From Acetobacteraceae bacterium (GTDB taxonomy: Bacteria; Pseudomonadota; Alphaproteobacteria; Acetobacterales; Acetobacteraceae), in contig CANBNK010000014.1 of the NCBI GenBank assembly GCA_947371015.1, positions 1-64,000 of the forward strand: a DNA stretch of 64,000 bases, read 5' to 3'. Numbering within the stretch: position 1 is the stretch's first letter; every line of letters starts with the position of its first letter. The position numbers were made by a program, and so were the translations under genes. The notes under the pieces are model-generated. The model searched no databases. It saw only the letters and a program-made list of their open reading frames with translations, and had not been told where the DNA came from. Shown in pieces: positions 1-64,000 of this stretch.

Positions 1-565
1 ACACCAGGGGATTGCTGAGGTGCTTGCTCTCGCTCCAGGCCGCATCGGTCGGCGCCGGGGTGCCAGCATTCACCGGGCTTTTCGTGCCGGCGGGTACGGC
101 GGCCCGGTAGATCGCGTCGAACTCGTCCACCGCGATGACGCGACCTTCGACTTCAAACGTGTGGCGCATGGTCAGGACGCAGATCTGCCCGGTGCGCGCC
201 TTCTTCGGCTCGATTGCGGCGACCTCGGCCTTCTTCACCAGCGCATCGCCGACGCGGAGTTCGCCCGGGATCTTGACCCGGCGGCCGGCGCCCATGCGGC
301 GCGGCAGCGGGATCGGCGGCAGGATCACGCCCTTGTTCGGGTGGCCGTCGGGGCCGATGTCGGACTGACGCGCGCTTTCGCAGCAGAACATGCTGAACCA
401 ATGCGGCGGCAGCAGCGTGCCGCGCGGGAAGGCGTCGGGGTCCTGGTCCAGCGTGGCGGCGATGCGGCGCAGCATGCTGGGGGAGACGTCATCCTGCGTG
501 ATACGGACGTGGCCCAGCCAGTCGCGCTTCACCTGCTCTACGGCGGTGTCGAAATCATCGGCCAT
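1..565 (-). CDS. HTD2/MaoC-like acyl-CoA hydratase (FAS1-like dehydratase domain), C-terminus outside the window
   Basis: The first 188 residues are present and the gene runs off the left edge. The segment LPPIPLPRRMGAGRR (about residues 74-88), followed by a GELRVGD stretch and a TMRHTFEVEG strand, is typical of the N-terminal hot-dog domain of mesaconyl-C4-CoA/itaconyl-CoA/3-methylfumaryl-CoA hydratases. Such proteins are usually near 280 residues, so about a third is missing. Family members hydrate short branched enoyl-CoA esters. The ATG at 565 lies 8 nt beyond the stop of the upstream Bug receptor gene and has a GGAG-type ribosome site, so the two are probably co-transcribed. The substrate cannot be read from the sequence. 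Confidence 0.8.
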   Translation of the reverse strand, partial: MADDFDTAVEQVKRDWLGHVRITQDDVSPSMLRRIAATLDQDPDAFPRGTLLPPHWFSMFCCESARQSDIGPDGHPNKGVILPPIPLPRRMGAGRRVKIPGELRVGDALVKKAEVAAIEPKKARTGQICVLTMRHTFEVEGRVIAVDEFDAIYRAAVPAGTKSPVNAGTPAPTDAAWSESKHLSNPLV

Positions 566-576
566 GGGTGGCTCTC

Positions 577-1557
577 CTACTCGGCAATCAGGTTCAGGCG
601 GCGGATCAGCGGGCCCCACTTCGCCGCGTCGGCGCGGGTCAGGGCGCGGAATTCCGCAGGGGTATTGGCGGGCGCGATATCGGCGCCGACGCGGTCGTAG
701 CCGGCGCGCAGCTTGTCGTCGCGCAGCGCCTCGTTCAGCGCGGCATTGACGCGGGCGATGATCTCATCCGGCGTCTTGGCCGGCGCCACGATGCCGAAAT
801 AGCCGGCGCCGACGAAGCCGGGGACCGTCTCCGCCATGGTCGGCACGCCAGGCCACATCGGGCTGCGCTCGGCCTTGGTCACCGCCAGGGCGCGGATGGT
901 CGGCATGGTGCGGACGGTATCGCCCTCGGGGATGCCGATGCAGCGGGCGTGGACGCGGCCGGAGAGGAGGTCCGTCATCGCCTGGGTGCTCTGGCGATAG
1001 GGCACGTGCACCATGTCCAGCCCGAGCCGCGCGCCGAGGTCTTCCATGATCAGGTGGGTGATCGCGCCGACGCCGGCGCTGGCATAGGTGAACTTGCCGG
1101 GGTTGGCCTTGATCCAGCCGATAAGTTCCGGAAAGGTCGCGGCGGGGATGCTGGTATGAACCAGCAGGACATTGGAGGTGCTGCAGAACTGGCCGACCGG
1201 GGCGAAGTCGGTTTCCCAATTATAGCCCAGCTGGCGGTACAGCAACGCGTTGACGCCGCTGTTGGTGCCCATGGTGCCGACCATCAGCGTGTAGCCATCG
1301 GCGGGGCTGCGGGCCAGCATCTCGGCGGCCAGGTTGCCGGCGCCGCCGGGGCGGTTGTCGGCCAGTACGGTCTGGCCCAGCCGTTCGCCCAGCGCCTGCG
1401 CGGTGATGCGGCTGACGATGTCGGTCTGGCCGCCGCCGCCATAGGGCACCAGCAGGCGGATGGTGCGGTCTGGGTACTCGGCAGCGCGGCCGAGGCGCGG
1501 GGCCGCCAGCATGGCCAGCCCGGCCAGGGCGGCGCGGCGCGTGGTTGCAACGGCCAT
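577..1557 (-). CDS. Tripartite tricarboxylate transporter substrate-binding protein (Bug/TctC family)
   Basis: A 326-residue periplasmic solute receptor. Residues 1-26 form a signal peptide with an RR pair and an AA end. The mature part starts with the family strand RLLVPYGGGGQTD (residues 34-46), the glycine-rich ligand loop, followed by DNRPGGAGN (67-75), the second conserved loop. Bug proteins bind carboxylates or aromatic acids and hand them to TctAB permeases; no TctA or TctB gene is nearby, so the partner must be elsewhere or the protein acts as a sensor. A longer in-frame extension exists upstream, but only this ATG gives a signal peptide. It is followed by the hydratase gene in the same direction. 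Another Bug gene diverges 111 nt away. Confidence 0.93.
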   Translation of the reverse strand: MAVATTRRAALAGLAMLAAPRLGRAAEYPDRTIRLLVPYGGGGQTDIVSRITAQALGERLGQTVLADNRPGGAGNLAAEMLARSPADGYTLMVGTMGTNSGVNALLYRQLGYNWETDFAPVGQFCSTSNVLLVHTSIPAATFPELIGWIKANPGKFTYASAGVGAITHLIMEDLGARLGLDMVHVPYRQSTQAMTDLLSGRVHARCIGIPEGDTVRTMPTIRALAVTKAERSPMWPGVPTMAETVPGFVGAGYFGIVAPAKTPDEIIARVNAALNEALRDDKLRAGYDRVGADIAPANTPAEFRALTRADAAKWGPLIRRLNLIAE

Positions 1558-1668
1558 GAATCGGTTTCCCTCAGTAGGTTGAATGGCGCGCAATCTGCGG
1601 CGCTTTTCGGCTCTGGTCAAAGCCGCGCGCAGGCCGCAGGCTTGGCCGCAAGGACGTAGGGGGAAACT

Positions 1669-2634
1669 ATGGGGCTGGCACGTCGCGCGCTGTTGCTGGG
1701 CCTGGCCACGCCTGCGCTGGTGCAAGCCCAGGCCCAAGCGCCAGCATGGCCCAGCCGCAGCATCCGCCTCGTGGTCAGCTTCGCCCCCGGCGCCAGTGCG
1801 GATTTCTTCGCCCGCGCCATCGCGCCCCGGCTGGAGGCGCGCTTCGGCCAGGCGGTGGTGGTGGAGAACCGGCCGGGCGCCGGCGGCAATATCGGCGTGG
1901 ATGCGGTGGCCAAGGCAGCGGCGGATGGCCATGTGCTGGGCGTGGCCGCGGCCGGCGCGCTGAGCGTGAACCCGGTGCTGCAATCCTCCATGCCCTATGA
2001 TGTCGCCCGCGACCTGGCGCCGGTGGGGCTGGCGCTGGACATTCCCTTCGCGCTGGTCGCCGGCGCCGCGGTGCCGGGTGACCTGCGTGCCGTCATCGCC
2101 GCGGCCAAGGCGCAGCCGGCGCGCTTCGCCATGGCGCATGGCGGCAACGGCACCGGCATGCACCTGGCTGCCGCGCTGCTGCTGCAGATGGCGGGGTTGC
2201 AGATGCCGATGGCGCCGTTCCGCGGCAGCGCGCCGGCGGCGACTGCCGTGCTGGCCGGGGATACCGCGCTGGGCGTGGTGGATATTCCGGCCTGCCTGGC
2301 GCTGGTGCAGGCTGGGCAGCTGCGCGCGCTGGCCGTGACCAGTGCCGCCCGCGTCGCGGCGCTGCCCGCGGTGCCGACGGTGGCGGAGGCGGCGCTGCCT
2401 GGCTACGAGAGCGTCGGCTGGTTCGGGCTGATCGCGCCCGCCGGTACGCCGGCCGCGGTGGTGCTGCGGCTGAGCGAGGCGCTGCGCGAGGAGTTGCCGG
2501 CGCTGTCGGAACGCCTGCTGGCGGTGGGCGCGGTGCCGCACTGGATGGGGCCGGACGCTTTCGCCGGCTTCATCCGCAGCGAGAGCACGAAATACGCGGC
2601 GGTGATCCGCGCAGCCAATATCCGCGTGGAGTGA
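1669..2634 (+). CDS. Tripartite tricarboxylate transporter substrate-binding protein (Bug/TctC family)
   Basis: A 321-residue Bug-type periplasmic receptor with a signal peptide ending around residues 20-24. The first ligand loop is VSFAPGASAD (36-45), in which the usual run of glycines is replaced by A-S-A; the second loop, ENRPGAGGN, is intact. The change in the first loop suggests a ligand different from that of the neighbouring receptors, but this is inference. The gene lies 4 nt before the acyl-CoA ligase, so uptake and CoA activation of the same acid is a reasonable guess. It diverges from another Bug gene. Confidence 0.92.
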   Translation: MGLARRALLLGLATPALVQAQAQAPAWPSRSIRLVVSFAPGASADFFARAIAPRLEARFGQAVVVENRPGAGGNIGVDAVAKAAADGHVLGVAAAGALSVNPVLQSSMPYDVARDLAPVGLALDIPFALVAGAAVPGDLRAVIAAAKAQPARFAMAHGGNGTGMHLAAALLLQMAGLQMPMAPFRGSAPAATAVLAGDTALGVVDIPACLALVQAGQLRALAVTSAARVAALPAVPTVAEAALPGYESVGWFGLIAPAGTPAAVVLRLSEALREELPALSERLLAVGAVPHWMGPDAFAGFIRSESTKYAAVIRAANIRVE

Positions 2635-2638
2635 GCGC

Positions 2639-4282
2639 ATGACCGCGTATTGGCCGCCGCATCTGCCGCGCAGCCTGCCGCCGATGCAGGCGACGCTGGC
2701 GCATAACCTGCGTGTGACGGTGGCGCGCTTCGGCGCGCAGCCGGGCATCGGCTTCATGGGGCGGGAGATGACCTGGCGCGCGTTCAACGACCAGGTGGAG
2801 GCCTTCGCCGGTTGGCTGCGCGGCGTGGCCGGGGTGCAGCGCGGCGAGCGGGTGGCACTGTACGCGCAGAACTCGCCGAACTGGCTGGTGGCCTATTACG
2901 GCACGCAGCGGGCGGATTGCGTCGCGGTGCCGATCAGCCCGATGAGCCGCGCCGGCGAGCTTGGCCATGTGCTGGCCGACAGCGGCGCCAAGGTGCTGGT
3001 GGCGGCGCAGGACCTGCTGCCGGTGGCGCTGGAAGCCGCCACTGGCGACCTGCGCCTGGTCGCCGCGCATTACGCGCACTACCTGCCGGAGACGCCGGTC
3101 TTCGCCCTGCCAGCCTGGCTGACGGCGCCGGCGCAGGTGGCCAGCGGCGTGACGCCCTGGGCCGAGGTGATGGCCTGCACCATCAGCGCGCCGGAGCCGC
3201 TGGCGATGGCCGACGACCTGGCGCTGCTGCCCTATACCAGCGGCTCCACCGGCATGCCGAAGGGCTGCGAGCATGCGCATCGCAGCTTCCAGCACAATAT
3301 CCAGGGCCTGCTGCATTGGCACCAGATGAGCGCCGGCACGGTCTTCATGGGCCTGCCGCCGATGTATCATGTCAGCGGGCTGATGCATTGCGTCCACAGT
3401 CCCGTCTACACCGGCGGCATGGTGGTGCCGGTGCCGCGCTGGGACCGCACGCTGGTGCCGGCCCTGGTGCGCCACTACGGCGTGACGCATTTCGGCGTGG
3501 CGCCGACGGCGGTCATCGACATGCTGGCGAACCCGGCCTTCGACGCGACCGACCTGGCCAGCGTCAAGCGCATCACCAGCGGCGGCGCCACCATGCCGGG
3601 CGCGCTGTGGCAGCGGCTGAAGGCGGCGACCGGGCTTGAGTTCGTTGAGGCCTATGGCGCCACCGAAACCGCGGCGACGGCGATTCTCAACCCGGTGGAG
3701 CGGCCGAAGCCGGAATGCGCCGGCATTCCCTTCTTCAATACCCATGCGCTGGTGATGGACCCCGTTTCCCTGCAACCGGTGGCACCGGGCGAGAGCGGCG
3801 AGATCCTGATCAGCGGGCCGCAGCTGTTCCGCGGCTATTGGGGCAAGCCGCGCGACACGGCGGATGCCTTCACCGAGATTGACGGCCGGCGCTACTACCG
3901 CAGCGGCGATATCGGCCGCGTCGATGAGGAGGGCTACTTCTTCATGACCGACCGGCTGAAGCGGATGATCAACGCCTCCGGCTTCAAGGTGTGGCCGGCC
4001 GAGGTGGAGGCCAAGCTGTACGAACACCCGAGCGTGCGCGAGGCCTGCGTCATCGGCGCGGCTGATGCGTATCGCGGTGAGACGGTGAAGGCGGTGATCG
4101 CGCTGCGCGATGGCGCCGCGGCCGATGATGCCGGCATCATCGCCTGGGCCCGGCAGCAGATGGCCGCCTACAAGGTGCCGCGCATCATCGAGTTCGTGGA
4201 GGCCTTGCCGAAATCCCCGGTTGGGAAAATCCTGTGGCGTGAGTTGCAGGACCGCGAGAAGCAGAAGGCAAGCGACGCATGA
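2639..4282 (+). CDS. AMP-dependent acyl-CoA synthetase/ligase
   Basis: A 547-residue member of the ANL superfamily, which activates a carboxylic acid with ATP and joins it to CoA. The P-loop YTSGSTGMPKG lies near residue 200, the A5-type motif EAYGATE near 340, the RSGDIGRVDEEGYF hinge motif near 420, and the C-terminal catalytic lysine in SPVGKILWRE near 527. Length is normal for the family. The start ATG has a GGAG site overlapping the end of the upstream Bug receptor gene. The substrate is unknown: the pairing with a Bug receptor suggests an imported organic acid rather than a housekeeping fatty acid. Confidence 0.93.
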   Translation: MTAYWPPHLPRSLPPMQATLAHNLRVTVARFGAQPGIGFMGREMTWRAFNDQVEAFAGWLRGVAGVQRGERVALYAQNSPNWLVAYYGTQRADCVAVPISPMSRAGELGHVLADSGAKVLVAAQDLLPVALEAATGDLRLVAAHYAHYLPETPVFALPAWLTAPAQVASGVTPWAEVMACTISAPEPLAMADDLALLPYTSGSTGMPKGCEHAHRSFQHNIQGLLHWHQMSAGTVFMGLPPMYHVSGLMHCVHSPVYTGGMVVPVPRWDRTLVPALVRHYGVTHFGVAPTAVIDMLANPAFDATDLASVKRITSGGATMPGALWQRLKAATGLEFVEAYGATETAATAILNPVERPKPECAGIPFFNTHALVMDPVSLQPVAPGESGEILISGPQLFRGYWGKPRDTADAFTEIDGRRYYRSGDIGRVDEEGYFFMTDRLKRMINASGFKVWPAEVEAKLYEHPSVREACVIGAADAYRGETVKAVIALRDGAAADDAGIIAWARQQMAAYKVPRIIEFVEALPKSPVGKILWRELQDREKQKASDA

Positions 4283-4350
4283 CGCCCCGCTGCCACCCCG
4301 TCATCGTGCCGCCGCTCGACACCCCGTTCAGCGTTTAAGGAAAACCGCCC

Positions 4351-4896
4351 ATGGCTCGCCTGCCCTACCTCAACCCTGAAGACCTCGCCGAGGCAGACCG
4401 GCCGCTGCTGAAGCGGATGATCAGCCTGTATCGCTGCGTGGTGCACAGCCCCGGCGCGCTGCGCGCCTTCAGTGGCCTCGGCCAGTACATCCGCTTCCAG
4501 GCCAAGATCGACCCGCGGCTGCGCGAGCTGGCCATCCTGCAGGTCGGCTGGCTGGCGAAGTCGGCCTACGAGTGGTCGCACCACGTGAAGATCGGCTACG
4601 ACTTCGGCGTCAGCGATGCCGATATCGTCGGCATGATCGCCGATACCGCCGGCCAGCCCAGCGACCTCGATGCACTGACGAAGTTGGTGCTCAAAGGTGC
4701 GCGGGAAATCTACGCCGGTGGCATGTCGGCCGAAACCTTTGCCGCGTTGCAGGCGCACCTGAACAACGAGCAGATGGTGGATCTGACCGTCACCGCCGCC
4801 TTCTACTGCGCCGTGGTGCGCACGCTGGCGACGCTGGCGATCGACGTGGAGCCGGACTACCAGAAGTATCTGGACAAGTACCCCTTCCCGGCGTGA
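4351..4896 (+). CDS. Carboxymuconolactone decarboxylase / AhpD-like family protein
   Basis: A 181-residue all-helical protein with the CMD fold core RELAILQVGWLAKSAYEWSHH (about 57-77). It has YEWSHH where AhpD-type peroxidase partners have the CxxC redox pair, so a thiol peroxidase role is unlikely; decarboxylase-like or unassigned is safer. It follows the ligase gene on the same strand with a 68 nt gap and has a good site, AAGGAA, 8 nt before the ATG. Probably part of the same catabolic unit. The true substrate is not visible. Confidence 0.85.
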   Translation: MARLPYLNPEDLAEADRPLLKRMISLYRCVVHSPGALRAFSGLGQYIRFQAKIDPRLRELAILQVGWLAKSAYEWSHHVKIGYDFGVSDADIVGMIADTAGQPSDLDALTKLVLKGAREIYAGGMSAETFAALQAHLNNEQMVDLTVTAAFYCAVVRTLATLAIDVEPDYQKYLDKYPFPA

Positions 4897-4904
4897 CGGG
4901 CGCG

Positions 4905-4928
4905 GCCGTGGCGGCTCCCCGCCACGGC
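4905..4928. terminator. Hairpin between convergent genes (probable bidirectional terminator)
   Basis: A perfect 10-bp stem GCCGTGGCGG/CCGCCACGGC closes a CTCC loop, in the 31 nt between the CMD-like gene and the convergent Bug receptor gene. It lacks a long T run on either side, so the terminator call rests on position and stem strength. Confidence 0.5.
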
Positions 4929-5884
4929 TATTCCAGCTTGATCCCGGCCTCGGTGATGATCTTCCGCCAGAACGCGATTTCACTGCGGATGAAGGTCATG
5001 AAGGCGTCGGGGTCGGGCTCGGTGGTCTCCAGCCCCAACTCGGCATAGCGCGCCTGCAAGCCGGGCTGGGCGAAGGCAGCCTTGCACGCTGCCACCGCCT
5101 GGCGCACCAGCGGCGCCGGCAGCCCGGCCGGCCCGGCCAGGCCGTTCCAGCTATAGACCACGCTCTCCGGCAGCACTTCCAGCAGCGCCGGCACATCCGG
5201 CACCAGGCTGTTCCGCCCGCGCCCGGTGACGGCGATGATCCGCGTGTCGCCGGCCCGATGGAAGGGCAGGGCGACATGGATATTTTCCGCCACCAGGTCG
5301 ATCCGCTTGGCCACCAGGTCGGCCCAGCACGGGCCGCTGCCGCGGTAGGGCACGTGTTGCAGCTTCAGGCCGCTGCGGGCTTTCAGCACCTCCGTGGTCA
5401 GGTGGCCGCTGGTGCCGTTGCCGCTGCTGCCGCAGGTCAACTCGCCGGTCTGGCGCAGCAGGTCGGCCAGCGTCCGCACCGGGCTGTCCTTGTGGACCGA
5501 GATCGTCACTGGCTGCTGGCCGATCAGCGCAATCGGCGTGAAGTCGGTGAAGGGGTCGAAGCCCTGGCGCGGGAACAGCGTCGGGTTGGTGCCATGCGTG
5601 CCGATGGTGATCTGCCCCAGCGTCGCGCCATCCGGTGCCGTCTTGGCCAGCATCTCGGCGCCGATATTGCCGCCGGCGCCGCCACGATTGTCGATGACCA
5701 GCTGCGGCGCGCCGGGCTGTTCGTTGAACACCGGCACGAACATCCGCGCGATGGTGTCCGCGCCGCCGCCGGGCGGGTAGGGCACGATGTAGCGCACCGG
5801 CCGGAACGGCCAGGCGGGTTGCGCCGCGGCGCCGCGCGCCAGCAGCAGCGCGGGCAGCGCCAGGGTGGAACGGCGGTTCAGCAT
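4928..5884 (-). CDS. Tripartite tricarboxylate transporter substrate-binding protein (Bug/TctC family)
   Basis: A 318-residue periplasmic Bug receptor. The signal peptide ends near residue 21 (RGAAA). The ligand loops are VPYPPGGGADT (34-44) and DNRGGAGGN. It is the third gene of a translationally coupled trio on this strand: Bug receptor, enolase-superfamily enzyme, Bug receptor. Its ATG overlaps the stop of the enolase-superfamily gene by 7 nt. The coupling suggests that the two receptors and the enzyme handle related sugar-acid or organic-acid ligands; that is inference. Confidence 0.93.
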   Translation of the reverse strand: MLNRRSTLALPALLLARGAAAQPAWPFRPVRYIVPYPPGGGADTIARMFVPVFNEQPGAPQLVIDNRGGAGGNIGAEMLAKTAPDGATLGQITIGTHGTNPTLFPRQGFDPFTDFTPIALIGQQPVTISVHKDSPVRTLADLLRQTGELTCGSSGNGTSGHLTTEVLKARSGLKLQHVPYRGSGPCWADLVAKRIDLVAENIHVALPFHRAGDTRIIAVTGRGRNSLVPDVPALLEVLPESVVYSWNGLAGPAGLPAPLVRQAVAACKAAFAQPGLQARYAELGLETTEPDPDAFMTFIRSEIAFWRKIITEAGIKLE

Positions 5885-6981
5885 GCCAGGCTCCTCAAGA
5901 CGGTTTCATCCAGCACCAGGCCCCAGCCCGGCAACTCCGGCAGCGTCATGGCGCCGTCCTTCACCGCCGGCTTGTTCGCCACCAGCGCGTGGTACAGCGG
6001 GTCTCGGCTGGGCTGCATCACTTCCACATGCACGCCATTCGGCACGGCGGCGGCCAGCATGGCGCCGATCTGCGGCTCCAGGTGGCTGCACACGCCAACG
6101 CCGAAGGCTTCCGCCAGGACCGCCACCTTGCGCCATTCGGTCGGGCCGCCGCCCCAGGCGGGGTCGTAGTTGCAGTACTCGATGGCGCCCGAGGCCAGCA
6201 GGTCGCGGCAGCCTTCCTTGCTGATCTCGCTTTGCCCGGCGCAGATCGGTATCGGCATGGTCTGCCGCAGCCGTGCCAACTCCTGCTTGTCGTTGTGCCA
6301 GCGGCAGGGCTCTTCCAGCCAGAAGATGTCCAACTCCTCCACCAGCCGGGCGAAGCGCAGCGCCTGGGCGTAGGTCCAGCCCTGGTTCGGGTCCGGCATC
6401 AGCCGGAAGCCCGGCCCGGCGGCGTCCCGCGCCGCGCGCAGCCTGGCGGCGTCGGCTTCTGGCGTCAGCCCACCCACCTTCACCTTGCAGCCGGCGAAGC
6501 CCTGCTCGGCCAGCGCGGCCATTTCCTTGGCCAGTTCGGCGGTGTCGTTCTCGGCGCGGTAGTAGCCGCCCATGCTGACCACCGGCACGCTTTCCCGCGC
6601 CCCGCCCCACACCCGGTGCAGCGGTTGGCCCAGCGCCTTGCCGACCCAGTCCCATAGCGCCGCGTCCACGCAGGCCATGGCGCGCAGGGCCATGCGGCGG
6701 TCGCGCAGGATGTCCTGCGTCGTCGGGTGCATCGCCTGCCAGCAATCCTCCACCAGCCAGGCGCTGCGGCCGAGCAGGCGCGGGGTGATCTCCTGCTCGA
6801 TCAGCCGGACGATCTCGCGCTGGCCCATTTCCTCATTGTTGGCGAAGCATTCGCCGACCACGCCGCCGGCATAGACCCGCACCAGCACGGTGCAGCGATG
6901 CGTGATCAGCGCCGTCGCCGCCTTCAGCGGGCGGGCCAGCGGCATGCGCAGCGGCACCGCCTCGATGCGCTCGATCCGCAT
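5878..6981 (-). CDS. Enolase-superfamily enzyme (mandelate racemase/muconate lactonizing group)
   Basis: A 367-residue protein with the full mandelate-racemase-type site: base KVK (K166, K168), metal ligands D197 (DPNQG), E223 (LEEP) and E252 (GQSE), and the Asp-His dyad D273 and H300 (SHLEPQ). Members abstract the alpha proton of a carboxylate and act as sugar-acid dehydratases, racemases or cycloisomerases. All catalytic residues are present, so it should be active; the substrate is not predictable. The start overlaps the stop of the upstream Bug gene as TGATG and the stop overlaps the next Bug gene, a strong sign of one operon. Confidence 0.92.
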   Translation of the reverse strand: MRIERIEAVPLRMPLARPLKAATALITHRCTVLVRVYAGGVVGECFANNEEMGQREIVRLIEQEITPRLLGRSAWLVEDCWQAMHPTTQDILRDRRMALRAMACVDAALWDWVGKALGQPLHRVWGGARESVPVVSMGGYYRAENDTAELAKEMAALAEQGFAGCKVKVGGLTPEADAARLRAARDAAGPGFRLMPDPNQGWTYAQALRFARLVEELDIFWLEEPCRWHNDKQELARLRQTMPIPICAGQSEISKEGCRDLLASGAIEYCNYDPAWGGGPTEWRKVAVLAEAFGVGVCSHLEPQIGAMLAAAVPNGVHVEVMQPSRDPLYHALVANKPAVKDGAMTLPELPGWGLVLDETVLRSLAC

Positions 6982-7931
6982 CAGCCTTTCACCGCGGCCG
7001 AGATGGCGTCAGACATGTCCTGGATATCCTTGCTGAAGGCAGCGCCGTCCTTGTCCGCGGTGGTGATGCCGACGCGCTGCGCGAAGCTGCGCCAGGTGGG
7101 GGTGGCCAGGGCGCGATGGAATACGTCGTACAGCGTCGCCACCACCGGGGCTGGCGTCGCGGCCGGCACCGAAAGCCCCTTCAGGTTTTCCATGAACACG
7201 TCCCAGCCGCTCTCGATCAGCGTCGGCGCCTGCGGGTACTCGGCGAACCGCTCCCGCGAGGCGACGCCGATCGGGCGCAGAACGCCGCCCTCGACCATCG
7301 CCTTGCATTCATCCGGCGTGGCCACCGTGCAGGTCACCTCGCCGGAGGCCACCGCCGTGAGGGCCGGCGCGCCGCCGGTATAGGGCACGTGCAGCATGTC
7401 CAGCCCGGCGCGCTTGCCCAGCACCACGAAGACCGACTGGTACAGGCTGCCGACGCCGGAACTGCCATAGGTCAGCCGCCCCGGCGCGCTGCGGGCGGCG
7501 GCGACCAGCTGCTGCGGGGTGCGGTAGGGGCTGTCGGCCTTCACCAGCATCACCAGCGGATAGCGCGCCACCAGGATGACATGGCGGAAGTCCCGCTGCG
7601 GGTCGTAGGAGACGTCGCGGTAGTGCGGCACGCTGGTGCTTTCGCTGCCGCCGGTGACCAGCAGGGAATAGCCATCCGGCGCTGCCTGGGCCACCTGTTG
7701 CGCCGCCAGCACGCCGGCCGCGCCCGGGCGGTTCACGACCACGATGGGCTGCGGCAGCAGCTCCTGCGCTGCCTGCTGCACGCCGCGGGCGACGATGTCG
7801 CTGCCGCCGCCGGGCGCGAACCCGACGATGATCTGGATCGGCTTCTGCGGCACCCAGCCCTGGGCGTGTGCCAACCTCGGGGCGCCACCGGCCATGGCCA
7901 TGCTGGCCAACAGGGTCCTGCGTCCCAGCAT
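6981..7931 (-). CDS. Tripartite tricarboxylate transporter substrate-binding protein (Bug/TctC family)
   Basis: A Bug receptor of 316 residues from the chosen start. An ATG at 7946 is in frame, but the ATG at 7931 has GGAGG 8 nt upstream, inside the five extra codons, and gives a clean signal peptide (MLGRRTLLASM... ending at AHA). Ligand loops: VGFAPGGGSDI and NRPGAAGVLA. It is the first gene of the Bug/enolase-like/Bug operon and follows the flavoprotein gene by about 40 nt, so all four may be co-transcribed. Four such receptors within 8 kb and no TctA/TctB is typical of lineages with expanded orphan Bug families. Confidence 0.92.
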   Translation of the reverse strand: MLGRRTLLASMAMAGGAPRLAHAQGWVPQKPIQIIVGFAPGGGSDIVARGVQQAAQELLPQPIVVVNRPGAAGVLAAQQVAQAAPDGYSLLVTGGSESTSVPHYRDVSYDPQRDFRHVILVARYPLVMLVKADSPYRTPQQLVAAARSAPGRLTYGSSGVGSLYQSVFVVLGKRAGLDMLHVPYTGGAPALTAVASGEVTCTVATPDECKAMVEGGVLRPIGVASRERFAEYPQAPTLIESGWDVFMENLKGLSVPAATPAPVVATLYDVFHRALATPTWRSFAQRVGITTADKDGAAFSKDIQDMSDAISAAVKG

Positions 7932-7973
7932 GCACGTCGCCTCCATCTTTGGGGCGATGTTGGCGCGTGGCTG

Positions 7974-9689
7974 TCAGTAAGCCAAGGGCGAGATGATGGC
8001 GGCCTCGCCCTGGCGCCGCAGCACGTAGCTGTGCCGATGCCGGGTGTCGTCGCGCGCCGGGCAATCCACCCGGTTATGCGCGCCGCGGGTTTCATCCCGG
8101 TGCAGGCAGGCCTGCAGCACCAGCCGCGCACACAGCGCCAGGTTGGCGCGGGAGAGGGCGGCCGGCAGGGTCTCCGGGCGCATCCCCGGCGCCGCGGCCA
8201 CGGCCGCGTCCAGCGCTTCCGCCAGGGTCAGCGTCTCGCCCAGGCCGGCGGCGGTCTTTTCCACCAGGCAATGCCGCTGCATCGCCGCGCGCAGGGCCTG
8301 GGCCATGCCGTCCAACGCCGGCTCCGGCGGCGTGGCGAAGGCTTCGGCCAGCCGGTCCAGGCTGGCCGCCAGCGTCACCGCCTCGCCGGGCACGGCCTGG
8401 GCCGCCGCGGCAACCCCGGCGCGATGCCCGAAGACCTGGCCCTCCGCCAGGGAGTTGCCGCCGGGCCGGTCCGGCCCGCGCACGCCGCCCGCAACCTCAC
8501 CGCACACGAACAGCCCGGGCAGCGAGGCGCGGGCCGTGCCGTCCAGCATCCGCACGCCACCGTTCATGCACTGGAAGGCGATGCCGACCTCCAGCGCGTC
8601 GCGCCCCATGTCGAGGCCGCGCTCGGCCAGCCAGCGATAGGTGTTCGGTGTCCGCGCCCGCAGCGTGGCGGCGGATTGATGCGCGAAGCTGAACCAGAGC
8701 CCGCCGCGCGCGGTGCCACGTCCGCCCTGCACCTCCCGCTGCATCGCCACCTCCAGCCAGCGCGACGCATTGCTGGTGGTGAAGGGAAACACCTTCTCGG
8801 CGTACACCTCATCCGCGGTCACGCCGGCGGGCAGGTGCCTGGCCAGCGCGTCCTCGCCGGCGATGTTGGTGATGCGCGGGTGCAGCCGGAACAACGTGCC
8901 GGAGAACAGCTGCACATACGGGTGCAACATGGCCGGGCCGAACTGATGGAACTCCAGGTTCACCAGCTCCGCGCCGTGGCGGAAGGCAATCGCCTGGCCG
9001 TCCCCGGTCATCTCGGCTGTGGAGACCTGGCTGCTGAAGGCGCCATGGATGCCGCCCGTGGCCAGCACCACCGCGCGCGCCCAATGCACTACCACGCAAT
9101 GCCGCGCCAGGTCCCAGGCCAGCGCGCCGCAGACCCGGCCATCGGCGTCGCGCAGCAGGTCCAGCAGCATCGCCGGCGCATGCACCTCGACCCCAGCGGC
9201 CAGCATGGCGGCGGTCAGCGCGCGGACGATCTCGGTGCCGGTGCGGCCCTGGGCGGTCAGCGTGCGGCCGCGGGTGTTGTGGTCCGAGCGCAGCAGCGCG
9301 TAGCGGTTGCCGGCGCGGTCGAACGGCACGCCGAGCGTGGCCAGCTCATGCACGCGCGGGCCGGCATCCTCGGCCAGTGCCTGCACCAGGGTGGGGTCCA
9401 CGAAGCCCTCGGCCAGGCGCATGGTGTCGGCGTAGTGGGTGGCCGGCGCGTCGTCGTCGCCGAAGCCGGCAGCGGCGGAAATGCCCATGACCTCCGATGC
9501 GCCATGCACCGAGGAACCGCCGACGCCCAGCGGTGCCTTGGCCAACAGCCTCACCCGCGCACCGGCCTGCGCGGCCGAAAGCGCGGCACGGCAGGCCGCA
9601 CCGCCGGCGCCCACCACCAGCACGTCGGTGGTCGTGTGCAGCAACTCGCAGGGCAGGCCAGCGGGAAGGCCAGGGTGAAGAGCGGTCAT
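7974..9689 (-). CDS. FAD-dependent oxidoreductase, succinate dehydrogenase/fumarate reductase/L-aspartate oxidase flavoprotein family
   Basis: A 571-residue flavoprotein. The dinucleotide-binding motif VLVVGAGGAACRAALSAA is near residues 23-40, the second FAD segment ARAVVLATGG is mid-protein, and GGNSLAEGQVFG near the C-terminal third is the second adenine/flavin contact. The C-terminal helical domain carries the family signature ETRGAHNRVDCPARDD (about 533-548). Relatives oxidise succinate, aspartate or adenylylsulfate, or reduce fumarate. No iron-sulfur or membrane subunit is adjacent, so a soluble fumarate-reductase-like or oxidase role is more likely than a respiratory complex. It sits upstream of the Bug/enolase-like operon. 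Confidence 0.88.
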   Translation of the reverse strand: MTALHPGLPAGLPCELLHTTTDVLVVGAGGAACRAALSAAQAGARVRLLAKAPLGVGGSSVHGASEVMGISAAAGFGDDDAPATHYADTMRLAEGFVDPTLVQALAEDAGPRVHELATLGVPFDRAGNRYALLRSDHNTRGRTLTAQGRTGTEIVRALTAAMLAAGVEVHAPAMLLDLLRDADGRVCGALAWDLARHCVVVHWARAVVLATGGIHGAFSSQVSTAEMTGDGQAIAFRHGAELVNLEFHQFGPAMLHPYVQLFSGTLFRLHPRITNIAGEDALARHLPAGVTADEVYAEKVFPFTTSNASRWLEVAMQREVQGGRGTARGGLWFSFAHQSAATLRARTPNTYRWLAERGLDMGRDALEVGIAFQCMNGGVRMLDGTARASLPGLFVCGEVAGGVRGPDRPGGNSLAEGQVFGHRAGVAAAAQAVPGEAVTLAASLDRLAEAFATPPEPALDGMAQALRAAMQRHCLVEKTAAGLGETLTLAEALDAAVAAAPGMRPETLPAALSRANLALCARLVLQACLHRDETRGAHNRVDCPARDDTRHRHSYVLRRQGEAAIISPLAY

Positions 9690-9789
9690 TGGCGCCGTCT
9701 CATTTTGTCATGGTCAAGACCCGATTCATGGCTTGCGCCCAGGCTGCCTGCAAGCCGGCCCGCTCTGGGCCGGGACGGAGGTGTTTGCC

Positions 9790-9918
9790 ATGCTCGGCAT
9801 GTGGTTGTTCTTCGGCATTCTCGGCGGCGGCCTGGCGTTGGTCATGGCTGGCCGCGCCTTTGCGCGTGGCGCGGCGGAACTGGACGTGCAGGAGCAGCAG
9901 AAGCTGACCTGGGAATAG
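9790..9918 (+). CDS. 42-residue single-pass membrane microprotein
   Basis: A short frame starting MLGMWLFFGILGG with GGAGG 8 nt before the ATG, an excellent ribosome site. Residues 4-20 form one hydrophobic segment, followed by a basic turn (GRAFARG) and an acidic/glutamine-rich tail ending in LTWE. No family recognised. It may sit on a message with the second microprotein 133 nt downstream, which has the same length and topology. Reality is supported by the ribosome site and the membrane profile only. Confidence 0.5.
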   Translation: MLGMWLFFGILGGGLALVMAGRAFARGAAELDVQEQQKLTWE

Positions 9919-10051
9919 GACCACTCGCCGGAATTCGCGCCATGTTGCGTCGCATCAAGGCCGCGAAGCCGCCATCCCCGCATGGTCATTCCCGGAACGC
10001 GGTGTCCTTCACGGCCATGGGGCCGAACATCGCGGATCAGGACCCTCCGCC

Positions 10052-10180
10052 ATGTCCGGCACCCTTCTGTTCATCCTCGCCACCGTGATCGCCATTGCCA
10101 CCGGCCTGGCGGTCCGCGCCGCCCTGCAGGGCAAGGCTGGCCACCAGGTGGAAGACATGGGCCGCCTCATCGGCGGCTGA
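10052..10180 (+). CDS. 42-residue single-pass membrane microprotein
   Basis: The frame starts MSGTLLFILATVIAIATGLA, giving one membrane helix (residues 4-21), then a basic turn (VRAALQGKAG) and the tail VEDMGRLIGG. An AGGA element lies 10 nt before the ATG. It has the same length and helix-basic-polar layout as the microprotein at 9790-9918, but I see no strong residue identity between the two. The family is unknown. Small single-span proteins often modulate a larger membrane complex; no partner is evident here. Confidence 0.5.
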   Translation: MSGTLLFILATVIAIATGLAVRAALQGKAGHQVEDMGRLIGG

Positions 10181-10202
10181 CGGACGCCCGTCAGCCGCCG
10201 AG

Positions 10203-10294
10203 CCCCGCGCTAAAGTGGGACCAATCCGCGCGCTAAAGCGCGACCAATCCCCGCGCTAAAGCACAACCGATCCCCGCGCTAAAGCGCGAAGCGC
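10203..10294. repeat. Four-copy 23-bp tandem repeat containing the receptor gene's stop codon
   Basis: Four consecutive 23-nt units begin at 10203, 10226, 10249 and 10272. Each has a core close to CCCCGCGCTAAAG followed by a variable end; units 1 and 2 end ACCAAT and unit 3 ends ACCGAT. The fourth unit covers the last codons and stop (TAG, 10279-10281) of the TonB-dependent receptor gene on the minus strand, so units 1-3 look like downstream copies of the gene's own 3' end. Confidence 0.85.
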
Positions 10295-12255
10295 GTGCCA
10301 AACAGCAGGCTGCGGCCTGGTGTGGCAAAGCCGTTGATCGGCTCCCACCGGCTGTTCGTCAGGTTGCGGCCTTCCAGGAACACCGCGACTTCCGGCATCA
10401 GCCGGTACGTCGCGGTCAGGTTCAGCACGGCGCCGGCGCGGTTGTTGCGCGGCGTGGTGTTGGGGTCGCCGGTATTGGCATAGCTGGCATAGGCGCCTTC
10501 CGGGCTGCGGCCAGTCAGCAGCACCGTCGGCGCCACCACCAGCCCCGGCAGCGGCTGCACTCGCCCGGCCAGGCTGAGGACATGCTCCGGCCGGCGGGCC
10601 AGACGCTGCTGCGTCGCGGCGTCGAAGGCTTCCGTTAGGGTCCAGGCCAGCGTTCCCTCGACCCAGTTGAACGGCCGCAGCGTCATCCCCAACTCCGCGC
10701 CGTGGATCTTCGCCCGATCCACATTGGCCTGGGTGAAGGTGAAGGCATTGACGGCGCTGTAGTTGATCAGGCTGTTGACGCTGGACTGGAAGAAGGTCCA
10801 CCCCGCCGTGGCGAAGTTGGGCCGGCCGGCTGCCGCCATGTCGGTTTCGGTGCCGACCTCCCAGCCCAGGCTGCGTTCCGGCCGCAGCGCGGCGTTGCCG
10901 ATATAGCCGGGCGCCACCCCGAAGCGTTCATACAACGACGGCGTCCGGTAGGCGCTGCCGCCGGAGACGCGGATGCGGCTGTTCACCTCCGGCACCGCCA
11001 GCACCGCGCCGGCCCGCCAGGTGGTGGCCTCGGCAAAGCCCGAGGTGGCTTCCTGGCGCAGCCCGCCGGTCAGGTCCAGCCGATCCCATAGCCGGTATTG
11101 CAGGCTGGCATGGCCGCCGGTGGTATGCTGCTGCGCCCTAGTGGTGGTGGTGTAGTCCGGGTAGCCGGCGTGGCTGCTGGTCTGTTCCAGGGTCTGCTGC
11201 ACGCCGAACGCCATGGCGCCGTCCCCCGCCGGGCCGAAGCCCGGCAGGCGCAGCGTGTTGGACCATTCCAGCCCCATCCGCCGGCCGTGGTTCAGGTCGT
11301 TGGTGGTGCTGTAGCCGGCGCTGGCGCCGTCATTCGGCAGGTTCAGGTAGCGCCGCCGGCTTTCGGTGTTGAAGCCCCGCAGACCGGTGGTCCAGGTGCC
11401 GTCGAACAGCCTGGTCTCCGCCCGCATTTGTCCGGTCCAGCGCTGGTCCTGCCCGCGGTAATTCGGGTCCGACGCCAACTGGCCATTGTCGTTCAGGCCG
11501 TCTAGCCCGAAGCGGTTCTGCTGCCAGCGCAGCAGCCCCTCCACGCGGGTGCCTTCGGCTGGGCTCCAGCCCAGCCGGGCCGTGGTCGTGGCAGCGCGGA
11601 AGCCATGCGCCTCCCGCGTGTTGGTTTGCAGGCGCGGCGCCAGGTTGCCAAAGCCCTGGGTGGTCAGGCCCTGGCTGCCCACCAGGTAGTCGAACTGCCC
11701 CAGCGTGCCGGTGGCGCCCAAGGCCCCGCGCAGCGTGCGCTGGGTGCCGCCGGCTACCTCGCCGAAGGGCGCGAAGCCGCGGTCCGCCGGCGCCTTGCGG
11801 GTGACGATGTTAACCACGCCCCCGAACGCCGAGGAGCCGTAGAGTGAGGATGCCGGCCCGCGTACCACCTCGATGCGCTCGACCGCGCCCAGCAGGTCCT
11901 GGCCGAAGTCAAAGCCATTGGACGGGCCGGAGGGGTCGTTGATCGGCACGCCGTCCAGCAGCACCAGCGTGTGGGCACTGTTGGCCCCGCGCAGGAAGCC
12001 GCTGGTCTGCTGGCCGAGGCCACCGCTCGGCGCCAGGCGCATGCCCGGCACTGCCACCAGTGCTTCGGCGAGCGATTGGTAGCCGCGCTCCTCGATGTCC
12101 TGGCGAGAGATGACGGTGATGGCCGCCGGCACGCGTTCGGCCGGTGTCGGGATGCGTGTGGCGGTGACGATGGTGTCGGGGATGGCGGATTGCCCGAAGG
12201 CATGAAGTGGCAGCGCCGCCAGGATGGCGAGCGTTGCGAGACGGGTGGTGCGCAT
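10279..12255 (-). CDS. btuB: TonB-dependent outer-membrane receptor, probable corrinoid (BtuB-like) importer
   Basis: A 658-residue receptor. The ATG at 12255 is chosen because GGGGAG lies just upstream and the first 22 residues are a signal peptide ending HAFGQ; in-frame codons further upstream do not start with one. A TonB-box-like segment DTIVTATR follows the signal, then the plug (about 40-150, with LLDGVPINDPSG and VERIEVVRGPASSLYG), then a 22-strand barrel ending LLFGTRFAL. The plug resembles BtuB/CirA types. A cobalamin riboswitch lies upstream, which is the main evidence for B12 or a related corrinoid as cargo. No ABC transporter or cob genes are in the window. Confidence 0.88.
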   Translation of the reverse strand: MRTTRLATLAILAALPLHAFGQSAIPDTIVTATRIPTPAERVPAAITVISRQDIEERGYQSLAEALVAVPGMRLAPSGGLGQQTSGFLRGANSAHTLVLLDGVPINDPSGPSNGFDFGQDLLGAVERIEVVRGPASSLYGSSAFGGVVNIVTRKAPADRGFAPFGEVAGGTQRTLRGALGATGTLGQFDYLVGSQGLTTQGFGNLAPRLQTNTREAHGFRAATTTARLGWSPAEGTRVEGLLRWQQNRFGLDGLNDNGQLASDPNYRGQDQRWTGQMRAETRLFDGTWTTGLRGFNTESRRRYLNLPNDGASAGYSTTNDLNHGRRMGLEWSNTLRLPGFGPAGDGAMAFGVQQTLEQTSSHAGYPDYTTTTRAQQHTTGGHASLQYRLWDRLDLTGGLRQEATSGFAEATTWRAGAVLAVPEVNSRIRVSGGSAYRTPSLYERFGVAPGYIGNAALRPERSLGWEVGTETDMAAAGRPNFATAGWTFFQSSVNSLINYSAVNAFTFTQANVDRAKIHGAELGMTLRPFNWVEGTLAWTLTEAFDAATQQRLARRPEHVLSLAGRVQPLPGLVVAPTVLLTGRSPEGAYASYANTGDPNTTPRNNRAGAVLNLTATYRLMPEVAVFLEGRNLTNSRWEPINGFATPGRSLLFGTRFAL

Positions 12256-12411
12256 GGATGTCTCCCCATGAGCGCGTGACGAAACGCTCCGCCCCGGTTG
12301 CCCGAAGCGGAACAGCTTGCGTCGTTCCCGCATGCGGAAGCACCGGGCGTTTCAGCCCGGCCCTTTGGTCCGATACACAGGTGCACCCCGCCCCATGCGC
12401 GCGAGACAACT

Positions 12412-12628
12412 CTGCGTCGGCCGGTCTCCTGGCTCGCGGGTCGTCGGGCGCCGGCCACGTGCGGCCGGTTCGCCGTCGCGCGTGAATCGAGCTCCCAAAT
12501 CGCCTGGCCCCGCCTTCTCACACGCCGGGGCGTGCAATGGCTGGTTGGGGCAGGCTCACCGCCTACAGTTGCGGGGGCAGCCGCGGCTTGGCAGGTTGCC
12601 CCACGTCGCGCGTTCCCGACACCGTCGC
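12412..12628 (-). promoter_or_regulatory. Cobalamin riboswitch (RF00174-type)
   Basis: Read on the minus strand, the segment holds the conserved core GCTGCCCCCGCAACTGTAGG, then GTGAGCCTGCCCC, a GCCATTG element, AAGGCGGGGCCAGG, and near the 3' end the B12-box-like GAGCCAGGAGACCGGCC. The order and spacing match the AdoCbl-type aptamer. It lies about 157 nt before the receptor's ATG; the region between contains GC-rich inverted repeats that could form the expression platform. Adenosylcobalamin binding is expected to shut off the receptor. Confidence 0.93.
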
Positions 12629-12648
12629 ATGCCGTGGGCGTAGCAGGT

Positions 12649-13305
12649 TCAGAACAGCATGCCCAGCGCGGCCACGCCCAGCCAACCCAGCGCCACCAGT
12701 ACCACCGTCGCGAAGACGCAGCCGGCAATGGTCAGGCCGACGCCCCAGGCCAGGGTGCGGTTGTCCGCCTCCACCAGGCCCAGCGCCATGACGAGGTTGC
12801 CGAAGGCGGGCGGGCCATTGGTGCCGGGGCCCGGCAGGATCAGCATCAGCGCGACATAGGCGGTCAGCCAGCCGAACAGCTTGTCGCCCGCCGGGGTGGT
12901 GAACCAGCCCGGCCGCGGCTTGACGAAGGTCTCCACGCGCTTCAGCCACTTGGACGACGCACCGGAAAGGCGCAGCAGGTCCGCGCGCTTGATGCTTTGC
13001 CGGGCGATGAAGGCGGGCAGCTTCGGCGTCCGCCGGCCCAGGCCCATCTGCACGCCCAGGATCAGGACCGGCGTGCCGAAGACCGAGGCCATGCCCGGCA
13101 GCAGCGAGGGCAGCAGCAACAGCAGGATCAGCAGGCCGAAGGCCCGGTCGCCAAACGCTTCCGACATCTCCCCCAGCGAGATCCGTTCGCCGGGGAAGCG
13201 CGCGGCCACCTCGGCGACGATGCGCGAAATAGGCGCGTCATGTGCATCACCGTCCGGGGAGCCATGCGGCGCCTGGCCCGTGATGCCTTCCAGATTACCA
13301 TCCAT
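12649..13305 (-). CDS. ExoD-family membrane protein (exopolysaccharide synthesis)
   Basis: A 218-residue integral membrane protein of the ExoD family. After a polar N-terminus (about 45 residues) the family block GERISLGEMSEAFGDRAFGLL leads into several hydrophobic segments (about 53-85, 145-165, 185-217), with LPSLLPGMASVFGTP as the typical proline-rich turn. ExoD was described in rhizobia as needed for normal exopolysaccharide production and alkali tolerance; its biochemical function is unknown. It stands alone: the cobalamin riboswitch that follows belongs to the receptor gene. The start codon has only a weak ribosome site. Confidence 0.85.
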   Translation of the reverse strand: MDGNLEGITGQAPHGSPDGDAHDAPISRIVAEVAARFPGERISLGEMSEAFGDRAFGLLILLLLLPSLLPGMASVFGTPVLILGVQMGLGRRTPKLPAFIARQSIKRADLLRLSGASSKWLKRVETFVKPRPGWFTTPAGDKLFGWLTAYVALMLILPGPGTNGPPAFGNLVMALGLVEADNRTLAWGVGLTIAGCVFATVVLVALGWLGVAALGMLF

Positions 13306-13607
13306 TCCCGGAACTTATCCTTCGCCCTGGAGCCTGATCGGCCGAGGCGGAATGGCCTCAAGCTCTGCACCAGCCTCTCAAACAACCTGGCTGGACCGGG
13401 AGCGCTTCGGGCTGAAGCGAGCACGGTCCGGCGCGAGCCTGAAAACATCGCTGGCAGGCTTCTATGTGGCCGGCGCAGCGAAGCAGTTATGTTAGGCGAA
13501 AACCCGATCACGGCGCACGGAAATTTCCGTGGGCGAGGTCACGAAGCCAGTCTTGCGACGTTAGAGGCGCTGACCAGCGCTACGCCGCCAGAGGCGGATA
13601 GCTAACC
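13306..13607. other. Gene-free interval with a perfect 16-bp palindrome
   Basis: About 300 nt between the amidase gene and exoD, both on the minus strand. Open frames here are short and have no recognisable product. It holds the perfect palindrome CACGGAAATTTCCGTG at 13516-13531, a plausible operator for exoD, and near the amidase end a 17-bp direct repeat listed separately. No terminator with a T run was found. Confidence 0.55.
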
Positions 13608-13625
13608 TTACGCCGCCAGAGGCGG
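13581..13625. repeat. 17-bp direct repeat duplicating the 3' end of the amidase gene
   Basis: TACGCCGCCAGAGGCGG occurs at 13581-13597 and again at 13609-13625, a 28-bp period. The second copy contains the last codons of the amidase and overlaps its stop codon (13608-13610); the first lies just beyond the stop. Confidence 0.85.
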
Positions 13626-15026
13626 GCGATGCTGCGCCCAGGGCCGCGCTGCCTCGAACGCCGCGCTGGCCTGCAACACGCCCAGGTCGTCGAAGCGGCG
13701 GCCAACGATCTGCAACCCCACCGGCAGGCCATCTGGCGTGAAGCCGCAGGGCACACTGGCCGCCGGGCTGCCGGACCAGTTGAAGGGGTAGGAGAACTCG
13801 GCCCACATCAGCCAGTCCCACGGGTGCTGCGGCCAGTGGCTGGGCTGCAACTGCGTGGCCGGGAAAGCGGCGACGCTGACCGCGGGCGAGAGCAGGAAGT
13901 CGTAGCCTTCCATGAACTGGTGGATCGCCTGGATGTAGGCGAAGCGGCGTTCACGCATCAGCATGAACTCGGGCACGGTCTGGTGCTCGGCGGCGTCCAG
14001 CAGCGCCACCAGGCCGGGGTCCATGCGGTCGCGCCACTCTGCCAGGTATTGCCGCTTGGCAGCGAAGGCGGCAGGCCAGAAGTAGCGCACCAGCTCCGGC
14101 CCCAGCGGACCCCAGGGCGGCGTCACTTGCTCGACGATCGCGCCCATGTCCTCGAACACCCGCACGGCCGCCGCGACCGGGGCGGCCACCTCGGGGTCTA
14201 CCCGGGCATGGCCGAAATCCGCGCTGTAGGCGATGCGCTTGCCGCGCAAGTCGCAGGCCAGGTTGCTGGCATAGTCCTGCGGCGGGGCTTCCAGGCTGAC
14301 GAAGTCCCAGGGGTGCGGCCCGGCCATGGCCTGCGTCATCAGCGCCGCATCGCGCACGTTGCGCGTGATCGGCCCGACATGCGTCGCCAGCTCGTTGTTG
14401 GATAAGGGCCAGCACGGCACCCGGCCATGCGTCGGCTTGAAGCCATAGACCCCGCTGAAGGCCGCGGGCATGCGGATGGAGCCCGCGCCATCGCCGCCCT
14501 CATGCAGCGGGCCGAAGCCGCAGGCCGCCGCCACGCCGGCGCCGGCCGAGGAAGCGCCGGCATTCAGCCCATGCCGCCAGGGGTTGTGGGTAACGCCATA
14601 GACCGGGCTGTCGCTGACGCCCTTCCAGCCGAATTCGGGGGAGGTGGTCTTGCCGACCATGACGCCGCCGGCGGCGTGCAGCCGGGCGATGGCGGGCGTG
14701 TCCACGGCCGGGATATTGCCGTCGAAGATATGGCTGCCCTGGTCGGTCCGCACGCCGACTGTGGCGTGCAGGTCCTTGATGGTCATCGGCACGCCTTCCA
14801 GCAGGCGGGGTGTCTCGCCGCGCTGGAAGATCGCCTCGGAGGTGCGGGCGGCGGCCAGGGCGTGCTCCGGCGTCAAGCGCGCCATGGCGTTGACGCCGGG
14901 GTCCACCCGCTCGATCCGGCGAAGTGTCGCCTGCGCGACCTCCACCGGGGAAAGCTGCCGGGCGCGGTACAGGGCGGCGAGTTCCGCCGCCCCGAGCCAG
15001 CCCAGCTCGTCGTCCGTCGAGGGCAT
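13608..15026 (-). CDS. Amidase (amidase-signature family)
   Basis: A 472-residue amidase-signature hydrolase. The Ser-cisSer-Lys triad is complete: K84 in MTIKD, the serine pair in GASSAG (159-160) and S183 in DGAGSIRMP. Members hydrolyse amides and some act on carbamates or esters; GatA is a distant relative, but no GatB/GatC gene is present. It is the last gene of a three-gene operon with a CoA-transferase and a crotonase-fold protein, and its ATG overlaps the upstream stop as TGATG. The context suggests degradation of an amide whose acid product is carried as a CoA ester, which is inference. Confidence 0.92.
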   Translation of the reverse strand: MPSTDDELGWLGAAELAALYRARQLSPVEVAQATLRRIERVDPGVNAMARLTPEHALAAARTSEAIFQRGETPRLLEGVPMTIKDLHATVGVRTDQGSHIFDGNIPAVDTPAIARLHAAGGVMVGKTTSPEFGWKGVSDSPVYGVTHNPWRHGLNAGASSAGAGVAAACGFGPLHEGGDGAGSIRMPAAFSGVYGFKPTHGRVPCWPLSNNELATHVGPITRNVRDAALMTQAMAGPHPWDFVSLEAPPQDYASNLACDLRGKRIAYSADFGHARVDPEVAAPVAAAVRVFEDMGAIVEQVTPPWGPLGPELVRYFWPAAFAAKRQYLAEWRDRMDPGLVALLDAAEHQTVPEFMLMRERRFAYIQAIHQFMEGYDFLLSPAVSVAAFPATQLQPSHWPQHPWDWLMWAEFSYPFNWSGSPAASVPCGFTPDGLPVGLQIVGRRFDDLGVLQASAAFEAARPWAQHRPPLAA

Positions 15027-15829
15027 CAGTTGCCCTGGAAGGCCGGCTTGCGCTTTTCCATGAAGGCGCGACGGCCTTCCTTGTAGTCGTTGCTGTCGAA
15101 GCAGGCGGCCATGGCGACCTTGATAGCGTCCATGTCGCGGTCGCTGCGGTCCTTGCAGACCGACTTCACCGTCATCTTGTTGGTCTTCAGCGACAGCGGG
15201 GCGTTGCCGGCCATGGTCGCGGCCAGCTTGGCCACTTCCGCGTCCAGCTGGTCCACCGGCACAACCTTGTTGACCAGGCCGATGCGCTCGGCCTCCTTTG
15301 CGCCGAAGCGCTCGCCGGTCATCAGGATCATGTTGGCATGGGCCGGGCCGACCAGGTCCACCAGGGCGCGCACCATGTCGAAGCCATAGGCGATGCTCAG
15401 CTTGGCGGCGGGGATGCCGAACTGGCTGTCATCCGAGGCGATGCGGATATCCGTGCCCATGGCGATGCCGAGGCCACCGCCCATGCAGAAGCCGCGGATC
15501 TGCGCGATGACCGGCCACTTGTAGTTGGACAGCTTGACGCGGCCGGCGCTGGTGATGCGGTCGTATTCGACCTGCGCATTGGCGTCGGAGCGCACCTTGT
15601 CGAACTGCGAGATGTCGGCACCACTGACGAACGCCTTGTCGCCGGCGCCCTTCAGCACCACGCAGCGCACCTGGCCGGACGCCTCGAACTGGTCAAGCGC
15701 GTCGCCCATGCCGCCCCACATGTCCACCGACATGGCGTTGCGCTTTTCCGGTTGGTTGAAGACGATGGTACCGACACCGCCTTCGAGGCTGGCGAGAATC
15801 TTCCCGCCCGCGAGTTCCTGCATGGCCAT
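15026..15829 (-). CDS. Crotonase-superfamily (enoyl-CoA hydratase/isomerase) protein lacking both hydratase glutamates
   Basis: A 267-residue crotonase fold. The oxyanion-hole segments AFVSGADI (66-73) and MGGGLGIA (116-123) are present, so acyl-CoA binding is expected. The two glutamates of true enoyl-CoA hydratases are missing: the usual GGG-x-E position is G121 and the usual P-E pair is P140-A141. It may be an isomerase, hydrolase, dehalogenase or decarboxylase-like member instead of a hydratase. It is the middle gene of the CoA-transferase/crotonase/amidase operon, with 1-nt overlaps at both ends. Confidence 0.9.
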   Translation of the reverse strand: MAMQELAGGKILASLEGGVGTIVFNQPEKRNAMSVDMWGGMGDALDQFEASGQVRCVVLKGAGDKAFVSGADISQFDKVRSDANAQVEYDRITSAGRVKLSNYKWPVIAQIRGFCMGGGLGIAMGTDIRIASDDSQFGIPAAKLSIAYGFDMVRALVDLVGPAHANMILMTGERFGAKEAERIGLVNKVVPVDQLDAEVAKLAATMAGNAPLSLKTNKMTVKSVCKDRSDRDMDAIKVAMAACFDSNDYKEGRRAFMEKRKPAFQGN

Positions 15830-17040
15830 CAGCCGAGTGCTCCAGTTGCCTTGAGTGCCGCGATCTCTGCGGCGGTAAGCCCGGCTTCGGCCAGGATTTC
15901 GTCGTTATGCTCGCCGAGGTTTGGGATGTCCCGGTAGAAGCCGGTCTCGACGCCCTCGATGTTCACCGGCTGCGCCACGACATGGATGTCGCCGCGGGTG
16001 CGGTGCTGCATCGGCATCGCCATTTCCAGGTGCTGGACCTGCGGATCCTCGAACACTTCCTTGATGTTGTTCACCGGGCCGCAGGGGATGCCGGCTTCTT
16101 CCAGCTTGTCGATCCAGTATTCGCTGGAGTGCTGGGCAGTGACCTGGCCGATGATCTCGTTGATCCGCTTGCGGTCCTTGGAGCGGCCGCCATTGGTCTT
16201 CCACTCCTCTACTTCCAGCCATTCCTCATGGCCGGCGGCCTTGCAGAAATTGGTCCAGAGCTTGGGGCTGGAAGCCGCGATGTTGATCGGCTTGTCGGTG
16301 GTGGGGAACACGCCCATGGGGATATTCACCGGGTGGTCGTTGCCGGCCTGTCCTGCCACTTCGCCATCCATCAGGAAGCGGCTGGCCTGGAAGTCCAGCA
16401 TGAAGACCTGGGCTTCCAGCAGGCTGGTGTGGACATAGCCACCGCGGCCCGTCCGCTCGCGGTCATACAGCTTCATCATGATGCCCATCGCCAGCAGGTT
16501 GCCGGCGGTGAGGTCGTTGATGGGAATGCCCACGCGCATCGGGCCGCGGCCTTCCTCGCCGGTGATCGTCATCAACCCGCCCATGCCCTGGGCGATCTGA
16601 TCGACGCCGCCGCGCTTGCTGTACGGCCCGGTCTGGCCGAAGCCGGAGATGGACGCGTAGATCAGCCGCGGGTTGATCTCCTTCAGGTCGTCATAGGCGA
16701 TCTTCAGGCGGTGCTTGACCTGCATCCGCATGTTCTCGACCAGGATGTCGCAGGTCGCCGCCAGCTTGAGGAAGGCGGCGTGACCGGCGGGGTTCTTCAG
16801 GTCGATGCTGAGGCCGCGCTTGTTGCGGTGCAGGTTGATCTGGTCGAAGCCGTCGCGTGCGCCGCCGAGGCCGTCGCCGGCCGCCGGCGGTTCCACCCGG
16901 ATGATCTCGGCGCCCCAGTCTGCCAGGTGGCGCACGCAGGTCGGGCCGGCGCGGGCCAGCGTAAGGTCGAGCACGCGCAGGCCGGCCAACGGCAGACGCG
17001 TCTCTTGGGCCAATTTCGTATCCACGACGCTTTCGGGCAT
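15829..17040 (-). CDS. CaiB/BaiF (class III) CoA-transferase
   Basis: A 403-residue family III CoA-transferase. The N-terminal Rossmann block LRVLDLTLARAGPTCVRHLAD (21-41) and VRVEPP-like segment (48-52) bind CoA; D176 in INDLTAG is the expected aspartyl-CoA intermediate residue. Such enzymes move CoA between organic acids (formyl, succinyl, carnitine, mesaconate types). It is the first gene of the operon with crotonase and amidase; its stop overlaps the crotonase start. The GT39-like gene diverges from it across a 160 nt gap. Confidence 0.93.
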   Translation of the reverse strand: MPESVVDTKLAQETRLPLAGLRVLDLTLARAGPTCVRHLADWGAEIIRVEPPAAGDGLGGARDGFDQINLHRNKRGLSIDLKNPAGHAAFLKLAATCDILVENMRMQVKHRLKIAYDDLKEINPRLIYASISGFGQTGPYSKRGGVDQIAQGMGGLMTITGEEGRGPMRVGIPINDLTAGNLLAMGIMMKLYDRERTGRGGYVHTSLLEAQVFMLDFQASRFLMDGEVAGQAGNDHPVNIPMGVFPTTDKPINIAASSPKLWTNFCKAAGHEEWLEVEEWKTNGGRSKDRKRINEIIGQVTAQHSSEYWIDKLEEAGIPCGPVNNIKEVFEDPQVQHLEMAMPMQHRTRGDIHVVAQPVNIEGVETGFYRDIPNLGEHNDEILAEAGLTAAEIAALKATGALG

Positions 17041-17089
17041 GGGACTTCCTCCAACTCGGCCAGCAGACTAGGGCGGGTCCGCGCGGAGG

Positions 17090-17112
17090 GCCAGAGGGAG
17101 CGCCAGAGGGAG
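17090..17112. repeat. Tandem 12-bp duplication in a divergent promoter region
   Basis: GCCAGAGGGAG occurs at 17090-17100 and 17102-17112. It sits between the divergent CoA-transferase and GT39-like genes. Function unknown; it could be chance in GC-rich DNA. Confidence 0.6.
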
Positions 17113-17201
17113 AGTTGGAACGCAACCGGGCGCCGACTGCGGGCGCTCGCGCGGAGGTGCACGACGCTAGCACGGCTGTGACACACGGGCAATCTTTTGC
17201 A

Positions 17202-18902
17202 ATGCAGCATGGCAGGCAGCATCCACGGAGCCTGCCGTTGTCGTCCTCCCTGCCGCTGCCGAGCTTCTCCCGCGGCTTGCCCATTGCCAGGCTCCGCCTG
17301 TTGCCGCTGCTGCCGGCGGCTTGCCTGATGCTGGTCGCGCTGGTCGTCGGTGGGTCCGCGCTGCATTGGATATTCGTGCACCCGGAAGTCGGCGGCTGGG
17401 ACCAGATCGGCTATGCCGACGAACTAGCGAAGGACCTGGTGGCCAAGGCGCAGGGCGGCTGGGGTGCGCTGCGGGATTCGCTGTTCCTGACCTCTCGCCA
17501 CCACCCGCCGGGCGTGCGTCTGCTGGCATTGCCGCTCGGCCTGGCCGGGCTGGCTGACATGACGACGCTGCGGCTGTCTTCCTGTGTCAGCATCGGGCTG
17601 ACCGCCTGGCTGGTCTTCGCCACCGCGCGCATGGTGACGGGCGCCGGCCCGGCCATGCTGGCGGCGGCGGCCTTCCTGGTGGCGCCGGTCACCCTGGCCT
17701 CGGCGCAGGACTGGATGAGCGAGGTGCTGCTGATGCCGGCCCTGGCCGGCTTGCTCTGGGGCCTGGCGCGGGAATGCGTGGCGGTACCGCCGCGGGGCAA
17801 TGCGCTGCTGGTCGGGCTGTGCCTGGCCTCCGGCATGCTGGCGCGACTGAGCTTCCTGCCCCAGGTGCTGCCGGCCATGGCGGTGGCGACGTTGGCGATG
17901 CTGCTGCTGGCGCCCGCGCGCTGGCCCCGCCTGGGCGCCGCGGTGGCGGTGATGCTGGTGCTGGCCTGGCCATTCTGGGCGCGGAATGGCGGCCGCTATG
18001 TCGGCTACGCCCGCTTTGCGCTGCAGGATTGGCACACCCATGAGATCAGCGGCGAGGGGCCGTTGGGCTATGGCGGGCAATGGGTCGCCTTCATCGCCGA
18101 CTGGGCCTTCGGCCCGCTGTTGTTGCTGGCGTTGTTGCTTGGGCTCGGCGGCGCTGGTGCGCTGGCCTGGCGCGGATTGCAGTCGGCGCCGGTAGCGCGA
18201 TGGCCCTGGCCGTGGCTGCGCCGGGGCCTGTCCCGCCGCTTTGCCGTGCTGGGTCTGGCTGTGCTGTTGGCGGCACCGCCCGTGGCCGGGCATTTCTTGG
18301 CTACCAACCACAATCCGCGTTTCCTGCTGGCAGCGCTGCCCGGGCTGGCGGTGGCGATGGCGATTGGCCTGGGGAGTCGTCGTGGCCGCCTGGTGGCGCC
18401 GGCGGCGCTTCTGCTGGCCGGGCAGGCGCTGCTGCTGCTGCTTGTCGCTGTTTGGGCCGCGCCGCCGCCCTTTGCCGGGTTGCGTGCCGCCCAGGCCCGC
18501 CCGGCGCTGGAATGCGACTGGCGCCCGGTGCTGGCGCGGCTGGGCGGCGCGGCGCCGCGGGTGCTTCTGGTGGGCACCGCCGACGGCTTCAACCAGGTGC
18601 AGGTGAGCTACGCCTTCCACCGCAGCGGCCGTGCCGTGGAGGTGACGGAGATCCAACAAGGCGTCGATCCGTTGACCCTTGCTGGCGACGCGACGGCGGT
18701 GCTGGCCTTGCAATCGGCCGATACCCGCGACGTGGCGAACTACCGCCGCTATTTCCGTCAGGTGCCGCGGAGCGCCAGCGCCCGGCTGAATCTGGCTTCG
18801 CCCGAGCAACTGGCGGGACTGCTGCAAGCCGGCTTCCGCGACGCCGGCCAGGTGACGGCGCCCGGCGAGGGGGCCTGCCAGGCGCGCCTGCTGCTGCGCT
18901 GA
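17202..18902 (+). CDS. Polytopic membrane protein resembling GT39/ArnT-type lipid-linked glycosyltransferases
   Basis: About 566 residues from the chosen ATG. A first membrane helix is followed by a periplasmic-loop-like segment containing GGWDQIGYADEL, with an acidic residue placed like the catalytic Asp of GT-C enzymes, and then at least nine further hydrophobic segments. The motif HHPPGVRLL is consistent with the HxP-type loop of GT39/GT83 proteins. The last 130 residues look soluble. Such proteins transfer sugar from a polyprenyl-phosphate donor to proteins or lipids. The start is uncertain: TTG at 17115 and GTG codons are also in frame, and none has a strong ribosome site. Confidence 0.7.
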   Translation: MQHGRQHPRSLPLSSSLPLPSFSRGLPIARLRLLPLLPAACLMLVALVVGGSALHWIFVHPEVGGWDQIGYADELAKDLVAKAQGGWGALRDSLFLTSRHHPPGVRLLALPLGLAGLADMTTLRLSSCVSIGLTAWLVFATARMVTGAGPAMLAAAAFLVAPVTLASAQDWMSEVLLMPALAGLLWGLARECVAVPPRGNALLVGLCLASGMLARLSFLPQVLPAMAVATLAMLLLAPARWPRLGAAVAVMLVLAWPFWARNGGRYVGYARFALQDWHTHEISGEGPLGYGGQWVAFIADWAFGPLLLLALLLGLGGAGALAWRGLQSAPVARWPWPWLRRGLSRRFAVLGLAVLLAAPPVAGHFLATNHNPRFLLAALPGLAVAMAIGLGSRRGRLVAPAALLLAGQALLLLLVAVWAAPPPFAGLRAAQARPALECDWRPVLARLGGAAPRVLLVGTADGFNQVQVSYAFHRSGRAVEVTEIQQGVDPLTLAGDATAVLALQSADTRDVANYRRYFRQVPRSASARLNLASPEQLAGLLQAGFRDAGQVTAPGEGACQARLLLR

Positions 18903-18977
18903 AGGCGGCTGCGCTGAACCCCGCTTGACCGCAGGCCGCTGTCGGTCCCGAATCAGGCCAGAAACGGGGGAGCGGGC

Positions 18978-20567
18978 ATGGATACGGACTACCTGGTCAT
19001 CGGCGCCGGCTCGGCCGGCTGCGTTGTCGCGGCACGGCTGAGCGAAACCGGCGCGCGCGTAACGCTGCTGGAGGCCGGGCCGCCGGATCGCCACCCGTGG
19101 ATCCACATCCCCGCCGGCATGATCAAGCTGCTGCAGAATCAGAAACTGGTGAACTGGGGCTACACCACCCAGGCCGAGGCCGGCAGCAATAACCGCGAAA
19201 TCCGCTGGCCGCGCGGCCGCACGCTGGGCGGCTCCTCCTCCATCAACGGCATGCTCTACGTGCGCGGCAACCCCGCGGACTTCGACGGCTGGGCGCAGAT
19301 GGGCGCGCGCGGTTGGAGCTATGACGAGGTGCTGCCGTTCTTTCGAAAGAGCGAAACCTACCACGGCAAGGGCGAGGCCGAGATTCGCGGCGAGGCAGGC
19401 CCGCTGCAGGTGGAGGACTACCGCACCATCCTGCCGCTGACGCATCGGTTCATCGAGGCGGCGCAGCAGGCCGGCCACCCATTTCGGAAGGACCTGAACG
19501 GCCGGGAACAGGAAGGCGTCGGCTATTCGCAGATGACGCGGCGTGGCCGGTGGCGCGGGTCGACCGCGCAGACCTTTCTGCGGGAGGCCAAGGGCCGGGT
19601 GCGGGTGGAGACGGATGCCCAGGCGACGCGGCTGCTGTTCGACGGCCGCCGCTGCATCGGCGCCGAGTTCCGCCAGGGCGGCGTGCTGAAGCAACTGCGG
19701 GTGACGCGGGAAGTGGTGCTGTCGGGCGGCGCGGTGAACTCGCCGCACCTGATGCAGCTTTCGGGGCTCGGCCCGGCGGAACACCTGCAATCCCTGGGCA
19801 TCGAGGTCCGCGCCGACATGCCCGGCGTTGGCGCCAACCTGCAGGACCACTACGTCACGCGCGTGCAGCACCGGGTGAAGAATGCGCTGTCCACCAACCA
19901 GCTGGCGCGCGGGGTGCGGCTGGCGGGGCAGGTGGCGCGGTTCTTCGCGCTGGGCAACGGCGCGCTGACCTTCGGCGTGACCACCGCACAGGTCTTTGCC
20001 CGCAGCCGGGAAGGCCTGGCCAGCCCGGACCTGCAACTGCTGTTCACCCCGGCCACCTACGCCAGCGGCGTGATCAGCCAGTTGGAAAAGCTGCCGGGCA
20101 TGACGGTGGCGATCTGCCCGGTGCGGCCGGACAGCCGTGGCACCATCATGGCGCAGTCGGCCGACCCCTTGGCCCGCCCGGCGATCCGCCCCAACTACCT
20201 CACCGCCCGCGGCGACCAGGACGTGCTGGCCGCCGGCATGCGGCTGGCGCGCGCCATCTTCGCGCAACCCGCCATCGCGCAGCACAGCGTGGAGGAGATC
20301 ATGCCCGGCAAGCATGTGCAGACCGAGGAGCAGATGTTGGCCTTCGCGCGGGAGGTCGGCACCACCATCTACCACCCCGTCGGCACCTGCCGCATGGGGG
20401 AGGACCCGCGTGCCGTGGTCGACAGCCGGCTGCGCGTGCATGGCATCCAGGGGCTGCGCATTGCGGATGCCAGCGTGATGCCGACCCTGACCACCGGCAA
20501 CACCAACGCGCCGACCATCATGATCGGCGAGAAATGCGCGGCCATGATGCGCGAGGAAGCTGCATGA
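18978..20567 (+). CDS. GMC-family FAD oxidoreductase (choline dehydrogenase-like)
   Basis: A 529-residue GMC flavoprotein. The FAD motif GAGSAG (9-14), the second signature RGRTLGGSSSINGMLYVRG (about 80-98) and the signature-2 block SGGAVNSPHLMQLSG (about 252-266) are present. The active-site histidine is in YHPVGTCRMG near residue 464 and the partner asparagine in GNTNAPT near 507. Members oxidise alcohols such as choline, alkanols or polyethylene glycol. No betaine aldehyde dehydrogenase is adjacent, so choline is only one option. Its stop overlaps the sirtuin start (ATGA). Confidence 0.92.
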   Translation: MDTDYLVIGAGSAGCVVAARLSETGARVTLLEAGPPDRHPWIHIPAGMIKLLQNQKLVNWGYTTQAEAGSNNREIRWPRGRTLGGSSSINGMLYVRGNPADFDGWAQMGARGWSYDEVLPFFRKSETYHGKGEAEIRGEAGPLQVEDYRTILPLTHRFIEAAQQAGHPFRKDLNGREQEGVGYSQMTRRGRWRGSTAQTFLREAKGRVRVETDAQATRLLFDGRRCIGAEFRQGGVLKQLRVTREVVLSGGAVNSPHLMQLSGLGPAEHLQSLGIEVRADMPGVGANLQDHYVTRVQHRVKNALSTNQLARGVRLAGQVARFFALGNGALTFGVTTAQVFARSREGLASPDLQLLFTPATYASGVISQLEKLPGMTVAICPVRPDSRGTIMAQSADPLARPAIRPNYLTARGDQDVLAAGMRLARAIFAQPAIAQHSVEEIMPGKHVQTEEQMLAFAREVGTTIYHPVGTCRMGEDPRAVVDSRLRVHGIQGLRIADASVMPTLTTGNTNAPTIMIGEKCAAMMREEAA

Positions 20568-21313
20568 CCGACGAGGTTGCGGAACTTCGCGCCCTGCTGG
20601 GGGCAAGCAAGCGCGCCGTGGTGTTCACCGGCGCCGGCATCTCCACCGAAAGCGGCATCCCGGATTTCCGCAGCCCGACGGGCATGTGGGCCAAGGTCAA
20701 GCCGATCATGTACCAGGACTACGTCAGCTCGGCCGCCTGGCGGGCGGAGGCCTGGAAGCGCAAGTTCGAGCACGAGCACACCATGCGCGCCGCCGAGCCC
20801 AACCGTGGGCATCGCGCCGTGGCGCGGCTGGTGCGGGAAGGCAAGGTCGCCGCCGTCATCACCCAGAACATCGACGGGCTGCACCAGGCCAGCGGCATTC
20901 CGGAGCGCCAGCTCATCGAGCTGCACGGCAACAGTACCTACGCGCATTGCCTGGACTGCGCCGAGCGCTACGAGATCGACGACCTGCGCGTGGCGTGGCA
21001 GCGCGACGGCGTGGTGCATGACTGCCTGAAATGCGACGGGCTGATCAAGACCGCGACCATCAGCTTCGGCCAGGCCATGCCGGAGCACCAGATGATCCGC
21101 GCGCGGGAGGAGACGCTGGCCGCCGACCTGTTCATCGTGCTCGGCTCCTCGCTGGTGGTCTACCCGGCGGCGGGCTTCCCGGAGGTGGCGAAGCGCAAGG
21201 GCGCCACGCTGGTCATCGTCAACAACGAACCGACCGGGTTGGACGAGATCGCCGACCTCGTCATCCGCCAGGGCATCGGCGACGTGATGGGCAGCGCTGT
21301 GGGCGTGAACTGA
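20564..21313 (+). CDS. NAD-dependent protein deacylase, Sir2 family
   Basis: A 249-residue sirtuin. NAD-binding motifs GAGIS (23-27), GIPDFRS (31-37), TQNIDGLH (100-107), catalytic H121 (LHGN), and four zinc cysteines C129, C132, C154 and C157 are all present. The Y-x-x-R pair that marks desuccinylase (SIRT5/CobB-like) pockets is not visible, so deacetylation or another acyl group is more likely. It starts inside the stop of the GMC oxidoreductase (ATGA), so it is translationally coupled to it, an unusual partner. The ATG is fixed by this overlap and by the family's N-terminus. Confidence 0.92.
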   Translation: MTDEVAELRALLGASKRAVVFTGAGISTESGIPDFRSPTGMWAKVKPIMYQDYVSSAAWRAEAWKRKFEHEHTMRAAEPNRGHRAVARLVREGKVAAVITQNIDGLHQASGIPERQLIELHGNSTYAHCLDCAERYEIDDLRVAWQRDGVVHDCLKCDGLIKTATISFGQAMPEHQMIRAREETLAADLFIVLGSSLVVYPAAGFPEVAKRKGATLVIVNNEPTGLDEIADLVIRQGIGDVMGSAVGVN

Positions 21314-21392
21314 CGCCTCCGGCACGGGTCCCCGGCCCGCGCCTGCGCGGCGAAAGCCAGGCGGCCGGATGCTCGCGCCCGCCGTCCGAAGG

Positions 21393-22154
21393 CTATGTTT
21401 TCTTGTAGCTGCCGCCCATCCCCAGGCTGGGGTCCATCTGAATGCCATAGGGCGGAATCGGATAGCGCAGGCCGTTCTTGGCCAGCGCCTTCATGCCTTC
21501 CACCGCCACCGCCAAGTCGGCCGGGGAGAGCGCCATCAGCATCTCCTCATCCGGCACGCCGCCATAGCGCCGCTCGGCGAAGCAGGGCAGTGACAGGCTC
21601 GGCTCGCCCGTCGCCAGAGCCTTCCCCCAGCTATCGGCGCAGGCGGTCTCGCCCACCACGGACCATTCCATCTTGCGGTAGTTGCGGTACTGCAAGCCGT
21701 TGATCAGGATGATCATCTGCCCCGGTGTGGCATAGACTAGGCAGATCTTCGGCGCCGGCAGTCGGCCGCTCTCCAGCGGAGACACCGCCATCGCGGCATA
21801 CTTGCCATAGGGCACGCAGGTCAGCGCCTCCTGCCGGCCTGCCGCGCTCTCGGCATCGCCATGCCACACGCCGACATAGCGCTCGCCCTTCTTCCAATCC
21901 TCGTCCTGCGGTGCCAAGCCGATGACGGCGCCGCATTGCTGGCCGACCAAGTCGGCGCCGGTGATGCCCACGGTCCAGCCCATGCGGCTGGCCATTGAGA
22001 CGATCTGGTCCGTGGTATGGACCGTTTTCGGCCGGCGGATGCGCGGGATGGCTTCCATCTCCGCCACCGTTTCAAACAATTGCATGCCGATGACGGTGGT
22101 CTTGATCCGCAGCAGCGCGTTCAGGTCCGCCAGCAGGGTGGTATATTCGGTCAT
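21393..22154 (-). CDS. DUF169 family protein
   Basis: A 253-residue protein of the DUF169 family, function unknown. The body has conserved stretches such as RRPKTVHTTDQIVSMA, GLAPQDEDWKKGERYVGVWHG and LPCFAERRYGGVPDEEM. A GAGGAG site 8 nt before the ATG supports the start, although the frame stays open upstream into the MFS gene. It follows the MFS transporter by 11 nt, in the same direction, so the two are co-transcribed. DUF169 proteins often occur in anaerobe or aromatic-metabolism clusters; nothing more specific can be said. Confidence 0.85.
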   Translation of the reverse strand: MTEYTTLLADLNALLRIKTTVIGMQLFETVAEMEAIPRIRRPKTVHTTDQIVSMASRMGWTVGITGADLVGQQCGAVIGLAPQDEDWKKGERYVGVWHGDAESAAGRQEALTCVPYGKYAAMAVSPLESGRLPAPKICLVYATPGQMIILINGLQYRNYRKMEWSVVGETACADSWGKALATGEPSLSLPCFAERRYGGVPDEEMLMALSPADLAVAVEGMKALAKNGLRYPIPPYGIQMDPSLGMGGSYKKT

Positions 22155-22165
22155 ATCTGGTCTCC

Positions 22166-23434
22166 TCAACCGCGCCCGAGCTTGGGCAGCAACGCCGTCG
22201 CCAGGCCCAGCAGCGGCAGGAAGGAACACACCTGATAGACGGTGCCGATGCTGGTCACGTCCGCCAGCGCCCCCAGCGCCGCCGCCCCCAGGCCGCCCAG
22301 GCCGAAGCTGAAGCCGTAGAAAATACCGGCCACCATGCCAACGCGCCCCGGCAGCAGGTCCTGCGCATAGACCAGGATGGCGGAGAATGCGGAGGCCATG
22401 ATCATGGCAATGAGGATGGAGAACATCACGGTCCAGCCCAGCGGCAGGTAGGGCAGCGCCAGGGTGAAGGGCAGCGCACCCAGGATGGAGAACCACATCA
22501 CCGGCAGCCGGCCGACCCTGTCGCCCACCATGCCGCCCAGCAGCGTGCCGACGACCACCGCGGCGAGATAGACGAACAGCAGCAACTGCGCTGACTGCAC
22601 CGGCAACGCGAACTGCTCGATCAGGTAGAAGGTGTAGTAGCTGCCCATGCTGGCGGAATAGACGTTCTTGCTGAACAGCAGCACGATCAGCGCGGCCACG
22701 GCGACGCCGGTCTGTCGGCGGGTCAGCGGCAGCGCCGTGGAGAGCGCGGTGCGCTTCTTGCCGGCCACCGCGCCTGCCGCGCGCTGCGCCGCGTACCAGC
22801 GGCCGATCACGAACAGCACCACCATGCCCAGCAGCGCCACCAGGGAAAACCACATGATGCTGCCCTGGCCCTTGGGCACCACGATGAAGGCCGCCAGCAG
22901 CGGGCCGCAGGCGGTGCCGCCATTGCCGCCGATCTGGAACAGGCTCTGCGCCAGGCCGAAGCGCCCGCCGGAGGCCAGCCGCGCCACACGCGACGCTTCC
23001 GGGTGGAATACCGCGGAGCCGAGCCCGATCAGCCCCGCCGCCAGCAGGATGAAGCCGTAGGACACCGCCTGGGACATCAGCAGCAGCCCGACCAGTGTGG
23101 ACGCCATGCCGATGGCCAAGGAGAAAGGCTGCGGATGCTTGTCGGTCCAGAAGCCAACGGCCGGCTGGAACATGGAGGCGGTGACCTGGAAGGCCAGGGA
23201 GATCACCCCGACCTGGGCGAAGCTCAGCCCGTAGCTGTCCTTCAGCACCGGGAAGATCGCCGGCACCAGGGACTGCATCATGTCGTTCAGCAGGTGGCAG
23301 AAGCTGAGCGAGAGGATGACGGCGAAAGTCGCGCTTGTGGCGCGGGGGTCGGCGCTGCCGGCAGCGCGGGGGTCTGCGGTGCTCGCGGTGGCGCCCGGAG
23401 GGCTGCCGGCGACGGCTGTCTGGTTCGCGCTCAC
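22166..23434 (-). CDS. MFS transporter, fosmidomycin-resistance (Fsr)-like
   Basis: A polytopic transporter of about 422 residues with roughly 12 membrane segments. The first-helix motif LSFCHLLNDMMQSLVPAIFPVLK-like block and the loop GFWTDKHPQPF correspond to the Fsr (fosmidomycin resistance) MFS subgroup. Its true cargo is probably not the antibiotic; the gene lies beside DUF169 and diverges from a catabolic operon, so efflux or uptake of an aromatic acid is possible. No ATG exists before the first helix downstream of the divergent gene, so the GTG at 23434 (polar alanine/proline-rich leader) is the likely start. Confidence 0.85.
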   Translation of the reverse strand: MSANQTAVAGSPPGATASTADPRAAGSADPRATSATFAVILSLSFCHLLNDMMQSLVPAIFPVLKDSYGLSFAQVGVISLAFQVTASMFQPAVGFWTDKHPQPFSLAIGMASTLVGLLLMSQAVSYGFILLAAGLIGLGSAVFHPEASRVARLASGGRFGLAQSLFQIGGNGGTACGPLLAAFIVVPKGQGSIMWFSLVALLGMVVLFVIGRWYAAQRAAGAVAGKKRTALSTALPLTRRQTGVAVAALIVLLFSKNVYSASMGSYYTFYLIEQFALPVQSAQLLLFVYLAAVVVGTLLGGMVGDRVGRLPVMWFSILGALPFTLALPYLPLGWTVMFSILIAMIMASAFSAILVYAQDLLPGRVGMVAGIFYGFSFGLGGLGAAALGALADVTSIGTVYQVCSFLPLLGLATALLPKLGRG

Positions 23435-23522
23435 GCGGCTCTTCCGTTCCTGGATGGTGGTGCCACTATAGCCCGGTGGCAGGGGGGCGCCAGCGCACCC
23501 CCGGCGAAAGGGAGAAACGACC

Positions 23523-23924
23523 ATGGCCGACAGTGAAAACATGAAGAAGGGCCGCGCGGTCCGCACCAAGCTGATTGGGGAGGCCGCGGTCGCGAAGATG
23601 GCGTCGAAGGTCTATGACGACCCGATGATGCAGAAGTTCGGCGACTACGCCACAGAAGCCGTCTTCGGCATGCTGTGGACCCGCCCGGGCCTGGACCTGA
23701 AGACCCGCGCGCTGATCACCTGCATCGCCGACACCGCGACCCATTCCTGGCCGGAGCTGGAGATCCACCTGCGCATGGCCCGCCGCCAGGGCTGGAGCGA
23801 GGACGAACTCTCCGAGGCGCTGCTGCACCTGACCGGCTATATTGGCGCGCCGTCGGTGCGGGAGGGCATGCTGGTGGCCAAGAAGCTGTTCGCGGAGATG
23901 CGCGCCGAGGGCGACCTGCCGTGA
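23523..23924 (+). CDS. 4-carboxymuconolactone decarboxylase-family protein (PcaC-like)
   Basis: A 133-residue helical protein close to PcaC in length and layout: AVFGMLWTRPGLDLKTRALITC (about 46-67), WPELEIHLRMARRQGWSEDELSEALLH (about 80-106), then GYIGAPSVREG. PcaC decarboxylates 4-carboxymuconolactone in the protocatechuate pathway. It opens a four-gene operon and its stop overlaps the next start as GTGA. GAAAGGGAGA upstream of the ATG is a good ribosome site. With a LigJ-like enzyme next to it, an aromatic ring-cleavage product is the likely substrate. Confidence 0.88.
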   Translation: MADSENMKKGRAVRTKLIGEAAVAKMASKVYDDPMMQKFGDYATEAVFGMLWTRPGLDLKTRALITCIADTATHSWPELEIHLRMARRQGWSEDELSEALLHLTGYIGAPSVREGMLVAKKLFAEMRAEGDLP

Positions 23925-24913
23925 TTGTTGACGTCCACGCCCACTACACCCAGGCGCCAGCGCAGCTGGACGCCTGGCGGGCGCGCCAGCTCTACACCCA
24001 GAACAAGCCGGCCAAGGCCAAGCTGGCGATCAGCGACGAGATGATCGTCGCCTCCCTAGCCGGCAACCTGCGGGAGATGCAGCAGCGCGGCATCACCCGG
24101 ATGATGTTCTCGCCCCGTGCCTCCGGCATGGGGCACGAGTTCGGCGGCGAGCTGGTCAGCCGCTACTGGACCGAGACCAACAACGACCTGATCGCCCGCG
24201 CCTGCAAGCTGCTGCCGGACCACTTCACCCCGGTGATGCAACTGCCGCAGACCCCAGGGCTCAGTCCGAAGAACTGCCTGGAGGAGATCGACCGCTGCGT
24301 GACGGAGCTGGGCTTCGTCGCCTGCAACGTGAACCCCGATGTCTCGGCCGGCGGGCTGCCCTTCACCCCCAGCCTGGGCGATGAATGGTGGTACCCGCTG
24401 TGGGAGAAGCTGGTGCAACTGGACATCCCCGGGATGATCCACCCGAGCAGCACCATCAACCCCGGCCTGCACCTGAACGGCTCGCACTACCTCAACTGGG
24501 ACACGGCGGCGGTGGTGGAGCTTTGCTATTCCCGCGTGTTCGAGGATTTCCCCGCGCTCAAGCTCATCATCCCCCATGGCGGCGGCGCCATTCCGTTCCA
24601 GTTCAACCGCCAGCGCGGTCTGCATGTTCTGCAGGGCCGCAAGCCGTTCGAGGAAGCCATCCGGCCGTTGTACTTCGACCTGGCGGTATATGACGCCGAC
24701 AGCATGGCGATGATCCTGCAGAAGATCGGCGCCGACCGCTTGCTCTATGCGTCGGAGATGTTCGGCACCGCCCAGGCGATCGACCCGCTGACCGGCCGCG
24801 CCTTCGACGACACGGTCCCGATGGTCCGCGCCATTCCCGGCATCACCCAGGAACAGCAGGACCTGATCTTTTTCGGCAACGCCCAGCGGCTGTACAGCCG
24901 GGCGCGCTGGTGA
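23921..24913 (+). CDS. Amidohydrolase-family hydratase, LigJ (4-oxalomesaconate hydratase)-like
   Basis: A 330-residue amidohydrolase-2 protein. The metal site HAH (6-8) opens the protein; SPRASGMGHE, ELGFVACNVNPD, the WYPLWEKLVQLDIPGMIHPS stretch and HGGGAIPFQFNR (near 218) follow the order seen in LigJ, which hydrates 4-oxalomesaconate in the protocatechuate 4,5-cleavage route. Similarity to gamma-resorcylate and other decarboxylases of the same fold is lower. The GTG start overlaps the upstream TGA (GTGA) and its own stop overlaps the next gene (TGATG). Other genes of that route (LigAB, C, I, K) are not in the window, so the exact step is not proven. Confidence 0.85.
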   Translation: MIVDVHAHYTQAPAQLDAWRARQLYTQNKPAKAKLAISDEMIVASLAGNLREMQQRGITRMMFSPRASGMGHEFGGELVSRYWTETNNDLIARACKLLPDHFTPVMQLPQTPGLSPKNCLEEIDRCVTELGFVACNVNPDVSAGGLPFTPSLGDEWWYPLWEKLVQLDIPGMIHPSSTINPGLHLNGSHYLNWDTAAVVELCYSRVFEDFPALKLIIPHGGGAIPFQFNRQRGLHVLQGRKPFEEAIRPLYFDLAVYDADSMAMILQKIGADRLLYASEMFGTAQAIDPLTGRAFDDTVPMVRAIPGITQEQQDLIFFGNAQRLYSRARW

Positions 24914-25770
24914 TGCGCTGGCAGGTTGGCGCCGTCTCCGTCACCAAGGTGGTGGAGCTGGAAAGCACCGGCGGCAGCCGCTTCCTGCTGCCGCAGGCAA
25001 CGCCGGAGGAGGTGCAGCGGATCGACTGGCTCGCCCCGCACTTCGCCGATGAACGCGGCCGCCTGAAGATGAGCGTCCACGCGCTGATCATCGAGACACC
25101 GACGCGCCGCATCATGGTCGATACCTGCCTTGGCAACGACAAGCAGGGCCGCGGCATTCCACACTGGAATGAGCGGCAGGGGACTTTCCTGGCGGATATC
25201 GCCGCCGCCGGCTACCCGGCCGACAGCATCGACACCGTGCTCTGCACCCACCTGCATGTGGATCATGTCGGCTGGAACACCCGGCTGGTCGATGGCGCCT
25301 GGGTGCCGACCTTCCCGGCCGCGCGCTACATTTTCGGCCGGCGCGAATTCGAGCACTGGCAGGCGCAGACCGATCGCGCCGACCAGCGCGCCGTCTTCGA
25401 GGACAGCGTCCGTCCGATCCTGGATGCCGGCCTGGCCGAACTGGTCGAAACCGACCACCAACTGTGCCCGGAGGTTCGGCTGATGCCGACGCATGGCCAT
25501 ACCCCGGGCCATGTCAGCGTCTGCATCAGCAGCGGCGGGCAGGACGCCATCATCACCGGCGACCTGGCGCATCACCCCTGCCAGATGGCGCATCCGCACT
25601 GGAACAGCACGGCGGACATGGACCCGGCGGCGGCCGAGGCCACCCGGCGGGACTTCTTCGCCGGGCTGGCGGGCAAGCCGGTACTGGTCATCGGCACCCA
25701 CTTTGCCGGCCCCACCGCCGGGCGCGTGGCCTTGGATGGCAGCGGCTTCCGCCTGCTGGTCTGCGCATGA
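24913..25770 (+). CDS. Metallo-beta-lactamase-fold hydrolase
   Basis: A 285-residue MBL-fold protein with the binuclear metal motif HLHVDHVGW near residue 113-121, a further histidine in THGHTPGH near 193, an aspartate in ITGDLAHH and a C-terminal histidine in GTHFAGP. The fold and length resemble AHL-lactonase-like and methyl-parathion-hydrolase-like enzymes. The ATG overlaps the upstream stop (TGATG). As the third gene of a coupled catabolic operon it may open a lactone or thioester; quorum-quenching cannot be excluded. Confidence 0.88.
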   Translation: MRWQVGAVSVTKVVELESTGGSRFLLPQATPEEVQRIDWLAPHFADERGRLKMSVHALIIETPTRRIMVDTCLGNDKQGRGIPHWNERQGTFLADIAAAGYPADSIDTVLCTHLHVDHVGWNTRLVDGAWVPTFPAARYIFGRREFEHWQAQTDRADQRAVFEDSVRPILDAGLAELVETDHQLCPEVRLMPTHGHTPGHVSVCISSGGQDAIITGDLAHHPCQMAHPHWNSTADMDPAAAEATRRDFFAGLAGKPVLVIGTHFAGPTAGRVALDGSGFRLLVCA

Positions 25771-26669
25771 GCGCGCACAATCATGGCAAGTGGGGCTGCG
25801 CCTGCTGGGGGCCGGACGACCAGCTGGGCGCCGGCAACCTGCTGACGCGGGAGAAGCGCCTGGCCGCGCTCAAGGGCATCGAGACCGGCCGCGTCTACGA
25901 CCTGTCACACGTCTTCGGCGCCGACTCGCCCTACCTGCAGCCCAACCAGCCGCCCTTCCTGATGATGATGTGGGCCACCTGGCGCGATTCCATCCGCCGC
26001 CGCCGCGGCATGGGCGCGCGCAACGACGCCGGCAGCAATGTCGAGCGGGTGGAGATGACCACCCATGTCGGCACCCATATCGATGCGCTGGGCCATGTCT
26101 CGAAGAACGACCGGCTGTACAACGACGTCCCGGCGGCCGAGGCGATGACCGAATGGGGCCTTGCCCGGCTGGGCATCGAGCAGACGCCGCCGATGATCAC
26201 CCGCGGGCTGCTGCTGGACGTGGCCGGTCTGGATGGCGGGCCGCATCTGGCCGCCGGCCGCGCGATCACGCCGGATGAGTTGGCCCGCGCGGCAACGGGG
26301 CTGACGATAGAGCCCGGCGACTTCGTGCTGGTCCGCACCGGCTGGGGGCAGTTCTTCGGCACCGACAACGCGAAGTATCTGGCGGGCTCGCCGGGCATCG
26401 ACGTGGCGGCGGCGAAGTGGCTGACGGCGCAGGGCGTGGCCGCCATCGGCAGCGACAACATGGCGCTGGAGGTGCTGCCCAACCCGGACCCGACCCTGGC
26501 GCTGCCGGTCCACCAGCACTGCCTGGCCGAGGCCGGCGTGCACATCATCGAGAACCTGGCGTTGGAGGAATTGGCGGCGGATGGCGTCCGCAGCTTCTGC
26601 CTGATCGTGCTGCCGCCGAAGATGCGCGGTGCCACTGGCGCGCCGGTGCGGCCGGTGGCCCTGGTATAG
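25767..26669 (+). CDS. Cyclase-family (kynurenine-formamidase-like) metal hydrolase
   Basis: A 300-residue protein with the cyclase-family motif HVGTHIDALGH (H100, H104, D106, H110) and a downstream GSDNMALE segment with an active-site-like acid. Length is above the ~210 residues of KynB and fits the larger fungal/bacterial subgroup (PF04199). Family members hydrolyse formamides, lactams or isatin. It is the last gene of the PcaC-like/LigJ-like/MBL operon; start and previous stop overlap as ATGA. The substrate is unknown. Confidence 0.88.
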   Translation: MSAHNHGKWGCACWGPDDQLGAGNLLTREKRLAALKGIETGRVYDLSHVFGADSPYLQPNQPPFLMMMWATWRDSIRRRRGMGARNDAGSNVERVEMTTHVGTHIDALGHVSKNDRLYNDVPAAEAMTEWGLARLGIEQTPPMITRGLLLDVAGLDGGPHLAAGRAITPDELARAATGLTIEPGDFVLVRTGWGQFFGTDNAKYLAGSPGIDVAAAKWLTAQGVAAIGSDNMALEVLPNPDPTLALPVHQHCLAEAGVHIIENLALEELAADGVRSFCLIVLPPKMRGATGAPVRPVALV

Positions 26670-26676
26670 CGAGGCA

Positions 26677-26700
26677 CCGGGCGCGGTTGCGCGCGCCCGG
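26677..26700. terminator. Hairpin between convergent genes
   Basis: CCGGGCGCG and CGCGCCCGG pair in a 9-bp stem around a 6-nt loop, in the 42 nt between the cyclase-family gene and the convergent NIPSNAP gene. There is no T run. Confidence 0.45.
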
Positions 26701-26711
26701 CACCCGAAGCA

Positions 26712-27038
26712 TTACTTCACGCTGCTGAACGCGGTCGGCGCCAGGAACATGTTTTCCACGCGTTCCACGATCGGGCCGGCGGCCTCGGTCTCGGCGCGCT
26801 TGGTGTGCCATTCCGGGTCGGCCTGGAAGGCGTTCCACTTCTTCTCGCGGTCGGCCAGGCTGTCCCAGGCCAGCAGGTAGTACAGTGCCTGGTTGTTCGG
26901 CCCCACCAGCGTCGTCCAGAACCCCGCCTGCTGGATGCCGTGGCGGGCCCAGATGCCCAGGGTGATGCTGCTGAAGCGGTTCAGCAGCGCCGGCAGCTTG
27001 CCCGGCACGCAGTGGTAGATACGCAGTTCATGGATCAC
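26712..27038 (-). CDS. NIPSNAP family protein
   Basis: A 108-residue ferredoxin-like alpha-beta-barrel protein. It begins MIHELRIYHCVPGKLPALLNRF and ends with the FLAPTAFS strand; the core GFWTTLVGPNNQALYYLLAWDSLADREKKW matches NIPSNAP proteins. They form dimers and in bacteria are often found beside catabolic or oxygenase genes, with no settled activity. It is convergent with the LigJ-like operon and stands alone. Confidence 0.88.
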   Translation of the reverse strand: MIHELRIYHCVPGKLPALLNRFSSITLGIWARHGIQQAGFWTTLVGPNNQALYYLLAWDSLADREKKWNAFQADPEWHTKRAETEAAGPIVERVENMFLAPTAFSSVK

Positions 27039-27220
27039 GTGGACGTCTCCCGTTCTGCGGTGGCTTGCCTGTCGCCGCCGCGTCGTTGCACCCTGCCGAG
27101 CCTAGACCGTGATCGCTGCCGACTGAAGCGTCCGCGGTCCGGTTTATCAACTGAGCGGCTGATTCATGGCCGGGGCCGAACCGCCCTGGCCGATCCGCCG
27201 CCAACGGGAGGCAACAAGCC

Positions 27221-27835
27221 ATGAAGTTCTATGATTCCGTCGGCCCCAACCCGCGCGTTGTCCGCATGTTCGCCGCCGAGCGCGGTGCCTCCCTCGGCGA
27301 GAAGATCACCGTGGACCTGCGTGGCGGCGAGAATCGCCAGCCCGCCCACATGGCGCGCAACCCCTTCGGCCAGATGCCTACGCTGGAGTTGGACGATGGC
27401 AGCTTCATCGCCGAGATCACCGCGATCTGCGAGTACCTCGACGAGGTGACGCCAGGCGCCTCGCTGATCGGCGCCACGCCGGCGGAGCGCGGCAATACCC
27501 GCATGTGGGTGCGCCGGCTGGACCTCAACATCATCGAGAACCTGGCCAATGGCTTCCGCTTCTCGGCCGGGCTGAAGCTGTTCGAGAGCCGCATCCACTG
27601 CATCCCGCAGGCCGCCGACGACCTGAAGGCGACCGCGCAGGAATGGCTGGCCAAGCTGGACGGCATGATCGCCGGGCGCGACTACATCGCCGGGCCGAAG
27701 CTGACCCTGGCGGATGTGCTGCTGTTCTGCTTCCTCGACTTCGCCGCGCAGGTCGGCCAGCCGATCAACCCGGCCCACGCCAACATCGTCGCTTTTCACG
27801 CGCGGATGAAGGCGCGGCCCTCGGCAGCGGCGTAG
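27221..27835 (+). CDS. Glutathione S-transferase
   Basis: A 204-residue GST. The N-terminal thioredoxin fold has FGQMPTLELDDGSFIAEI (about 44-61), with the cis-proline in QMPTL and the acidic residue that binds the glutathione amino group; the C-terminal helical domain has YIAGPKLTLADVLLFCFLDF (about 158-177) with the N-capping box. GGGAGG lies about 9 nt before the ATG. It lies alone between divergent NIPSNAP and a convergent hypothetical pair, so a general detoxification role is the default. Confidence 0.9.
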   Translation: MKFYDSVGPNPRVVRMFAAERGASLGEKITVDLRGGENRQPAHMARNPFGQMPTLELDDGSFIAEITAICEYLDEVTPGASLIGATPAERGNTRMWVRRLDLNIIENLANGFRFSAGLKLFESRIHCIPQAADDLKATAQEWLAKLDGMIAGRDYIAGPKLTLADVLLFCFLDFAAQVGQPINPAHANIVAFHARMKARPSAAA

Positions 27836-28009
27836 GGCCTGGTCCGCGCGGGCGAAGGCGCCGCCGCGGCGGGGCCGTCCCCAACAGCGTGAGCCATCGA
27901 ATCGGACCACGCTGACGGGCGGCGTGCGTTCAGCGGGACTTACCTTTCCCGCCGTGCTGGCGCGCCCGTATCCCGGCCACGGGGTTTGTGGGCCACGGGC
28001 AGTTGCCCG

Positions 28010-29242
28010 TCAGCCCGGCGCCGCCAGCATCCGTGTGGCGGCGTCTGGCCCGCAGAGGATTTCCACCAACCGCGCCAGATCCATCCGCCGCAGGTCCTGG
28101 GCGCTCTCTCCGGTCATCGGCGCCAGGCGGGAAAGCGCCTCCGTCAGGGTCGCCAGTGCCTTGTCGTAGCTGTTGCCCCCGCCGAGCCTGCGGCCGACCT
28201 GTTCCAGCCCACGCAGCTGCCGGGCGCCGCTTTCCATCGCCAGCACGCTGGCATCGCTGACCGTCTCGGCCGCCATCATCTGCCCCGCCGGCTGCATCAC
28301 CTGCGCTTCCAGCCCGGCCAGGAAGCGTTCGCGACAGGCCTCGTCGGCGGCGCGCCGCAGCCCCGCCAGGCGGCGCTGCCGTTCGCCATGGATCAACGAG
28401 CAGCGCTCCAGGTCCTCCAGCCGCGCCACCAGGCCACTGGCCGAACTCGTGGCGGCGGTCAGGTCCAGCAGATCCAGCTGGGGCAGCGGTTCGTCCAGCA
28501 CGCGGTCAAGTGCTGCCTGGGCGGCGGCGCGGCATTGCGGGTCCAACTGGGCCGCCACCATGGCCACCTGGCCAGGATTGGCGGCGCGCGCCACCAGCGC
28601 GGCCAGCGCGGCACTCAGCGGCTGCGGCCCGGCGGGAGCCACTGCCTGCAACGCGGCGCGGATCAGCGGCTCGGGCGGACCCTCCGCGCCGGCGGCCATG
28701 GCGCTCCACAGCAACTCGCCCTGCTGCCAGAGCGGCCGGCACAGTGCCGCGATGGCGGTATAGTCGGCGGCGGCCAGGCCGGTTTCTTCCCAGCCGGCGG
28801 GGGCTGCCGCGGGGAGGGCGTGCGCCGCCGCCGGCCAGAACAACGCCCCCAGCCGCGCCACCTCCCCCAGGTCCGTGGTGGTGCGGCCCTCGCATCCCGC
28901 CATGGCCTGGTCGGCCTCGACGCCCAGACGCTGCTGCACCAGCTGGGCCAGCGGCGCCAGGGCGCTGCGCGGAATCATCGCCTCGCCACGGCGCCAACGG
29001 GTGGAGGCGATGATGGCGCCATCCAGCGGCAGGAACAGCACCCGCATGAAGCCGAGCGGTCGCGCCGGGCGCAGCGCCCGCAGCCGCTGACGTGCCATGT
29101 CCAGCACCTGGTCGGCGGCGCCGCGGTCCTTCAGCCCGTCCAGCATCTGCACCACGCGGGCCAGGGCCTGGTCGTCGGCCTGGGCGGTGGCCTTGCCCAG
29201 CCAGTTCACTTCGCGCGCCAGGGCGGGAGGGGCGGGCTTCAT
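28010..29242 (-). CDS. Uncharacterised protein downstream of mmcB (second gene of coupled pair)
   Basis: A 410-residue, mostly helical, soluble protein with no family I recognise. It starts MKPAPPALAREVNWLGKA; a segment LGFMRVLFLPLDGAIIASTRW near residues 74-94 is the most conserved-looking. The C-terminal half is leucine/alanine rich with several predicted helices and no signal peptide or membrane span. The start is fixed by the ATGA overlap with the upstream gene. It is the third gene behind mmcB on the same strand, so a link to DNA damage is possible by position only. Confidence 0.75.
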   Translation of the reverse strand: MKPAPPALAREVNWLGKATAQADDQALARVVQMLDGLKDRGAADQVLDMARQRLRALRPARPLGFMRVLFLPLDGAIIASTRWRRGEAMIPRSALAPLAQLVQQRLGVEADQAMAGCEGRTTTDLGEVARLGALFWPAAAHALPAAAPAGWEETGLAAADYTAIAALCRPLWQQGELLWSAMAAGAEGPPEPLIRAALQAVAPAGPQPLSAALAALVARAANPGQVAMVAAQLDPQCRAAAQAALDRVLDEPLPQLDLLDLTAATSSASGLVARLEDLERCSLIHGERQRRLAGLRRAADEACRERFLAGLEAQVMQPAGQMMAAETVSDASVLAMESGARQLRGLEQVGRRLGGGNSYDKALATLTEALSRLAPMTGESAQDLRRMDLARLVEILCGPDAATRMLAAPG

Positions 29243-30372
29243 GCCGCGATCGCCCGCAGGTGCTCGTTGCGTTCCATGACCCGTCCTGTCGCCCAGTCCT
29301 GATGTGGCTTTACGGTGCGGCGCCAGTTGCGCAGCCCGCCGCGGGTCGCGTCCATTTCCCCGCTGGCGTCGAAGCCGCACCAGGCGCCGACTTCCGCCGG
29401 AATCACCGGCACCAGCGCAGCCATTTCCAGCGCCGCGCCGAGCCGGCCCTCGGCGGGGCTGGACCGCCAGAGGGCGCAGATCTGGCGCCAGCCATCCAGC
29501 AGCCACTCGCCGCGCTCGACCAGTACCAGCACGCTGTCCGGCTCCACCCGCCAGCGATGCACCAGCCCCCAGATATCCTCCAGCTGTGCCTGGGCATTGG
29601 CCAGCGCCACCCGGGCGCAGCGCAGCGTCACCTCGGCGGCCTGCACCAGCAAGCGGGAGCATTGCCGCTGTTCCGGCGTGCCGGCATCGCCCCAGGCCAT
29701 CACCTGCTGGATCACGGTGGCGACCTCCAGGCAGAGCAGCGGCAGCGCAGCGCCGGTCGGGTTGCCCCGCAGGCCGGTGCCCTCGAAGGCGCTGGAGATC
29801 TCCTCCAGCGCATCCACCGCGGCGCTGGGCGGCAGGCTGTTATCCTGGCGCAGCCCCTCCAACACCTTGCGGGCGCGGCGCTCCACGTTGGCCGGCGTAT
29901 CGCGCTCCGGCGGCGGCAGGCCGGAGCTGGCGGGTTCGCCCTGGCGCACCAGTTCCAGCAGCAGGTGGTAGTGCAGCAGCACGCGCTGCTGTTCCGCCGA
30001 GCCGCCGGCCACCCGGGCGGCGGCCGCGGCATCCCGACCGGCGAAGCCCTCCGCCGCCACCTTGCGCGCCGCGGTCTGCACGCTGCGCGGGGTCAGTAGA
30101 TGCAGGCCGTTGATGCGCGACCAAATCGCCCGGTCATGCAGGCTGGGCGGGCAGAAATCCGGCAGTGCCGACCATGGCAGTATATAGACCCCCTCGGTCC
30201 CCGCCGGGTTGGCCAGCACCAGTTCGGGTATCCGGCGCTCACCCGGGCGGATCCGCCCGCCAAGCAGGTGCGGCGTGGTGAACGGCACCGCGACGCCACG
30301 TTCCAGGAAGGTGGTTGGCCGGTAGCGCCCCGCCGCGAAGCGGGAAAGCATGGCGGTGATATCGGGTTGCAT
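29239..30372 (-). CDS. Uncharacterised protein between mmcB and its coupled partner
   Basis: About 377 residues from the ATG at 30372; a GTG at 30387 is in frame and would add five residues. Neither has a clear ribosome site. The N-terminal half carries an ordered region with VPFTTPHLLGGRIRPGERR and EGVYILPWSALPDFCP, then HDRAIWSRINGLHLLTP; the remainder is helical. No known domain is recognised, and there is no signal or membrane segment. It starts about 35 nt after mmcB and is coupled to the next gene by ATGA. A small inverted repeat (30391-30406) lies between mmcB and this gene. Confidence 0.75.
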   Translation of the reverse strand: MQPDITAMLSRFAAGRYRPTTFLERGVAVPFTTPHLLGGRIRPGERRIPELVLANPAGTEGVYILPWSALPDFCPPSLHDRAIWSRINGLHLLTPRSVQTAARKVAAEGFAGRDAAAAARVAGGSAEQQRVLLHYHLLLELVRQGEPASSGLPPPERDTPANVERRARKVLEGLRQDNSLPPSAAVDALEEISSAFEGTGLRGNPTGAALPLLCLEVATVIQQVMAWGDAGTPEQRQCSRLLVQAAEVTLRCARVALANAQAQLEDIWGLVHRWRVEPDSVLVLVERGEWLLDGWRQICALWRSSPAEGRLGAALEMAALVPVIPAEVGAWCGFDASGEMDATRGGLRNWRRTVKPHQDWATGRVMERNEHLRAIAA

Positions 30373-30407
30373 CCCGACAGCCTGCACCGGCAGGGATGAA
30401 TCCCTGG

Positions 30408-30893
30408 TTATTCGGACCGCAGCGCCGCGCGCAACTCGGCGAAGCCGGTGGGGTCCGCTACTGCCGCCAGACGCCCGGCCGCCTGGCGGGCAAAGCGGTG
30501 CAGCAGCGCGCGGCGCCGGGCGGGCGCCAGCGGGTGGCGCGGGGCTTCACGCAGCAGGGCCGCCTCCAGCCCATCCGCCACCACCAGGCCGGCATCGGCG
30601 GGCAGCAGGTCCGCCGGGAAGTCCAGGTCCACGGCGAAGTAGAGGGCGTCGCAATAGTCCCGGTAGTCCGGCCATTTGGCGTCGGCCAGGAAGTCCCGCG
30701 CGCCGGACTTCACCTCAATGATCGCAAAGCCGCCATCCGGCAGCAGCGCCAGGATGTCGGCGCGGCGGCCGTTCGGCAGCCTCACTTCGGTCACCGGGGC
30801 CCAGCCCCGGCTGGCGCAGAACCGCATTGCCGCCCGGCAGATGCCGCTGGTGCGTTCCGGCCAACCCGCCGGCGGTGCAGCAGGTGCGTCCAT
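30408..30893 (-). CDS. mmcB: MmcB family DNA repair protein
   Basis: A 161-residue PD-(D/E)XK-type protein. The motif LPNGRRADILAL with D46, then AIIEVKS with E60 and K62, is the nuclease-like core, followed by KWPDYRDYCDALYFAVD, characteristic of MmcB. MmcB was identified in Caulobacter as an SOS-induced function that helps survive mitomycin C damage. Catalytic residues look intact. It is first of three genes on this strand. No clear alphaproteobacterial LexA box (GTTC-N7-GTTC) is seen upstream, but a GTT..AAC inverted repeat at 30927-30945 lies in the divergent interval. Confidence 0.9.
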   Translation of the reverse strand: MDAPAAPPAGWPERTSGICRAAMRFCASRGWAPVTEVRLPNGRRADILALLPDGGFAIIEVKSGARDFLADAKWPDYRDYCDALYFAVDLDFPADLLPADAGLVVADGLEAALLREAPRHPLAPARRRALLHRFARQAAGRLAAVADPTGFAELRAALRSE

Positions 30894-30926
30894 GATGTCA
30901 TAGCTCCCGCTTCAAATATGACTGGT

Positions 30927-30945
30927 CAGGTTATTCAGGAACCTG
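30927..30945. promoter_or_regulatory. Inverted repeat CAGGTT-N7-AACCTG, candidate operator
   Basis: A perfect 6-bp inverted repeat with 7-nt spacer in the 81 nt between divergent mmcB and the Rrf2-type regulator gene. Placement suits autoregulation by the Rrf2 protein or control of mmcB. It is AT-rich compared with its surroundings, which suits a promoter. Confidence 0.4.
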
Positions 30946-30974
30946 CGGGGTCTTCGCGCTTTCGCTGATACCTC

Positions 30975-31442
30975 ATGGTCCCAACCCGATACGCTGTAGC
31001 CCTCCATATCCTTCTGCTGCTGGCCGACGGTGCCGAAGCGGATACCACAAGCGGCCGCATGGCCGGCAGCATCGGCACCAATCCGGTGGTGGTGCGGCGT
31101 ATTGCCGGCCTGCTGGTGCGCGGCGGCCTGGTGAAGGTCCAGCGTGGCCCCGGCGGCGCCGCGCTGGCCCGGCCGGCCGAGGAGATCACCCTGGCCGATG
31201 TCTGGCGCGCGGTGCACGGCGTGGGCGCGCCGCTGCTGGGGGTGCATGGCCGCGCCGGCCAGTCCGAGGCGCTGGGCCGCCGGATCGTCGCTGTCCTGCG
31301 GGAGCGCTTCGCGCTGGCCGAGCGGGCCATGCTGCTCGACCTCAGCCACACCACGCTGGCGGAGCTGGCGGCCGGGCTGCACGCCCCCGCTTCAGCCGAC
31401 GAGCAGGTCGATCGCCCGGGCCAGCTTGATATCGCGGGCTGA
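30975..31442 (+). CDS. Rrf2 family transcriptional regulator, cysteine-free
   Basis: A 155-residue winged-helix protein. Residues 1-80 show the Rrf2 pattern: [13 protein letters not shown], the recognition helix region [32 protein letters not shown], and [12 protein letters not shown]. It has no cysteine at all, so it cannot ligate an Fe-S cluster like IscR/NsrR; it belongs with the YwnA/RirA-independent Rrf2 members that sense other signals. Its last 51 nt overlap the 3' end of the convergent phhB gene. It diverges from mmcB. Confidence 0.88.
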
Positions 31443-31682
31443 CAGCCCGCCGGCATCATGCGTGGTCAGGGTGATCTCGACCCGGTCATAGACATTGCTC
31501 CATTCCGGGTGGTGGTCCTGCACTTCGGCCAGCAGGGCGACGCGGGCCATGAAACCCCAGGCCGCGGAGAAATCTGCAAAGCGGAAACCCCGCCGGATCG
31601 CCTCCCGCTCCGCCAGCAGCCGCCACTCGGGCAGCGTCTGGGCCAGGGCAGCGCGTTCGGTTTCGTTCAGCTGCGCAATCAT
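31392..31682 (-). CDS. phhB: 4a-hydroxytetrahydrobiopterin dehydratase (pterin-4a-carbinolamine dehydratase)
   Basis: A 96-residue PCD protein with the active-site block [13 protein letters not shown] (H57, H58) and [11 protein letters not shown] (H75). It recycles the hydroxypterin cofactor made by phenylalanine hydroxylase, and is also kept where no hydroxylase is known. AAGAGGAAG 7 nt before the ATG supports the start. It is convergent with the Rrf2 gene, sharing 51 nt at the 3' ends. No phhA is in the window. Confidence 0.93.
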
Positions 31683-31729
31683 GGGGGCTTCCTCTTGACG
31701 CCGCCGGCGGGGCGGCGCTGGTTAGCAAC

Positions 31730-32131
31730 ATGGGTCCTGCCATCCGCCACACCACCCCGCCGTCCTGCGAGGACATCGTTGACCTGGCCGAAGCGGCTCT
31801 GGCGGCGATCCCGGAAATGCTGCGCGAAATGGTCCGCGGCACCGCCATCGTGGTCGAGGAAACCCCCGATGAAGACACCATCGAGGAGATGGGGCTGGAA
31901 AGCCCCTGGGAACTCACCGGCCTATATCGTGGCGTGCCCCTGACGCAGAAAAGCGTCGGCGACGTACCCGCCGAGCCGGACATCATCCTGCTCTACCGGG
32001 AGCCGATCCTGCTGGAATGGATCGAGACCGGGGAGGAGTTGTTCGCCCTGGTGCGCAACGTGCTGATCCATGAGATCGGCCATCATTTCGGCCTGTCGGA
32101 CGAGGATATCGCGCGGCTGGAAGGCGAGTAG
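31730..32131 (+). CDS. Metallopeptidase family protein (zincin, PF06262-like)
   Basis: A 133-residue small zincin. The zinc motif HEIGHHFGLSDEDIARLE lies at the C-terminus (H114, E115, H118). The middle has PDIILLYREPILLEW, as in the bacterial family. These proteins are predicted peptidases with no secretion signal; the biological substrate is unknown. It diverges from phhB with a 47 nt gap, and its ribosome site is weak. Confidence 0.9.
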   Translation: MGPAIRHTTPPSCEDIVDLAEAALAAIPEMLREMVRGTAIVVEETPDEDTIEEMGLESPWELTGLYRGVPLTQKSVGDVPAEPDIILLYREPILLEWIETGEELFALVRNVLIHEIGHHFGLSDEDIARLEGE

Positions 32132-32213
32132 CCGGCAGGGATTTTTCAGGCCCGGAGTCACGCTTTCGGGTGTTCGGCCACTTCGAGGCCTTTGCCCTCC
32201 AGCGACCCAGGCC

Positions 32214-32945
32214 TCAGGGCACCGCCCCGACCGAGCCCGCCGGCACCGCCTGGCCCAGCGCCACGTCCACCTGCACGCGAGACGCGACCCCGGCCACGCC
32301 CCAGCGCCCGTCGGCGCCCTGTGCAAGCAGCGGCGCGCCCGAACTGCCCCGGGTGCCCGCGCAGTCATGCAGCAGCACCGGCGCGCCGCCCGGGCCGGAA
32401 ATGCCCAGCGCGCGGCAGCCGGTATCGGCCAACAGCACCTCCGGCCGGTCCTGCTGGTAGCCGCCCAGCATCAGCGCGCTGCGTGGTGCCGGGGCTTCGC
32501 GCAGCAGCGGCAGCACGCGGTCGGCGGGCAGGGCGGTCTCCAGCGTCAGCAGCGCCCAGTCGGCGGCGGCGGGCAGGCCGGTGGCCGGGGTGTAGCCGGC
32601 CCCGATGCGGAAGCTGGCGACCCGGGCATGCGCGATATACTCGCCCTGCTGATAGCCGAGCAGGAAATGCACCGTCCCCGGCTGCACCAGTTGCTGGGTG
32701 CGGCTGGAAACCACGCAGTGCGCCGCGGTCAGTACGAGGCGCGGTGCCACCAGCGTGCCGGTACAGCGGCCGCCGATCTCCAACTGCACCCGGCCCAGCC
32801 CCCGCCAGGGCACCGTGGTGCCGTCCACCGGCCGGCGAGGGTCGGCCGAGCCGATGCCGGGCAGGGTGCTGCGCGGTATCGGCCGCGGCTGGGCCAGCGC
32901 CGGCGCAGCGGCCAGCAGCAACAGGGCGACCAGGGGTCGCTTCAT
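32214..32945 (-). CDS. Secreted trypsin-like serine protease (S1 family)
   Basis: A 243-residue protein with a signal peptide (cleavage after about residue 19, ALAQ). The triad is H76 in LTAAHC, D129 in AADWALL and S202 in RGSSGAP. Cysteines at 61 and 77 should form the usual disulfide around the histidine. The S1 specificity pocket is not clear from the sequence. It is likely a periplasmic or secreted protease. It is transcribed alone, opposite to the zincin and the MetE-like gene. Confidence 0.88.
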   Translation of the reverse strand: MKRPLVALLLLAAAPALAQPRPIPRSTLPGIGSADPRRPVDGTTVPWRGLGRVQLEIGGRCTGTLVAPRLVLTAAHCVVSSRTQQLVQPGTVHFLLGYQQGEYIAHARVASFRIGAGYTPATGLPAAADWALLTLETALPADRVLPLLREAPAPRSALMLGGYQQDRPEVLLADTGCRALGISGPGGAPVLLHDCAGTRGSSGAPLLAQGADGRWGVAGVASRVQVDVALGQAVPAGSVGAVP

Positions 32946-33004
32946 GACGCTTCCTTCATGCCGGCCCCCGCGCTAATCCGGCGGCCCCGAGGGAGAGCCA
33001 GATC

Positions 33005-34021
33005 ATGTTCCGCACCACCATCGCCGGCAGCCTGCCCAAGCCCGCCTGGCTCGCCGAGACCAACAAGCTCTGGCCGGCCTGGAAGGCCGAGGGCGCCGAC
33101 TTGGCTGAGGCCAAGCGCGACGCCACCCTGCTGTGGCTGAAGGAGCAGGAGGATGCGGGCATCGACATCGTGACCGATGGCGAGATGAGCCGGCAGCATT
33201 TCGTCCATGGCTTCCTGGAATTCGTCGAAGGCATCGACTTCGCCAACAAGGTAAAGATGGGCATCCGTAACAACCGCTATGATGCGATGGTGCCACAGGT
33301 GGTCGGGCCGCTGAAGCTGAAGGGCCGCGTGCATGAGGTGGAAGCCAAGCTGCTGCGGGCGCACACCAAGAAGCTGGTGAAGATCACCATGCCCGGCCCG
33401 ATGACCATCATCGACACCATCCAGGACAGCTACTACGGCGACCGGGTGAAGATGGCGATGGCCTTCGCCGAGCTGCTGAACCAGGAAGCCCGCGCCCTGC
33501 AGGCCGATGGCGTCGATATCGTGCAGTTCGATGAACCCGCCTTCAACGTCTACATGGCCGAGGCCGCCGACTGGGGCGTCAAGGCGCTGGAACGCTGCAT
33601 CGAGGGCCTGACCTGCAAGACCGCGGTGCACATCTGCTACGGCTACGGCATCGAGGCCAACCTGAAGTGGAAGGAAACCCTGGGCGACAGCTGGCGCCAG
33701 TATGAGCAGGTGTTCCCGGCCCTGGCCGCGTCCAACATCAACCAGGTCAGCTTGGAATGCGCCAACAGCCATGTGCCGATGGAGCTGATCGGCCTGCTGA
33801 AGGGCAAGGAAGTGATGGTCGGCGTGATCGACGTCGCCTCCGAGGTGGTGGAGACGCCGGAGCAGGTGGCGGCCGTGATCCGGGAAGCGCTGAAATACGT
33901 GCCGGCGGACAAGCTGCTGCCCTGCACCAACTGCGGCATGGCGCCGATGCCGCGCCACATCGCCGCGGCCAAGCTGCGGGCGCTGGCGGCCGGGGCGCGG
34001 CTGGCCTGCGAGCCGGCCTGA
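33005..34021 (+). CDS. MetE-core (cobalamin-independent methionine synthase C-terminal domain) methyltransferase
   Basis: A 338-residue single (beta/alpha)8 barrel corresponding only to the C-terminal half of MetE. The zinc/homocysteine ligands are all present: H209 and C211 (AVHICYG), E251 (SLECANS) and C310 (PCTNCGM). The N-terminal MetE half that helps bind folate is absent. Stand-alone core-MetE proteins include folate-independent methionine synthases that use other methyl donors, and also other corrinoid- or thiol-dependent methyltransferases. Being in a genome with a B12-controlled corrinoid receptor makes corrinoid donors worth considering. The DUF1852 (MesX) partner is not next to it. 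Confidence 0.85.
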   Translation: MFRTTIAGSLPKPAWLAETNKLWPAWKAEGADLAEAKRDATLLWLKEQEDAGIDIVTDGEMSRQHFVHGFLEFVEGIDFANKVKMGIRNNRYDAMVPQVVGPLKLKGRVHEVEAKLLRAHTKKLVKITMPGPMTIIDTIQDSYYGDRVKMAMAFAELLNQEARALQADGVDIVQFDEPAFNVYMAEAADWGVKALERCIEGLTCKTAVHICYGYGIEANLKWKETLGDSWRQYEQVFPALAASNINQVSLECANSHVPMELIGLLKGKEVMVGVIDVASEVVETPEQVAAVIREALKYVPADKLLPCTNCGMAPMPRHIAAAKLRALAAGARLACEPA

Positions 34022-34046
34022 AGCCAGCGGCGCTCAGGCCGTTTTT
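34014..34046 (+). terminator. Intrinsic terminator of the MetE-like gene
   Basis: Stem CGGCCTGA/TCAGGCCG (8 bp) around a 12-nt loop, followed by TTTTT at 34042-34046. The left arm includes the stop codon of the MetE-core gene. Confidence 0.75.
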
Positions 34047-34096
34047 GGCGAGGCTGCTTCGCGGCTTGTGGCGATCCCACCCCAGCCGGTCAGGCT

Positions 34097-34258
34097 CTAC
34101 GAAGTCGGCGCGGGGGGCGGGGAGCACCGCGGCGGCGGGCGCTGCGGCCGATCCGTCCCGCTGCTGGGCGGCTCGGCTGGCGGCGCAGGCGCGGTCTGCG
34201 CCACCGCGCCGCCGGTCAGCAGGGCGAGCAAGGCCAATACCTTAAGCGGCAAGGTCAT
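34097..34258 (-). CDS. Small secreted proline-rich protein
   Basis: A 53-residue frame starting MTLPLKVLALLALLTGG and ending in a proline-rich tail (APAPPAEPP, then several PPP runs). The first 20 residues are a signal peptide with a likely cut at AVA-Q. The ATG lies inside the last codons of thpR in another frame and has GGAGG 6 nt upstream, a strong site, so it is probably translated by coupling from the esterase-thpR message. One cysteine lies in the tail (residue 45), not at the cleavage site, so it is not a lipoprotein by that sign. No family recognised. Confidence 0.55.
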   Translation of the reverse strand: MTLPLKVLALLALLTGGAVAQTAPAPPAEPPSSGTDRPQRPPPRCSPPPAPTS

Positions 34259-34781
34259 AGGCAACCTCCGGCGTATAGACGCTGTTCTGCTTGCCCAGCT
34301 GGCTGCTGAACAGGGTGAAGTGTTCCACGGTAATGGGCGCGGCGCGAAACAGATTATGCGCCTGCACCCAGCTGATCAGCTTGTCCGGCGACGCCAGCCC
34401 GGTGCGGGCGATGGTGACATGCGGCGTGAACTTCTTCCGCTCCGGCTGCAGGCCGATGCGTTGCAGCGCCGTCTCTACCTTGCATTGCAGGAACCCCAGC
34501 GTCTCGTTCCGCGCGGCCGAGATATACAGCGCCTGGATGCGGCCGGCCTTCTCGAACAGGCCGGCGCCGGTCAGCGCCAGCTCGAACGGCCGGGCGCGGA
34601 TATTGGCCAGCGCGTCGTCCACTTCCTGGGCGCGCCAGTTCTCCACCTCCCCGATGAAGCGCAGCGTCAGGTGGTAGTTATCCGGCGGGACCCATTTGGC
34701 CCCCTGGATGCCGCCGGCCAACATGGCCAACTGGGTCCTCAGTTCCGCGGGTAGTTCGAGGGCGACGAACAGGCGGATCAT
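34242..34781 (-). CDS. thpR: RNA 2',3'-cyclic phosphodiesterase (2H phosphoesterase)
   Basis: A 179-residue two-histidine phosphoesterase. The HxTx motifs are HLTL (H37) and HVTI (H121), with FIGEV after the first. It opens 2',3'-cyclic phosphates on RNA ends, although the cellular role in bacteria is not settled. GAGGAGG lies just before the ATG. It is the second gene after an SGNH esterase (10 nt apart) and is followed by an overlapping small secreted protein. Confidence 0.93.
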   Translation of the reverse strand: MIRLFVALELPAELRTQLAMLAGGIQGAKWVPPDNYHLTLRFIGEVENWRAQEVDDALANIRARPFELALTGAGLFEKAGRIQALYISAARNETLGFLQCKVETALQRIGLQPERKKFTPHVTIARTGLASPDKLISWVQAHNLFRAAPITVEHFTLFSSQLGKQNSVYTPEVAYDLAA

Positions 34782-34791
34782 GCGGGCCTCC

Positions 34792-35442
34792 TCAGGTCAG
34801 GCGGGACAACAGGGTTTCCACCAACGGCAGCAGGCGGCGAACCAGCAGGCGCACCCCCTCGGCGTTGGGGTGGATACCATCGGCCTGGTTCAGCGCGGGG
34901 TTGCCCGCCACGCCCTCCAGGAAGAACGGGTCGAAGATGGCGGCCGGGTGCGCCGCCGCCACGCGCTGGAAGGCGCCGGCGAAGTCGCGGCCGTACTCGG
35001 CGCCCAGGTTGGGCGGCGCCAGCATGCCCGAGAGCAGCACCGGCATGGCGCCGAGCTTGCGGAGGATGGCGTTGAGGTTCGCCTCTGTCTGCGCCGGCGC
35101 CAGGCCACGCAGCCCGTCATTGGCGCCGAGTTCGACGATCGTGGCGTGTGGCCGCTCGCCCAGCGCCCAGTCCAGACGGGCCAGGCCGCCGGCCGTGGTA
35201 TCGCCGGAGACGCCGGCATCCAGCACTTTCGCCCGCGTCCCCAACGCGACCTGGAGCTGGGGGACGAAGCCCTGGCCGGGCGCCAGGCCGAAGCCGGCGG
35301 TCAGGCTGTCGCCCAGGGCGAGGATGCGCCGCGGTTCGGCGGCGCGGGCGGCAGCACCAATGCATCCAAATGCAACGATGCCTTTCGCCAGCGCGGTTCT
35401 GCGGCCATATGCGGCGCCAACCCCGGATGCATACGGCGCCAT
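34792..35442 (-). CDS. Arylesterase/lysophospholipase (SGNH hydrolase, TesA-like)
   Basis: A 216-residue SGNH/GDSL hydrolase: GDSLTAGFG (catalytic S46), SGDTTAGG (block II), GANDGLRG (block III) and DGIHPN (D188, H191). A RR-containing hydrophobic leader ends near AARAA, so it should be exported to the periplasm like E. coli TesA. It diverges from a YbbA-type ABC ATPase; in E. coli tesA and ybbA are also divergent neighbours. The ATG at 35442 shares its CCATGG with the opposite gene's ATG. thpR follows 10 nt downstream. Confidence 0.88.
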   Translation of the reverse strand: MAPYASGVGAAYGRRTALAKGIVAFGCIGAAARAAEPRRILALGDSLTAGFGLAPGQGFVPQLQVALGTRAKVLDAGVSGDTTAGGLARLDWALGERPHATIVELGANDGLRGLAPAQTEANLNAILRKLGAMPVLLSGMLAPPNLGAEYGRDFAGAFQRVAAAHPAAIFDPFFLEGVAGNPALNQADGIHPNAEGVRLLVRRLLPLVETLLSRLT

Positions 35443-36190
35443 GGATGCCACAATCAGCCACCCCCGACCGCTGCCCAATGAAACCCCGACCGAATCGCTG
35501 ATCGAGGCACGGGCGCTGACGTTCAGCGTGGCCAGCAGCGGCGGCGTGGTCAACATCCTCCGCGGCATTGACCTGAAAGTACAACCTGGCGAGGCGCTCG
35601 GGCTCGTCGGGCCTTCGGGGTCGGGCAAGACGTCGCTCCTGATGCTGCTGGCCGGGTTGGAACGCCCGAGCGGCGGGACGTTGCGCGTGGCCGGTGCGAC
35701 GCTTGGGGAGATGGGCGAGGATGCGCTGGCCCGCTTCCGTCGCGACAAGGTGGGGATCGTGTTCCAGGCCTTCCACCTGATCCCCAGCATGACCGCGCTG
35801 GAGAACGTGGCGATACCGCTGGAATTCGCTGGGCGGGCAGACGCCTTCGACCGTGCCGAGGCCAGCCTGCGCGCGGTCGGCCTGGGGCATCGGCTGGGGC
35901 ACTACCCCGGCCAGCTTTCCGGTGGGGAGCAGCAGCGCGTGGCGCTGGCCCGGGCCACGGTGGCGGAACCGGCGCTGCTGCTGGCCGACGAGCCAACCGG
36001 CAACCTGGACCGCGCGACGGGCGCGCTGGTGATGGACCTGCTGTTCGGCCTGCGCGAACGGCTGGGCACCACGCTGCTGCTGGTGACGCATGACGAGGCG
36101 CTGGCCGCCCGCTGTGGCCGGGTGGTGCGGATGGAGGACGGGCTGCTCGCGGGCGGCCCAGGGCACGAAGCCGCGGGCGACGCTGCTTGA
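35441..36190 (+). CDS. ABC transporter ATP-binding protein (LolD/YbbA-type)
   Basis: A 249-residue ATPase: Walker A GPSGSGKT (58-65), Q-loop VFQAFHLIPSMTALENV, signature LSGGEQQR (159-166), Walker B ALLLADEPTGNLD (178-190) and a switch histidine in LLVTHDE. The LolD/MacB-type profile and a following FtsX-like permease point to a YbbA-type ATPase. The ATG at 35441 has no clear ribosome site; it lies in CCATGG, which is also the start codon region of the esterase on the other strand. The stop overlaps the permease start as TTGA. Confidence 0.88.
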   Translation: MDATISHPRPLPNETPTESLIEARALTFSVASSGGVVNILRGIDLKVQPGEALGLVGPSGSGKTSLLMLLAGLERPSGGTLRVAGATLGEMGEDALARFRRDKVGIVFQAFHLIPSMTALENVAIPLEFAGRADAFDRAEASLRAVGLGHRLGHYPGQLSGGEQQRVALARATVAEPALLLADEPTGNLDRATGALVMDLLFGLRERLGTTLLLVTHDEALAARCGRVVRMEDGLLAGGPGHEAAGDAA

Positions 36191-38721
36191 GCGCGCTGGT
36201 CGAGGCCGGCAGCCGCACCGGCTCCGCGGGCTGGCCGCTGGCCTTCCGCCTGGCGCGGCGGGAGTTGCGCGGCGGGGTGAAGTCGCTGCGGATCGTGCTG
36301 GCCTGCCTGGCGCTGGGTGTCGCCGCCATCGCCGCCGTCGGCACCTTGCGGACTGCCATCGATGCCGGGCTGCGGGCCGATGGCGCCCGGCTGCTGGGCG
36401 GCGATGTCGAGCTGCGCGGCGGCTCCCAGCCGGTGCCCGACGCGGTGCGTGCCTTCATCGCCGCGCGGGCGGCGCGGACCTCCGACATCACCATCCTGCG
36501 CAGCCTGCTGGTGGCGCCTTCCGGTGAACGCCTGTTGGTGGAGGTGAAGGCGGTGGACGCCGCCTATCCGCTGCTGGGCACCCTGCTGTTGGAACCGTCG
36601 GTGCCGCTGCGGGATGGCGAGGTGGCGGTGGAGCCGATCATCGCCGAGCGCCTGGGCCTGAAGCTTGGCGACGAACTCCGGCTGGGCGAGGCGCATCCCC
36701 GCCTGGTGGCGCTGCTTCGCGCGGAGCCGGACAAGGCGGCGACTCCGGCCTTCTTCGGCCCGCGCGTCATGGCGACCAGGGCCACGCTGGATACAACCGG
36801 GCTGATCCAGCCCGGCAGCCTGCTGCAGCATAGCCTGCGGGTGCAGTTGCCGCCCGGCGGCGATGCGGCCGGCTTCGTCGAGACCCTGCGCGCCAGCTTC
36901 CCCGGCGAGGGGCTGCGGCTGCGCACTGCCAGCACGGCGGAGCCCGGCTTCTCCCGCTTCATGGACAGCACCGCGAGCTTCCTGACCCTGGCCGGGCTGA
37001 CAGCGCTGCTGGTCGGCGGCATCGGCGTGGCCACGGGCGTGCGGGCCTGGCTGGAGGCGCGGGCGAAAACCATCGCCACGCTGCGCTGCCTCGGCGCGCC
37101 CTCCGGCCTGGTGCTGGCGATGCACCTGGTGCAGTTGCTGGCGCTCTCGGCGCTGGGGATCCTGGCCGGTCTGGTGGCGGGGTATGGGCTGACCTGGCTG
37201 GCGGCGCAGTTTCTCGCCGGCAGCCTGCCGGTCCCGCCGCGACTGGTGCCCTACCCCGGCCCGCTGGGGCTGGCGGCGCTGTATGGGCTGCTGACCGCGC
37301 TGGCCTTCGCGCTGTGGCCGCTCGGCCGCGCCGCGCGCATCCCCGGCGCCGCGCTGTTCCGCGACGCCATCGCGCCCGAAGGCGCCCGGCCCGGCTGGGG
37401 CGTGCTGGCGGCGCAGCTGGCGGCGGCGGCGGCGCTGATCGGGCTGGTGGTCGCCACCGCGGGCAATCCGCGCTTCGCCGCCGGGTTCTGCGCCGCGGCG
37501 CTGGCGACGCTGGGGCTGTTCCGGCTGGGCGCCGCCGGGCTGATGCTGGCGGCGGGCCGCGTCTCCCATCGGCTGCGCGGCGCCTGGCGGCTGGGGCTGG
37601 CCAACCTGCACCGGCCGGGCGCACCGACCGCGCTGGTAATGATCTCGCTTGGCATTGGGCTCACCACGCTGACCGCGATTGCGCAGATCGAGGGCAATCT
37701 GCGGCGCCAGGTGGAGGCGGACCTGCCGAAGCGGGCGCCGAACTTCTTCTTCGTCGATATCCAGCAGGACCAGTTGGCGCGGTTCGACGCGCTGACTGCG
37801 ACCCTGCCGGGGGTGGAGGAAGTGAAGCGGGTGCCGAACCTGCGGGCGCGGATCACCGCGTTGAAGGGCGTACCAGTGGCGCAGGTGCGCGCCGCGCCGG
37901 GCAGCGAATGGGCGTTGGCCGGCGACCGCGGCCTGACCTACAGCGCCACGCCGCCCGAAGGCGCTCGGGTGGTCAGCGGCGCCTGGTGGGCTCCGGAGTA
38001 TCGCGGGGCGCCGCTGGTCTCGCTGGATGCCGGGCTGGCCGAGGGCTGGGCGGTGGGGATCGGCGACGTGGTGACGCTGAACATTCTGGGCCGCGACCTG
38101 GACTTCACCATAGCGAATACCCGGGCGGTGAACTGGCGCGGCATGGGCATGAACTTCGCCTTGGTTGCCTCGCCCGGCGTGCTGGAGGCGGCGCCGCATT
38201 CCAACATCGCCACCCTGCGCGGCGATCCCGCCCAGGATGCCGCCGTGCTCAGGGCCGTGACCGATGCCTTCCCCAACGTCACCGGCGTGCGGGTGCGGGA
38301 CGCGCTGGAAACGCTGGCCGAACTGCTCGGCCGGGTGGCGACGGCGCTGACCGCGACCGCCAGCCTGACCCTGGCCAGCGGCGTGCTGGTGCTGGGCGGC
38401 GCGGTGGCGGCCGGGCAACGCAGGCGGGTGCGCGATGCCGTGGTGCTGAAGGTGCTCGGCGCCACGCGGGGGCAGATTTCCGCGGCCTGGGCGGTGGAGT
38501 TCGGCCTCATCGGCGCCTGCTCCGGCCTGCTGGCGGCGGCGGCGGGCGGTGCCGCCAGCTGGGCGGTGATGCGCTTCATGCTCGGCAGCGCCTGGGAGCC
38601 GCTTTGGGGCGTGATGGCCGCAACCCTGCTGGGCTGCCTGGCGCTGGCGCTGGGCTTCGGGCGAATCGGCACCGCCCTGGCGCTGCGGGCGCGGCCCGCT
38701 GGCGAACTGCGTGGGGAGTGA
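36187..38721 (+). CDS. FtsX-like ABC transporter permease (YbbP-type)
   Basis: An 844-residue permease with an N-terminal membrane helix, a large periplasmic domain (about 60-265), a block of four helices near 265-415, a second periplasmic region, and four C-terminal helices (about 720-840). The ALRRELRGG-like start and duplicated FtsX modules match YbbP. Such complexes move or release lipids or proteins across the inner membrane rather than importing solutes, and YbbAP is often next to TesA. The start is TTG, overlapping the TGA of the ATPase gene; no better start precedes the first helix. Confidence 0.88.
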   Translation: MSALVEAGSRTGSAGWPLAFRLARRELRGGVKSLRIVLACLALGVAAIAAVGTLRTAIDAGLRADGARLLGGDVELRGGSQPVPDAVRAFIAARAARTSDITILRSLLVAPSGERLLVEVKAVDAAYPLLGTLLLEPSVPLRDGEVAVEPIIAERLGLKLGDELRLGEAHPRLVALLRAEPDKAATPAFFGPRVMATRATLDTTGLIQPGSLLQHSLRVQLPPGGDAAGFVETLRASFPGEGLRLRTASTAEPGFSRFMDSTASFLTLAGLTALLVGGIGVATGVRAWLEARAKTIATLRCLGAPSGLVLAMHLVQLLALSALGILAGLVAGYGLTWLAAQFLAGSLPVPPRLVPYPGPLGLAALYGLLTALAFALWPLGRAARIPGAALFRDAIAPEGARPGWGVLAAQLAAAAALIGLVVATAGNPRFAAGFCAAALATLGLFRLGAAGLMLAAGRVSHRLRGAWRLGLANLHRPGAPTALVMISLGIGLTTLTAIAQIEGNLRRQVEADLPKRAPNFFFVDIQQDQLARFDALTATLPGVEEVKRVPNLRARITALKGVPVAQVRAAPGSEWALAGDRGLTYSATPPEGARVVSGAWWAPEYRGAPLVSLDAGLAEGWAVGIGDVVTLNILGRDLDFTIANTRAVNWRGMGMNFALVASPGVLEAAPHSNIATLRGDPAQDAAVLRAVTDAFPNVTGVRVRDALETLAELLGRVATALTATASLTLASGVLVLGGAVAAGQRRRVRDAVVLKVLGATRGQISAAWAVEFGLIGACSGLLAAAAGGAASWAVMRFMLGSAWEPLWGVMAATLLGCLALALGFGRIGTALALRARPAGELRGE

Positions 38722-38832
38722 GCGCAACAATACGTCACGTGCGAAGCGGCCTTGCAGGCATTATTCTAGCGGCAACTGGGCGCCCACGTCGCCCGGCACG
38801 GATGAGGCCAAGGCCCGCCCCGCCGAATAGGC

Positions 38833-38862
38833 TTGATCGGGATTAAAACCTCTCCATATTAC
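38833..38862 (+). promoter_or_regulatory. Candidate promoter of the BI-1 gene
   Basis: TTGATC at 38833-38838 and TATTAC at 38857-38862 with an 18-nt spacer. It lies about 50 nt before the BI-1 start codon. Confidence 0.35.
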
Positions 38863-38865
38863 GTG

Positions 38866-38884
38866 GCGCGAGATACCCTCGCGC
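38866..38884 (+). promoter_or_regulatory. 5'-leader hairpin of the BI-1 gene
   Basis: GCGCGAG and CTCGCGC pair in a 7-bp stem around ATACC. GAGATACC occurs here (38870-38877) and again at 38897-38904, just before the coding region. Confidence 0.4.
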
Positions 38885-38910
38885 GAACCCCTACGGGAGA
38901 TACCAAGGCT

Positions 38911-39702
38911 ATGGCCCTTCAACCCGACTATCGGACCACGACGGGAGCGCCAGGCTGGGGTCGTACCGCGACCGCCGACGCGGCCGCCGTCGATGCCGGG
39001 CTCCGGGCGTACATGCTCCGAGTCTTCAACTGGATGGCCTCCGGGCTGCTGTTGACCGGCATCGTCGCCTTCGTCATCGGCTCAAACCCCGACATCCAGG
39101 CGATGTTCTGGCAGGTGACGCGCACGGCCTCCGGCGCCCGCTCCATTAGCCCGACGCTGCTGGGCTGGGGCGCCATGCTCTCGCCGATCGCCTTCGTGCT
39201 GGTGCTGAGCTTCGGCATCAACAAGCTGAGCACGCAGGCGGCCCAGGGGCTGTTCTGGCTGTTCTGCGCCTGCATGGGCGCCAGCCTGAGCAACATCTTC
39301 CTGCGCTACACCGGCGGGAGCATCGCCAGCACCTTCTTCGTTACCGCCGGCATGTTCGCGGCTACCAGCGCCTACGGCTACACCACCGGGCGTGACCTGA
39401 CCCGCATGGGCAGCTTCATGATGATGGGCCTGATCGGCATCCTGCTGGCCGGCCTGGTCAACATGTTCCTGCAGAGCACCATGCTGGCCTTCATCACCAG
39501 CGTCATCGGCGTGGTCGTGTTCGTCGGCCTGACCGCCTACGACACCCAGCGGATCAAGTCCGACTACCTGCAGTACGCCTATGCAGAGGGCACCGACGAG
39601 GCCGGCAAGCGCAGCGTGATGGACGCGCTGACGCTGTACCTGAACTTCGTCAACCTGTTCCAGCTGCTGCTGCAGTTCATGGGCGTGCGCAACAACGACT
39701 GA
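38911..39702 (+). CDS. Bax inhibitor-1/YccA family membrane protein
   Basis: A 263-residue protein with seven hydrophobic segments and the C-terminal signature of the BI-1 family: GLTAYDTQRIKSDY, then MDALTLYLNFVNLFQLLLQFMG. The family includes pH-sensitive calcium leak channels and E. coli YccA, which interacts with FtsH. The ATG at 38911 is preferred over an earlier in-frame codon because GGGAGA lies upstream and the extra residues are not conserved in character. A terminator follows. No operon partner. Confidence 0.9.
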   Translation: MALQPDYRTTTGAPGWGRTATADAAAVDAGLRAYMLRVFNWMASGLLLTGIVAFVIGSNPDIQAMFWQVTRTASGARSISPTLLGWGAMLSPIAFVLVLSFGINKLSTQAAQGLFWLFCACMGASLSNIFLRYTGGSIASTFFVTAGMFAATSAYGYTTGRDLTRMGSFMMMGLIGILLAGLVNMFLQSTMLAFITSVIGVVVFVGLTAYDTQRIKSDYLQYAYAEGTDEAGKRSVMDALTLYLNFVNLFQLLLQFMGVRNND

Positions 39703-39778
39703 GGTACCGAGCAGCAGGGCCACGCGGCCCTGCTGCGCCCTGGTCCGCGGGCCGGTGGTGCCACGGTCCAGACAGCAG

Positions 39779-39810
39779 AAACCCCCGGGGAGCGATCCCC
39801 GGGGGTTTTT
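39779..39810. terminator. Strong intrinsic terminator between BI-1 gene and lpxC
   Basis: AAACCCCCGGGG (39779-39790), a 6-nt loop, CCCCGGGGGTTT (39797-39808), then T. A 12-bp stem followed by a T run of five in all; the A run on the left could also serve lpxC from the other side. Confidence 0.9.
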
Positions 39811-39842
39811 CGTAGCCGGAACGGGCAGGTGGTAAGGCGGGG

Positions 39843-40793
39843 CTACAGCACCGCTGGGGCTGCCGCGGCCGGCAGGCGGGCCATGCTGCCCTCACCCACC
39901 AGGGCGGCGCTGACCAGGCGCCAGGCGCTGCGGTCGGCGAAGAGCTTGCGCAGCAGCCGGTTATTGAGCGCGTGGCCGGAGCGGTGGCCGGTGAAACGGG
40001 CGCGCAGCGGGGCGCCGGCCAGGGCCAGGTCGCCCACCGCATCCAGCAGCTTGTGGCGGACGAACTCGTCCGGGCGGCGGAGCCCACCGGGGTTCAGCAC
40101 GCGGTCGCCCTCGACCACCACCGCATTGGTCAGGTTGCCACCCAGAGCCAGGCCAGCGGCGCGGAGTGCTTCCACATCCTCGGCCAGGGCGAAGGTGCGG
40201 GCGCTGGCCAGGCCAGTGCGGAAGGCATGCGGGGTCAGGCGCTCGGCGCAGCGCTGGTGGCCGATGGCGCCAGCGTTGAACTCAATCTCGAAGCTGCCCT
40301 CGAAGCGGTTGCCGCCATTGGGCAGCAGCTCGGCCCAGGCGGCACCTTCCTGCACACGGATCGGGCGGATCACCTCCAGCACCTCGGCCATGCCGGCCCG
40401 AGAGGTGACGCCGGCACAGTCGATCAGGAAGACGAAGGGCGCGGCCGAGCCATCGAGGATGGGAACCTCGGCGCCGTCCAACTCAACATAGGCGTCGTCT
40501 ATGCCGCAGCCAGCCAGCGCCGCCATGACGTGCTCGACGGTGCCAATACGGATTTCCGGGCGGGTTGGGTCGCCAAGCACGGTACAGAGGCGCGTATCGA
40601 CCACGTTGTCCCAGCGGGCCGCAAGCTCCAGACCGCCAAGATCCTTGCGCCGGAACACGATGCCCGTGCCGGGCGTGGCAGGATGCAGGCTGAGCGACAC
40701 ACGACGGCCGCTGTGAACGCCAATACCCACGCAGCCGATGGAGGCCTTCAGCGTTCGCCTGCGTCCCAGTTCCTGCGGCAAATACCCGTCCAT
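39843..40793 (-). CDS. lpxC: UDP-3-O-acyl-N-acetylglucosamine deacetylase
   Basis: A 316-residue LpxC, the committed zinc enzyme of lipid A synthesis. Zinc ligands H88 (VEHVMAA), H247 and D251 (VRHKLLDAVGDL), and catalytic H274 (HRSGHALN) are present. It lies after ftsZ in the same direction, as in many Proteobacteria, but is separated from it by a terminator and about 350 nt, so it likely has its own promoter. Its presence shows a lipid A-bearing outer membrane. Confidence 0.96.
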   Translation of the reverse strand: MDGYLPQELGRRRTLKASIGCVGIGVHSGRRVSLSLHPATPGTGIVFRRKDLGGLELAARWDNVVDTRLCTVLGDPTRPEIRIGTVEHVMAALAGCGIDDAYVELDGAEVPILDGSAAPFVFLIDCAGVTSRAGMAEVLEVIRPIRVQEGAAWAELLPNGGNRFEGSFEIEFNAGAIGHQRCAERLTPHAFRTGLASARTFALAEDVEALRAAGLALGGNLTNAVVVEGDRVLNPGGLRRPDEFVRHKLLDAVGDLALAGAPLRARFTGHRSGHALNNRLLRKLFADRSAWRLVSAALVGEGSMARLPAAAAPAVL

Positions 40794-41036
40794 CTAAGCC
40801 CCTGTCCATTTTGGAGCGCCTAGGCTCCGCAGGGCCCGATTTGCCCCTGGCTTTGGGGCGACGTTATGTCGGGCCCAGGGCAAACTGGCATTCAGGGGGC
40901 GCCACAGCGAGTCAACGCTTGTTACTCCGTGTTTCCACGAACGCCTTTGAATTTACGGCACCTTTTGCGCTGCACAGAGCAATATTAAGCCACTTGAACG
41001 TGATGATGTGCCGGAATTTTGGGCAGGAATAAACGG
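40794..41036 (-). other. AT-richer lpxC upstream region
   Basis: The ~240 nt between the ftsZ terminator and lpxC have no convincing frame. Bases from about 40915 to 41035 are richer in A and T than the rest of the window and probably contain the lpxC promoter; on the minus strand TTGACT (40910-40915) is one candidate -35 but its -10 is poor. No ribosome leader or riboswitch pattern was recognised. Confidence 0.45.
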
Positions 41037-41067
41037 AAAAACCCTCCCAGGCCGGGCCTGGGAGGGT
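41037..41067 (-). terminator. Intrinsic terminator of ftsZ
   Basis: ACCCTCCCAGG and CCTGGGAGGGT form an 11-bp stem with a 5-nt loop. On the minus strand the stem is followed by TTTTT (including the last stem base pair). It lies 74 nt after ftsZ. Confidence 0.88.
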
Positions 41068-41140
41068 GCAATCGACATTGCATGGGCTGACGAGGCGCTG
41101 GTTCGGCTCGCAGGCGTTGCTTCCTGCGAGGCCCGGCCTG

Positions 41141-42802
41141 TCAGGGCAGGTTTTTTTGCTGGCGCAGGAAGGTCGGGATATCAATCCCGCCCATCTCCGC
41201 CTGCTGGGGCGAGGCGCGACGGGCATCGCTGGGGTGTATGACCAGCGTAGCCGGTTGCTCCACCCGGGCCAGGGCCGGGGCCGGTGCCTCGACCTCGACA
41301 TTGCGGCGCATCAGGCCGCCGCCGGAACTGCCGGTGACCTGTTGGAACAGGCCGCGCAGCCCACCTGGGCGGGCCGGCGGGGCAACCGGCTGTGCCGGCT
41401 GGCCCATCGGACGGGCCTGCTGCATGCCCATCCGGCGGCTTGGGTCGGCCACCGGCGTGGCGGCCGGGCCAAGCACGACCGGGCCCCGATCAGCCTGCTG
41501 CGGTTGGTCCTGCTCCTCATACTGCGGGGCGGGCTGCTGCGGTTGGTAGGCGTGGGCCTGGTTGCCGTGGCTGAACGGCGCCTGGGGCGCCGTGGCCTGC
41601 GGCTGATGGGCGGCGTTCAACTCGGGCCGAACTTGCTGGCGCAGCATCGGCGCGCCCAGCGGGCCACCCATGCCGGGCGAGGCCGGCCGACGCGCCACTT
41701 GGGCCGGCGGCGCCATGACCGGCGGCATGCCGGGCGCGCGCTGCTGGCCATGCGGGGGCTGCTGCATGCCACGGCCACCGACCACGACCTTCAACTGCTC
41801 CTGCGGCGCAGGCTTGGCGACCTGCGTTTCTGCCAGGTCGATGCCGGTGGCGACGACGGACACGCGAATGCGGCCGTTCATCGTCTCGTCGATCGAGGAG
41901 CCGAAGATGATGTTGGCTTCCTCATCCACTTCCTTGCGGATGCGGTTGGTGGCGGCATCGACCTCATACAGGGTCATATCGTAGCCACCTGTAATGTTGA
42001 TCAGTACGCCCTTGGCGCCGCGCATGGAGGTATCCTCCAGCAGCGGGTTGCTGATCGCCTTCTCGGCAGCGGTCACGGCGCGGTCATCGCCCTCCGACTC
42101 GCCGGTGCCCATCATCGCCTTGCCCATCTCGGCCATGACGGTGCGGATATCCGCGAAGTCGAGGTTGACCAGGCCGGGATTGACCATCAGGTCGGTCACG
42201 CCACGGACGCCCATGTAGAGGACCTGGTCGGCCATCTTGAAGGCTTCGGCGAAGGTTGTGCGCTCATTCGCCAGGGCGAAGAGGTTCTGGTTCGGGATCA
42301 CGATCAACGTGTCCACGAACTGCTGCAACTCCTCGATGCCCTGGTCGGCGGCGCGCTTGCGCTTGGGGCCTTCGAAGTCGAACGGCTTGGTGACCACGCC
42401 CACTGTCAGCACGCCACGCTCACGCGCCATGCGCGCGATAACGGGTGCCGCACCGGTGCCGGTGCCGCCGCCCATGCCCGCGGTGATGAACACCATGTGG
42501 CTGCCATCGATATGGCGGGCGACTTCTTCCGTCGCTTCCTCAGCCGCGGCGCGGCCGATCTCAGGCTTGGCGCCGGCGCCCAGGCCCTGCGTCAGGTGCG
42601 GGCCAAGCTGCACCCGACGCTCGGCCTTGCTGTTCAGCAGGCTCTGCGCGTCGGTGTTCGCAACCACGAACTCCACGCCATCAAGCCCTGCCGCGATCAT
42701 GTTGTTGACCGCGTTGGTGCCGCCACCGCCGACACCGATAACGGTGATGCGTGGGCTGAAGTCGGTATGCTGCGCTACTGGCAGCGAAAGATTCAGAGTC
42801 AT
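41141..42802 (-). CDS. ftsZ: Cell division protein FtsZ
   Basis: A 553-residue FtsZ, longer than the common ~390 because of a linker. The GTPase has [13 protein letters not shown] (23-35), [10 protein letters not shown] (111-120) and the T7 loop [13 protein letters not shown] (208-220). Residues ~335-537 are a proline/glutamine-rich disordered linker, then the conserved C-terminal peptide [11 protein letters not shown] (about 539-549) that binds FtsA. It forms the division ring. It is separated from ftsA by ~110 nt, and its Shine-Dalgarno is inside a palindrome. Ends at an intrinsic terminator. Confidence 0.97.
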
Positions 42803-42804
42803 GC

Positions 42805-42818
42805 GAGGAGGCCTCCTC
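42805..42818 (-). promoter_or_regulatory. Perfect palindrome covering the ftsZ Shine-Dalgarno site
   Basis: GAGGAGGCCTCCTC is a perfect 14-bp palindrome immediately before the ftsZ ATG (3 nt downstream of it on the minus strand). The GGAGG ribosome site is its left half and CCTCC, its exact complement, lies just after it. In RNA the two halves could pair and hide the site, or two transcripts could pair. Confidence 0.6.
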
Positions 42819-42911
42819 TCGAGATGCTAATCGGATGCTTCGATTCGTGTCTTGTGCTTGTTCTCGATTCGCCACGCTTAGCTGTGGACGAAACCGAAAG
42901 GCGGCGCTGGT

Positions 42912-44225
42912 TCATGCCATTCGCTCCCGGAACCACTGCACGGCGCGGGTCAGCACGCCCGGCGAGCGGTCCAGCCCGGCGCCGGGATCGAACAGGGGCT
43001 TGCCCTCGCCATTGGCCCAGGCCAGCAGGCCGCAGGCAGTGGCGAAGGCGGGGTTGGCGGCAATCTCTGGCAGGCCGCGCACCTGGTGCGGGCGTGCCAG
43101 GCGCACCTGGCGGTCCAGCACCTGTGCGGCGAGTTCACGGACGCCCACGAGTTGGCTTGCGCCGCCGCACAGCACAACGCGACGACCCATCTCGTGCGTG
43201 ACCCCGGCGGCTTCCAGCCGGGCACGGACCAGTTCGAAGGTTTCCTCCAGCCGCGGGCGGATGATCCGCACCACCATGGCGCGCGGTACGCGGGCGATCT
43301 GGTCGGCTTCCTCGCCCATTTGCGGGACGTGCAGCCATTCCTTCTCATCCTGCGGCGCCTCATGGACGCTGCCGTACTTCACCTTGATGTGCTCGGCATC
43401 CGCCATCGGCGCCGACAGGCACTGCGCCAGGTCGGAGGTGACGCGGATGCCGCCGATCGGGATCTGGGCTGCATGCACCAGCTGGCCTTCCTGGAACACC
43501 GCCAGCGAGGTGGTGCCGCCGCCCATGTCGATGACGGTGCAGCCCAGCTGCTTCTCGTCCTCCACCAGCGTGGCGAGGCCCGAGGCGTATGGCGTGCTGA
43601 CCAGCTCCTGCACATCCATGTCGCACCGAGCCATGCCGGCCGCCAAGTTGCGCAGGGCGGCGGAGCCGGCATCGAGGATGTTGACCCGGGCGCCGATGGT
43701 CTCGCAGATCATGCCGCGGGGGTCTTCGACGCCGGCGGTGGCATCCACGCTGAAGCCGAGCGGGAAGGTGTGGACTGCCTCGCGCTCCAGCGTCTCGGCG
43801 CTGCTGTTGCGGCGGCGGGCTTCCAGCAGCACGGCGCGCAGGTCGTTGTCGGTGACGGCGCGGCCGCCGATCAACCATTGCAGGTTCTGCAGGCGGCTTT
43901 CCGGCTGCCCGCAGCTGAGATTGATGATGGCGCCGGTGAGCTGGGTGTCGGCCATGTCCTCGGCCTGGCCAACCGCGGCGCGGATGGCGCGCTCAGCTTC
44001 CTCCAGGTCAGTGATGCTGCCGGCCTTGACCCCGCGTGAGCGTTGCCAGCCGAAGCCGAGCACGCGCGGTTCGCCATCGCCTTCGATGCGCGCGATCATG
44101 CAGACGATCTTCGAGGAGCCGATATCCAGCACGCCGAAGCTGCCGCTGCGAGGATTGCGGCGGCGGCGCTGAACCGCGGGTGGCGCGGCGTCCAGGGTGC
44201 TGGACAGGCGGGTGAGCTGGTTCAT
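42912..44225 (-). CDS. ftsA: Cell division protein FtsA
   Basis: A 437-residue actin-like protein. FGVLDIGSSKIVCMIA (30-45) is the phosphate-1 site, VIDMGGGTTSLAVF the phosphate-2 site and VVLCGGASQLVGV the adenosine site; the C-terminal amphipathic helix is VLTRAVQWFRERMA. It anchors FtsZ to the membrane. An unusual basic N-terminal extension (about 25 residues, QRRRRNPRSG) precedes the core. Its start overlaps ftsQ's stop as ATGA. Confidence 0.97.
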   Translation of the reverse strand: MNQLTRLSSTLDAAPPAVQRRRRNPRSGSFGVLDIGSSKIVCMIARIEGDGEPRVLGFGWQRSRGVKAGSITDLEEAERAIRAAVGQAEDMADTQLTGAIINLSCGQPESRLQNLQWLIGGRAVTDNDLRAVLLEARRRNSSAETLEREAVHTFPLGFSVDATAGVEDPRGMICETIGARVNILDAGSAALRNLAAGMARCDMDVQELVSTPYASGLATLVEDEKQLGCTVIDMGGGTTSLAVFQEGQLVHAAQIPIGGIRVTSDLAQCLSAPMADAEHIKVKYGSVHEAPQDEKEWLHVPQMGEEADQIARVPRAMVVRIIRPRLEETFELVRARLEAAGVTHEMGRRVVLCGGASQLVGVRELAAQVLDRQVRLARPHQVRGLPEIAANPAFATACGLLAWANGEGKPLFDPGAGLDRSPGVLTRAVQWFRERMA

Positions 44226-45106
44226 CCGCGCACGCTCCGGGCTCGTTGGATGGCGGTTGGGTCAGGCTGCTGGGCCGGCGCGGGCGGGGCGACCTGCACC
44301 GTCATCTTGTCCGGCAGGCGCAGGTCGATGCTGGCGACCGGGCGGTCCAGCAGGCCGATGGCGGCGTGTTGCTCGCGCAGCTTGCGCAGCGCGGCTTCCT
44401 CCAGCCCCTCGGGCAGGCGGATTTCGGTGCCGTTGCGCAACTTGAGGTTCCAGCGCCTGTTGCCGACGCGGATCAGCACCTCGGTGCGGTCGCGCAGCAC
44501 GGGCTCGGCCCGGAGCAACTCCACCATGCGTGCGGCATGAAGGTTTGCGCCGCCGCCGACTACCCATGGCAGCAGGCCGAATTCCTCGATGCGGTCGCTG
44601 ATCGGCCGCCCGGCACGATCGATCACCTCCACCACGCCGCCATGCTGCCAGATCGCGTAAGGCTGGCGTTCGGTGATGCGGACCAGGATGTCGCCGGGCA
44701 GGTGCCGCTCGACATGGGCACTGGCCACCCAGGCATTGGCTTCCAGCCGTTCGCGGGCGGCTTGCGGTGAGAACGCCAGCGTCGGGTCGCCGCGCTGCAC
44801 GCCCAGCGCGCGGCGCAACTCCTCAAGCGGTGCGTGCTGGCGGCCTTCCAGCGTGACGCTGCGGACCACCAGGCCGGCGCCAGTACCGAAGCCGGGCGCG
44901 CCGGAGACCAGGGATTGCACCCGTCCGGCCGGGTCCAGCGCCAGCACGCCCATGACAGCGCCGCCGATGACCGCGAACAGCAGGCCGAATTGCAGGGTCG
45001 GGCGCACCAGGGCGCGGCGGCGGCGCAGCCAGAGCCGCAGGCCGGAAGGGCGGTCCGGCGTGGTCTCGCGGCCGCGCGGGCGGCGTTGCGTGGGACTACG
45101 GGCCAT
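44222..45106 (-). CDS. ftsQ: Cell division protein FtsQ
   Basis: A 294-residue bitopic protein: basic cytoplasmic N-terminus (1-37), membrane helix (about 38-57), POTRA domain (VRSVTLEGRQHAPLEELRRALG through VRITERQPYAIW), then the beta domain. It bridges early and late division proteins in the FtsQLB complex. It overlaps ddl by 11 nt upstream. Confidence 0.95.
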   Translation of the reverse strand: MARSPTQRRPRGRETTPDRPSGLRLWLRRRRALVRPTLQFGLLFAVIGGAVMGVLALDPAGRVQSLVSGAPGFGTGAGLVVRSVTLEGRQHAPLEELRRALGVQRGDPTLAFSPQAARERLEANAWVASAHVERHLPGDILVRITERQPYAIWQHGGVVEVIDRAGRPISDRIEEFGLLPWVVGGGANLHAARMVELLRAEPVLRDRTEVLIRVGNRRWNLKLRNGTEIRLPEGLEEAALRKLREQHAAIGLLDRPVASIDLRLPDKMTVQVAPPAPAQQPDPTAIQRARSVRG

Positions 45107-46028
45107 GGGCAGCGTGCTCCACCATCCAGGCGCAGAGTTGCGGGAAGGCGATGCCGCAATGCGCGGCCTGTTCCGGCACCAGGCTGGTCGCGGTCATGCC
45201 GGGCTGGGTGTTGACTTCCAGCAGCACCACGCGACCCAGGGGCAGGGGGCCGTCGCCCTGTGTATCGTCGTAGCGGAAATCGGCACGGGAGACGCCGCGG
45301 CAACCCAGCGCCTGGTGTGCGGCCACGGCGACGCGCATGGCTTCGGCCGCGGCATCCGGATGGATCGGCGCGGGCAGCACATGGCGGCTGCCGCCGGCGG
45401 CGTATTTCGCTTCGTAGTCGTAGAAGGCCAGCGCGGTGGTGATCTCGGTGACCGTCAGCGCGCGGTCCTGCATGACGGCCACGGTGAGTTCACGGCCGGG
45501 GATGAAGGGTTCCGCCAGGATGGCGGGGCCGAAGGTCCAGCCGCGGGCGATATCGCCGCGCCGGTTGTCGCCGCCGCGCAGGATGTGCACGCCGACGCTG
45601 CTGCCTTCGCTGACCGGCTTGAGCACATAGGGGCGCGGGAACGGGTCGGCAGCCTCCAGCTCCGCCGGCGTCATCAGCCGGTGCTCGGCCACGGGCAGCC
45701 CGGCGGCGGCGAAGACCGCCTTGGCGGCGACCTTGTCCATGGCCACGGCGGAAGCGCGCAGACCGCTGCCGGTGTAGGGCAGGTGCAGCCAGTCCAGCAC
45801 GCCCTGGATGCAGCCATCCTCGCCGAAACGGCCATGCAGGGTGTTGAACACCACGTCGGGCTTCGCGGCCTGCAAAGCGCCGATCAGCGCACCGAGATCA
45901 GCAGTGACATCGATGGGGGTGACCGCATACCCAGCCTGGCGCAGCGCCGCGATGCATTGCGCGCCGGAGTTCAACGAGACTTCGCGCTCGGCCGAGATGC
46001 CGCCGTAGAGGACCGCGACGTGTTTCAT
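45096..46028 (-). CDS. ddl: D-alanine--D-alanine ligase
   Basis: A 310-residue ATP-grasp ligase. VAVLYGGISAEREVSLNSG (4-22) with the N-terminal glutamate, NTLHGRFGEDGCIQG (about 62-76), PVSEGSSVGV and the metal-binding EVNTQPGMT at the C-terminus are present. It makes the D-Ala-D-Ala cap of the peptidoglycan stem. The YGGxSAE pattern matches D-Ala-D-Ala rather than D-Lac ligases. The start overlaps murB's stop (ATGA). Confidence 0.96.
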   Translation of the reverse strand: MKHVAVLYGGISAEREVSLNSGAQCIAALRQAGYAVTPIDVTADLGALIGALQAAKPDVVFNTLHGRFGEDGCIQGVLDWLHLPYTGSGLRASAVAMDKVAAKAVFAAAGLPVAEHRLMTPAELEAADPFPRPYVLKPVSEGSSVGVHILRGGDNRRGDIARGWTFGPAILAEPFIPGRELTVAVMQDRALTVTEITTALAFYDYEAKYAAGGSRHVLPAPIHPDAAAEAMRVAVAAHQALGCRGVSRADFRYDDTQGDGPLPLGRVVLLEVNTQPGMTATSLVPEQAAHCGIAFPQLCAWMVEHAAHGP

Positions 46029-46930
46029 GCCACGTCCCCGATGCGCTTGATTTCCCATTCCAACGTCACGCCCGACTGCGCCAGGACGCGTGCGCGGACC
46101 TGTTCGCCCAAGGCTTCCAGCTCGGCCGCCGTGGCGCCGCCGGTGTTGAGCAGGAAGTTGCAGTGCTTCTCGCTGACCTGCGCGGCACCCAGCGTCAGGC
46201 CGCGGCAGCCGGCGGCGTCGATCAGCTCCCACGCCTTCTGGCCCGGCGGGTTCTTGAAGGTACTGCCGCCGGTGCGGGCGCGGGTCGGCTGCGTGGCTTC
46301 CCGCGCGACGCGGATCTCGGTCATGCGGGCGGCAATGGTGCTGGCCGCTCCGGGCTGCGCGTTGAAGCGGGCACGGATGACGACGCCGCGGGGCGGCAGC
46401 GTGGCGTGGCGATAGCTGAAGGCGAAGGCGCTGGCGGGCAGCCGCTGGATGCCAGCCGGCGTGGCGATTTCCGCCCAGTCCAGCGTGTCCGTCACCTCGC
46501 GGCCATAGGCGCCGGCGTTCATCGCCACCGCGCCGCCGATACTGCCGGGGATGCCGCTCAGGAACTCCAACCCGGTCAGGCCAGCGGCGGCGGCGTGCTC
46601 GGCCACGGTGGCGTCCAGGCTGGCAGCGCCGGCGATAACGCCATCGGCTTCCACAGCTACCTTGCCGAACGCACCGCCCAGCCGCAGCACCACGCCGCGG
46701 AAGCCTCCATCGCGAATGATCAGGTTGGAGGCGGCGCCCAGGATGGTCAGCGGCGTCGCGGCGTCCAGGCCCGCCAGCAGCGCCACTAGGTCCTCGGCAT
46801 CGGCCGGGCGCACCAGCCATTCCGCCGGACCGCCGACGCGAAACCAGGTGAAGGGCGCCAGCGCCGCGCCGGCCTGCACGCGGCCACGCAGCAAGGGCAG
46901 GGCGTGCGCGTTCTTCATGCGCGCACTCAT
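46025..46930 (-). CDS. murB: UDP-N-acetylenolpyruvoylglucosamine reductase
   Basis: A 301-residue FAD enzyme that reduces UDP-GlcNAc-enolpyruvate to UDP-MurNAc. FAD loop [18 protein letters not shown] (about 60-77), [18 protein letters not shown] (about 126-143), and the catalytic Ser in [10 protein letters not shown] are present. The ATG at 46930 overlaps murC's stop (ATGA); an ATG at 46918 is also possible, and an extension to 47044 has no ribosome site. Confidence 0.95.
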
Positions 46931-48378
46931 TGGCCGCCGCCACGCTGGCGCAGCGCACTGCGGCCGGGCGTGCGGGCCTGCAAGGCGGTCAACTGCGCCG
47001 GCAGCGCCGCTGCCCAGGTGGTGATGTTGCCGGCGCCGAGGCACACCACGAAATCGCCCGGCTTGGCGATCGCGTGCAGCATCTCTGCGAGCGAATCGGG
47101 TCCGGGCAGGGGCACCACGCTACGGTGCCCACGCGCCCGCAGCCCGTCCACCAGCGCGTCCTTGTCCATGCCCTCGATCGGGGCTTCGCCGGCAGCATAG
47201 ACATCCGCGATGATGACGGTTCCCGCGTCGTTCATGCAGGAACAGAAATCCTCGAACAATGTCGCTAGGCGGGAGTAGCGGTGCGGCTGCACCACCGCGA
47301 TGACGTCGCGCGCGCCGGCCTGCCGCGCCGCCTTCAACACGGCGGCAATCTCGACGGGGTGGTGGCCGTAGTCGTCGATGACAGCGATGCCACCGGCCTC
47401 GCCGACGCGGGTGAAGCGGCGCTTGACACCCTTGAAGCCGGCCAGCGCCGACCGGATGGTGTCGCTGTCGATGTCCATCTCCACGCCCACCGCAATGGCG
47501 GCCAGCGCGTTCTGCACATTGTGCTGGCCCAGCATGGGCAGGCGGAAGGGCTGCAGCGCGCGGCGGCGACCGGTGACGCGGTCGCGCACCGAAACCTCGA
47601 AGCTGGCGCCCATGCGGTCCGTGAGCAGCTTCTCGGCGCGTACATCGGCCTGCGGCGAAAAGCCGTAGGTCACCAACCGGCGGTCCAGCTTGGGGATCAT
47701 CGCTTGCACCTCCGGGTGGTCCAGGCACAGCACGGCAAAGCCGTAGAACGGGATGTTGCCGACGAACTGGGCGTAGCCTTCCTTCATCGCCTCGTCGGTG
47801 CCCCAGTGGTCCAGGTGCTCAGGGTCCATGTTGGTGACGATGGCAACCGTGCTGGGCAGCCGCAGGAAGCTGCCGTCGCTCTCGTCGGCCTCCACCACCA
47901 TCCAGTCGCCGCCACCCAGGCGCGTGTTGGTGCCGTAGGCGTTGATGATGCCGCCATTGATCACCATCGGGTCGTACTTGGCGGTTTCCAGCACCGCGCC
48001 GACCAGGCTGGTGGTGGTGGTCTTGCCATGCGTGCCGCCGACGGCGATGGACCACTTCAGCCGCATCAGCTCCGCCAGCATCTCGGCGCGGCGCACCACC
48101 GGCACCAGGCGCGAGCGCGCGGCGGCAACCTCCGGGTTGTCCTTCTTCACCGCGGTGGAGACGACGACGACTTGCGCATTGCCGAGGTTTTCCTCGGTGT
48201 GGCCGATGCTGACGGGAATGCCGGCCTCGCGCAGGCGGGTGACGTTGTAGCCCTCCGCGATATCGCTGCCCTGCACGGTGTAGCCAAGGTTGTGCAGCAC
48301 TTCCGCGATTCCGGACATGCCGATGCCGCCGATGCCGACGAAGTGGATGGGGCCGATGGTCAGGGGCAGGGCGCGCAT
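46927..48378 (-). CDS. murC: UDP-N-acetylmuramate--L-alanine ligase
   Basis: A 483-residue Mur ligase, first of the four amino-acid adding enzymes. [18 protein letters not shown] (11-28) binds UDP; the P-loop [14 protein letters not shown] is near residue 111-124; [14 protein letters not shown] and [11 protein letters not shown] (about 175-200) complete the ATP/Mg site, and [14 protein letters not shown] lies in the C-terminal domain. The ATG follows murG's stop with no spacing. Confidence 0.97.
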
Positions 48379-49542
48379 CTAGGGGGTCTCCGTCAGGCCA
48401 AGGGCCCGCTTGCGTTCGGCCGCCACCTGGGGCGCGCGGGTCAGCCAGACCACCAGGTCCGCCAGGGCGCGGGCGGCCTGCGGCCGGCCAAGCCGGGCTG
48501 CGCTTTCGGCGGCGCTGGCGAGGGGCGCCGGTACGCCGAACAGCCCGGCCAGGCGGACCGAGAGGGTGTCGGGGGTGAACTCGGGTTGGGGCATCAGCCA
48601 GGCGCCGCCGAAATCGGCCAGCGCCCGGGCATTGCCGGCCTGATGGTTGTCGATGGCGCCGGGCAGCGGCACCAGGATGGACGGTCGGCCGGCGCAGGCC
48701 AGTTCGGCGATGGTGGAGGCACCGGCACGGCCGATGACCAGGTGGGCCATGGCCAACCGCGTCGCTACATCCGGGAAGAACCGGGAGAGCTCGGCAGCGA
48801 CTCCGGCCTCGTCATAGGCGGCGCGGACGCGATCCAGGTCCTCGGCGCGGCATTGCTGCGTCACCACCAGGCGCTGACGCAACTGACTGTCCAGCCGGGC
48901 GACGGCTTCGGGTACCACATCGGCGAAGATGCGCGCGCCGAGCGAGCCGCCGAGCACGAGCAGGCGGATGACGCCATCCGGCGCCGGGGCGACATAGCCC
49001 TGGCCCGACAACTCGGCCAGCGCCGGGCGCACGGGGTTGCCGACCACCCGCTTCTGCGCGCCGGGTGGCACCTTTTCCGTCTCGGCGAAGGACAGCGCGA
49101 GGGCATCGACCCGCGTGGCCAGCAGCCGGTTGGCGCGGCCGAGCACGGCGTTCTGTTCATGGATGACGGTGATCGGCCGGCGGGCGCCCATGGTCAACGC
49201 GGCCAGCAGCGGCGGCACGCTGGGGTAGCCGCCGAAGCCGACCACGGCCTGCGCCTTCAGCCGGCGCAGCAGGCCCAGCGCGGTAAAGGTGCCGGTGGCG
49301 ATGCCAAAGGCGCCGCGCAGCTTGCCGAAAAGCCCATGCCCGGCCAGGCCCGAACCGGCGAGCACGAAGCGTTCGGCGCGGGCGAAGGCCGGGCTTTCGA
49401 AGGCGGCCGAGCGGGCATCGGTCATCAACGCCACGGTTTCGCCGCGCGCCAGCAGTTCAGCCGCCAGGGCTTCCGCGGGGAACAGGTGTCCACCGGTGCC
49501 GCCGGCGGCGATGACGATGGGGTGCCCGGGTTGGCCGCTCAT
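48379..49542 (-). CDS. murG: Undecaprenyldiphospho-muramoylpentapeptide beta-N-acetylglucosaminyltransferase
   Basis: A 387-residue GT28 enzyme that makes lipid II from lipid I at the inner face of the membrane. GGTGGHLFPAEALA (14-27), VGFGGYPSVPPLLAA, IHEQNAVLGRANR, LVLGGSLGAR and the donor-site IGRAGASTIAELA are present. It overlaps ftsW by 4 nt. Confidence 0.96.
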   Translation of the reverse strand: MSGQPGHPIVIAAGGTGGHLFPAEALAAELLARGETVALMTDARSAAFESPAFARAERFVLAGSGLAGHGLFGKLRGAFGIATGTFTALGLLRRLKAQAVVGFGGYPSVPPLLAALTMGARRPITVIHEQNAVLGRANRLLATRVDALALSFAETEKVPPGAQKRVVGNPVRPALAELSGQGYVAPAPDGVIRLLVLGGSLGARIFADVVPEAVARLDSQLRQRLVVTQQCRAEDLDRVRAAYDEAGVAAELSRFFPDVATRLAMAHLVIGRAGASTIAELACAGRPSILVPLPGAIDNHQAGNARALADFGGAWLMPQPEFTPDTLSVRLAGLFGVPAPLASAAESAARLGRPQAARALADLVVWLTRAPQVAAERKRALGLTETP

Positions 49543-50717
49543 TCGGCGGCCTCGCTGCGGCTGGTGCGGCGGCGGGTCAGCGCCAGCAGCATGCCCATGC
49601 CCAGCGCGATGGCTAGCGCCGAGGAGCCGCCATAGGAAATGAATGGCAGCGTCATGCCCTTGGCCGGGATGAGTTGCAGCGAGCTGGCCATGTTGATGAA
49701 GGCCTGCAGCCCGAACTGCGCCAGCAGTCCGGTGGTCGCCAGCACCACCACCTGGTCCTGTTCCGCCAGCAGCTTCAGCAGGCCGCGGACCACGACGAAG
49801 CAGAACACCGCCAGGATCAGCATGCAGATGACCAGGCCGAATTCCTCCCCCGTGACCGCGAAGACGAAGTCGGTATGCGGGTCGGGCAGCGAGTTCTTCA
49901 CCGTGCCCTCGCCCGGGCCGGTGCCGAGCAGGCCGCCATGGCCGAAGGCTTCGGCGGCGCGGTCCACTTGGAAGTTGTCGCGCCCGCCCGGCGCCGCGGT
50001 ACCGCTCCACCAGCGGTCGAACCGGTCGCGGAAGTGCGGCATGGTGAAGTAGATGCCGATGCCGCCGAGCACGCCGAGGCCGCCCATGCAGGCCACGATC
50101 ATCCAGTGGATGCCGGCGACGAAGACCTGGGCAAAGAACACGGCGACGATGACGATGAGCATGCCGATATCCGGCTGCGACTTCAGCACCACCGCGATAC
50201 CGGCCAGCATGACCACCGCTGCACCGTACCACGCCAGGCGCGGCTTCAGCACGGCGAAGCGCCCCATGCCCGCGGCCAGGGCGGCGCGGCGATTGCCTTC
50301 CGCCAGCAGAAGCGCGGTGGTAACGGCAAAGCAGGGCTTGAGGAACTCCGAGGGCTGCAACTGCTGGCCGGCGACGCGCAGCCAGCGGTGCGCGCCGTTG
50401 ATCTCGGGGCCGAACTTCAGCGCCAGCGCGGTGGCGACGAAGGCGATGGCGCAGCCGACCAGCGCGAGCAACTGCACCCGCTTGCGCTCCAGCAGGCTGA
50501 TCGCGACCATCATGGCGGCGGCGGCGGCGAGGAAAAACACCTGCTTGCCGATGAATATGGACGGATCGATGCCCTGGCGGCGCGCGGCCATGGGTGCCAC
50601 CGCCAGCATTGCGACGTAGCCCAGCACCATCAGCAGCACCAGCGCGTAGAGGCTGAACCGATCGACGGTCCACCACCAGCGGCCGAGCACCGAGGTATCC
50701 GTGCGGGAGACCGCCAT
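49539..50717 (-). CDS. ftsW: SEDS-family septal peptidoglycan polymerase FtsW
   Basis: A 392-residue, ten-span protein. The SEDS signature includes NGAHRWLRVAGQQLQPSEFLK (about 106-126), then KSQPDIGM and the C-terminal ISYGGSSALAIALGMGMLLAL. With the FtsI-type transpeptidase it polymerises septal glycan. GGAG 8 nt before the ATG and a TGATG overlap with murD fix this start. Confidence 0.96.
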   Translation of the reverse strand: MAVSRTDTSVLGRWWWTVDRFSLYALVLLMVLGYVAMLAVAPMAARRQGIDPSIFIGKQVFFLAAAAAMMVAISLLERKRVQLLALVGCAIAFVATALALKFGPEINGAHRWLRVAGQQLQPSEFLKPCFAVTTALLLAEGNRRAALAAGMGRFAVLKPRLAWYGAAVVMLAGIAVVLKSQPDIGMLIVIVAVFFAQVFVAGIHWMIVACMGGLGVLGGIGIYFTMPHFRDRFDRWWSGTAAPGGRDNFQVDRAAEAFGHGGLLGTGPGEGTVKNSLPDPHTDFVFAVTGEEFGLVICMLILAVFCFVVVRGLLKLLAEQDQVVVLATTGLLAQFGLQAFINMASSLQLIPAKGMTLPFISYGGSSALAIALGMGMLLALTRRRTSRSEAAE

Positions 50718-52078
50718 CAGCTGCGCTCCTTCATAACCAGGACGAGGTCGCGGAAGCGGTCGCCGCGTTGCTCGAAACCGGTGAACTGGTCCCAACTGGC
50801 ACAGGCCGGGGAGAGCAACACCACCGGGGCGGCGCCCGAGAAGGCGGCGGCGGCGGCGGCGGCGACAGGCAGGGCGGCGTCCAGCGTGCCGGCGACCTCA
50901 TGCGAAACGCCGGCCTGTGCCAGCACTTGGGCGAAGGCCGGCGCCGCCTCGCCGATCAGCACCGCATGGGCGATGCGCGGGAAGTACGGCGCCAGCGGGC
51001 CGATGCCGTCTGCCTTGGCCTGGCCGCCGGCGATCCAGACCACCCGGCCATAGCTGGCCAGCGCGCGCACGGCGCTGTCGGCGTTGGTCGCCTTGCTGTC
51101 GTTGATGAAGCGTACGCCGTTGATGTCGGCGACCAGTTCCTGGCGATGCGGCAGGCCGGGGTAGCTCAGCAGCCCGTCGGCCACTTCCGCCCGCGTCAGG
51201 CCCAGCGCCAGGGCGGCGGCACTGGCGGCCGCGGCGTTCTGGGCATTGTGGGCACCGGGCAGGGCGCGGGCCAACGTCAGGTCGGCGATCACACCCGCCG
51301 CGTCGCGCAGCAGCGCGCCCTCGGCCCAGATGCCCCCGTGTTGCGGCGCCTGCGCGGAGATCGGCACCAGCCGCGCGGTTACGGACGTGGCCGCGGTCAG
51401 GGTGTCGTCCTGGCCGAGGATGGCGAGGTCCTGCGGCCGCTGCCGGTCGAACACATGCGCCTTGGCCGCGGCGTAGCCAGCCATGTCGCCGTGGCGGTCA
51501 ATGTGGTCCGGCGAGAGGTTCAGCAACACCGCAATGTCGAAGCGCGTGCTGGCCAGCCGTTCCAGCGAATAGGACGACATTTCCAGCACGTAGACCCCGG
51601 CATCTCCCAGCAGCGGCATGGCCAGTGCGGCGGGGCCCAGGTTGCCGCCGGCCACCGCTTCTCGCCCTGCGCCGACCAGCATGTGGTGCAGCAGCGCCGT
51701 GGTGGTGGACTTGCCATTCGTGCCGGTAATGCCGACGAAGCGCGCGGCGCTGCCCGAAGCGCGGACGGCACGGTACAGGTATTCCACGTCGCACAGGATC
51801 GGCTTGCTCGCCGCCCGCGCGGCGGCGGCGGCGGGGTGCACGCGCGGCAGCACATGCGGTATGCCGGGCGAGAGCAGCAGCGAGTCGAAGTCGAAGGCCA
51901 GCGCCGGGTCGGCCACGCGCAACCCGGCGGCCAGCGCGGCGTCGCGCCCGGCCGGCTTGTCGTCCCAGCACGTCACCGCGGCGCCCCATTCCGCCAGCCG
52001 CGCGGCCGCCGGCAGCCCGGCCTTGCCGAGACCGACCAGGGCGATGCGCTCGCCGGCAAAGGGACGGAAGGTGCTCAT
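50717..52078 (-). CDS. murD: UDP-N-acetylmuramoyl-L-alanine--D-glutamate ligase
   Basis: A 453-residue Mur ligase. [20 protein letters not shown] (about 13-32) binds UDP-MurNAc; P-loop [15 protein letters not shown] near residue 114-128; [13 protein letters not shown] near 185; [15 protein letters not shown] in the C-terminal domain. It adds D-glutamate. The start overlaps mraY's stop as ATGA. Confidence 0.96.
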
Positions 52079-53163
52079 CGGATCTTCAACGTGCTCAGGC
52101 CGACCAGCGCCAGCACCATGGCGATGATCCAGAAGCGGATGACGATGGTCGGTTCGGCCCAGCCCTTCTTCTCGAAGTGGTGGTGCAGCGGCGCCATCAG
52201 GAAGACGCGGCGGCCTGTGCGCTTGTACCAGAACACCTGGATGATGACGGAAACCGTCTCCACCACGAACAACCCGCCGACGATGGCCAGCACCAGCTCA
52301 TGCTTGGTGGCAACAGCCACGGCGCCCAGCGCGCCGCCGAGCGCGAGCGACCCCGTATCCCCCATGAAGACCGCGGCCGGTGGCGCGTTGAACCACAGGA
52401 AGCCAAGGCCGGCGCCGATCAGCGCGGCGCAGAACACCGCCAGTTCGTTGGCGCCGGGCACGTGTTGCAATTGAAGGTAGCCGGCGAAGATGCTGTTGCC
52501 GACCAGGTAGGAGATCAGCACGAAGACGCCGGCGGCGATCATGACCGGCACCACCGCCAAGCCGTCCAGCCCGTCGGTCAGGTTCACCGCGTTGGAGGCG
52601 CCCATCATCACGAACATGGCGATGATGGGAAACAGGTAGCCGAAGTTCAGCAGGGCTTCCTTGAACACCGGAATCGCCAGCCGGGTATCCAGCCCCTTTG
52701 GCAGAAGCCAGACGATCCAGATGGAGACGGCAAGGCCAAGGCCTGACTGCACCGCCAGCTTCATCCGCCCGGAGACGCCCTTGGTGTTGCGCTTGGTCAC
52801 CTTCAGCCAGTCATCGGCGAAGCCCAGCAGGCCGTATCCCACGGTTAGTACCAGCACGGCCCAGACCAGCCCGCTGCGCAGGTCCACCCACAGCAGGGTG
52901 GAGGCCACCAGCGCCATCAGGATCAGCACCCCGCCCATGGTGGGCGTGCCCTTCTTCTCCACCAGGTGGCGTGCCGGGCCGTCCTCGCGGATCGGCTGGC
53001 CGCCCTTCTGGAAGGTGCGGAGGAAGCGAATGACGCTCGGCCCCAGCGCCAGCGACAGCACCAGCGCGGTCAGGCAGGCGGCGCCGGCGCGGAAGGTGGT
53101 GTAGCGGATCAGGTTGAACAGCGCGAAGCTGTCCGACAGGGGCGCGAAGATGTTGAAGATCAC
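52075..53163 (-). CDS. mraY: Phospho-N-acetylmuramoyl-pentapeptide-transferase
   Basis: A 362-residue ten-span enzyme that joins phospho-MurNAc-pentapeptide to undecaprenyl phosphate (lipid I). [11 protein letters not shown], the aspartate pair in [32 protein letters not shown] and the histidine-rich [12 protein letters not shown] are all present. Start overlaps murF's stop. Confidence 0.97.
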
Positions 53164-54515
53164 GAGAGAGGCTCCGTCAGCGCCTGGATGATCACGGCCA
53201 TGCGGCTGCCGAGGGAGCCCTTCACCAGCACGGCGTCGCCAGGACGCAGCGCCGCGCTGACGAGGGGCGCGAGGCTTGTCGAATCCGCCGCCTGTGCGCC
53301 CTGCCTATCGGCGGGCAGGGCGGCGAAAAGATGGCCCATCAAGGGCCCACAACAGAACGTCAGGTCGGTTGCGGCGGCCACATCGGCGGCCAGTTCGGCA
53401 TGCAGGGCGGGGCCGTGGTCGCCGAGTTCGCGCATATCCCCCAGCACCGCGATCCGCCGGCACGCCGGCTGCGCCGCCAGCACTGCCAGCGCGGCGCGGA
53501 TGGAGGCGGAGGAGGCGTTGTAGGAATCGTCCAGCAGCAGCGCCTCGCCGCCCGGCAGCGCAATGGCCCGGCGCGCGCCACGCCCTGCCGCGGCACCAAA
53601 GCCAGCCAGCGCGGCGGCGGCGCGGGCGGGCGGCGCGCCCAGCGCCACGGCGGCGGCCAGCGCGGCGCAGGCATTCACCGCCAGGTGGCGGCCGGGGGCG
53701 CCGAGCGCCACATGCAGGGTTTCGCCATGCAGGCGGATCGTCGCCTCGCCAGCCTCGGCCGTGCCGGCGTAGTGCAGCAGCTGAGAATCGGACGGCGCCT
53801 CGCCAAAGCCTTGGGCGCGCGGCCCGGCGGCGGCACGCAGCAGCGGGGCGAAATCGCTGTCGGCGGGGTAGATGCCGACGCCGCCCGGCTCCAGGCCCTG
53901 GAAGATGTCGGCCTTTTCGCGGGCGATTTCCTCGCGACTGCCGAGATGGCCGAGATGCGCCGTGCCAACATTGGTGATGACCGCCACATCCGGCCGCGCC
54001 AGCCGCGCCAGCGGGGCGATCTCCCCGCGATGGTTCATGCCAATCTCGATGACGGCGAAGGCGGCGTCACCCGGCTGGCGCGCCAGGGTCAGCGGCACGC
54101 CCCAATGGTTGTTGTAGCTGGCCACGGCCGCATGCGTCGTGCCGCAGGCGGCCAGCGCGGTACGCAGCATGTCCTTGGTCGTGGTCTTGCCGACGCTGCC
54201 GGTGATCGCGGCGAAGCGGGCTTGGCTGCGGGCGCGGCCGGCGGCGCCGAGCGCGGTCAGGCCGGCCAGCGTATCGGCCACGGTCAGCAGCGGGGCGCCC
54301 GCGACGGGGCGGTCCACCATGCAGCAGGCAGCGCCGGCGGCCAGCGCGGCGGGGACGAAGTCGTGGCCGTCGCGCACATCCCGCAACGCGATGAACAGGT
54401 CCCCGGGTTGCACCGCGCGGCTGTCGATGGCGATGCCGGAGATGGCCAATTCAACCGGCAGCGTGCCAGCGGTGGCGGTACGCAATTCGGCGGAGGACCA
54501 AAGCGGGTGGGTCAT
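53160..54515 (-). CDS. murF: UDP-N-acetylmuramoyl-tripeptide--D-alanyl-D-alanine ligase
   Basis: A 451-residue Mur ligase. [20 protein letters not shown] (N-terminal UDP domain, about 25-44), P-loop [14 protein letters not shown] near residue 108-121, [24 protein letters not shown] and [10 protein letters not shown] are present. It adds the D-Ala-D-Ala made by Ddl. The ATG overlaps murE's stop; the open frame continues far upstream inside murE but carries no MurF sequence there. Confidence 0.96.
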
Positions 54516-55981
54516 GGGCGCGGCCGATCCAGTTCGGCGGCCAACTGCCGCACCACGGCCACGTCGTCGAACGGGTGGGTGACGGCGCCGATGGTCTGGC
54601 CGGGTTCGTGACCCTTGCCGGCCACCGCCAGCACGTCGCCGGGCTGCAACTCGGCCAGCGCCAGTGCGATGGCATGGCGGCGGTCGCCGGCATCGATGCC
54701 GGCGGGCCAAGGGGCGCCCATGCCGGCCAGCACGGCGGCGCGGATGGTCGCGGGGCCCTCGCTGCGCGGGTTGTCGTCGGTGACGAAGCAGCGGTCGGCC
54801 AGGTCGGCGCAGGCCGCGCCCATCAGCGGGCGCTTGCCGGCGTCGCGGTCGCCGCCAGCACCGAAGACGACCAGCAGCCGCCCAGCCGCGTGCGGACGCA
54901 GCGAGGTCAGCAGGGTGCGCAGGCCATCCGGCGTATGCGCGTAGTCCACGTAAACCGCGGCGCCGTTCGGCAGGGTGGCCGCCAGTTCCAGCCGGCCACG
55001 GACCGGCAGCAGGTGGGGCAGCAACGCCACCCCCTGCGCCGCCTGCAGGCCGCAGGCCAGGGCCAGCGCCAGGGCGAGCAGGGCGTTGTCGGCCTGGAAG
55101 CGCCCGACCAGCGGCAGGTGCAGCGTGTGGTCCTGGCCCTGCACGGCAAACGTCAGGTCCTGGCCATCCGGTCGGGGCTGCTGGTGGCGCAGGTGCAGGG
55201 CGTCGCCCGCCTCCCCCACCGTCAGCAACCGCGGCCGGCTGCGCAGGGCGCCCAGCGTCTCGGCATCCATGTCCGCATTGGCCACCGGCACCGCGCCTTC
55301 GGGCAGCAGCGCGTCGAATAGTCGCAGCTTGGCGGCCCGATAGGCGGCCATGTCGCCGTGGTAGTCCAGGTGGTCGCGCGTCAGGTTGGTGAAGCCGGCG
55401 GCGGCTAGCCGCACGCCGTCCAACCGGCGCTGTTCCAGGCCGTGGCTGCTGGCTTCGATGGCGACATGGGTGATGCCGGCCTGCGCCAGCGCCGCCAGTG
55501 TGGCGTGCAGCGTCACCGGGTCCGGCGTTGTCAGCGAGGGGCCGGGCGCGAAGCCCTCGGCGATGATGCCGAGCGTGCCGATGCTGGCAGCGCGATGGCC
55601 GGCGAGGGTCCAGAGTTGGCGGAGGAAATCCACCGTACTGGTCTTGCCGTTGGTGCCGGTGACGGCGACGACGCAACCCGGCTGCGGTCCGGCCAGCGCG
55701 GCGGCGGCCAGGGCCAGGGCGCGGCGCGGGTCGGCCGCCCACAGCATGGGGGCGTGGCCCGGCGGCGTTCCCTCGGGGGCGAGGATCGCGGCGGCGCCAG
55801 CGGCCTCGGCGGCGGGAATGAAGGCGCGGCCATCCGCGCGGCTGCCGGGCAGGGCGGCAAACAGTAAGCCGGGCGTCACCGCCCGGCTGTCGGCCGTCAC
55901 TCCCCGCACCTCGGCTTCCGCCAGGATGGCGCCATCCGGCGGGCGGGCGCCCGCGACGCGAAGGAGCTCAGCGAGGCGCAA
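54512..55981 (-). CDS. murE: UDP-N-acetylmuramoyl-L-alanyl-D-glutamate--2,6-diaminopimelate ligase
   Basis: A 489-residue Mur ligase. The N-terminal VRGVTADSRAVTPGLLFAALPG block, P-loop TGTNGKTSTVDFL and NLTRDHLDYHG are in order; TDDNPRSEGP carries the DNPR motif that marks meso-diaminopimelate specificity. There is no ATG near the conserved start: TTG at 55981 is chosen, with GGAGG 6 nt upstream and a 14-nt overlap with the end of the transpeptidase gene. Upstream sequence in the same frame is low-complexity Arg/Pro and is the antisense-free reading of the transpeptidase tail. Confidence 0.95.
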   Translation of the reverse strand: MRLAELLRVAGARPPDGAILAEAEVRGVTADSRAVTPGLLFAALPGSRADGRAFIPAAEAAGAAAILAPEGTPPGHAPMLWAADPRRALALAAAALAGPQPGCVVAVTGTNGKTSTVDFLRQLWTLAGHRAASIGTLGIIAEGFAPGPSLTTPDPVTLHATLAALAQAGITHVAIEASSHGLEQRRLDGVRLAAAGFTNLTRDHLDYHGDMAAYRAAKLRLFDALLPEGAVPVANADMDAETLGALRSRPRLLTVGEAGDALHLRHQQPRPDGQDLTFAVQGQDHTLHLPLVGRFQADNALLALALALACGLQAAQGVALLPHLLPVRGRLELAATLPNGAAVYVDYAHTPDGLRTLLTSLRPHAAGRLLVVFGAGGDRDAGKRPLMGAACADLADRCFVTDDNPRSEGPATIRAAVLAGMGAPWPAGIDAGDRRHAIALALAELQPGDVLAVAGKGHEPGQTIGAVTHPFDDVAVVRQLAAELDRPRP

Positions 55982-58010
55982 TCGGCACCTCCGGCGCCGC
56001 CACCAGGCGAACCGGGGTTTCGGTCGCGGTGCGGCGAATGACGCTGGGCGGCGGCAGCGTCGGCATGGCGGCCGGGCGGGCGGGCGTGGCCTGGCTGGGC
56101 GGCGCGGTTGGCGGGGCCGCTGCCGCCGGGCGCGGCGCATTGCCCGGCCGGGCCGGCGGGACCGAGATGGCGATGGTCTGCTGGATCTGCGCCGCGCGGT
56201 CGATCTCCGGCACCAGGCCCAGCACCGGGGCGACGCGGGTGATGACGTCGTGCGCTGCCGGCGCCGCCACCCAGCCGGCGGTGGCGAAGCCGTGGCTGCG
56301 CGCGTTCGGGCTGGGTTCGTCCACCATGACATAGACCGCGTAGCGCGGCGCGTTCATCGGGAAGGCGCCGACGAAGGCGGCGATGCGCTTGTTTTCCATG
56401 TAGCGCCCATGCGGGCCGGATTTCTGCGCCGTGCCGGTCTTGCCGCCGACGAAGAACCCCGGCACTTCCGCCGACTTGCCGGAGCCATCGGTCACCACCA
56501 GGCGCATCAGCCGGCGCAGCGTGTCCGACGTGCGTTCGCTGACGACGCGGGTGCCCGGGCGGGGCTCCCCGGCCGGCTGGGCGACGATCGTGGGCTGGCG
56601 AAGTATGCCGCCATTGGCCAGCGCCGAGACTGCGGTGATGACGTGCAGCGGGGTCACCGCGATGCCTTGGCCATAGGCGATGGTCATGGTGCTGACTTCG
56701 CGCCAGCCCGCGGCCGAGGGCGCCAGGGGCCGGCGCAGGCCGGGCAGTTCCACCGTCAACGGCGCCAGCTGCCCCAGGCGCACCATGAACTCGCGCTGCC
56801 GCTGCGGCCCGGCGGTCATCGCCATGTGCGCGGCGCCAAGGTTGGACGAGAACTGCAGCACTTCCGGGAAACTGAGCCAGCGCCCCTTGCCGCGATAGTC
56901 ATGCACCGTGAAGCGCCCGACCTTGATATCGCGGGAGGCGTCGAAGCTGCTGTTCAGATTGGCGGTGCCGTATTCCAGCGCCATGGCGGCCGTCAGCAGC
57001 TTGAAGGTGGAGCCCGGCTCGTACACGCCGCTGGTGACGCGGTTGTAGCGCTCGCAGCGGTTGGAGACGCGGTTACGCTCCTCCTGGTCCGGGCCGCAGA
57101 AGCGGGCGCCCATGGGGTCGTTGCCGTCATAGTCCGGCAGGCTGACCATGCCGAGGACTTCGGCGGTGGTGATGTCCATCAGCACGCCGGCGCCGCCGAT
57201 GCCGCTGTAGTCCACGATCGCGCGGCTCACCGCATCCCGCAGCGCCAGTTGCACGCGGATGTCGAGCGAGAGGCGCAGCGGTTGGCGGTCGATGCGGAGC
57301 TGACGGTCGAAGGTCAGCTCGGCGCCGGCCACGCCGCGATTCTCCAGGTCGATCACCTGGCCCAGCACATGCACCGCGCTGCGGCCCTGGGGGTAGATCC
57401 GGCGTTCCGTGTTGCGGAACTCGATGCCATAGGCGCCGGCGTTGAGGACGCGCTGGTGCTCCTGCGGCGTCACGTCATGGCGGATATAGACGAAGCGGGC
57501 GGGTTCCTCGGTGCCGGGGACCTTGTGCGGGCTGAGCCGGGCGATCAGCGCGTCGCGGTTCATGTCCGGGAAGACGGTCCGCAGCAGGTCCGCCACGCGG
57601 ACCGCATTCGCCGGCGAGCCGATCGCCTCGGGGTCCGCGGTCAGCGAGGCACCGGGCAGGCTGGCGGCCAGCGTCTCGCCGTTGCGGTCGAGGATGCGGG
57701 CGCGGGTGACGGTGGTCTCGGTCGGCGAGGGCAACCGTACCGCCTGGCGAGGGCGCGGCAAGGTCGGGTCCAGCACCGTGGCGCGCAGCAACTGCCCGCC
57801 CACCGCCGCGAACAGCCCGCAGAAGCCGATGGCGGCCAGCAGCAGGCGGCCGCGACTGGTGTCGGCCTGGCGGCGGCGCGCCAGGTCGGGAGCGGAGTTG
57901 ACCTTTTCCAGGGAGCGGCCCGGAGTACGCGGGGCGGCGCCGACCGTGCGGCCAAGCGGCGCTGCATCCGGCGCCGGCGGCGGGCGGTCCGGCATGAAGG
58001 GCTCGTTCAT
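55968..58010 (-). CDS. ftsI: Septal peptidoglycan transpeptidase (FtsI/PBP3-type)
   Basis: A 680-residue class B penicillin-binding protein: cytoplasmic Pro-rich N-terminus (1-53), one membrane helix (about 55-72), pedestal domain, then the transpeptidase with SxxK S334-TFK, SSN (388-390) and KTG (524-526). A proline/alanine-rich tail of about 80 residues (from ~600) follows the domain, unusual for FtsI. It cross-links septal peptidoglycan with FtsW. The ATG overlaps ftsL's stop. Confidence 0.95.
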   Translation of the reverse strand: MNEPFMPDRPPPAPDAAPLGRTVGAAPRTPGRSLEKVNSAPDLARRRQADTSRGRLLLAAIGFCGLFAAVGGQLLRATVLDPTLPRPRQAVRLPSPTETTVTRARILDRNGETLAASLPGASLTADPEAIGSPANAVRVADLLRTVFPDMNRDALIARLSPHKVPGTEEPARFVYIRHDVTPQEHQRVLNAGAYGIEFRNTERRIYPQGRSAVHVLGQVIDLENRGVAGAELTFDRQLRIDRQPLRLSLDIRVQLALRDAVSRAIVDYSGIGGAGVLMDITTAEVLGMVSLPDYDGNDPMGARFCGPDQEERNRVSNRCERYNRVTSGVYEPGSTFKLLTAAMALEYGTANLNSSFDASRDIKVGRFTVHDYRGKGRWLSFPEVLQFSSNLGAAHMAMTAGPQRQREFMVRLGQLAPLTVELPGLRRPLAPSAAGWREVSTMTIAYGQGIAVTPLHVITAVSALANGGILRQPTIVAQPAGEPRPGTRVVSERTSDTLRRLMRLVVTDGSGKSAEVPGFFVGGKTGTAQKSGPHGRYMENKRIAAFVGAFPMNAPRYAVYVMVDEPSPNARSHGFATAGWVAAPAAHDVITRVAPVLGLVPEIDRAAQIQQTIAISVPPARPGNAPRPAAAAPPTAPPSQATPARPAAMPTLPPPSVIRRTATETPVRLVAAPEVPIAPR

Positions 58011-58849
58011 CGGCCGAAACCACCCAGCGTGGCGGCATTGGCGGTGCCATAGGGCACCGGCGGCGCCAGCAGCGGCGCGCCGAGACCACCCAGCAGGGAA
58101 CGCGCAGGCAGCTCGGGCGCCGGCAGCTGGCGAGGCGGCTGGGTTGCCCGGGCATAGGCCTGAGGCGCCGGGGTGTAGGCCGGCGCGGCGTTGTACGGCA
58201 ACGCCTGGGCGGCAGGCGCGGCGATCGGCGGCAGGGCCGGGCGCGGTGTCGGCGGCGAGCTGGCCCGGGGCGTGGCGGCGAGGACGGCGCGCGGTTCCAC
58301 CATGGCCAGCAGGTGCGGCGGAGCGGGGGGCGGCAGCGGCAGGGCTTCGTCCTCGGCGACGGCATCGGCTTGCGGCACGGCGGCGGGCAGCACGCTGGCC
58401 AAGGCAGGGGCCGGCGCGATGCTGACCGGGTTGGCGGGCCGGGTGCTGGCCAGCACCACCGTCGGCGCCAGCAGTGCCGGCGGCAGCAGGGCAATGGCGA
58501 TATCGGGGGCCGAAGCGCCGTCCCGCCGGGTGAAGGCCGAGGGCTTCGCGTCCGGCGTCTGCTGCGCGGGCAGCCGACGCTCCAACTCGGCGAAGCTGCG
58601 GTTCTGCGGGGTCTGCGAAACATCCTGCGGCAGCAGCAGCTGCGACAGCTGGCGCAGCCGCGGCAGGTCGTTCAGCGTGCCCCAGACGGATTCCAGGGTC
58701 TCCTTCTGCTTCTGCGATGCCTTGATCTGCTCGGCGACGCCGGCCAGCTCGCGGTCCAGCAGGGCGGTGCTGTGCTTCACCTGGAACAGGTTCCAGCCGA
58801 AGGCGGCAGCAACCAGGAAGCAGAGGACGGTGAAGGGTCGGAAGATCAT
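58007..58849 (-). CDS. ftsL: Cell division protein FtsL with long proline/alanine-rich extension
   Basis: A 280-residue protein from the ATG at 58849 that overlaps rsmH's stop. The first 75 residues match alphaproteobacterial FtsL: membrane helix (about 5-20, [15 protein letters not shown]), then a coiled-coil ([19 protein letters not shown]...) ending [15 protein letters not shown]. Usual FtsL is about 100-130 residues; here 180 further residues are low-complexity Ala/Pro, which should be periplasmic. Position between rsmH and ftsI and the N-terminal pattern support the call despite low sequence conservation. Confidence 0.85.
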
Positions 58850-59805
58850 GCCACGTCCATCCTGCCGCCAGGGGCGGCGCTTATGCATTCAAGCGCACGC
58901 AGCCGGGCTGAACGCGCGCGCGGGTTTGCAGCGGTTTCGGTGGTGCCTGGGCGCAATGCTTTCGCCACCAGCAGCCGGAACGGCGCGGCCGCGCCACGGT
59001 TTTGCAGTGCCGCAGGGTTGTGCCGTGATGCGCTTCCTGCGCGACCACAGGCGTTCTGCATGAACCGCTTGACGATGCGATCTTCCAGGGAGTGGAACGC
59101 CACGACCACCAATCGCCCACCAGGCGAAAGCAGGCTCAACGCAGCCGCGAGACCGCGTTCCACTTCCCCCAACTCGTCATTCACCACGATGCGCAGCGCC
59201 TGAAAGCTGCGCGTGGCGCTGTCGATGCCGGAAGGGTCGCGCGGCACCTTGCTGCGGATCACTTCGGCCAGGCGATGCGTGGTGGTGATGGGGGCTTCGG
59301 CACGGGCGGCGACGATGGTCTTGGCGATGCGGCGCGACAGCCGTTCCTCGCCGAAAGTGAACAGGATGTCCGCCAGTTCCGCCTCGGGCAGCTTGTTGAC
59401 CAGGTCGGCGGCTGTCTTGCCCTCGCGGCCCATGCGCATGTCCAGCGGGCCGTCGGTGCGGAAGCTGAAGCCGCGCTCCGCCTGGTCCAACTGGAAGGAG
59501 CTGACGCCGAGGTCCAGCACCACGCCATCCAGCTTGCTGAGGCCGCGTTCGGCCAGCAGGTCCACCATGTCGCCGAAGCAGCCGGGGATCAGGTGCAGCC
59601 GGCCGGGGAAGCGGGCGGCCAGGCCAGCGCCGCGGTCAATGGCGTCGGGGTCGCGGTCGGTGGCGTAGAGCGTGCAGTCGGCGGCCTCAAGGATGGCCTC
59701 CGCGTAGCCGCCTCCCCCAAAGGTGCCGTCCAGGTAGGTGGCGCCGGCGCGGGGGGCCAGCGTCTCGACCACCTCGGCCAGCATCACCGGGACATGGCCG
59801 CTCAT
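58846..59805 (-). CDS. rsmH: 16S rRNA (cytosine(1402)-N(4))-methyltransferase
   Basis: A 319-residue SAM-dependent methyltransferase that methylates C1402 of 16S r[21 protein letters not shown] opens the protein; SAM motif [14 protein letters not shown] (about 26-39); [20 protein letters not shown] (about 96-115); [15 protein letters not shown] near residue 242. The ATG at 59805 overlaps mraZ's stop; the longer frame upstream lies within mraZ. Confidence 0.96.
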
Positions 59806-60233
59806 GTCGCGGCGTCCATCTCGGCGTCGCGGGCGAGCTGCTCGGCGTAGAGGCCGGGGGTCCAGATGTGGAACAGATCGACCATGCCGACGAAGCTGAC
59901 CGGGCCTTCCAGCCTGGCGTGCTTGATCAGCGCATCGGGCAGCAGCAGGCGGCCATCGCCGTCGACCCGGGCGGTGATGGCGCTGGCGGCCCACTTGCGG
60001 CTGAGACGGGCGAATTCCGGGGTGAAGCGGCCGACCCCGCGCAGCGCTTCCTCCAGCACCTGCTGATAGACCGGCTGCGGCCAAACCTCGATGCAGGGCG
60101 AACCATCGCAAGCGCGCAGCATGACTTCCTCGGCATTCAGCTGGGCCAGCTTCTGGCGGTAGGGCGCGGGCACGGAAAGACGACCCTTGCGGGCGTCAAA
60201 CGTGCCATCGTAGCTGCCCGTGAATTGGGACAT
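59802..60233 (-). CDS. mraZ: Transcriptional regulator MraZ
   Basis: A 143-residue protein with two AbrB-like halves: [23 protein letters not shown] (4-26) and the second [18 protein letters not shown] region (about 85-102), with the DxKGR-type DNA contact present. In E. coli MraZ represses its own operon by binding TGGGN repeats spaced by 5 nt. A decamer-phased GGG array lies 145-190 nt upstream of this gene. First gene of the dcw cluster. Confidence 0.95.
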
Positions 60234-60377
60234 GGTCCCGTGATGCCCCCCGAAGGCTCGTAACCCTGGCCGGGGGAAGCGGCCGGTAAGGAGCCCCCCG
60301 ACCCCTTACCGGCTCGCCCGACCTGCCCGATCAGAACGGCTCGCCCCCCCGAGCGTCGCGTTCCTCACGAGCACTTA

Positions 60378-60422
60378 TGGGATAGCACGGGCAAGTTTGG
60401 GCATTCAAGGGCCGAGTATGGG
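60378..60422. promoter_or_regulatory. Candidate MraZ-box array upstream of mraZ
   Basis: NGGG tetramers start at 60378, 60388, 60398, 60408 (exactly 10 nt apart) and 60419 (11 nt on), reading on the plus strand: TGGG, CGGG, TGGG, AGGG, TGGG. The spacing equals the TGGGN-N5 pattern bound by E. coli MraZ. The array overlaps the candidate mraZ promoter. The boxes read opposite to mraZ. Confidence 0.65.
60380..60408 (-). promoter_or_regulatory. Candidate mraZ promoter
   Basis: On the minus strand, TTGAAT (60403-60408) and CTATCC (60380-60385) are 17 nt apart; GCTATCCC is close to the alphaproteobacterial GCTANAWC-type -10. It lies within the GGG array. Confidence 0.4.
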
Positions 60423-60551
60423 CGGAGGGTGGATTGCTGCGGGCGATTTTTGGTTATTCACCAATAAGTAAGCCCGGTTCACCTCACCCAAGAAGAAAGG
60501 TAAAATTAGCATTAAATATACAAATTCACCACTCAAGTGAGGCCTGGGAGC

Positions 60552-60583
60552 TGTGGAAAACCTGTGTGTAACCTTGGGGATAA
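60552..60583 (+). promoter_or_regulatory. Three phased DnaA-box-like 9-mers
   Basis: TGTGGAAAA at 60552, TGTGTGTAA at 60563 and TGGGGATAA at 60575, same orientation, 11 and 12 nt apart. On the reverse strand they read TTTTCCACA, TTACACACA and TTATCCCCA, against the TTATCCACA consensus (one, two and one differences). Confidence 0.45.
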
Positions 60584-60587
60584 AATT

Positions 60588-61003
60588 GCGCCAGGCGGCC
60601 TGTAAGCCGGGTTCTGTACACCTGGGGGATAAGCCCCTGATGTGACGACCATTCCTCTGCGGCGCGCCTTGCGGCGAACCTGTAGCGACCAACCCGAGGG
60701 ACAGGGCGGGAACGCCCCCGCGCCAGCAGGCAAGCCTGCCGCGCCGGCCCCTCCTATTCGGTCTTGCTCCGCGATAGGGTTTACCGTGCCGCCCCCATTG
60801 CTGGGGGCGCGGTGGGCTCTTACCCCACCCTTTCACCCTTACCCCTGGGTCTTGCGACCGAAGGGCGGTTTGCTTTCTGTGGCACTTTCCCTGAAGGCGT
60901 TGCCGCCCCCGCCGGCCATTGGCCGGTATCCTGTTCCCGTGGAGCCCGGACTTTCCTCCGGCTTCGGTTGCCCGAAGCCCGCGGTCGTCCGGCCGCCTGA
61001 CGC
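60588..61003 (-). ncRNA. rnpB: RNase P RNA, bacterial type A
   Basis: About 416 nt. On the minus strand the hallmark segments come in order: GAGGAAAGTCCGGGCTCC near the 5' end, AGGGAAAGTGCCACAGAAA, GAGGAATGGTCGTCACA and ACAGAACCCGGCTTACAGG near the 3' end. The ends are set by the P1 helix: GCGTCAGGCGGCC at the 5' end pairs along its full 13 nt with GGCCGCCTGGCGC at the 3' end. The 5' end is only 40 nt from the stop of the dioxygenase gene on the same strand, so the promoter probably lies in or before that gene. Confidence 0.96.
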
Positions 61004-61042
61004 CCGGCGGCTATGCGCCCGGGGGCAGGTGTCGTCAATCAG

Positions 61043-61924
61043 TCACGCAACCGCGCGGGCGGCTTCCAGCACTTCGTCATTGGTGGTGCGGCGCAGCTCG
61101 CGGGGCTCGTCCAGGTCATAGGCGCGGCCGCGATGCAGCGTGGCGCGGTTATCCCACATCACCAGGTCGCCGGGCTGCCACTGGTGGCTGTGGCGGAACT
61201 GCGGCTGGGTGGCGTGCTCCAGCAGGTCCAGCAACAGCATCTTGCCCTCGGCCACGCCCATGCCGAGAATGCGGCGGCAATGGATGCCGCAGAACAGCAC
61301 CTCCCGCCCGCTGCCGGGGTGGATCCGGTGCAGCGGCCAGACCACCGCCGGCAGCACGGCCAGTTGGTCGGGCGTATAGCCGTCGTCGCCCAGCAGGGTG
61401 ATGCGGGAATGCAGCGCGAAATGCTCGGCTTCCAGCCCGCGGACCTTCCGCTTCAGCCGTTCCGGCAGGGCATCCCAGGCGGCGCGTAGATCGACATATT
61501 CGGTCTCGCCGCCCCAGCTGGGCAGCTTGACCGCCGAGAGCATGGAATAGCTGACCGCCGGCGCCTGGAAGCTGCTGTCGGAATGCCAGAGCTGGTTCGC
61601 CAGGCCGCTGACGATCTTGGGGTTGTCGCGCGGCAGCGGCATGCCATCGGGGTCCACATTGGAGATGTCGATCAGCGCCATGTCGCGCATGCGCTCCACC
61701 CGGCCGCCGATCTTCTTCAGCCCGGGGTTGAGCGGGCCGAACTGCTTGGCCATGGCGACCTGCTGTTCCTGCTCCATCGGCTGGCCGCGCCAAACCAGGA
61801 CGGCGTGCTGGTCCATCGCCGCGACCACGGCGGCGATCTCGGCGGGCGCCAACGGGCGGGTCAGGTCAAGGCCGCTGGCTTCGGCGGCGAAGTGCTGGTG
61901 CAGCGGGCGCAGGGTGAGGCTCAT
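61043..61924 (-). CDS. TauD/TfdA-family 2-oxoglutarate-dependent dioxygenase
   Basis: A 293-residue non-heme Fe(II) enzyme. The metal ligands are H114 and D116 (LWHSDSS) and distal H264 (ATLHRGRAYD); R279 probably binds 2-oxoglutarate. The profile resembles TfdA (2,4-D dioxygenase) and alpha-ketoglutarate sulfonate/phenoxy-acid dioxygenases more than TauD. AGGAAA supports the ATG at 61924 over one five codons earlier. It lies alone on this strand upstream of rnpB, between rnpB and an amidase gene. Confidence 0.9.
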   Translation of the reverse strand: MSLTLRPLHQHFAAEASGLDLTRPLAPAEIAAVVAAMDQHAVLVWRGQPMEQEQQVAMAKQFGPLNPGLKKIGGRVERMRDMALIDISNVDPDGMPLPRDNPKIVSGLANQLWHSDSSFQAPAVSYSMLSAVKLPSWGGETEYVDLRAAWDALPERLKRKVRGLEAEHFALHSRITLLGDDGYTPDQLAVLPAVVWPLHRIHPGSGREVLFCGIHCRRILGMGVAEGKMLLLDLLEHATQPQFRHSHQWQPGDLVMWDNRATLHRGRAYDLDEPRELRRTTNDEVLEAARAVA

Positions 61925-61954
61925 GGCCGGTTTCCTCATGCTTTGCGTGGCAGG

Positions 61955-62638
61955 CTAGCCCTGGTTGGCCAGCCGCGCCACTGCCACCAGCATGGCAAGG
62001 GTCTCGGCATCGGCCAGGCCGGTAACTGCCGCCGGTCGCCAGTGGCGCTGGAAGGCCGCCAGCAGCACGGCCAGAGGGAGGTCAGTGCGGTAGCCGATGG
62101 CCTGCAGCAGAGGCAGCGCCGGCTGTTCCGGCACCGGCGGCGTCTGCGTCGGCCATAGCCCAATGCCGCAGCCGGCCAGGCCCTGCCAGTCGAACAACTC
62201 GCCGGGGTCCTGCTTGCGGTCCGGCGCGATGTCACTATGCGCCACGACGTTGCGGGCGGGTATGGGGCGCCGGGCGAGGATGCCCTGGCACAGCTCCGCC
62301 ACCGCGGCCATCTGCAGGGCGGGGAAGTCGCGGTAGCCCCAGTCATGGCCCGGGTTGACGATCTCGATGCCGATCGACCGCCCGTTCAGCCCCTCGGCCC
62401 CGCGCCAGTGGGAGATTCCGGCATGCCAGGCGCGCCGATCCTCCGGCACCAGGCAGTGGATCAGGCCGTCTTCCTCCACGACATAGTGGCTGGAGACGGT
62501 CTTCGGGGCCTCGGGGTCGCGGAGCAGCGCGATGGCGGCGGCAGCGGTCTGCATGCCGGTATAGTGCAGGACCAGGTGGTCCACGGGCTGGCCTTCGGGC
62601 CGCTCATCGTGGTTGGGGCTGGGGGTTTGGCGGATCAT
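61955..62638 (-). CDS. N-acetylmuramoyl-L-alanine amidase (AmpD-like)
   Basis: A 227-residue amidase-2 protein with zinc ligands H25 (LVLHYTG), H134 (VAHSDIAPDRK) and D144 (KQDPGELFDW); E92 in the IGIEIVN segment is the usual catalytic glutamate. The C-terminal ~60 residues resemble a peptidoglycan-binding domain. No signal peptide is evident, so it may recycle muropeptides in the cytoplasm as AmpD does. It trails the DjlA-like gene by 9 nt. Confidence 0.92.
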   Translation of the reverse strand: MIRQTPSPNHDERPEGQPVDHLVLHYTGMQTAAAAIALLRDPEAPKTVSSHYVVEEDGLIHCLVPEDRRAWHAGISHWRGAEGLNGRSIGIEIVNPGHDWGYRDFPALQMAAVAELCQGILARRPIPARNVVAHSDIAPDRKQDPGELFDWQGLAGCGIGLWPTQTPPVPEQPALPLLQAIGYRTDLPLAVLLAAFQRHWRPAAVTGLADAETLAMLVAVARLANQG

Positions 62639-62647
62639 CGCAGGTGC

Positions 62648-63451
62648 CTAGAGGCCGCGCTCGCGCTTGATGCGGTCCCAGGCGGCATTGATCTCGGCCA
62701 CCTTGTCGGTGGCGCGCTTGACGAACTCCTGCGGCACGCCGCGCGCCGCCAGGCTGTCCGGGTGGTTTTCGCGCATCAGGTTGCGCCAGGCCGGGCGCAA
62801 CTCGTCATCGCTGGCGGCGCGGCTGACGCCGAGCGTCATGTAGGCATCGGCCTCGGAGGCGCTGGGGGCGGTGCTGCTGGTGCCGGAACTGCCGCTGGCG
62901 CGGCCGTCCTTGGCGCGTTCCCAGGCCAGGCGATCCAGGCCGAACCCGATATGGGCCTGCTTCAGGAACCCCAGTTCCGCATTGTTCACCGGGCCATCGG
63001 CGCGGGCGATGGCGAACAGCGCCGCCAGCACGTCCTCCAGCATCGCCTTGTTGTCGGCGAAGGCTTCGCCCAGCCGCTCGGCGAAGGGCTCGAAGCCATC
63101 GGCGCTGTCGCGGGCGCGGTCGAATAGTTGCGCCACCTCGTTGATGTTCTCGGGTGGGATGCGGAAGCTGCGCTTGAAGGTGTCGATCTCGATGCGCTTT
63201 ACCGCGCCATCCACCTTGGCCAGCTTGGCCGAGAGCACGATGACCGAGATGGCGAACAGGGTTTCCCGGTTGCTCAGCATGGCCGCCAGGTCCGCCGGGC
63301 CGGGCAGGGCGCGGCCGGCGGCGGCGAGCGGGCCGCGGCCGAGCGCGCCTGCATCCGCCGCATGGCCCATGGCCATGCCGACCATGGCGCCGAACGGCCC
63401 CCCCACAGCGAAGCCCGCCACGCCGCCGATGATCTTGCCGAACAAACTCAA
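62648..63451 (-). CDS. djlA: DjlA-like co-chaperone (TerB domain plus J-domain)
   Basis: A 267-residue protein. It opens LSLFGKIIGGVAGFAVGGPFGAMVGMAMGHAAD, with a membrane-insertion segment like that at the start of E. coli DjlA. The middle is a TerB-like acidic helical domain (about 60-160) and the end (about 200-267) is a J-domain with HPD in RENHPDS. J-domains stimulate DnaK. The TTG at 63451 is preferred because AGGGG lies 6 nt upstream and it places the family's first residues at the N-terminus; a GTG seven codons earlier is also in frame. Confidence 0.85.
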   Translation of the reverse strand: MSLFGKIIGGVAGFAVGGPFGAMVGMAMGHAADAGALGRGPLAAAGRALPGPADLAAMLSNRETLFAISVIVLSAKLAKVDGAVKRIEIDTFKRSFRIPPENINEVAQLFDRARDSADGFEPFAERLGEAFADNKAMLEDVLAALFAIARADGPVNNAELGFLKQAHIGFGLDRLAWERAKDGRASGSSGTSSTAPSASEADAYMTLGVSRAASDDELRPAWRNLMRENHPDSLAARGVPQEFVKRATDKVAEINAAWDRIKRERGL

Positions 63452-63566
63452 TTGCAGCCCCTGCGCAACCACCGCGCCACGCTTAGCACGCCAAGGCGGC
63501 GGAGGGCATCACGGCCTTGCCAAGCGAAATTCTGGCGCTGGCTCCCTCGCGTGCTAAACCCTGGCC

Positions 63567-64000
63567 ATGACCGTTCAACTCCGCACCGTGACCGCCGGCG
63601 ACGCCGATACCCGGCTGGACCGCTGGTTCCGCCGCCATTTCCCGCAACTGACCCAAGGGGCGCTGCAGAAGATGCTGCGCACCGGCCAGGTGCGGGTGGA
63701 TGGCAAGCGCGCCGAGACCAGCACCCGGCTGGCCGAGGGCCAGGAAGTCCGTATCCCGCCGCTGCCCGAAGGCCCGGCGCCAGACACCCGCAAGACCGTG
63801 CGGGTGGATGAGCGCGAGCAACGCGCGCTGGAAGAAATGGTGATCTACCGCGACAACGAGGTGATCGCGATCGACAAGCCTTCCGGCCTGGCGGTGCAGG
63901 GCGGCCCCGGGATCATCAAGAACCTGGATGCCATGCTGGATGCGCTGCGCTTCGGTTCCGAGGATCGGCCGCGCCTGGTGCATCGGTTGGACAAGGATAC
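63567..64000 (+). CDS. RluA-family pseudouridine synthase, C-terminus outside the window
   Basis: The first 144 residues run off the right edge. An S4-like RNA-binding region comes first (DTRLDRWFRRHFPQLTQGALQKMLRTG, about 14-40, and GKRAETSTRLAEGQEV), then DNEVIAIDKPSGLAVQGG and, at the edge, the catalytic HRLDKDT with the essential aspartate. The S4 domain plus this catalytic domain fits RluC/RluD-type enzymes that modify 23S rRNA; which site is not clear. It diverges from the DjlA-like gene across about 115 nt. Confidence 0.9.
   Translation, partial: MTVQLRTVTAGDADTRLDRWFRRHFPQLTQGALQKMLRTGQVRVDGKRAETSTRLAEGQEVRIPPLPEGPAPDTRKTVRVDEREQRALEEMVIYRDNEVIAIDKPSGLAVQGGPGIIKNLDAMLDALRFGSEDRPRLVHRLDKD

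Follow-up and report, generated by a model that had tools for sequence, protein, structure and literature searches.

The MraZ boxes of Escherichia coli, which Eraso et al. are said to have placed upstream of mraZ in 2014, consist in strain K-12 of three GTGGG units that run in the sense direction and lie close upstream of the gene. The conserved arginines of MraZ matter for DNA binding. The protein forms a ring-shaped octamer (PMC7761207), and the E. coli boxes are mentioned in PMC8475190. In Burkholderia cenocepacia, as described in PMC7761207, MraZ was found by gel shift to bind the promoter region PmraBc; the repeats there were recognized by a repeated GTG motif and are located downstream of the -10 element, over the start site. 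The MraZ sites of Mollicutes are direct repeats of AAAGTG[T/G], and MraZ of M. genitalium was concluded to repress (PMC8475190). The mraZ gene of Alphaproteobacteria is discussed, in three papers, through CtrA, CenR or UpsM (PMC3616915, PMC9275681, PMC5089854). A literature search, mostly of titles and abstracts, returned no description of inverted MraZ boxes in Alphaproteobacteria, a prior description being possible, and no MraZ binding or expression data for any alphaproteobacterium.

The window, i.e. the whole stretch of 64,000 nucleotides that was analysed, contains upstream of mraZ a segment that is, with a probability of about 0.87, the operator through which MraZ acts on the dcw cluster. 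The operator would be built into the core promoter, where MraZ would bind and repress the cluster.

The phased array and the putative core promoter

The dcw cluster occupies 41141..60233 on the minus strand and is comprised of 16 genes (mraZ, rsmH, ftsL, ftsI, murE, murF, mraY, murD, ftsW, murG, murC, murB, ddl, ftsQ, ftsA and ftsZ), 15 of which are supported by Pfam and one, ftsL, by position only; the Mur ligases were told apart by gene order. The first gene, mraZ (59802..60233, minus strand), encodes 143 amino acids. Its product keeps R18 and R95, the equivalents of E. coli R15 and R86, which form invariant columns in 16 aligned sequences including that of E. coli. The two conserved motifs, DxKGR and DGxGR, are also kept, the first with one extra residue (DARKGR, residues 13-18 of P0001), which is shared by the congener L003 and by L007 and is absent in the other 13 aligned sequences. 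A PDB sequence search with the protein matched entries named Protein mraZ and Transcriptional regulator MraZ. The upstream neighbour, rnpB (class A RNase P RNA, 60587..61000, minus strand, 263.1 bits), has the same direction as mraZ, and a table in PMC2704228 shows the two genes as neighbours in Pelagibacter too.

A preliminary description of this DNA had reported four GGG triplets at exact 10-nt spacing and a fifth at 11 nt, lying over the promoter of the 16-gene cluster with the TGGGN-N5 geometry of the E. coli boxes, and all of this was confirmed. On the plus strand GGG starts at 60379, 60389, 60399 and 60409, in 10-nt steps, and at 60420, 11 nt further on; another GGG starts at 60427. Read in the sense of mraZ, the array is a series of decamer-phased CCC triplets overlapping a -35/-10 pair. 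Its four boxes (60379-60381, 60389-60391, 60399-60401 and 60409-60411, minus strand) are tandem units of the TGGGN type at a 10-nt period, more than the three that are the least for such an array, and stand upstream of mraZ within the dcw context. Their position is conserved among relatives, where the array goes together with mraZ. The units of the window fit the unit of the class below average: position 4, which is A in 94% of the 246 units from the class, reads T, A, G and A in the window.

When the 353-nt intergenic region between mraZ and rnpB was shuffled 20,000 times with dinucleotide composition kept, four units in a row at period 10, on whichever strand, appeared in 34 shuffles, a three-unit run at period 10 in 861, and a four-unit run at any period of 8-12 in 163. 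The array upstream of mraZ is the sole four-unit run at any period of 8-12 in the 64-kb window. A count over all 5.37 Mb of the genome gave eight sets of four phased CCC, three of them overlapping in a single spot, and the same number, eight, for the reversed control pattern, so that the bare triplet count is genome background and proves nothing alone. The array is singled out by its position, its TGNTATCCC context and its conservation rather than by the triplet count.

Failure of the triplets to be conserved in position among relatives had been named beforehand as grounds for giving up the MraZ reading. Among five congeners, the window included, none of the 12 triplet positions varies vs 7 of 21 spacer positions (Fisher p 0.03). 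In the four other congeners (L002-L005) one more in-phase CCC follows towards the gene, at the place where the window has CTC (60369..60371, minus strand; GAG on the plus strand). This degenerate fifth box contributes in addition to the 5' arm of a leader helix, P1. A sixth genome placed in the genus (G001, L006), outside the five-congener alignment, is far more divergent (45% MraZ identity) and has three in-phase CCC. The out-of-phase unit at 11 nt (60420..60422, plus strand) reads CCC, in the mraZ sense, in the window and L004, ACC in L002 and L003, and GGG in L005. It was rejected as the fifth box, with CCC in only two of the five congeners, window counted, and the five-unit array of the preliminary description falls with it; this unit is probably due to chance.

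The boxes are interleaved with promoter-like elements. The TTGAAT-N17-CTATCC pair proposed earlier is present on the minus strand at 60408-60403 and 60385-60380, and the class alignment prefers TATCCC (60384-60379) as the -10 element. The -35-like hexamer TTGAAT (60403..60408, minus strand), recognized from the window letters and the class alignment, lies inside the first box interval; the usual TTGACG of the class begins one base further from CCC. TTGAAT is separated from TATCCC by N18 in the window vs 17 nt between TTGACG and TATCCC in the usual alphaproteobacterial form. The extended -10-like element TGCTATCCC (60379..60387, minus strand) contains a CCC that is itself an MraZ box; its assignment draws on TGNTATCCC, common to the class, and on the spacing in Sinorhizobium meliloti. 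In the class consensus, TTGACG-CCCAT-N5-CCCATGNTATCCCAT, boxes lie between and inside the promoter hexamers. An alignment of 89 rows on TATCCC reads tCCwTtgacgCCCATattatCCCATGnTATCCCATa..atCCCAt, with the -35 element between two CCC and the -10 element (TGNTATCCC) including a third; the rows were picked for TATCCC and at least two further in-phase CCC, and the conservation of these columns is therefore a product of that choice. A sigma-70 promoter scan did not report the TTGAAT/-10 pair, its sole match being elsewhere (60478-60506, plus strand). TATCCC is a poor sigma-70 hexamer and fails the rule of the scan that position 6 be T.

In S. meliloti 4H41 (L176) there are 180 nt from the box CCC to the ATG, and the mraZ 5' UTR of the species is 170 nt according to Weber et al. 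(PMC5089854). Together these would place the start 7 nt after TATCCC, a promoter-like spacing, the UTR being a species figure from the paper and the sequence that of one strain. By analogy, the start of the overlapped promoter is predicted at about 60371-60372 (minus strand) in the window, in agreement with the UTR length of this relative, and the 5' leader would be about 138 nt long.

The array shares with the E. coli boxes the TGGGN unit, the 10-nt period, the place directly upstream of mraZ and the same conserved MraZ arginines. It differs in that E. coli has three sense units downstream of the -10 element, whereas the window has four in-phase inverted units extending from -35 to -10. The four intact boxes are neither in the sense direction nor between the -10 element and the start codon, the two marks of the E. 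coli-type arrangement; since its units are inverted, the array is a variant arrangement and not of the E. coli sub-type. With PmraBc of B. cenocepacia it shares the period, the repeats there measuring 7 nt with a 3-nt spacer; the location downstream of the -10 element sets them apart (PMC7761207). The Mollicutes sites are likewise short-unit direct repeats at the mraZ promoter, read by an MraZ that is a repressor, but their unit sequence is different and the phylum is distant.

The leader RNA between the array and mraZ

The region between the array and mraZ appears to encode a structured dcw leader RNA (model R1, 60269..60378, minus strand) with helices P2 and P3, which carry GGGG loops, and helix P1, added by hand. 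RNAalifold predicted 28 pairs from 14 leaders; one or more double compensatory changes occur in 12 of these pairs. The covariance model of the leader found one copy each in 17 of 80 genomes of the family. All nine newly met leaders lie just upstream of MraZ and seven of the nine stand behind at least three in-phase CCC; one of the nine, L294, lies on a contig of the same length as that of L216, which was used to build the model. No significant match to the covariance model was obtained in 32 other loci (best 15.5 bits, E 0.83), the leader matched no Rfam family, and a scan of 60233-60378 found no intrinsic terminator.

In helix P1, which is outside the model, the in-phase fifth box pairs with the stretch before P3. 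The arms covary: TGCTCG/CGGGCA in the window, and TGCCCG/CGGGCA, ATCCCG/CGGGAT, CACCCG/CGGGTG and AGCCCA/TGGGCT in relatives. A script found a P1-type helix of 5-7 bp in 21 of 22 leaders and none in L297, a raw count; for L010 and L014 it picked the TATCCC box as the arm, and for L233 the two boxes came out equal. In the window and in L300 a C-to-T change at the fifth box keeps the pairing and breaks the box. This change and the covariation of P1 lend themselves to a reading in which the array is kept partly for RNA, the downstream box serving as the 5' arm of P1, and in which conservation of that box within the genus is uninformative about MraZ. Such a role is possible, if on the doubtful side, and it would be limited to box 5, since transcription is predicted to begin downstream of the four intact boxes. 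Besides, CCC occupies the place of box 5 in 9 of 11 leader-bearing rows and also in 53 of the 78 other aligned rows.

A 5'-terminal helix could protect the dcw transcript. The leader may resemble in role UpsM of Rhodobacteraceae, to which it was likened by description: both are long structured 5' leaders of dcw, but UpsM has a terminator and is an sRNA processed by Hfq and RNase E, as stated in PMC5089854, while the scan gave no terminator for the leader of the window.

Orientation and distribution of the array in Alphaproteobacteria

The 400 nt upstream of mraZ (less at contig ends) were compared in 138 alphaproteobacterial genomes, a set of 118 and a later set of 20. At least three CCC at exact 10-nt steps were found in 100 of the 138 (89/118 and 11/20), a raw count that ignores kinship among genomes, as do the genome counts below. 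In two of the rows counted, little sequence is available upstream (157 nt in L020 and 108 nt in L303). The array counts omit G032 and G043 (of 52 mraZ matches), 16 further alphaproteobacterial matches and the leader-bearing genomes first met in the search with the leader model. At six other periods, 5 of the 118 genomes reach at least three CCC at any. The number of in-phase CCC ranges from 0 to 7 across the 118 genomes, 60 having four or more and 58 fewer, and the unit count of the window, called unusual in the preliminary description, is well within this range.

The same description had also taken the strand opposite to mraZ as unusual, and here too the comparison went the other way, inversion being the rule in the Alphaproteobacteria examined. 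Counted within 300 nt upstream of mraZ, three or more inverted CCA units are present in 112 of 138 genomes (99/118 and 13/20) and three in the sense orientation of E. coli in one (0/118 and 1/20). In other classes of Pseudomonadota (the best-scoring 30 of 47 matches) the figures are 1/30 inverted and 23/30 sense. Dinucleotide shuffles of the 118 sequences gave three or more CCA units 5 times inverted and 6 times sense in 2,360. Orientation thus differs by class in the genomes sampled, and the sites look odd only beside E. coli, because most Alphaproteobacteria examined have the opposite orientation, inside the promoter. Sense-strand boxes were rejected as the arrangement of the class, the single three-unit TGG run in 138 genomes being that of G047. 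It is highly probable that the array of the window is a variant arrangement of the MraZ operator that is normal for Alphaproteobacteria.

AT-rich variants of the array in the class end in ACCAT. Neither three CCC nor three CCA units were found in 9 of the 118 mraZ-bearing genomes and in 4 of the 20 later ones, one of which has only 108 nt upstream. Two members of family f13, G155 (L162) and G047 (L309), have mraZ and lack the inverted array, and G047 has the sense TGG run; loss of the array, re-inversion and chance are each possible there.

The three-box array is nearly exclusive to the region upstream of mraZ. The pattern CCCATN5CCCATN5CCCA has 86 matches in 53 of 115 class genomes, and its reversed control has none in the same 115. 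Eighty of the 86, in 51 genomes, lie within 400 nt upstream of mraZ, three lie upstream of a hidden mraZ in G140, and three lie elsewhere. This stricter pattern is not matched exactly anywhere in the genome to which the window belongs. Other genomic targets of the three-box array were rejected, the only matches away from mraZ in the 115 genomes being in G085 (two overlapping) and G076 (low complexity). The array at G085:C1:1132558-1132591 is clean; it may have arisen by chance or mark a second target of MraZ.

When named genomes were scanned for CCCN7CCCN7CCCRTGNTATCCC, MraZ was directly downstream in 76 of the 80 matches listed; in the other 4 only 113-334 nt of sequence extend beyond the box. 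The titles of the listed matches name genera of Alphaproteobacteria, or only Proteobacteria or Pseudomonadota. One listed match is an exception, a contig titled as a Nitrosomonas MAG (L194), which has an array of the alphaproteobacterial type and mraZ and is perhaps misbinned.

The array also co-occurs with the gene. Of 23 genomes examined that had no mraZ match, 21 gave rsmH, and G054, G058 and G059 were left out. Two of the 21 have a divergent mraZ, G140 with the array and G155 without it; the gene of G140 had been missed by the family model. The array is present in 101 of 140 genomes with mraZ (100/138 and G140, not G155) vs 1 of 19 without it. The Fisher value is 5.7e-9, calculated on 90/120 vs 1/19 before the last 20 genomes were added. 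In G144 (L161), whose locus has no mraZ, TTGACG and three CCC units are kept about 236 nt upstream of rsmH, and TATTTT stands where TATCCC would be. This is possibly a relic promoter freed from the constraint of the box.

These distributions bear on three other explanations of the array. A G-quadruplex of the plus strand could control the promoter and account for the conserved GGG, MraZ being incidental. Under the usual rule for quadruplexes (G3+N1-7), the fourfold GGG-N7 of the window qualifies, with four G3 runs and loops of 1-7. S. aureus PmraZ shares G-rich runs with the window, and these were read there as a quadruplex and not as MraZ boxes; 'conserved G4 forming motifs' were reported in other mraZ promoters as well, both in PMC11796246. 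As the main explanation the quadruplex is the weaker one and quite improbable: 58 of 118 alphaproteobacterial genomes have fewer than four in-phase CCC (runs in phase only being counted), and a quadruplex needs neither the exact 10-nt phase, nor A after CCC, nor the variants that end in ACCAT, nor does it call for the rarity of the array in genomes without mraZ.

The array might instead be the site of another regulator such as CtrA or CenR. A motif for CtrA is reported to precede mraZ in S. meliloti (PMC3616915), and ChIP is reported to give a CenR signal upstream of the gene in R. sphaeroides (PMC9275681). Yet the E. coli mraZ promoter has this very unit, and an array that goes with the presence of mraZ and is nearly absent elsewhere in 115 genomes is unlike the target of a global regulator, which makes this explanation very unlikely. 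Chance periodicity in GC-rich DNA was rejected, with hardly any probability left to it, by the conservation of the array in position and context across the class, even though the bare triplet counts in its own genome equal the control.

A probable promoter-embedded operator of the dcw cluster

The identity of the array as an MraZ operator is well supported, and from it a mode of action can be inferred. Four intact (A)TGGG-N5 units and a degenerate fifth in phase, all opposite to mraZ, are interleaved with the -35 element and contain the -10 element within TGCTATCCC. MraZ made from the first gene would bind these boxes cooperatively, and neighbouring boxes, which share one face of the DNA, would be contacted by different subunits of the ring. 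The bound protein would cover both the -35 and the -10 elements and compete with RNA polymerase, and the cluster, from mraZ through to ftsZ, would be under negative autoregulation.

A wider proposal, for and against which the chances are about equal, is that the MraZ operator of Alphaproteobacteria has been reversed and merged with the core promoter, a box supplying the -10 element, so that repression would act by covering the promoter, unlike at the start region of E. coli and Burkholderia. Within one group of Acetobacteraceae, the downstream box would serve a second purpose: a new dcw leader RNA with three helices would start at the predicted transcription start and use this box for its first helix, so that operator and leader would share bases.

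Among gene clusters for division and cell-wall synthesis, dcw is the main one. The two orientations offer a natural comparison, in which the same repressor reads sites in either direction. The results also suggest that MraZ boxes may account for some of the 'conserved G-quadruplexes' of mraZ promoters. An inverted, promoter-embedded operator found class-wide predicts that autorepression by MraZ would be general in Alphaproteobacteria.
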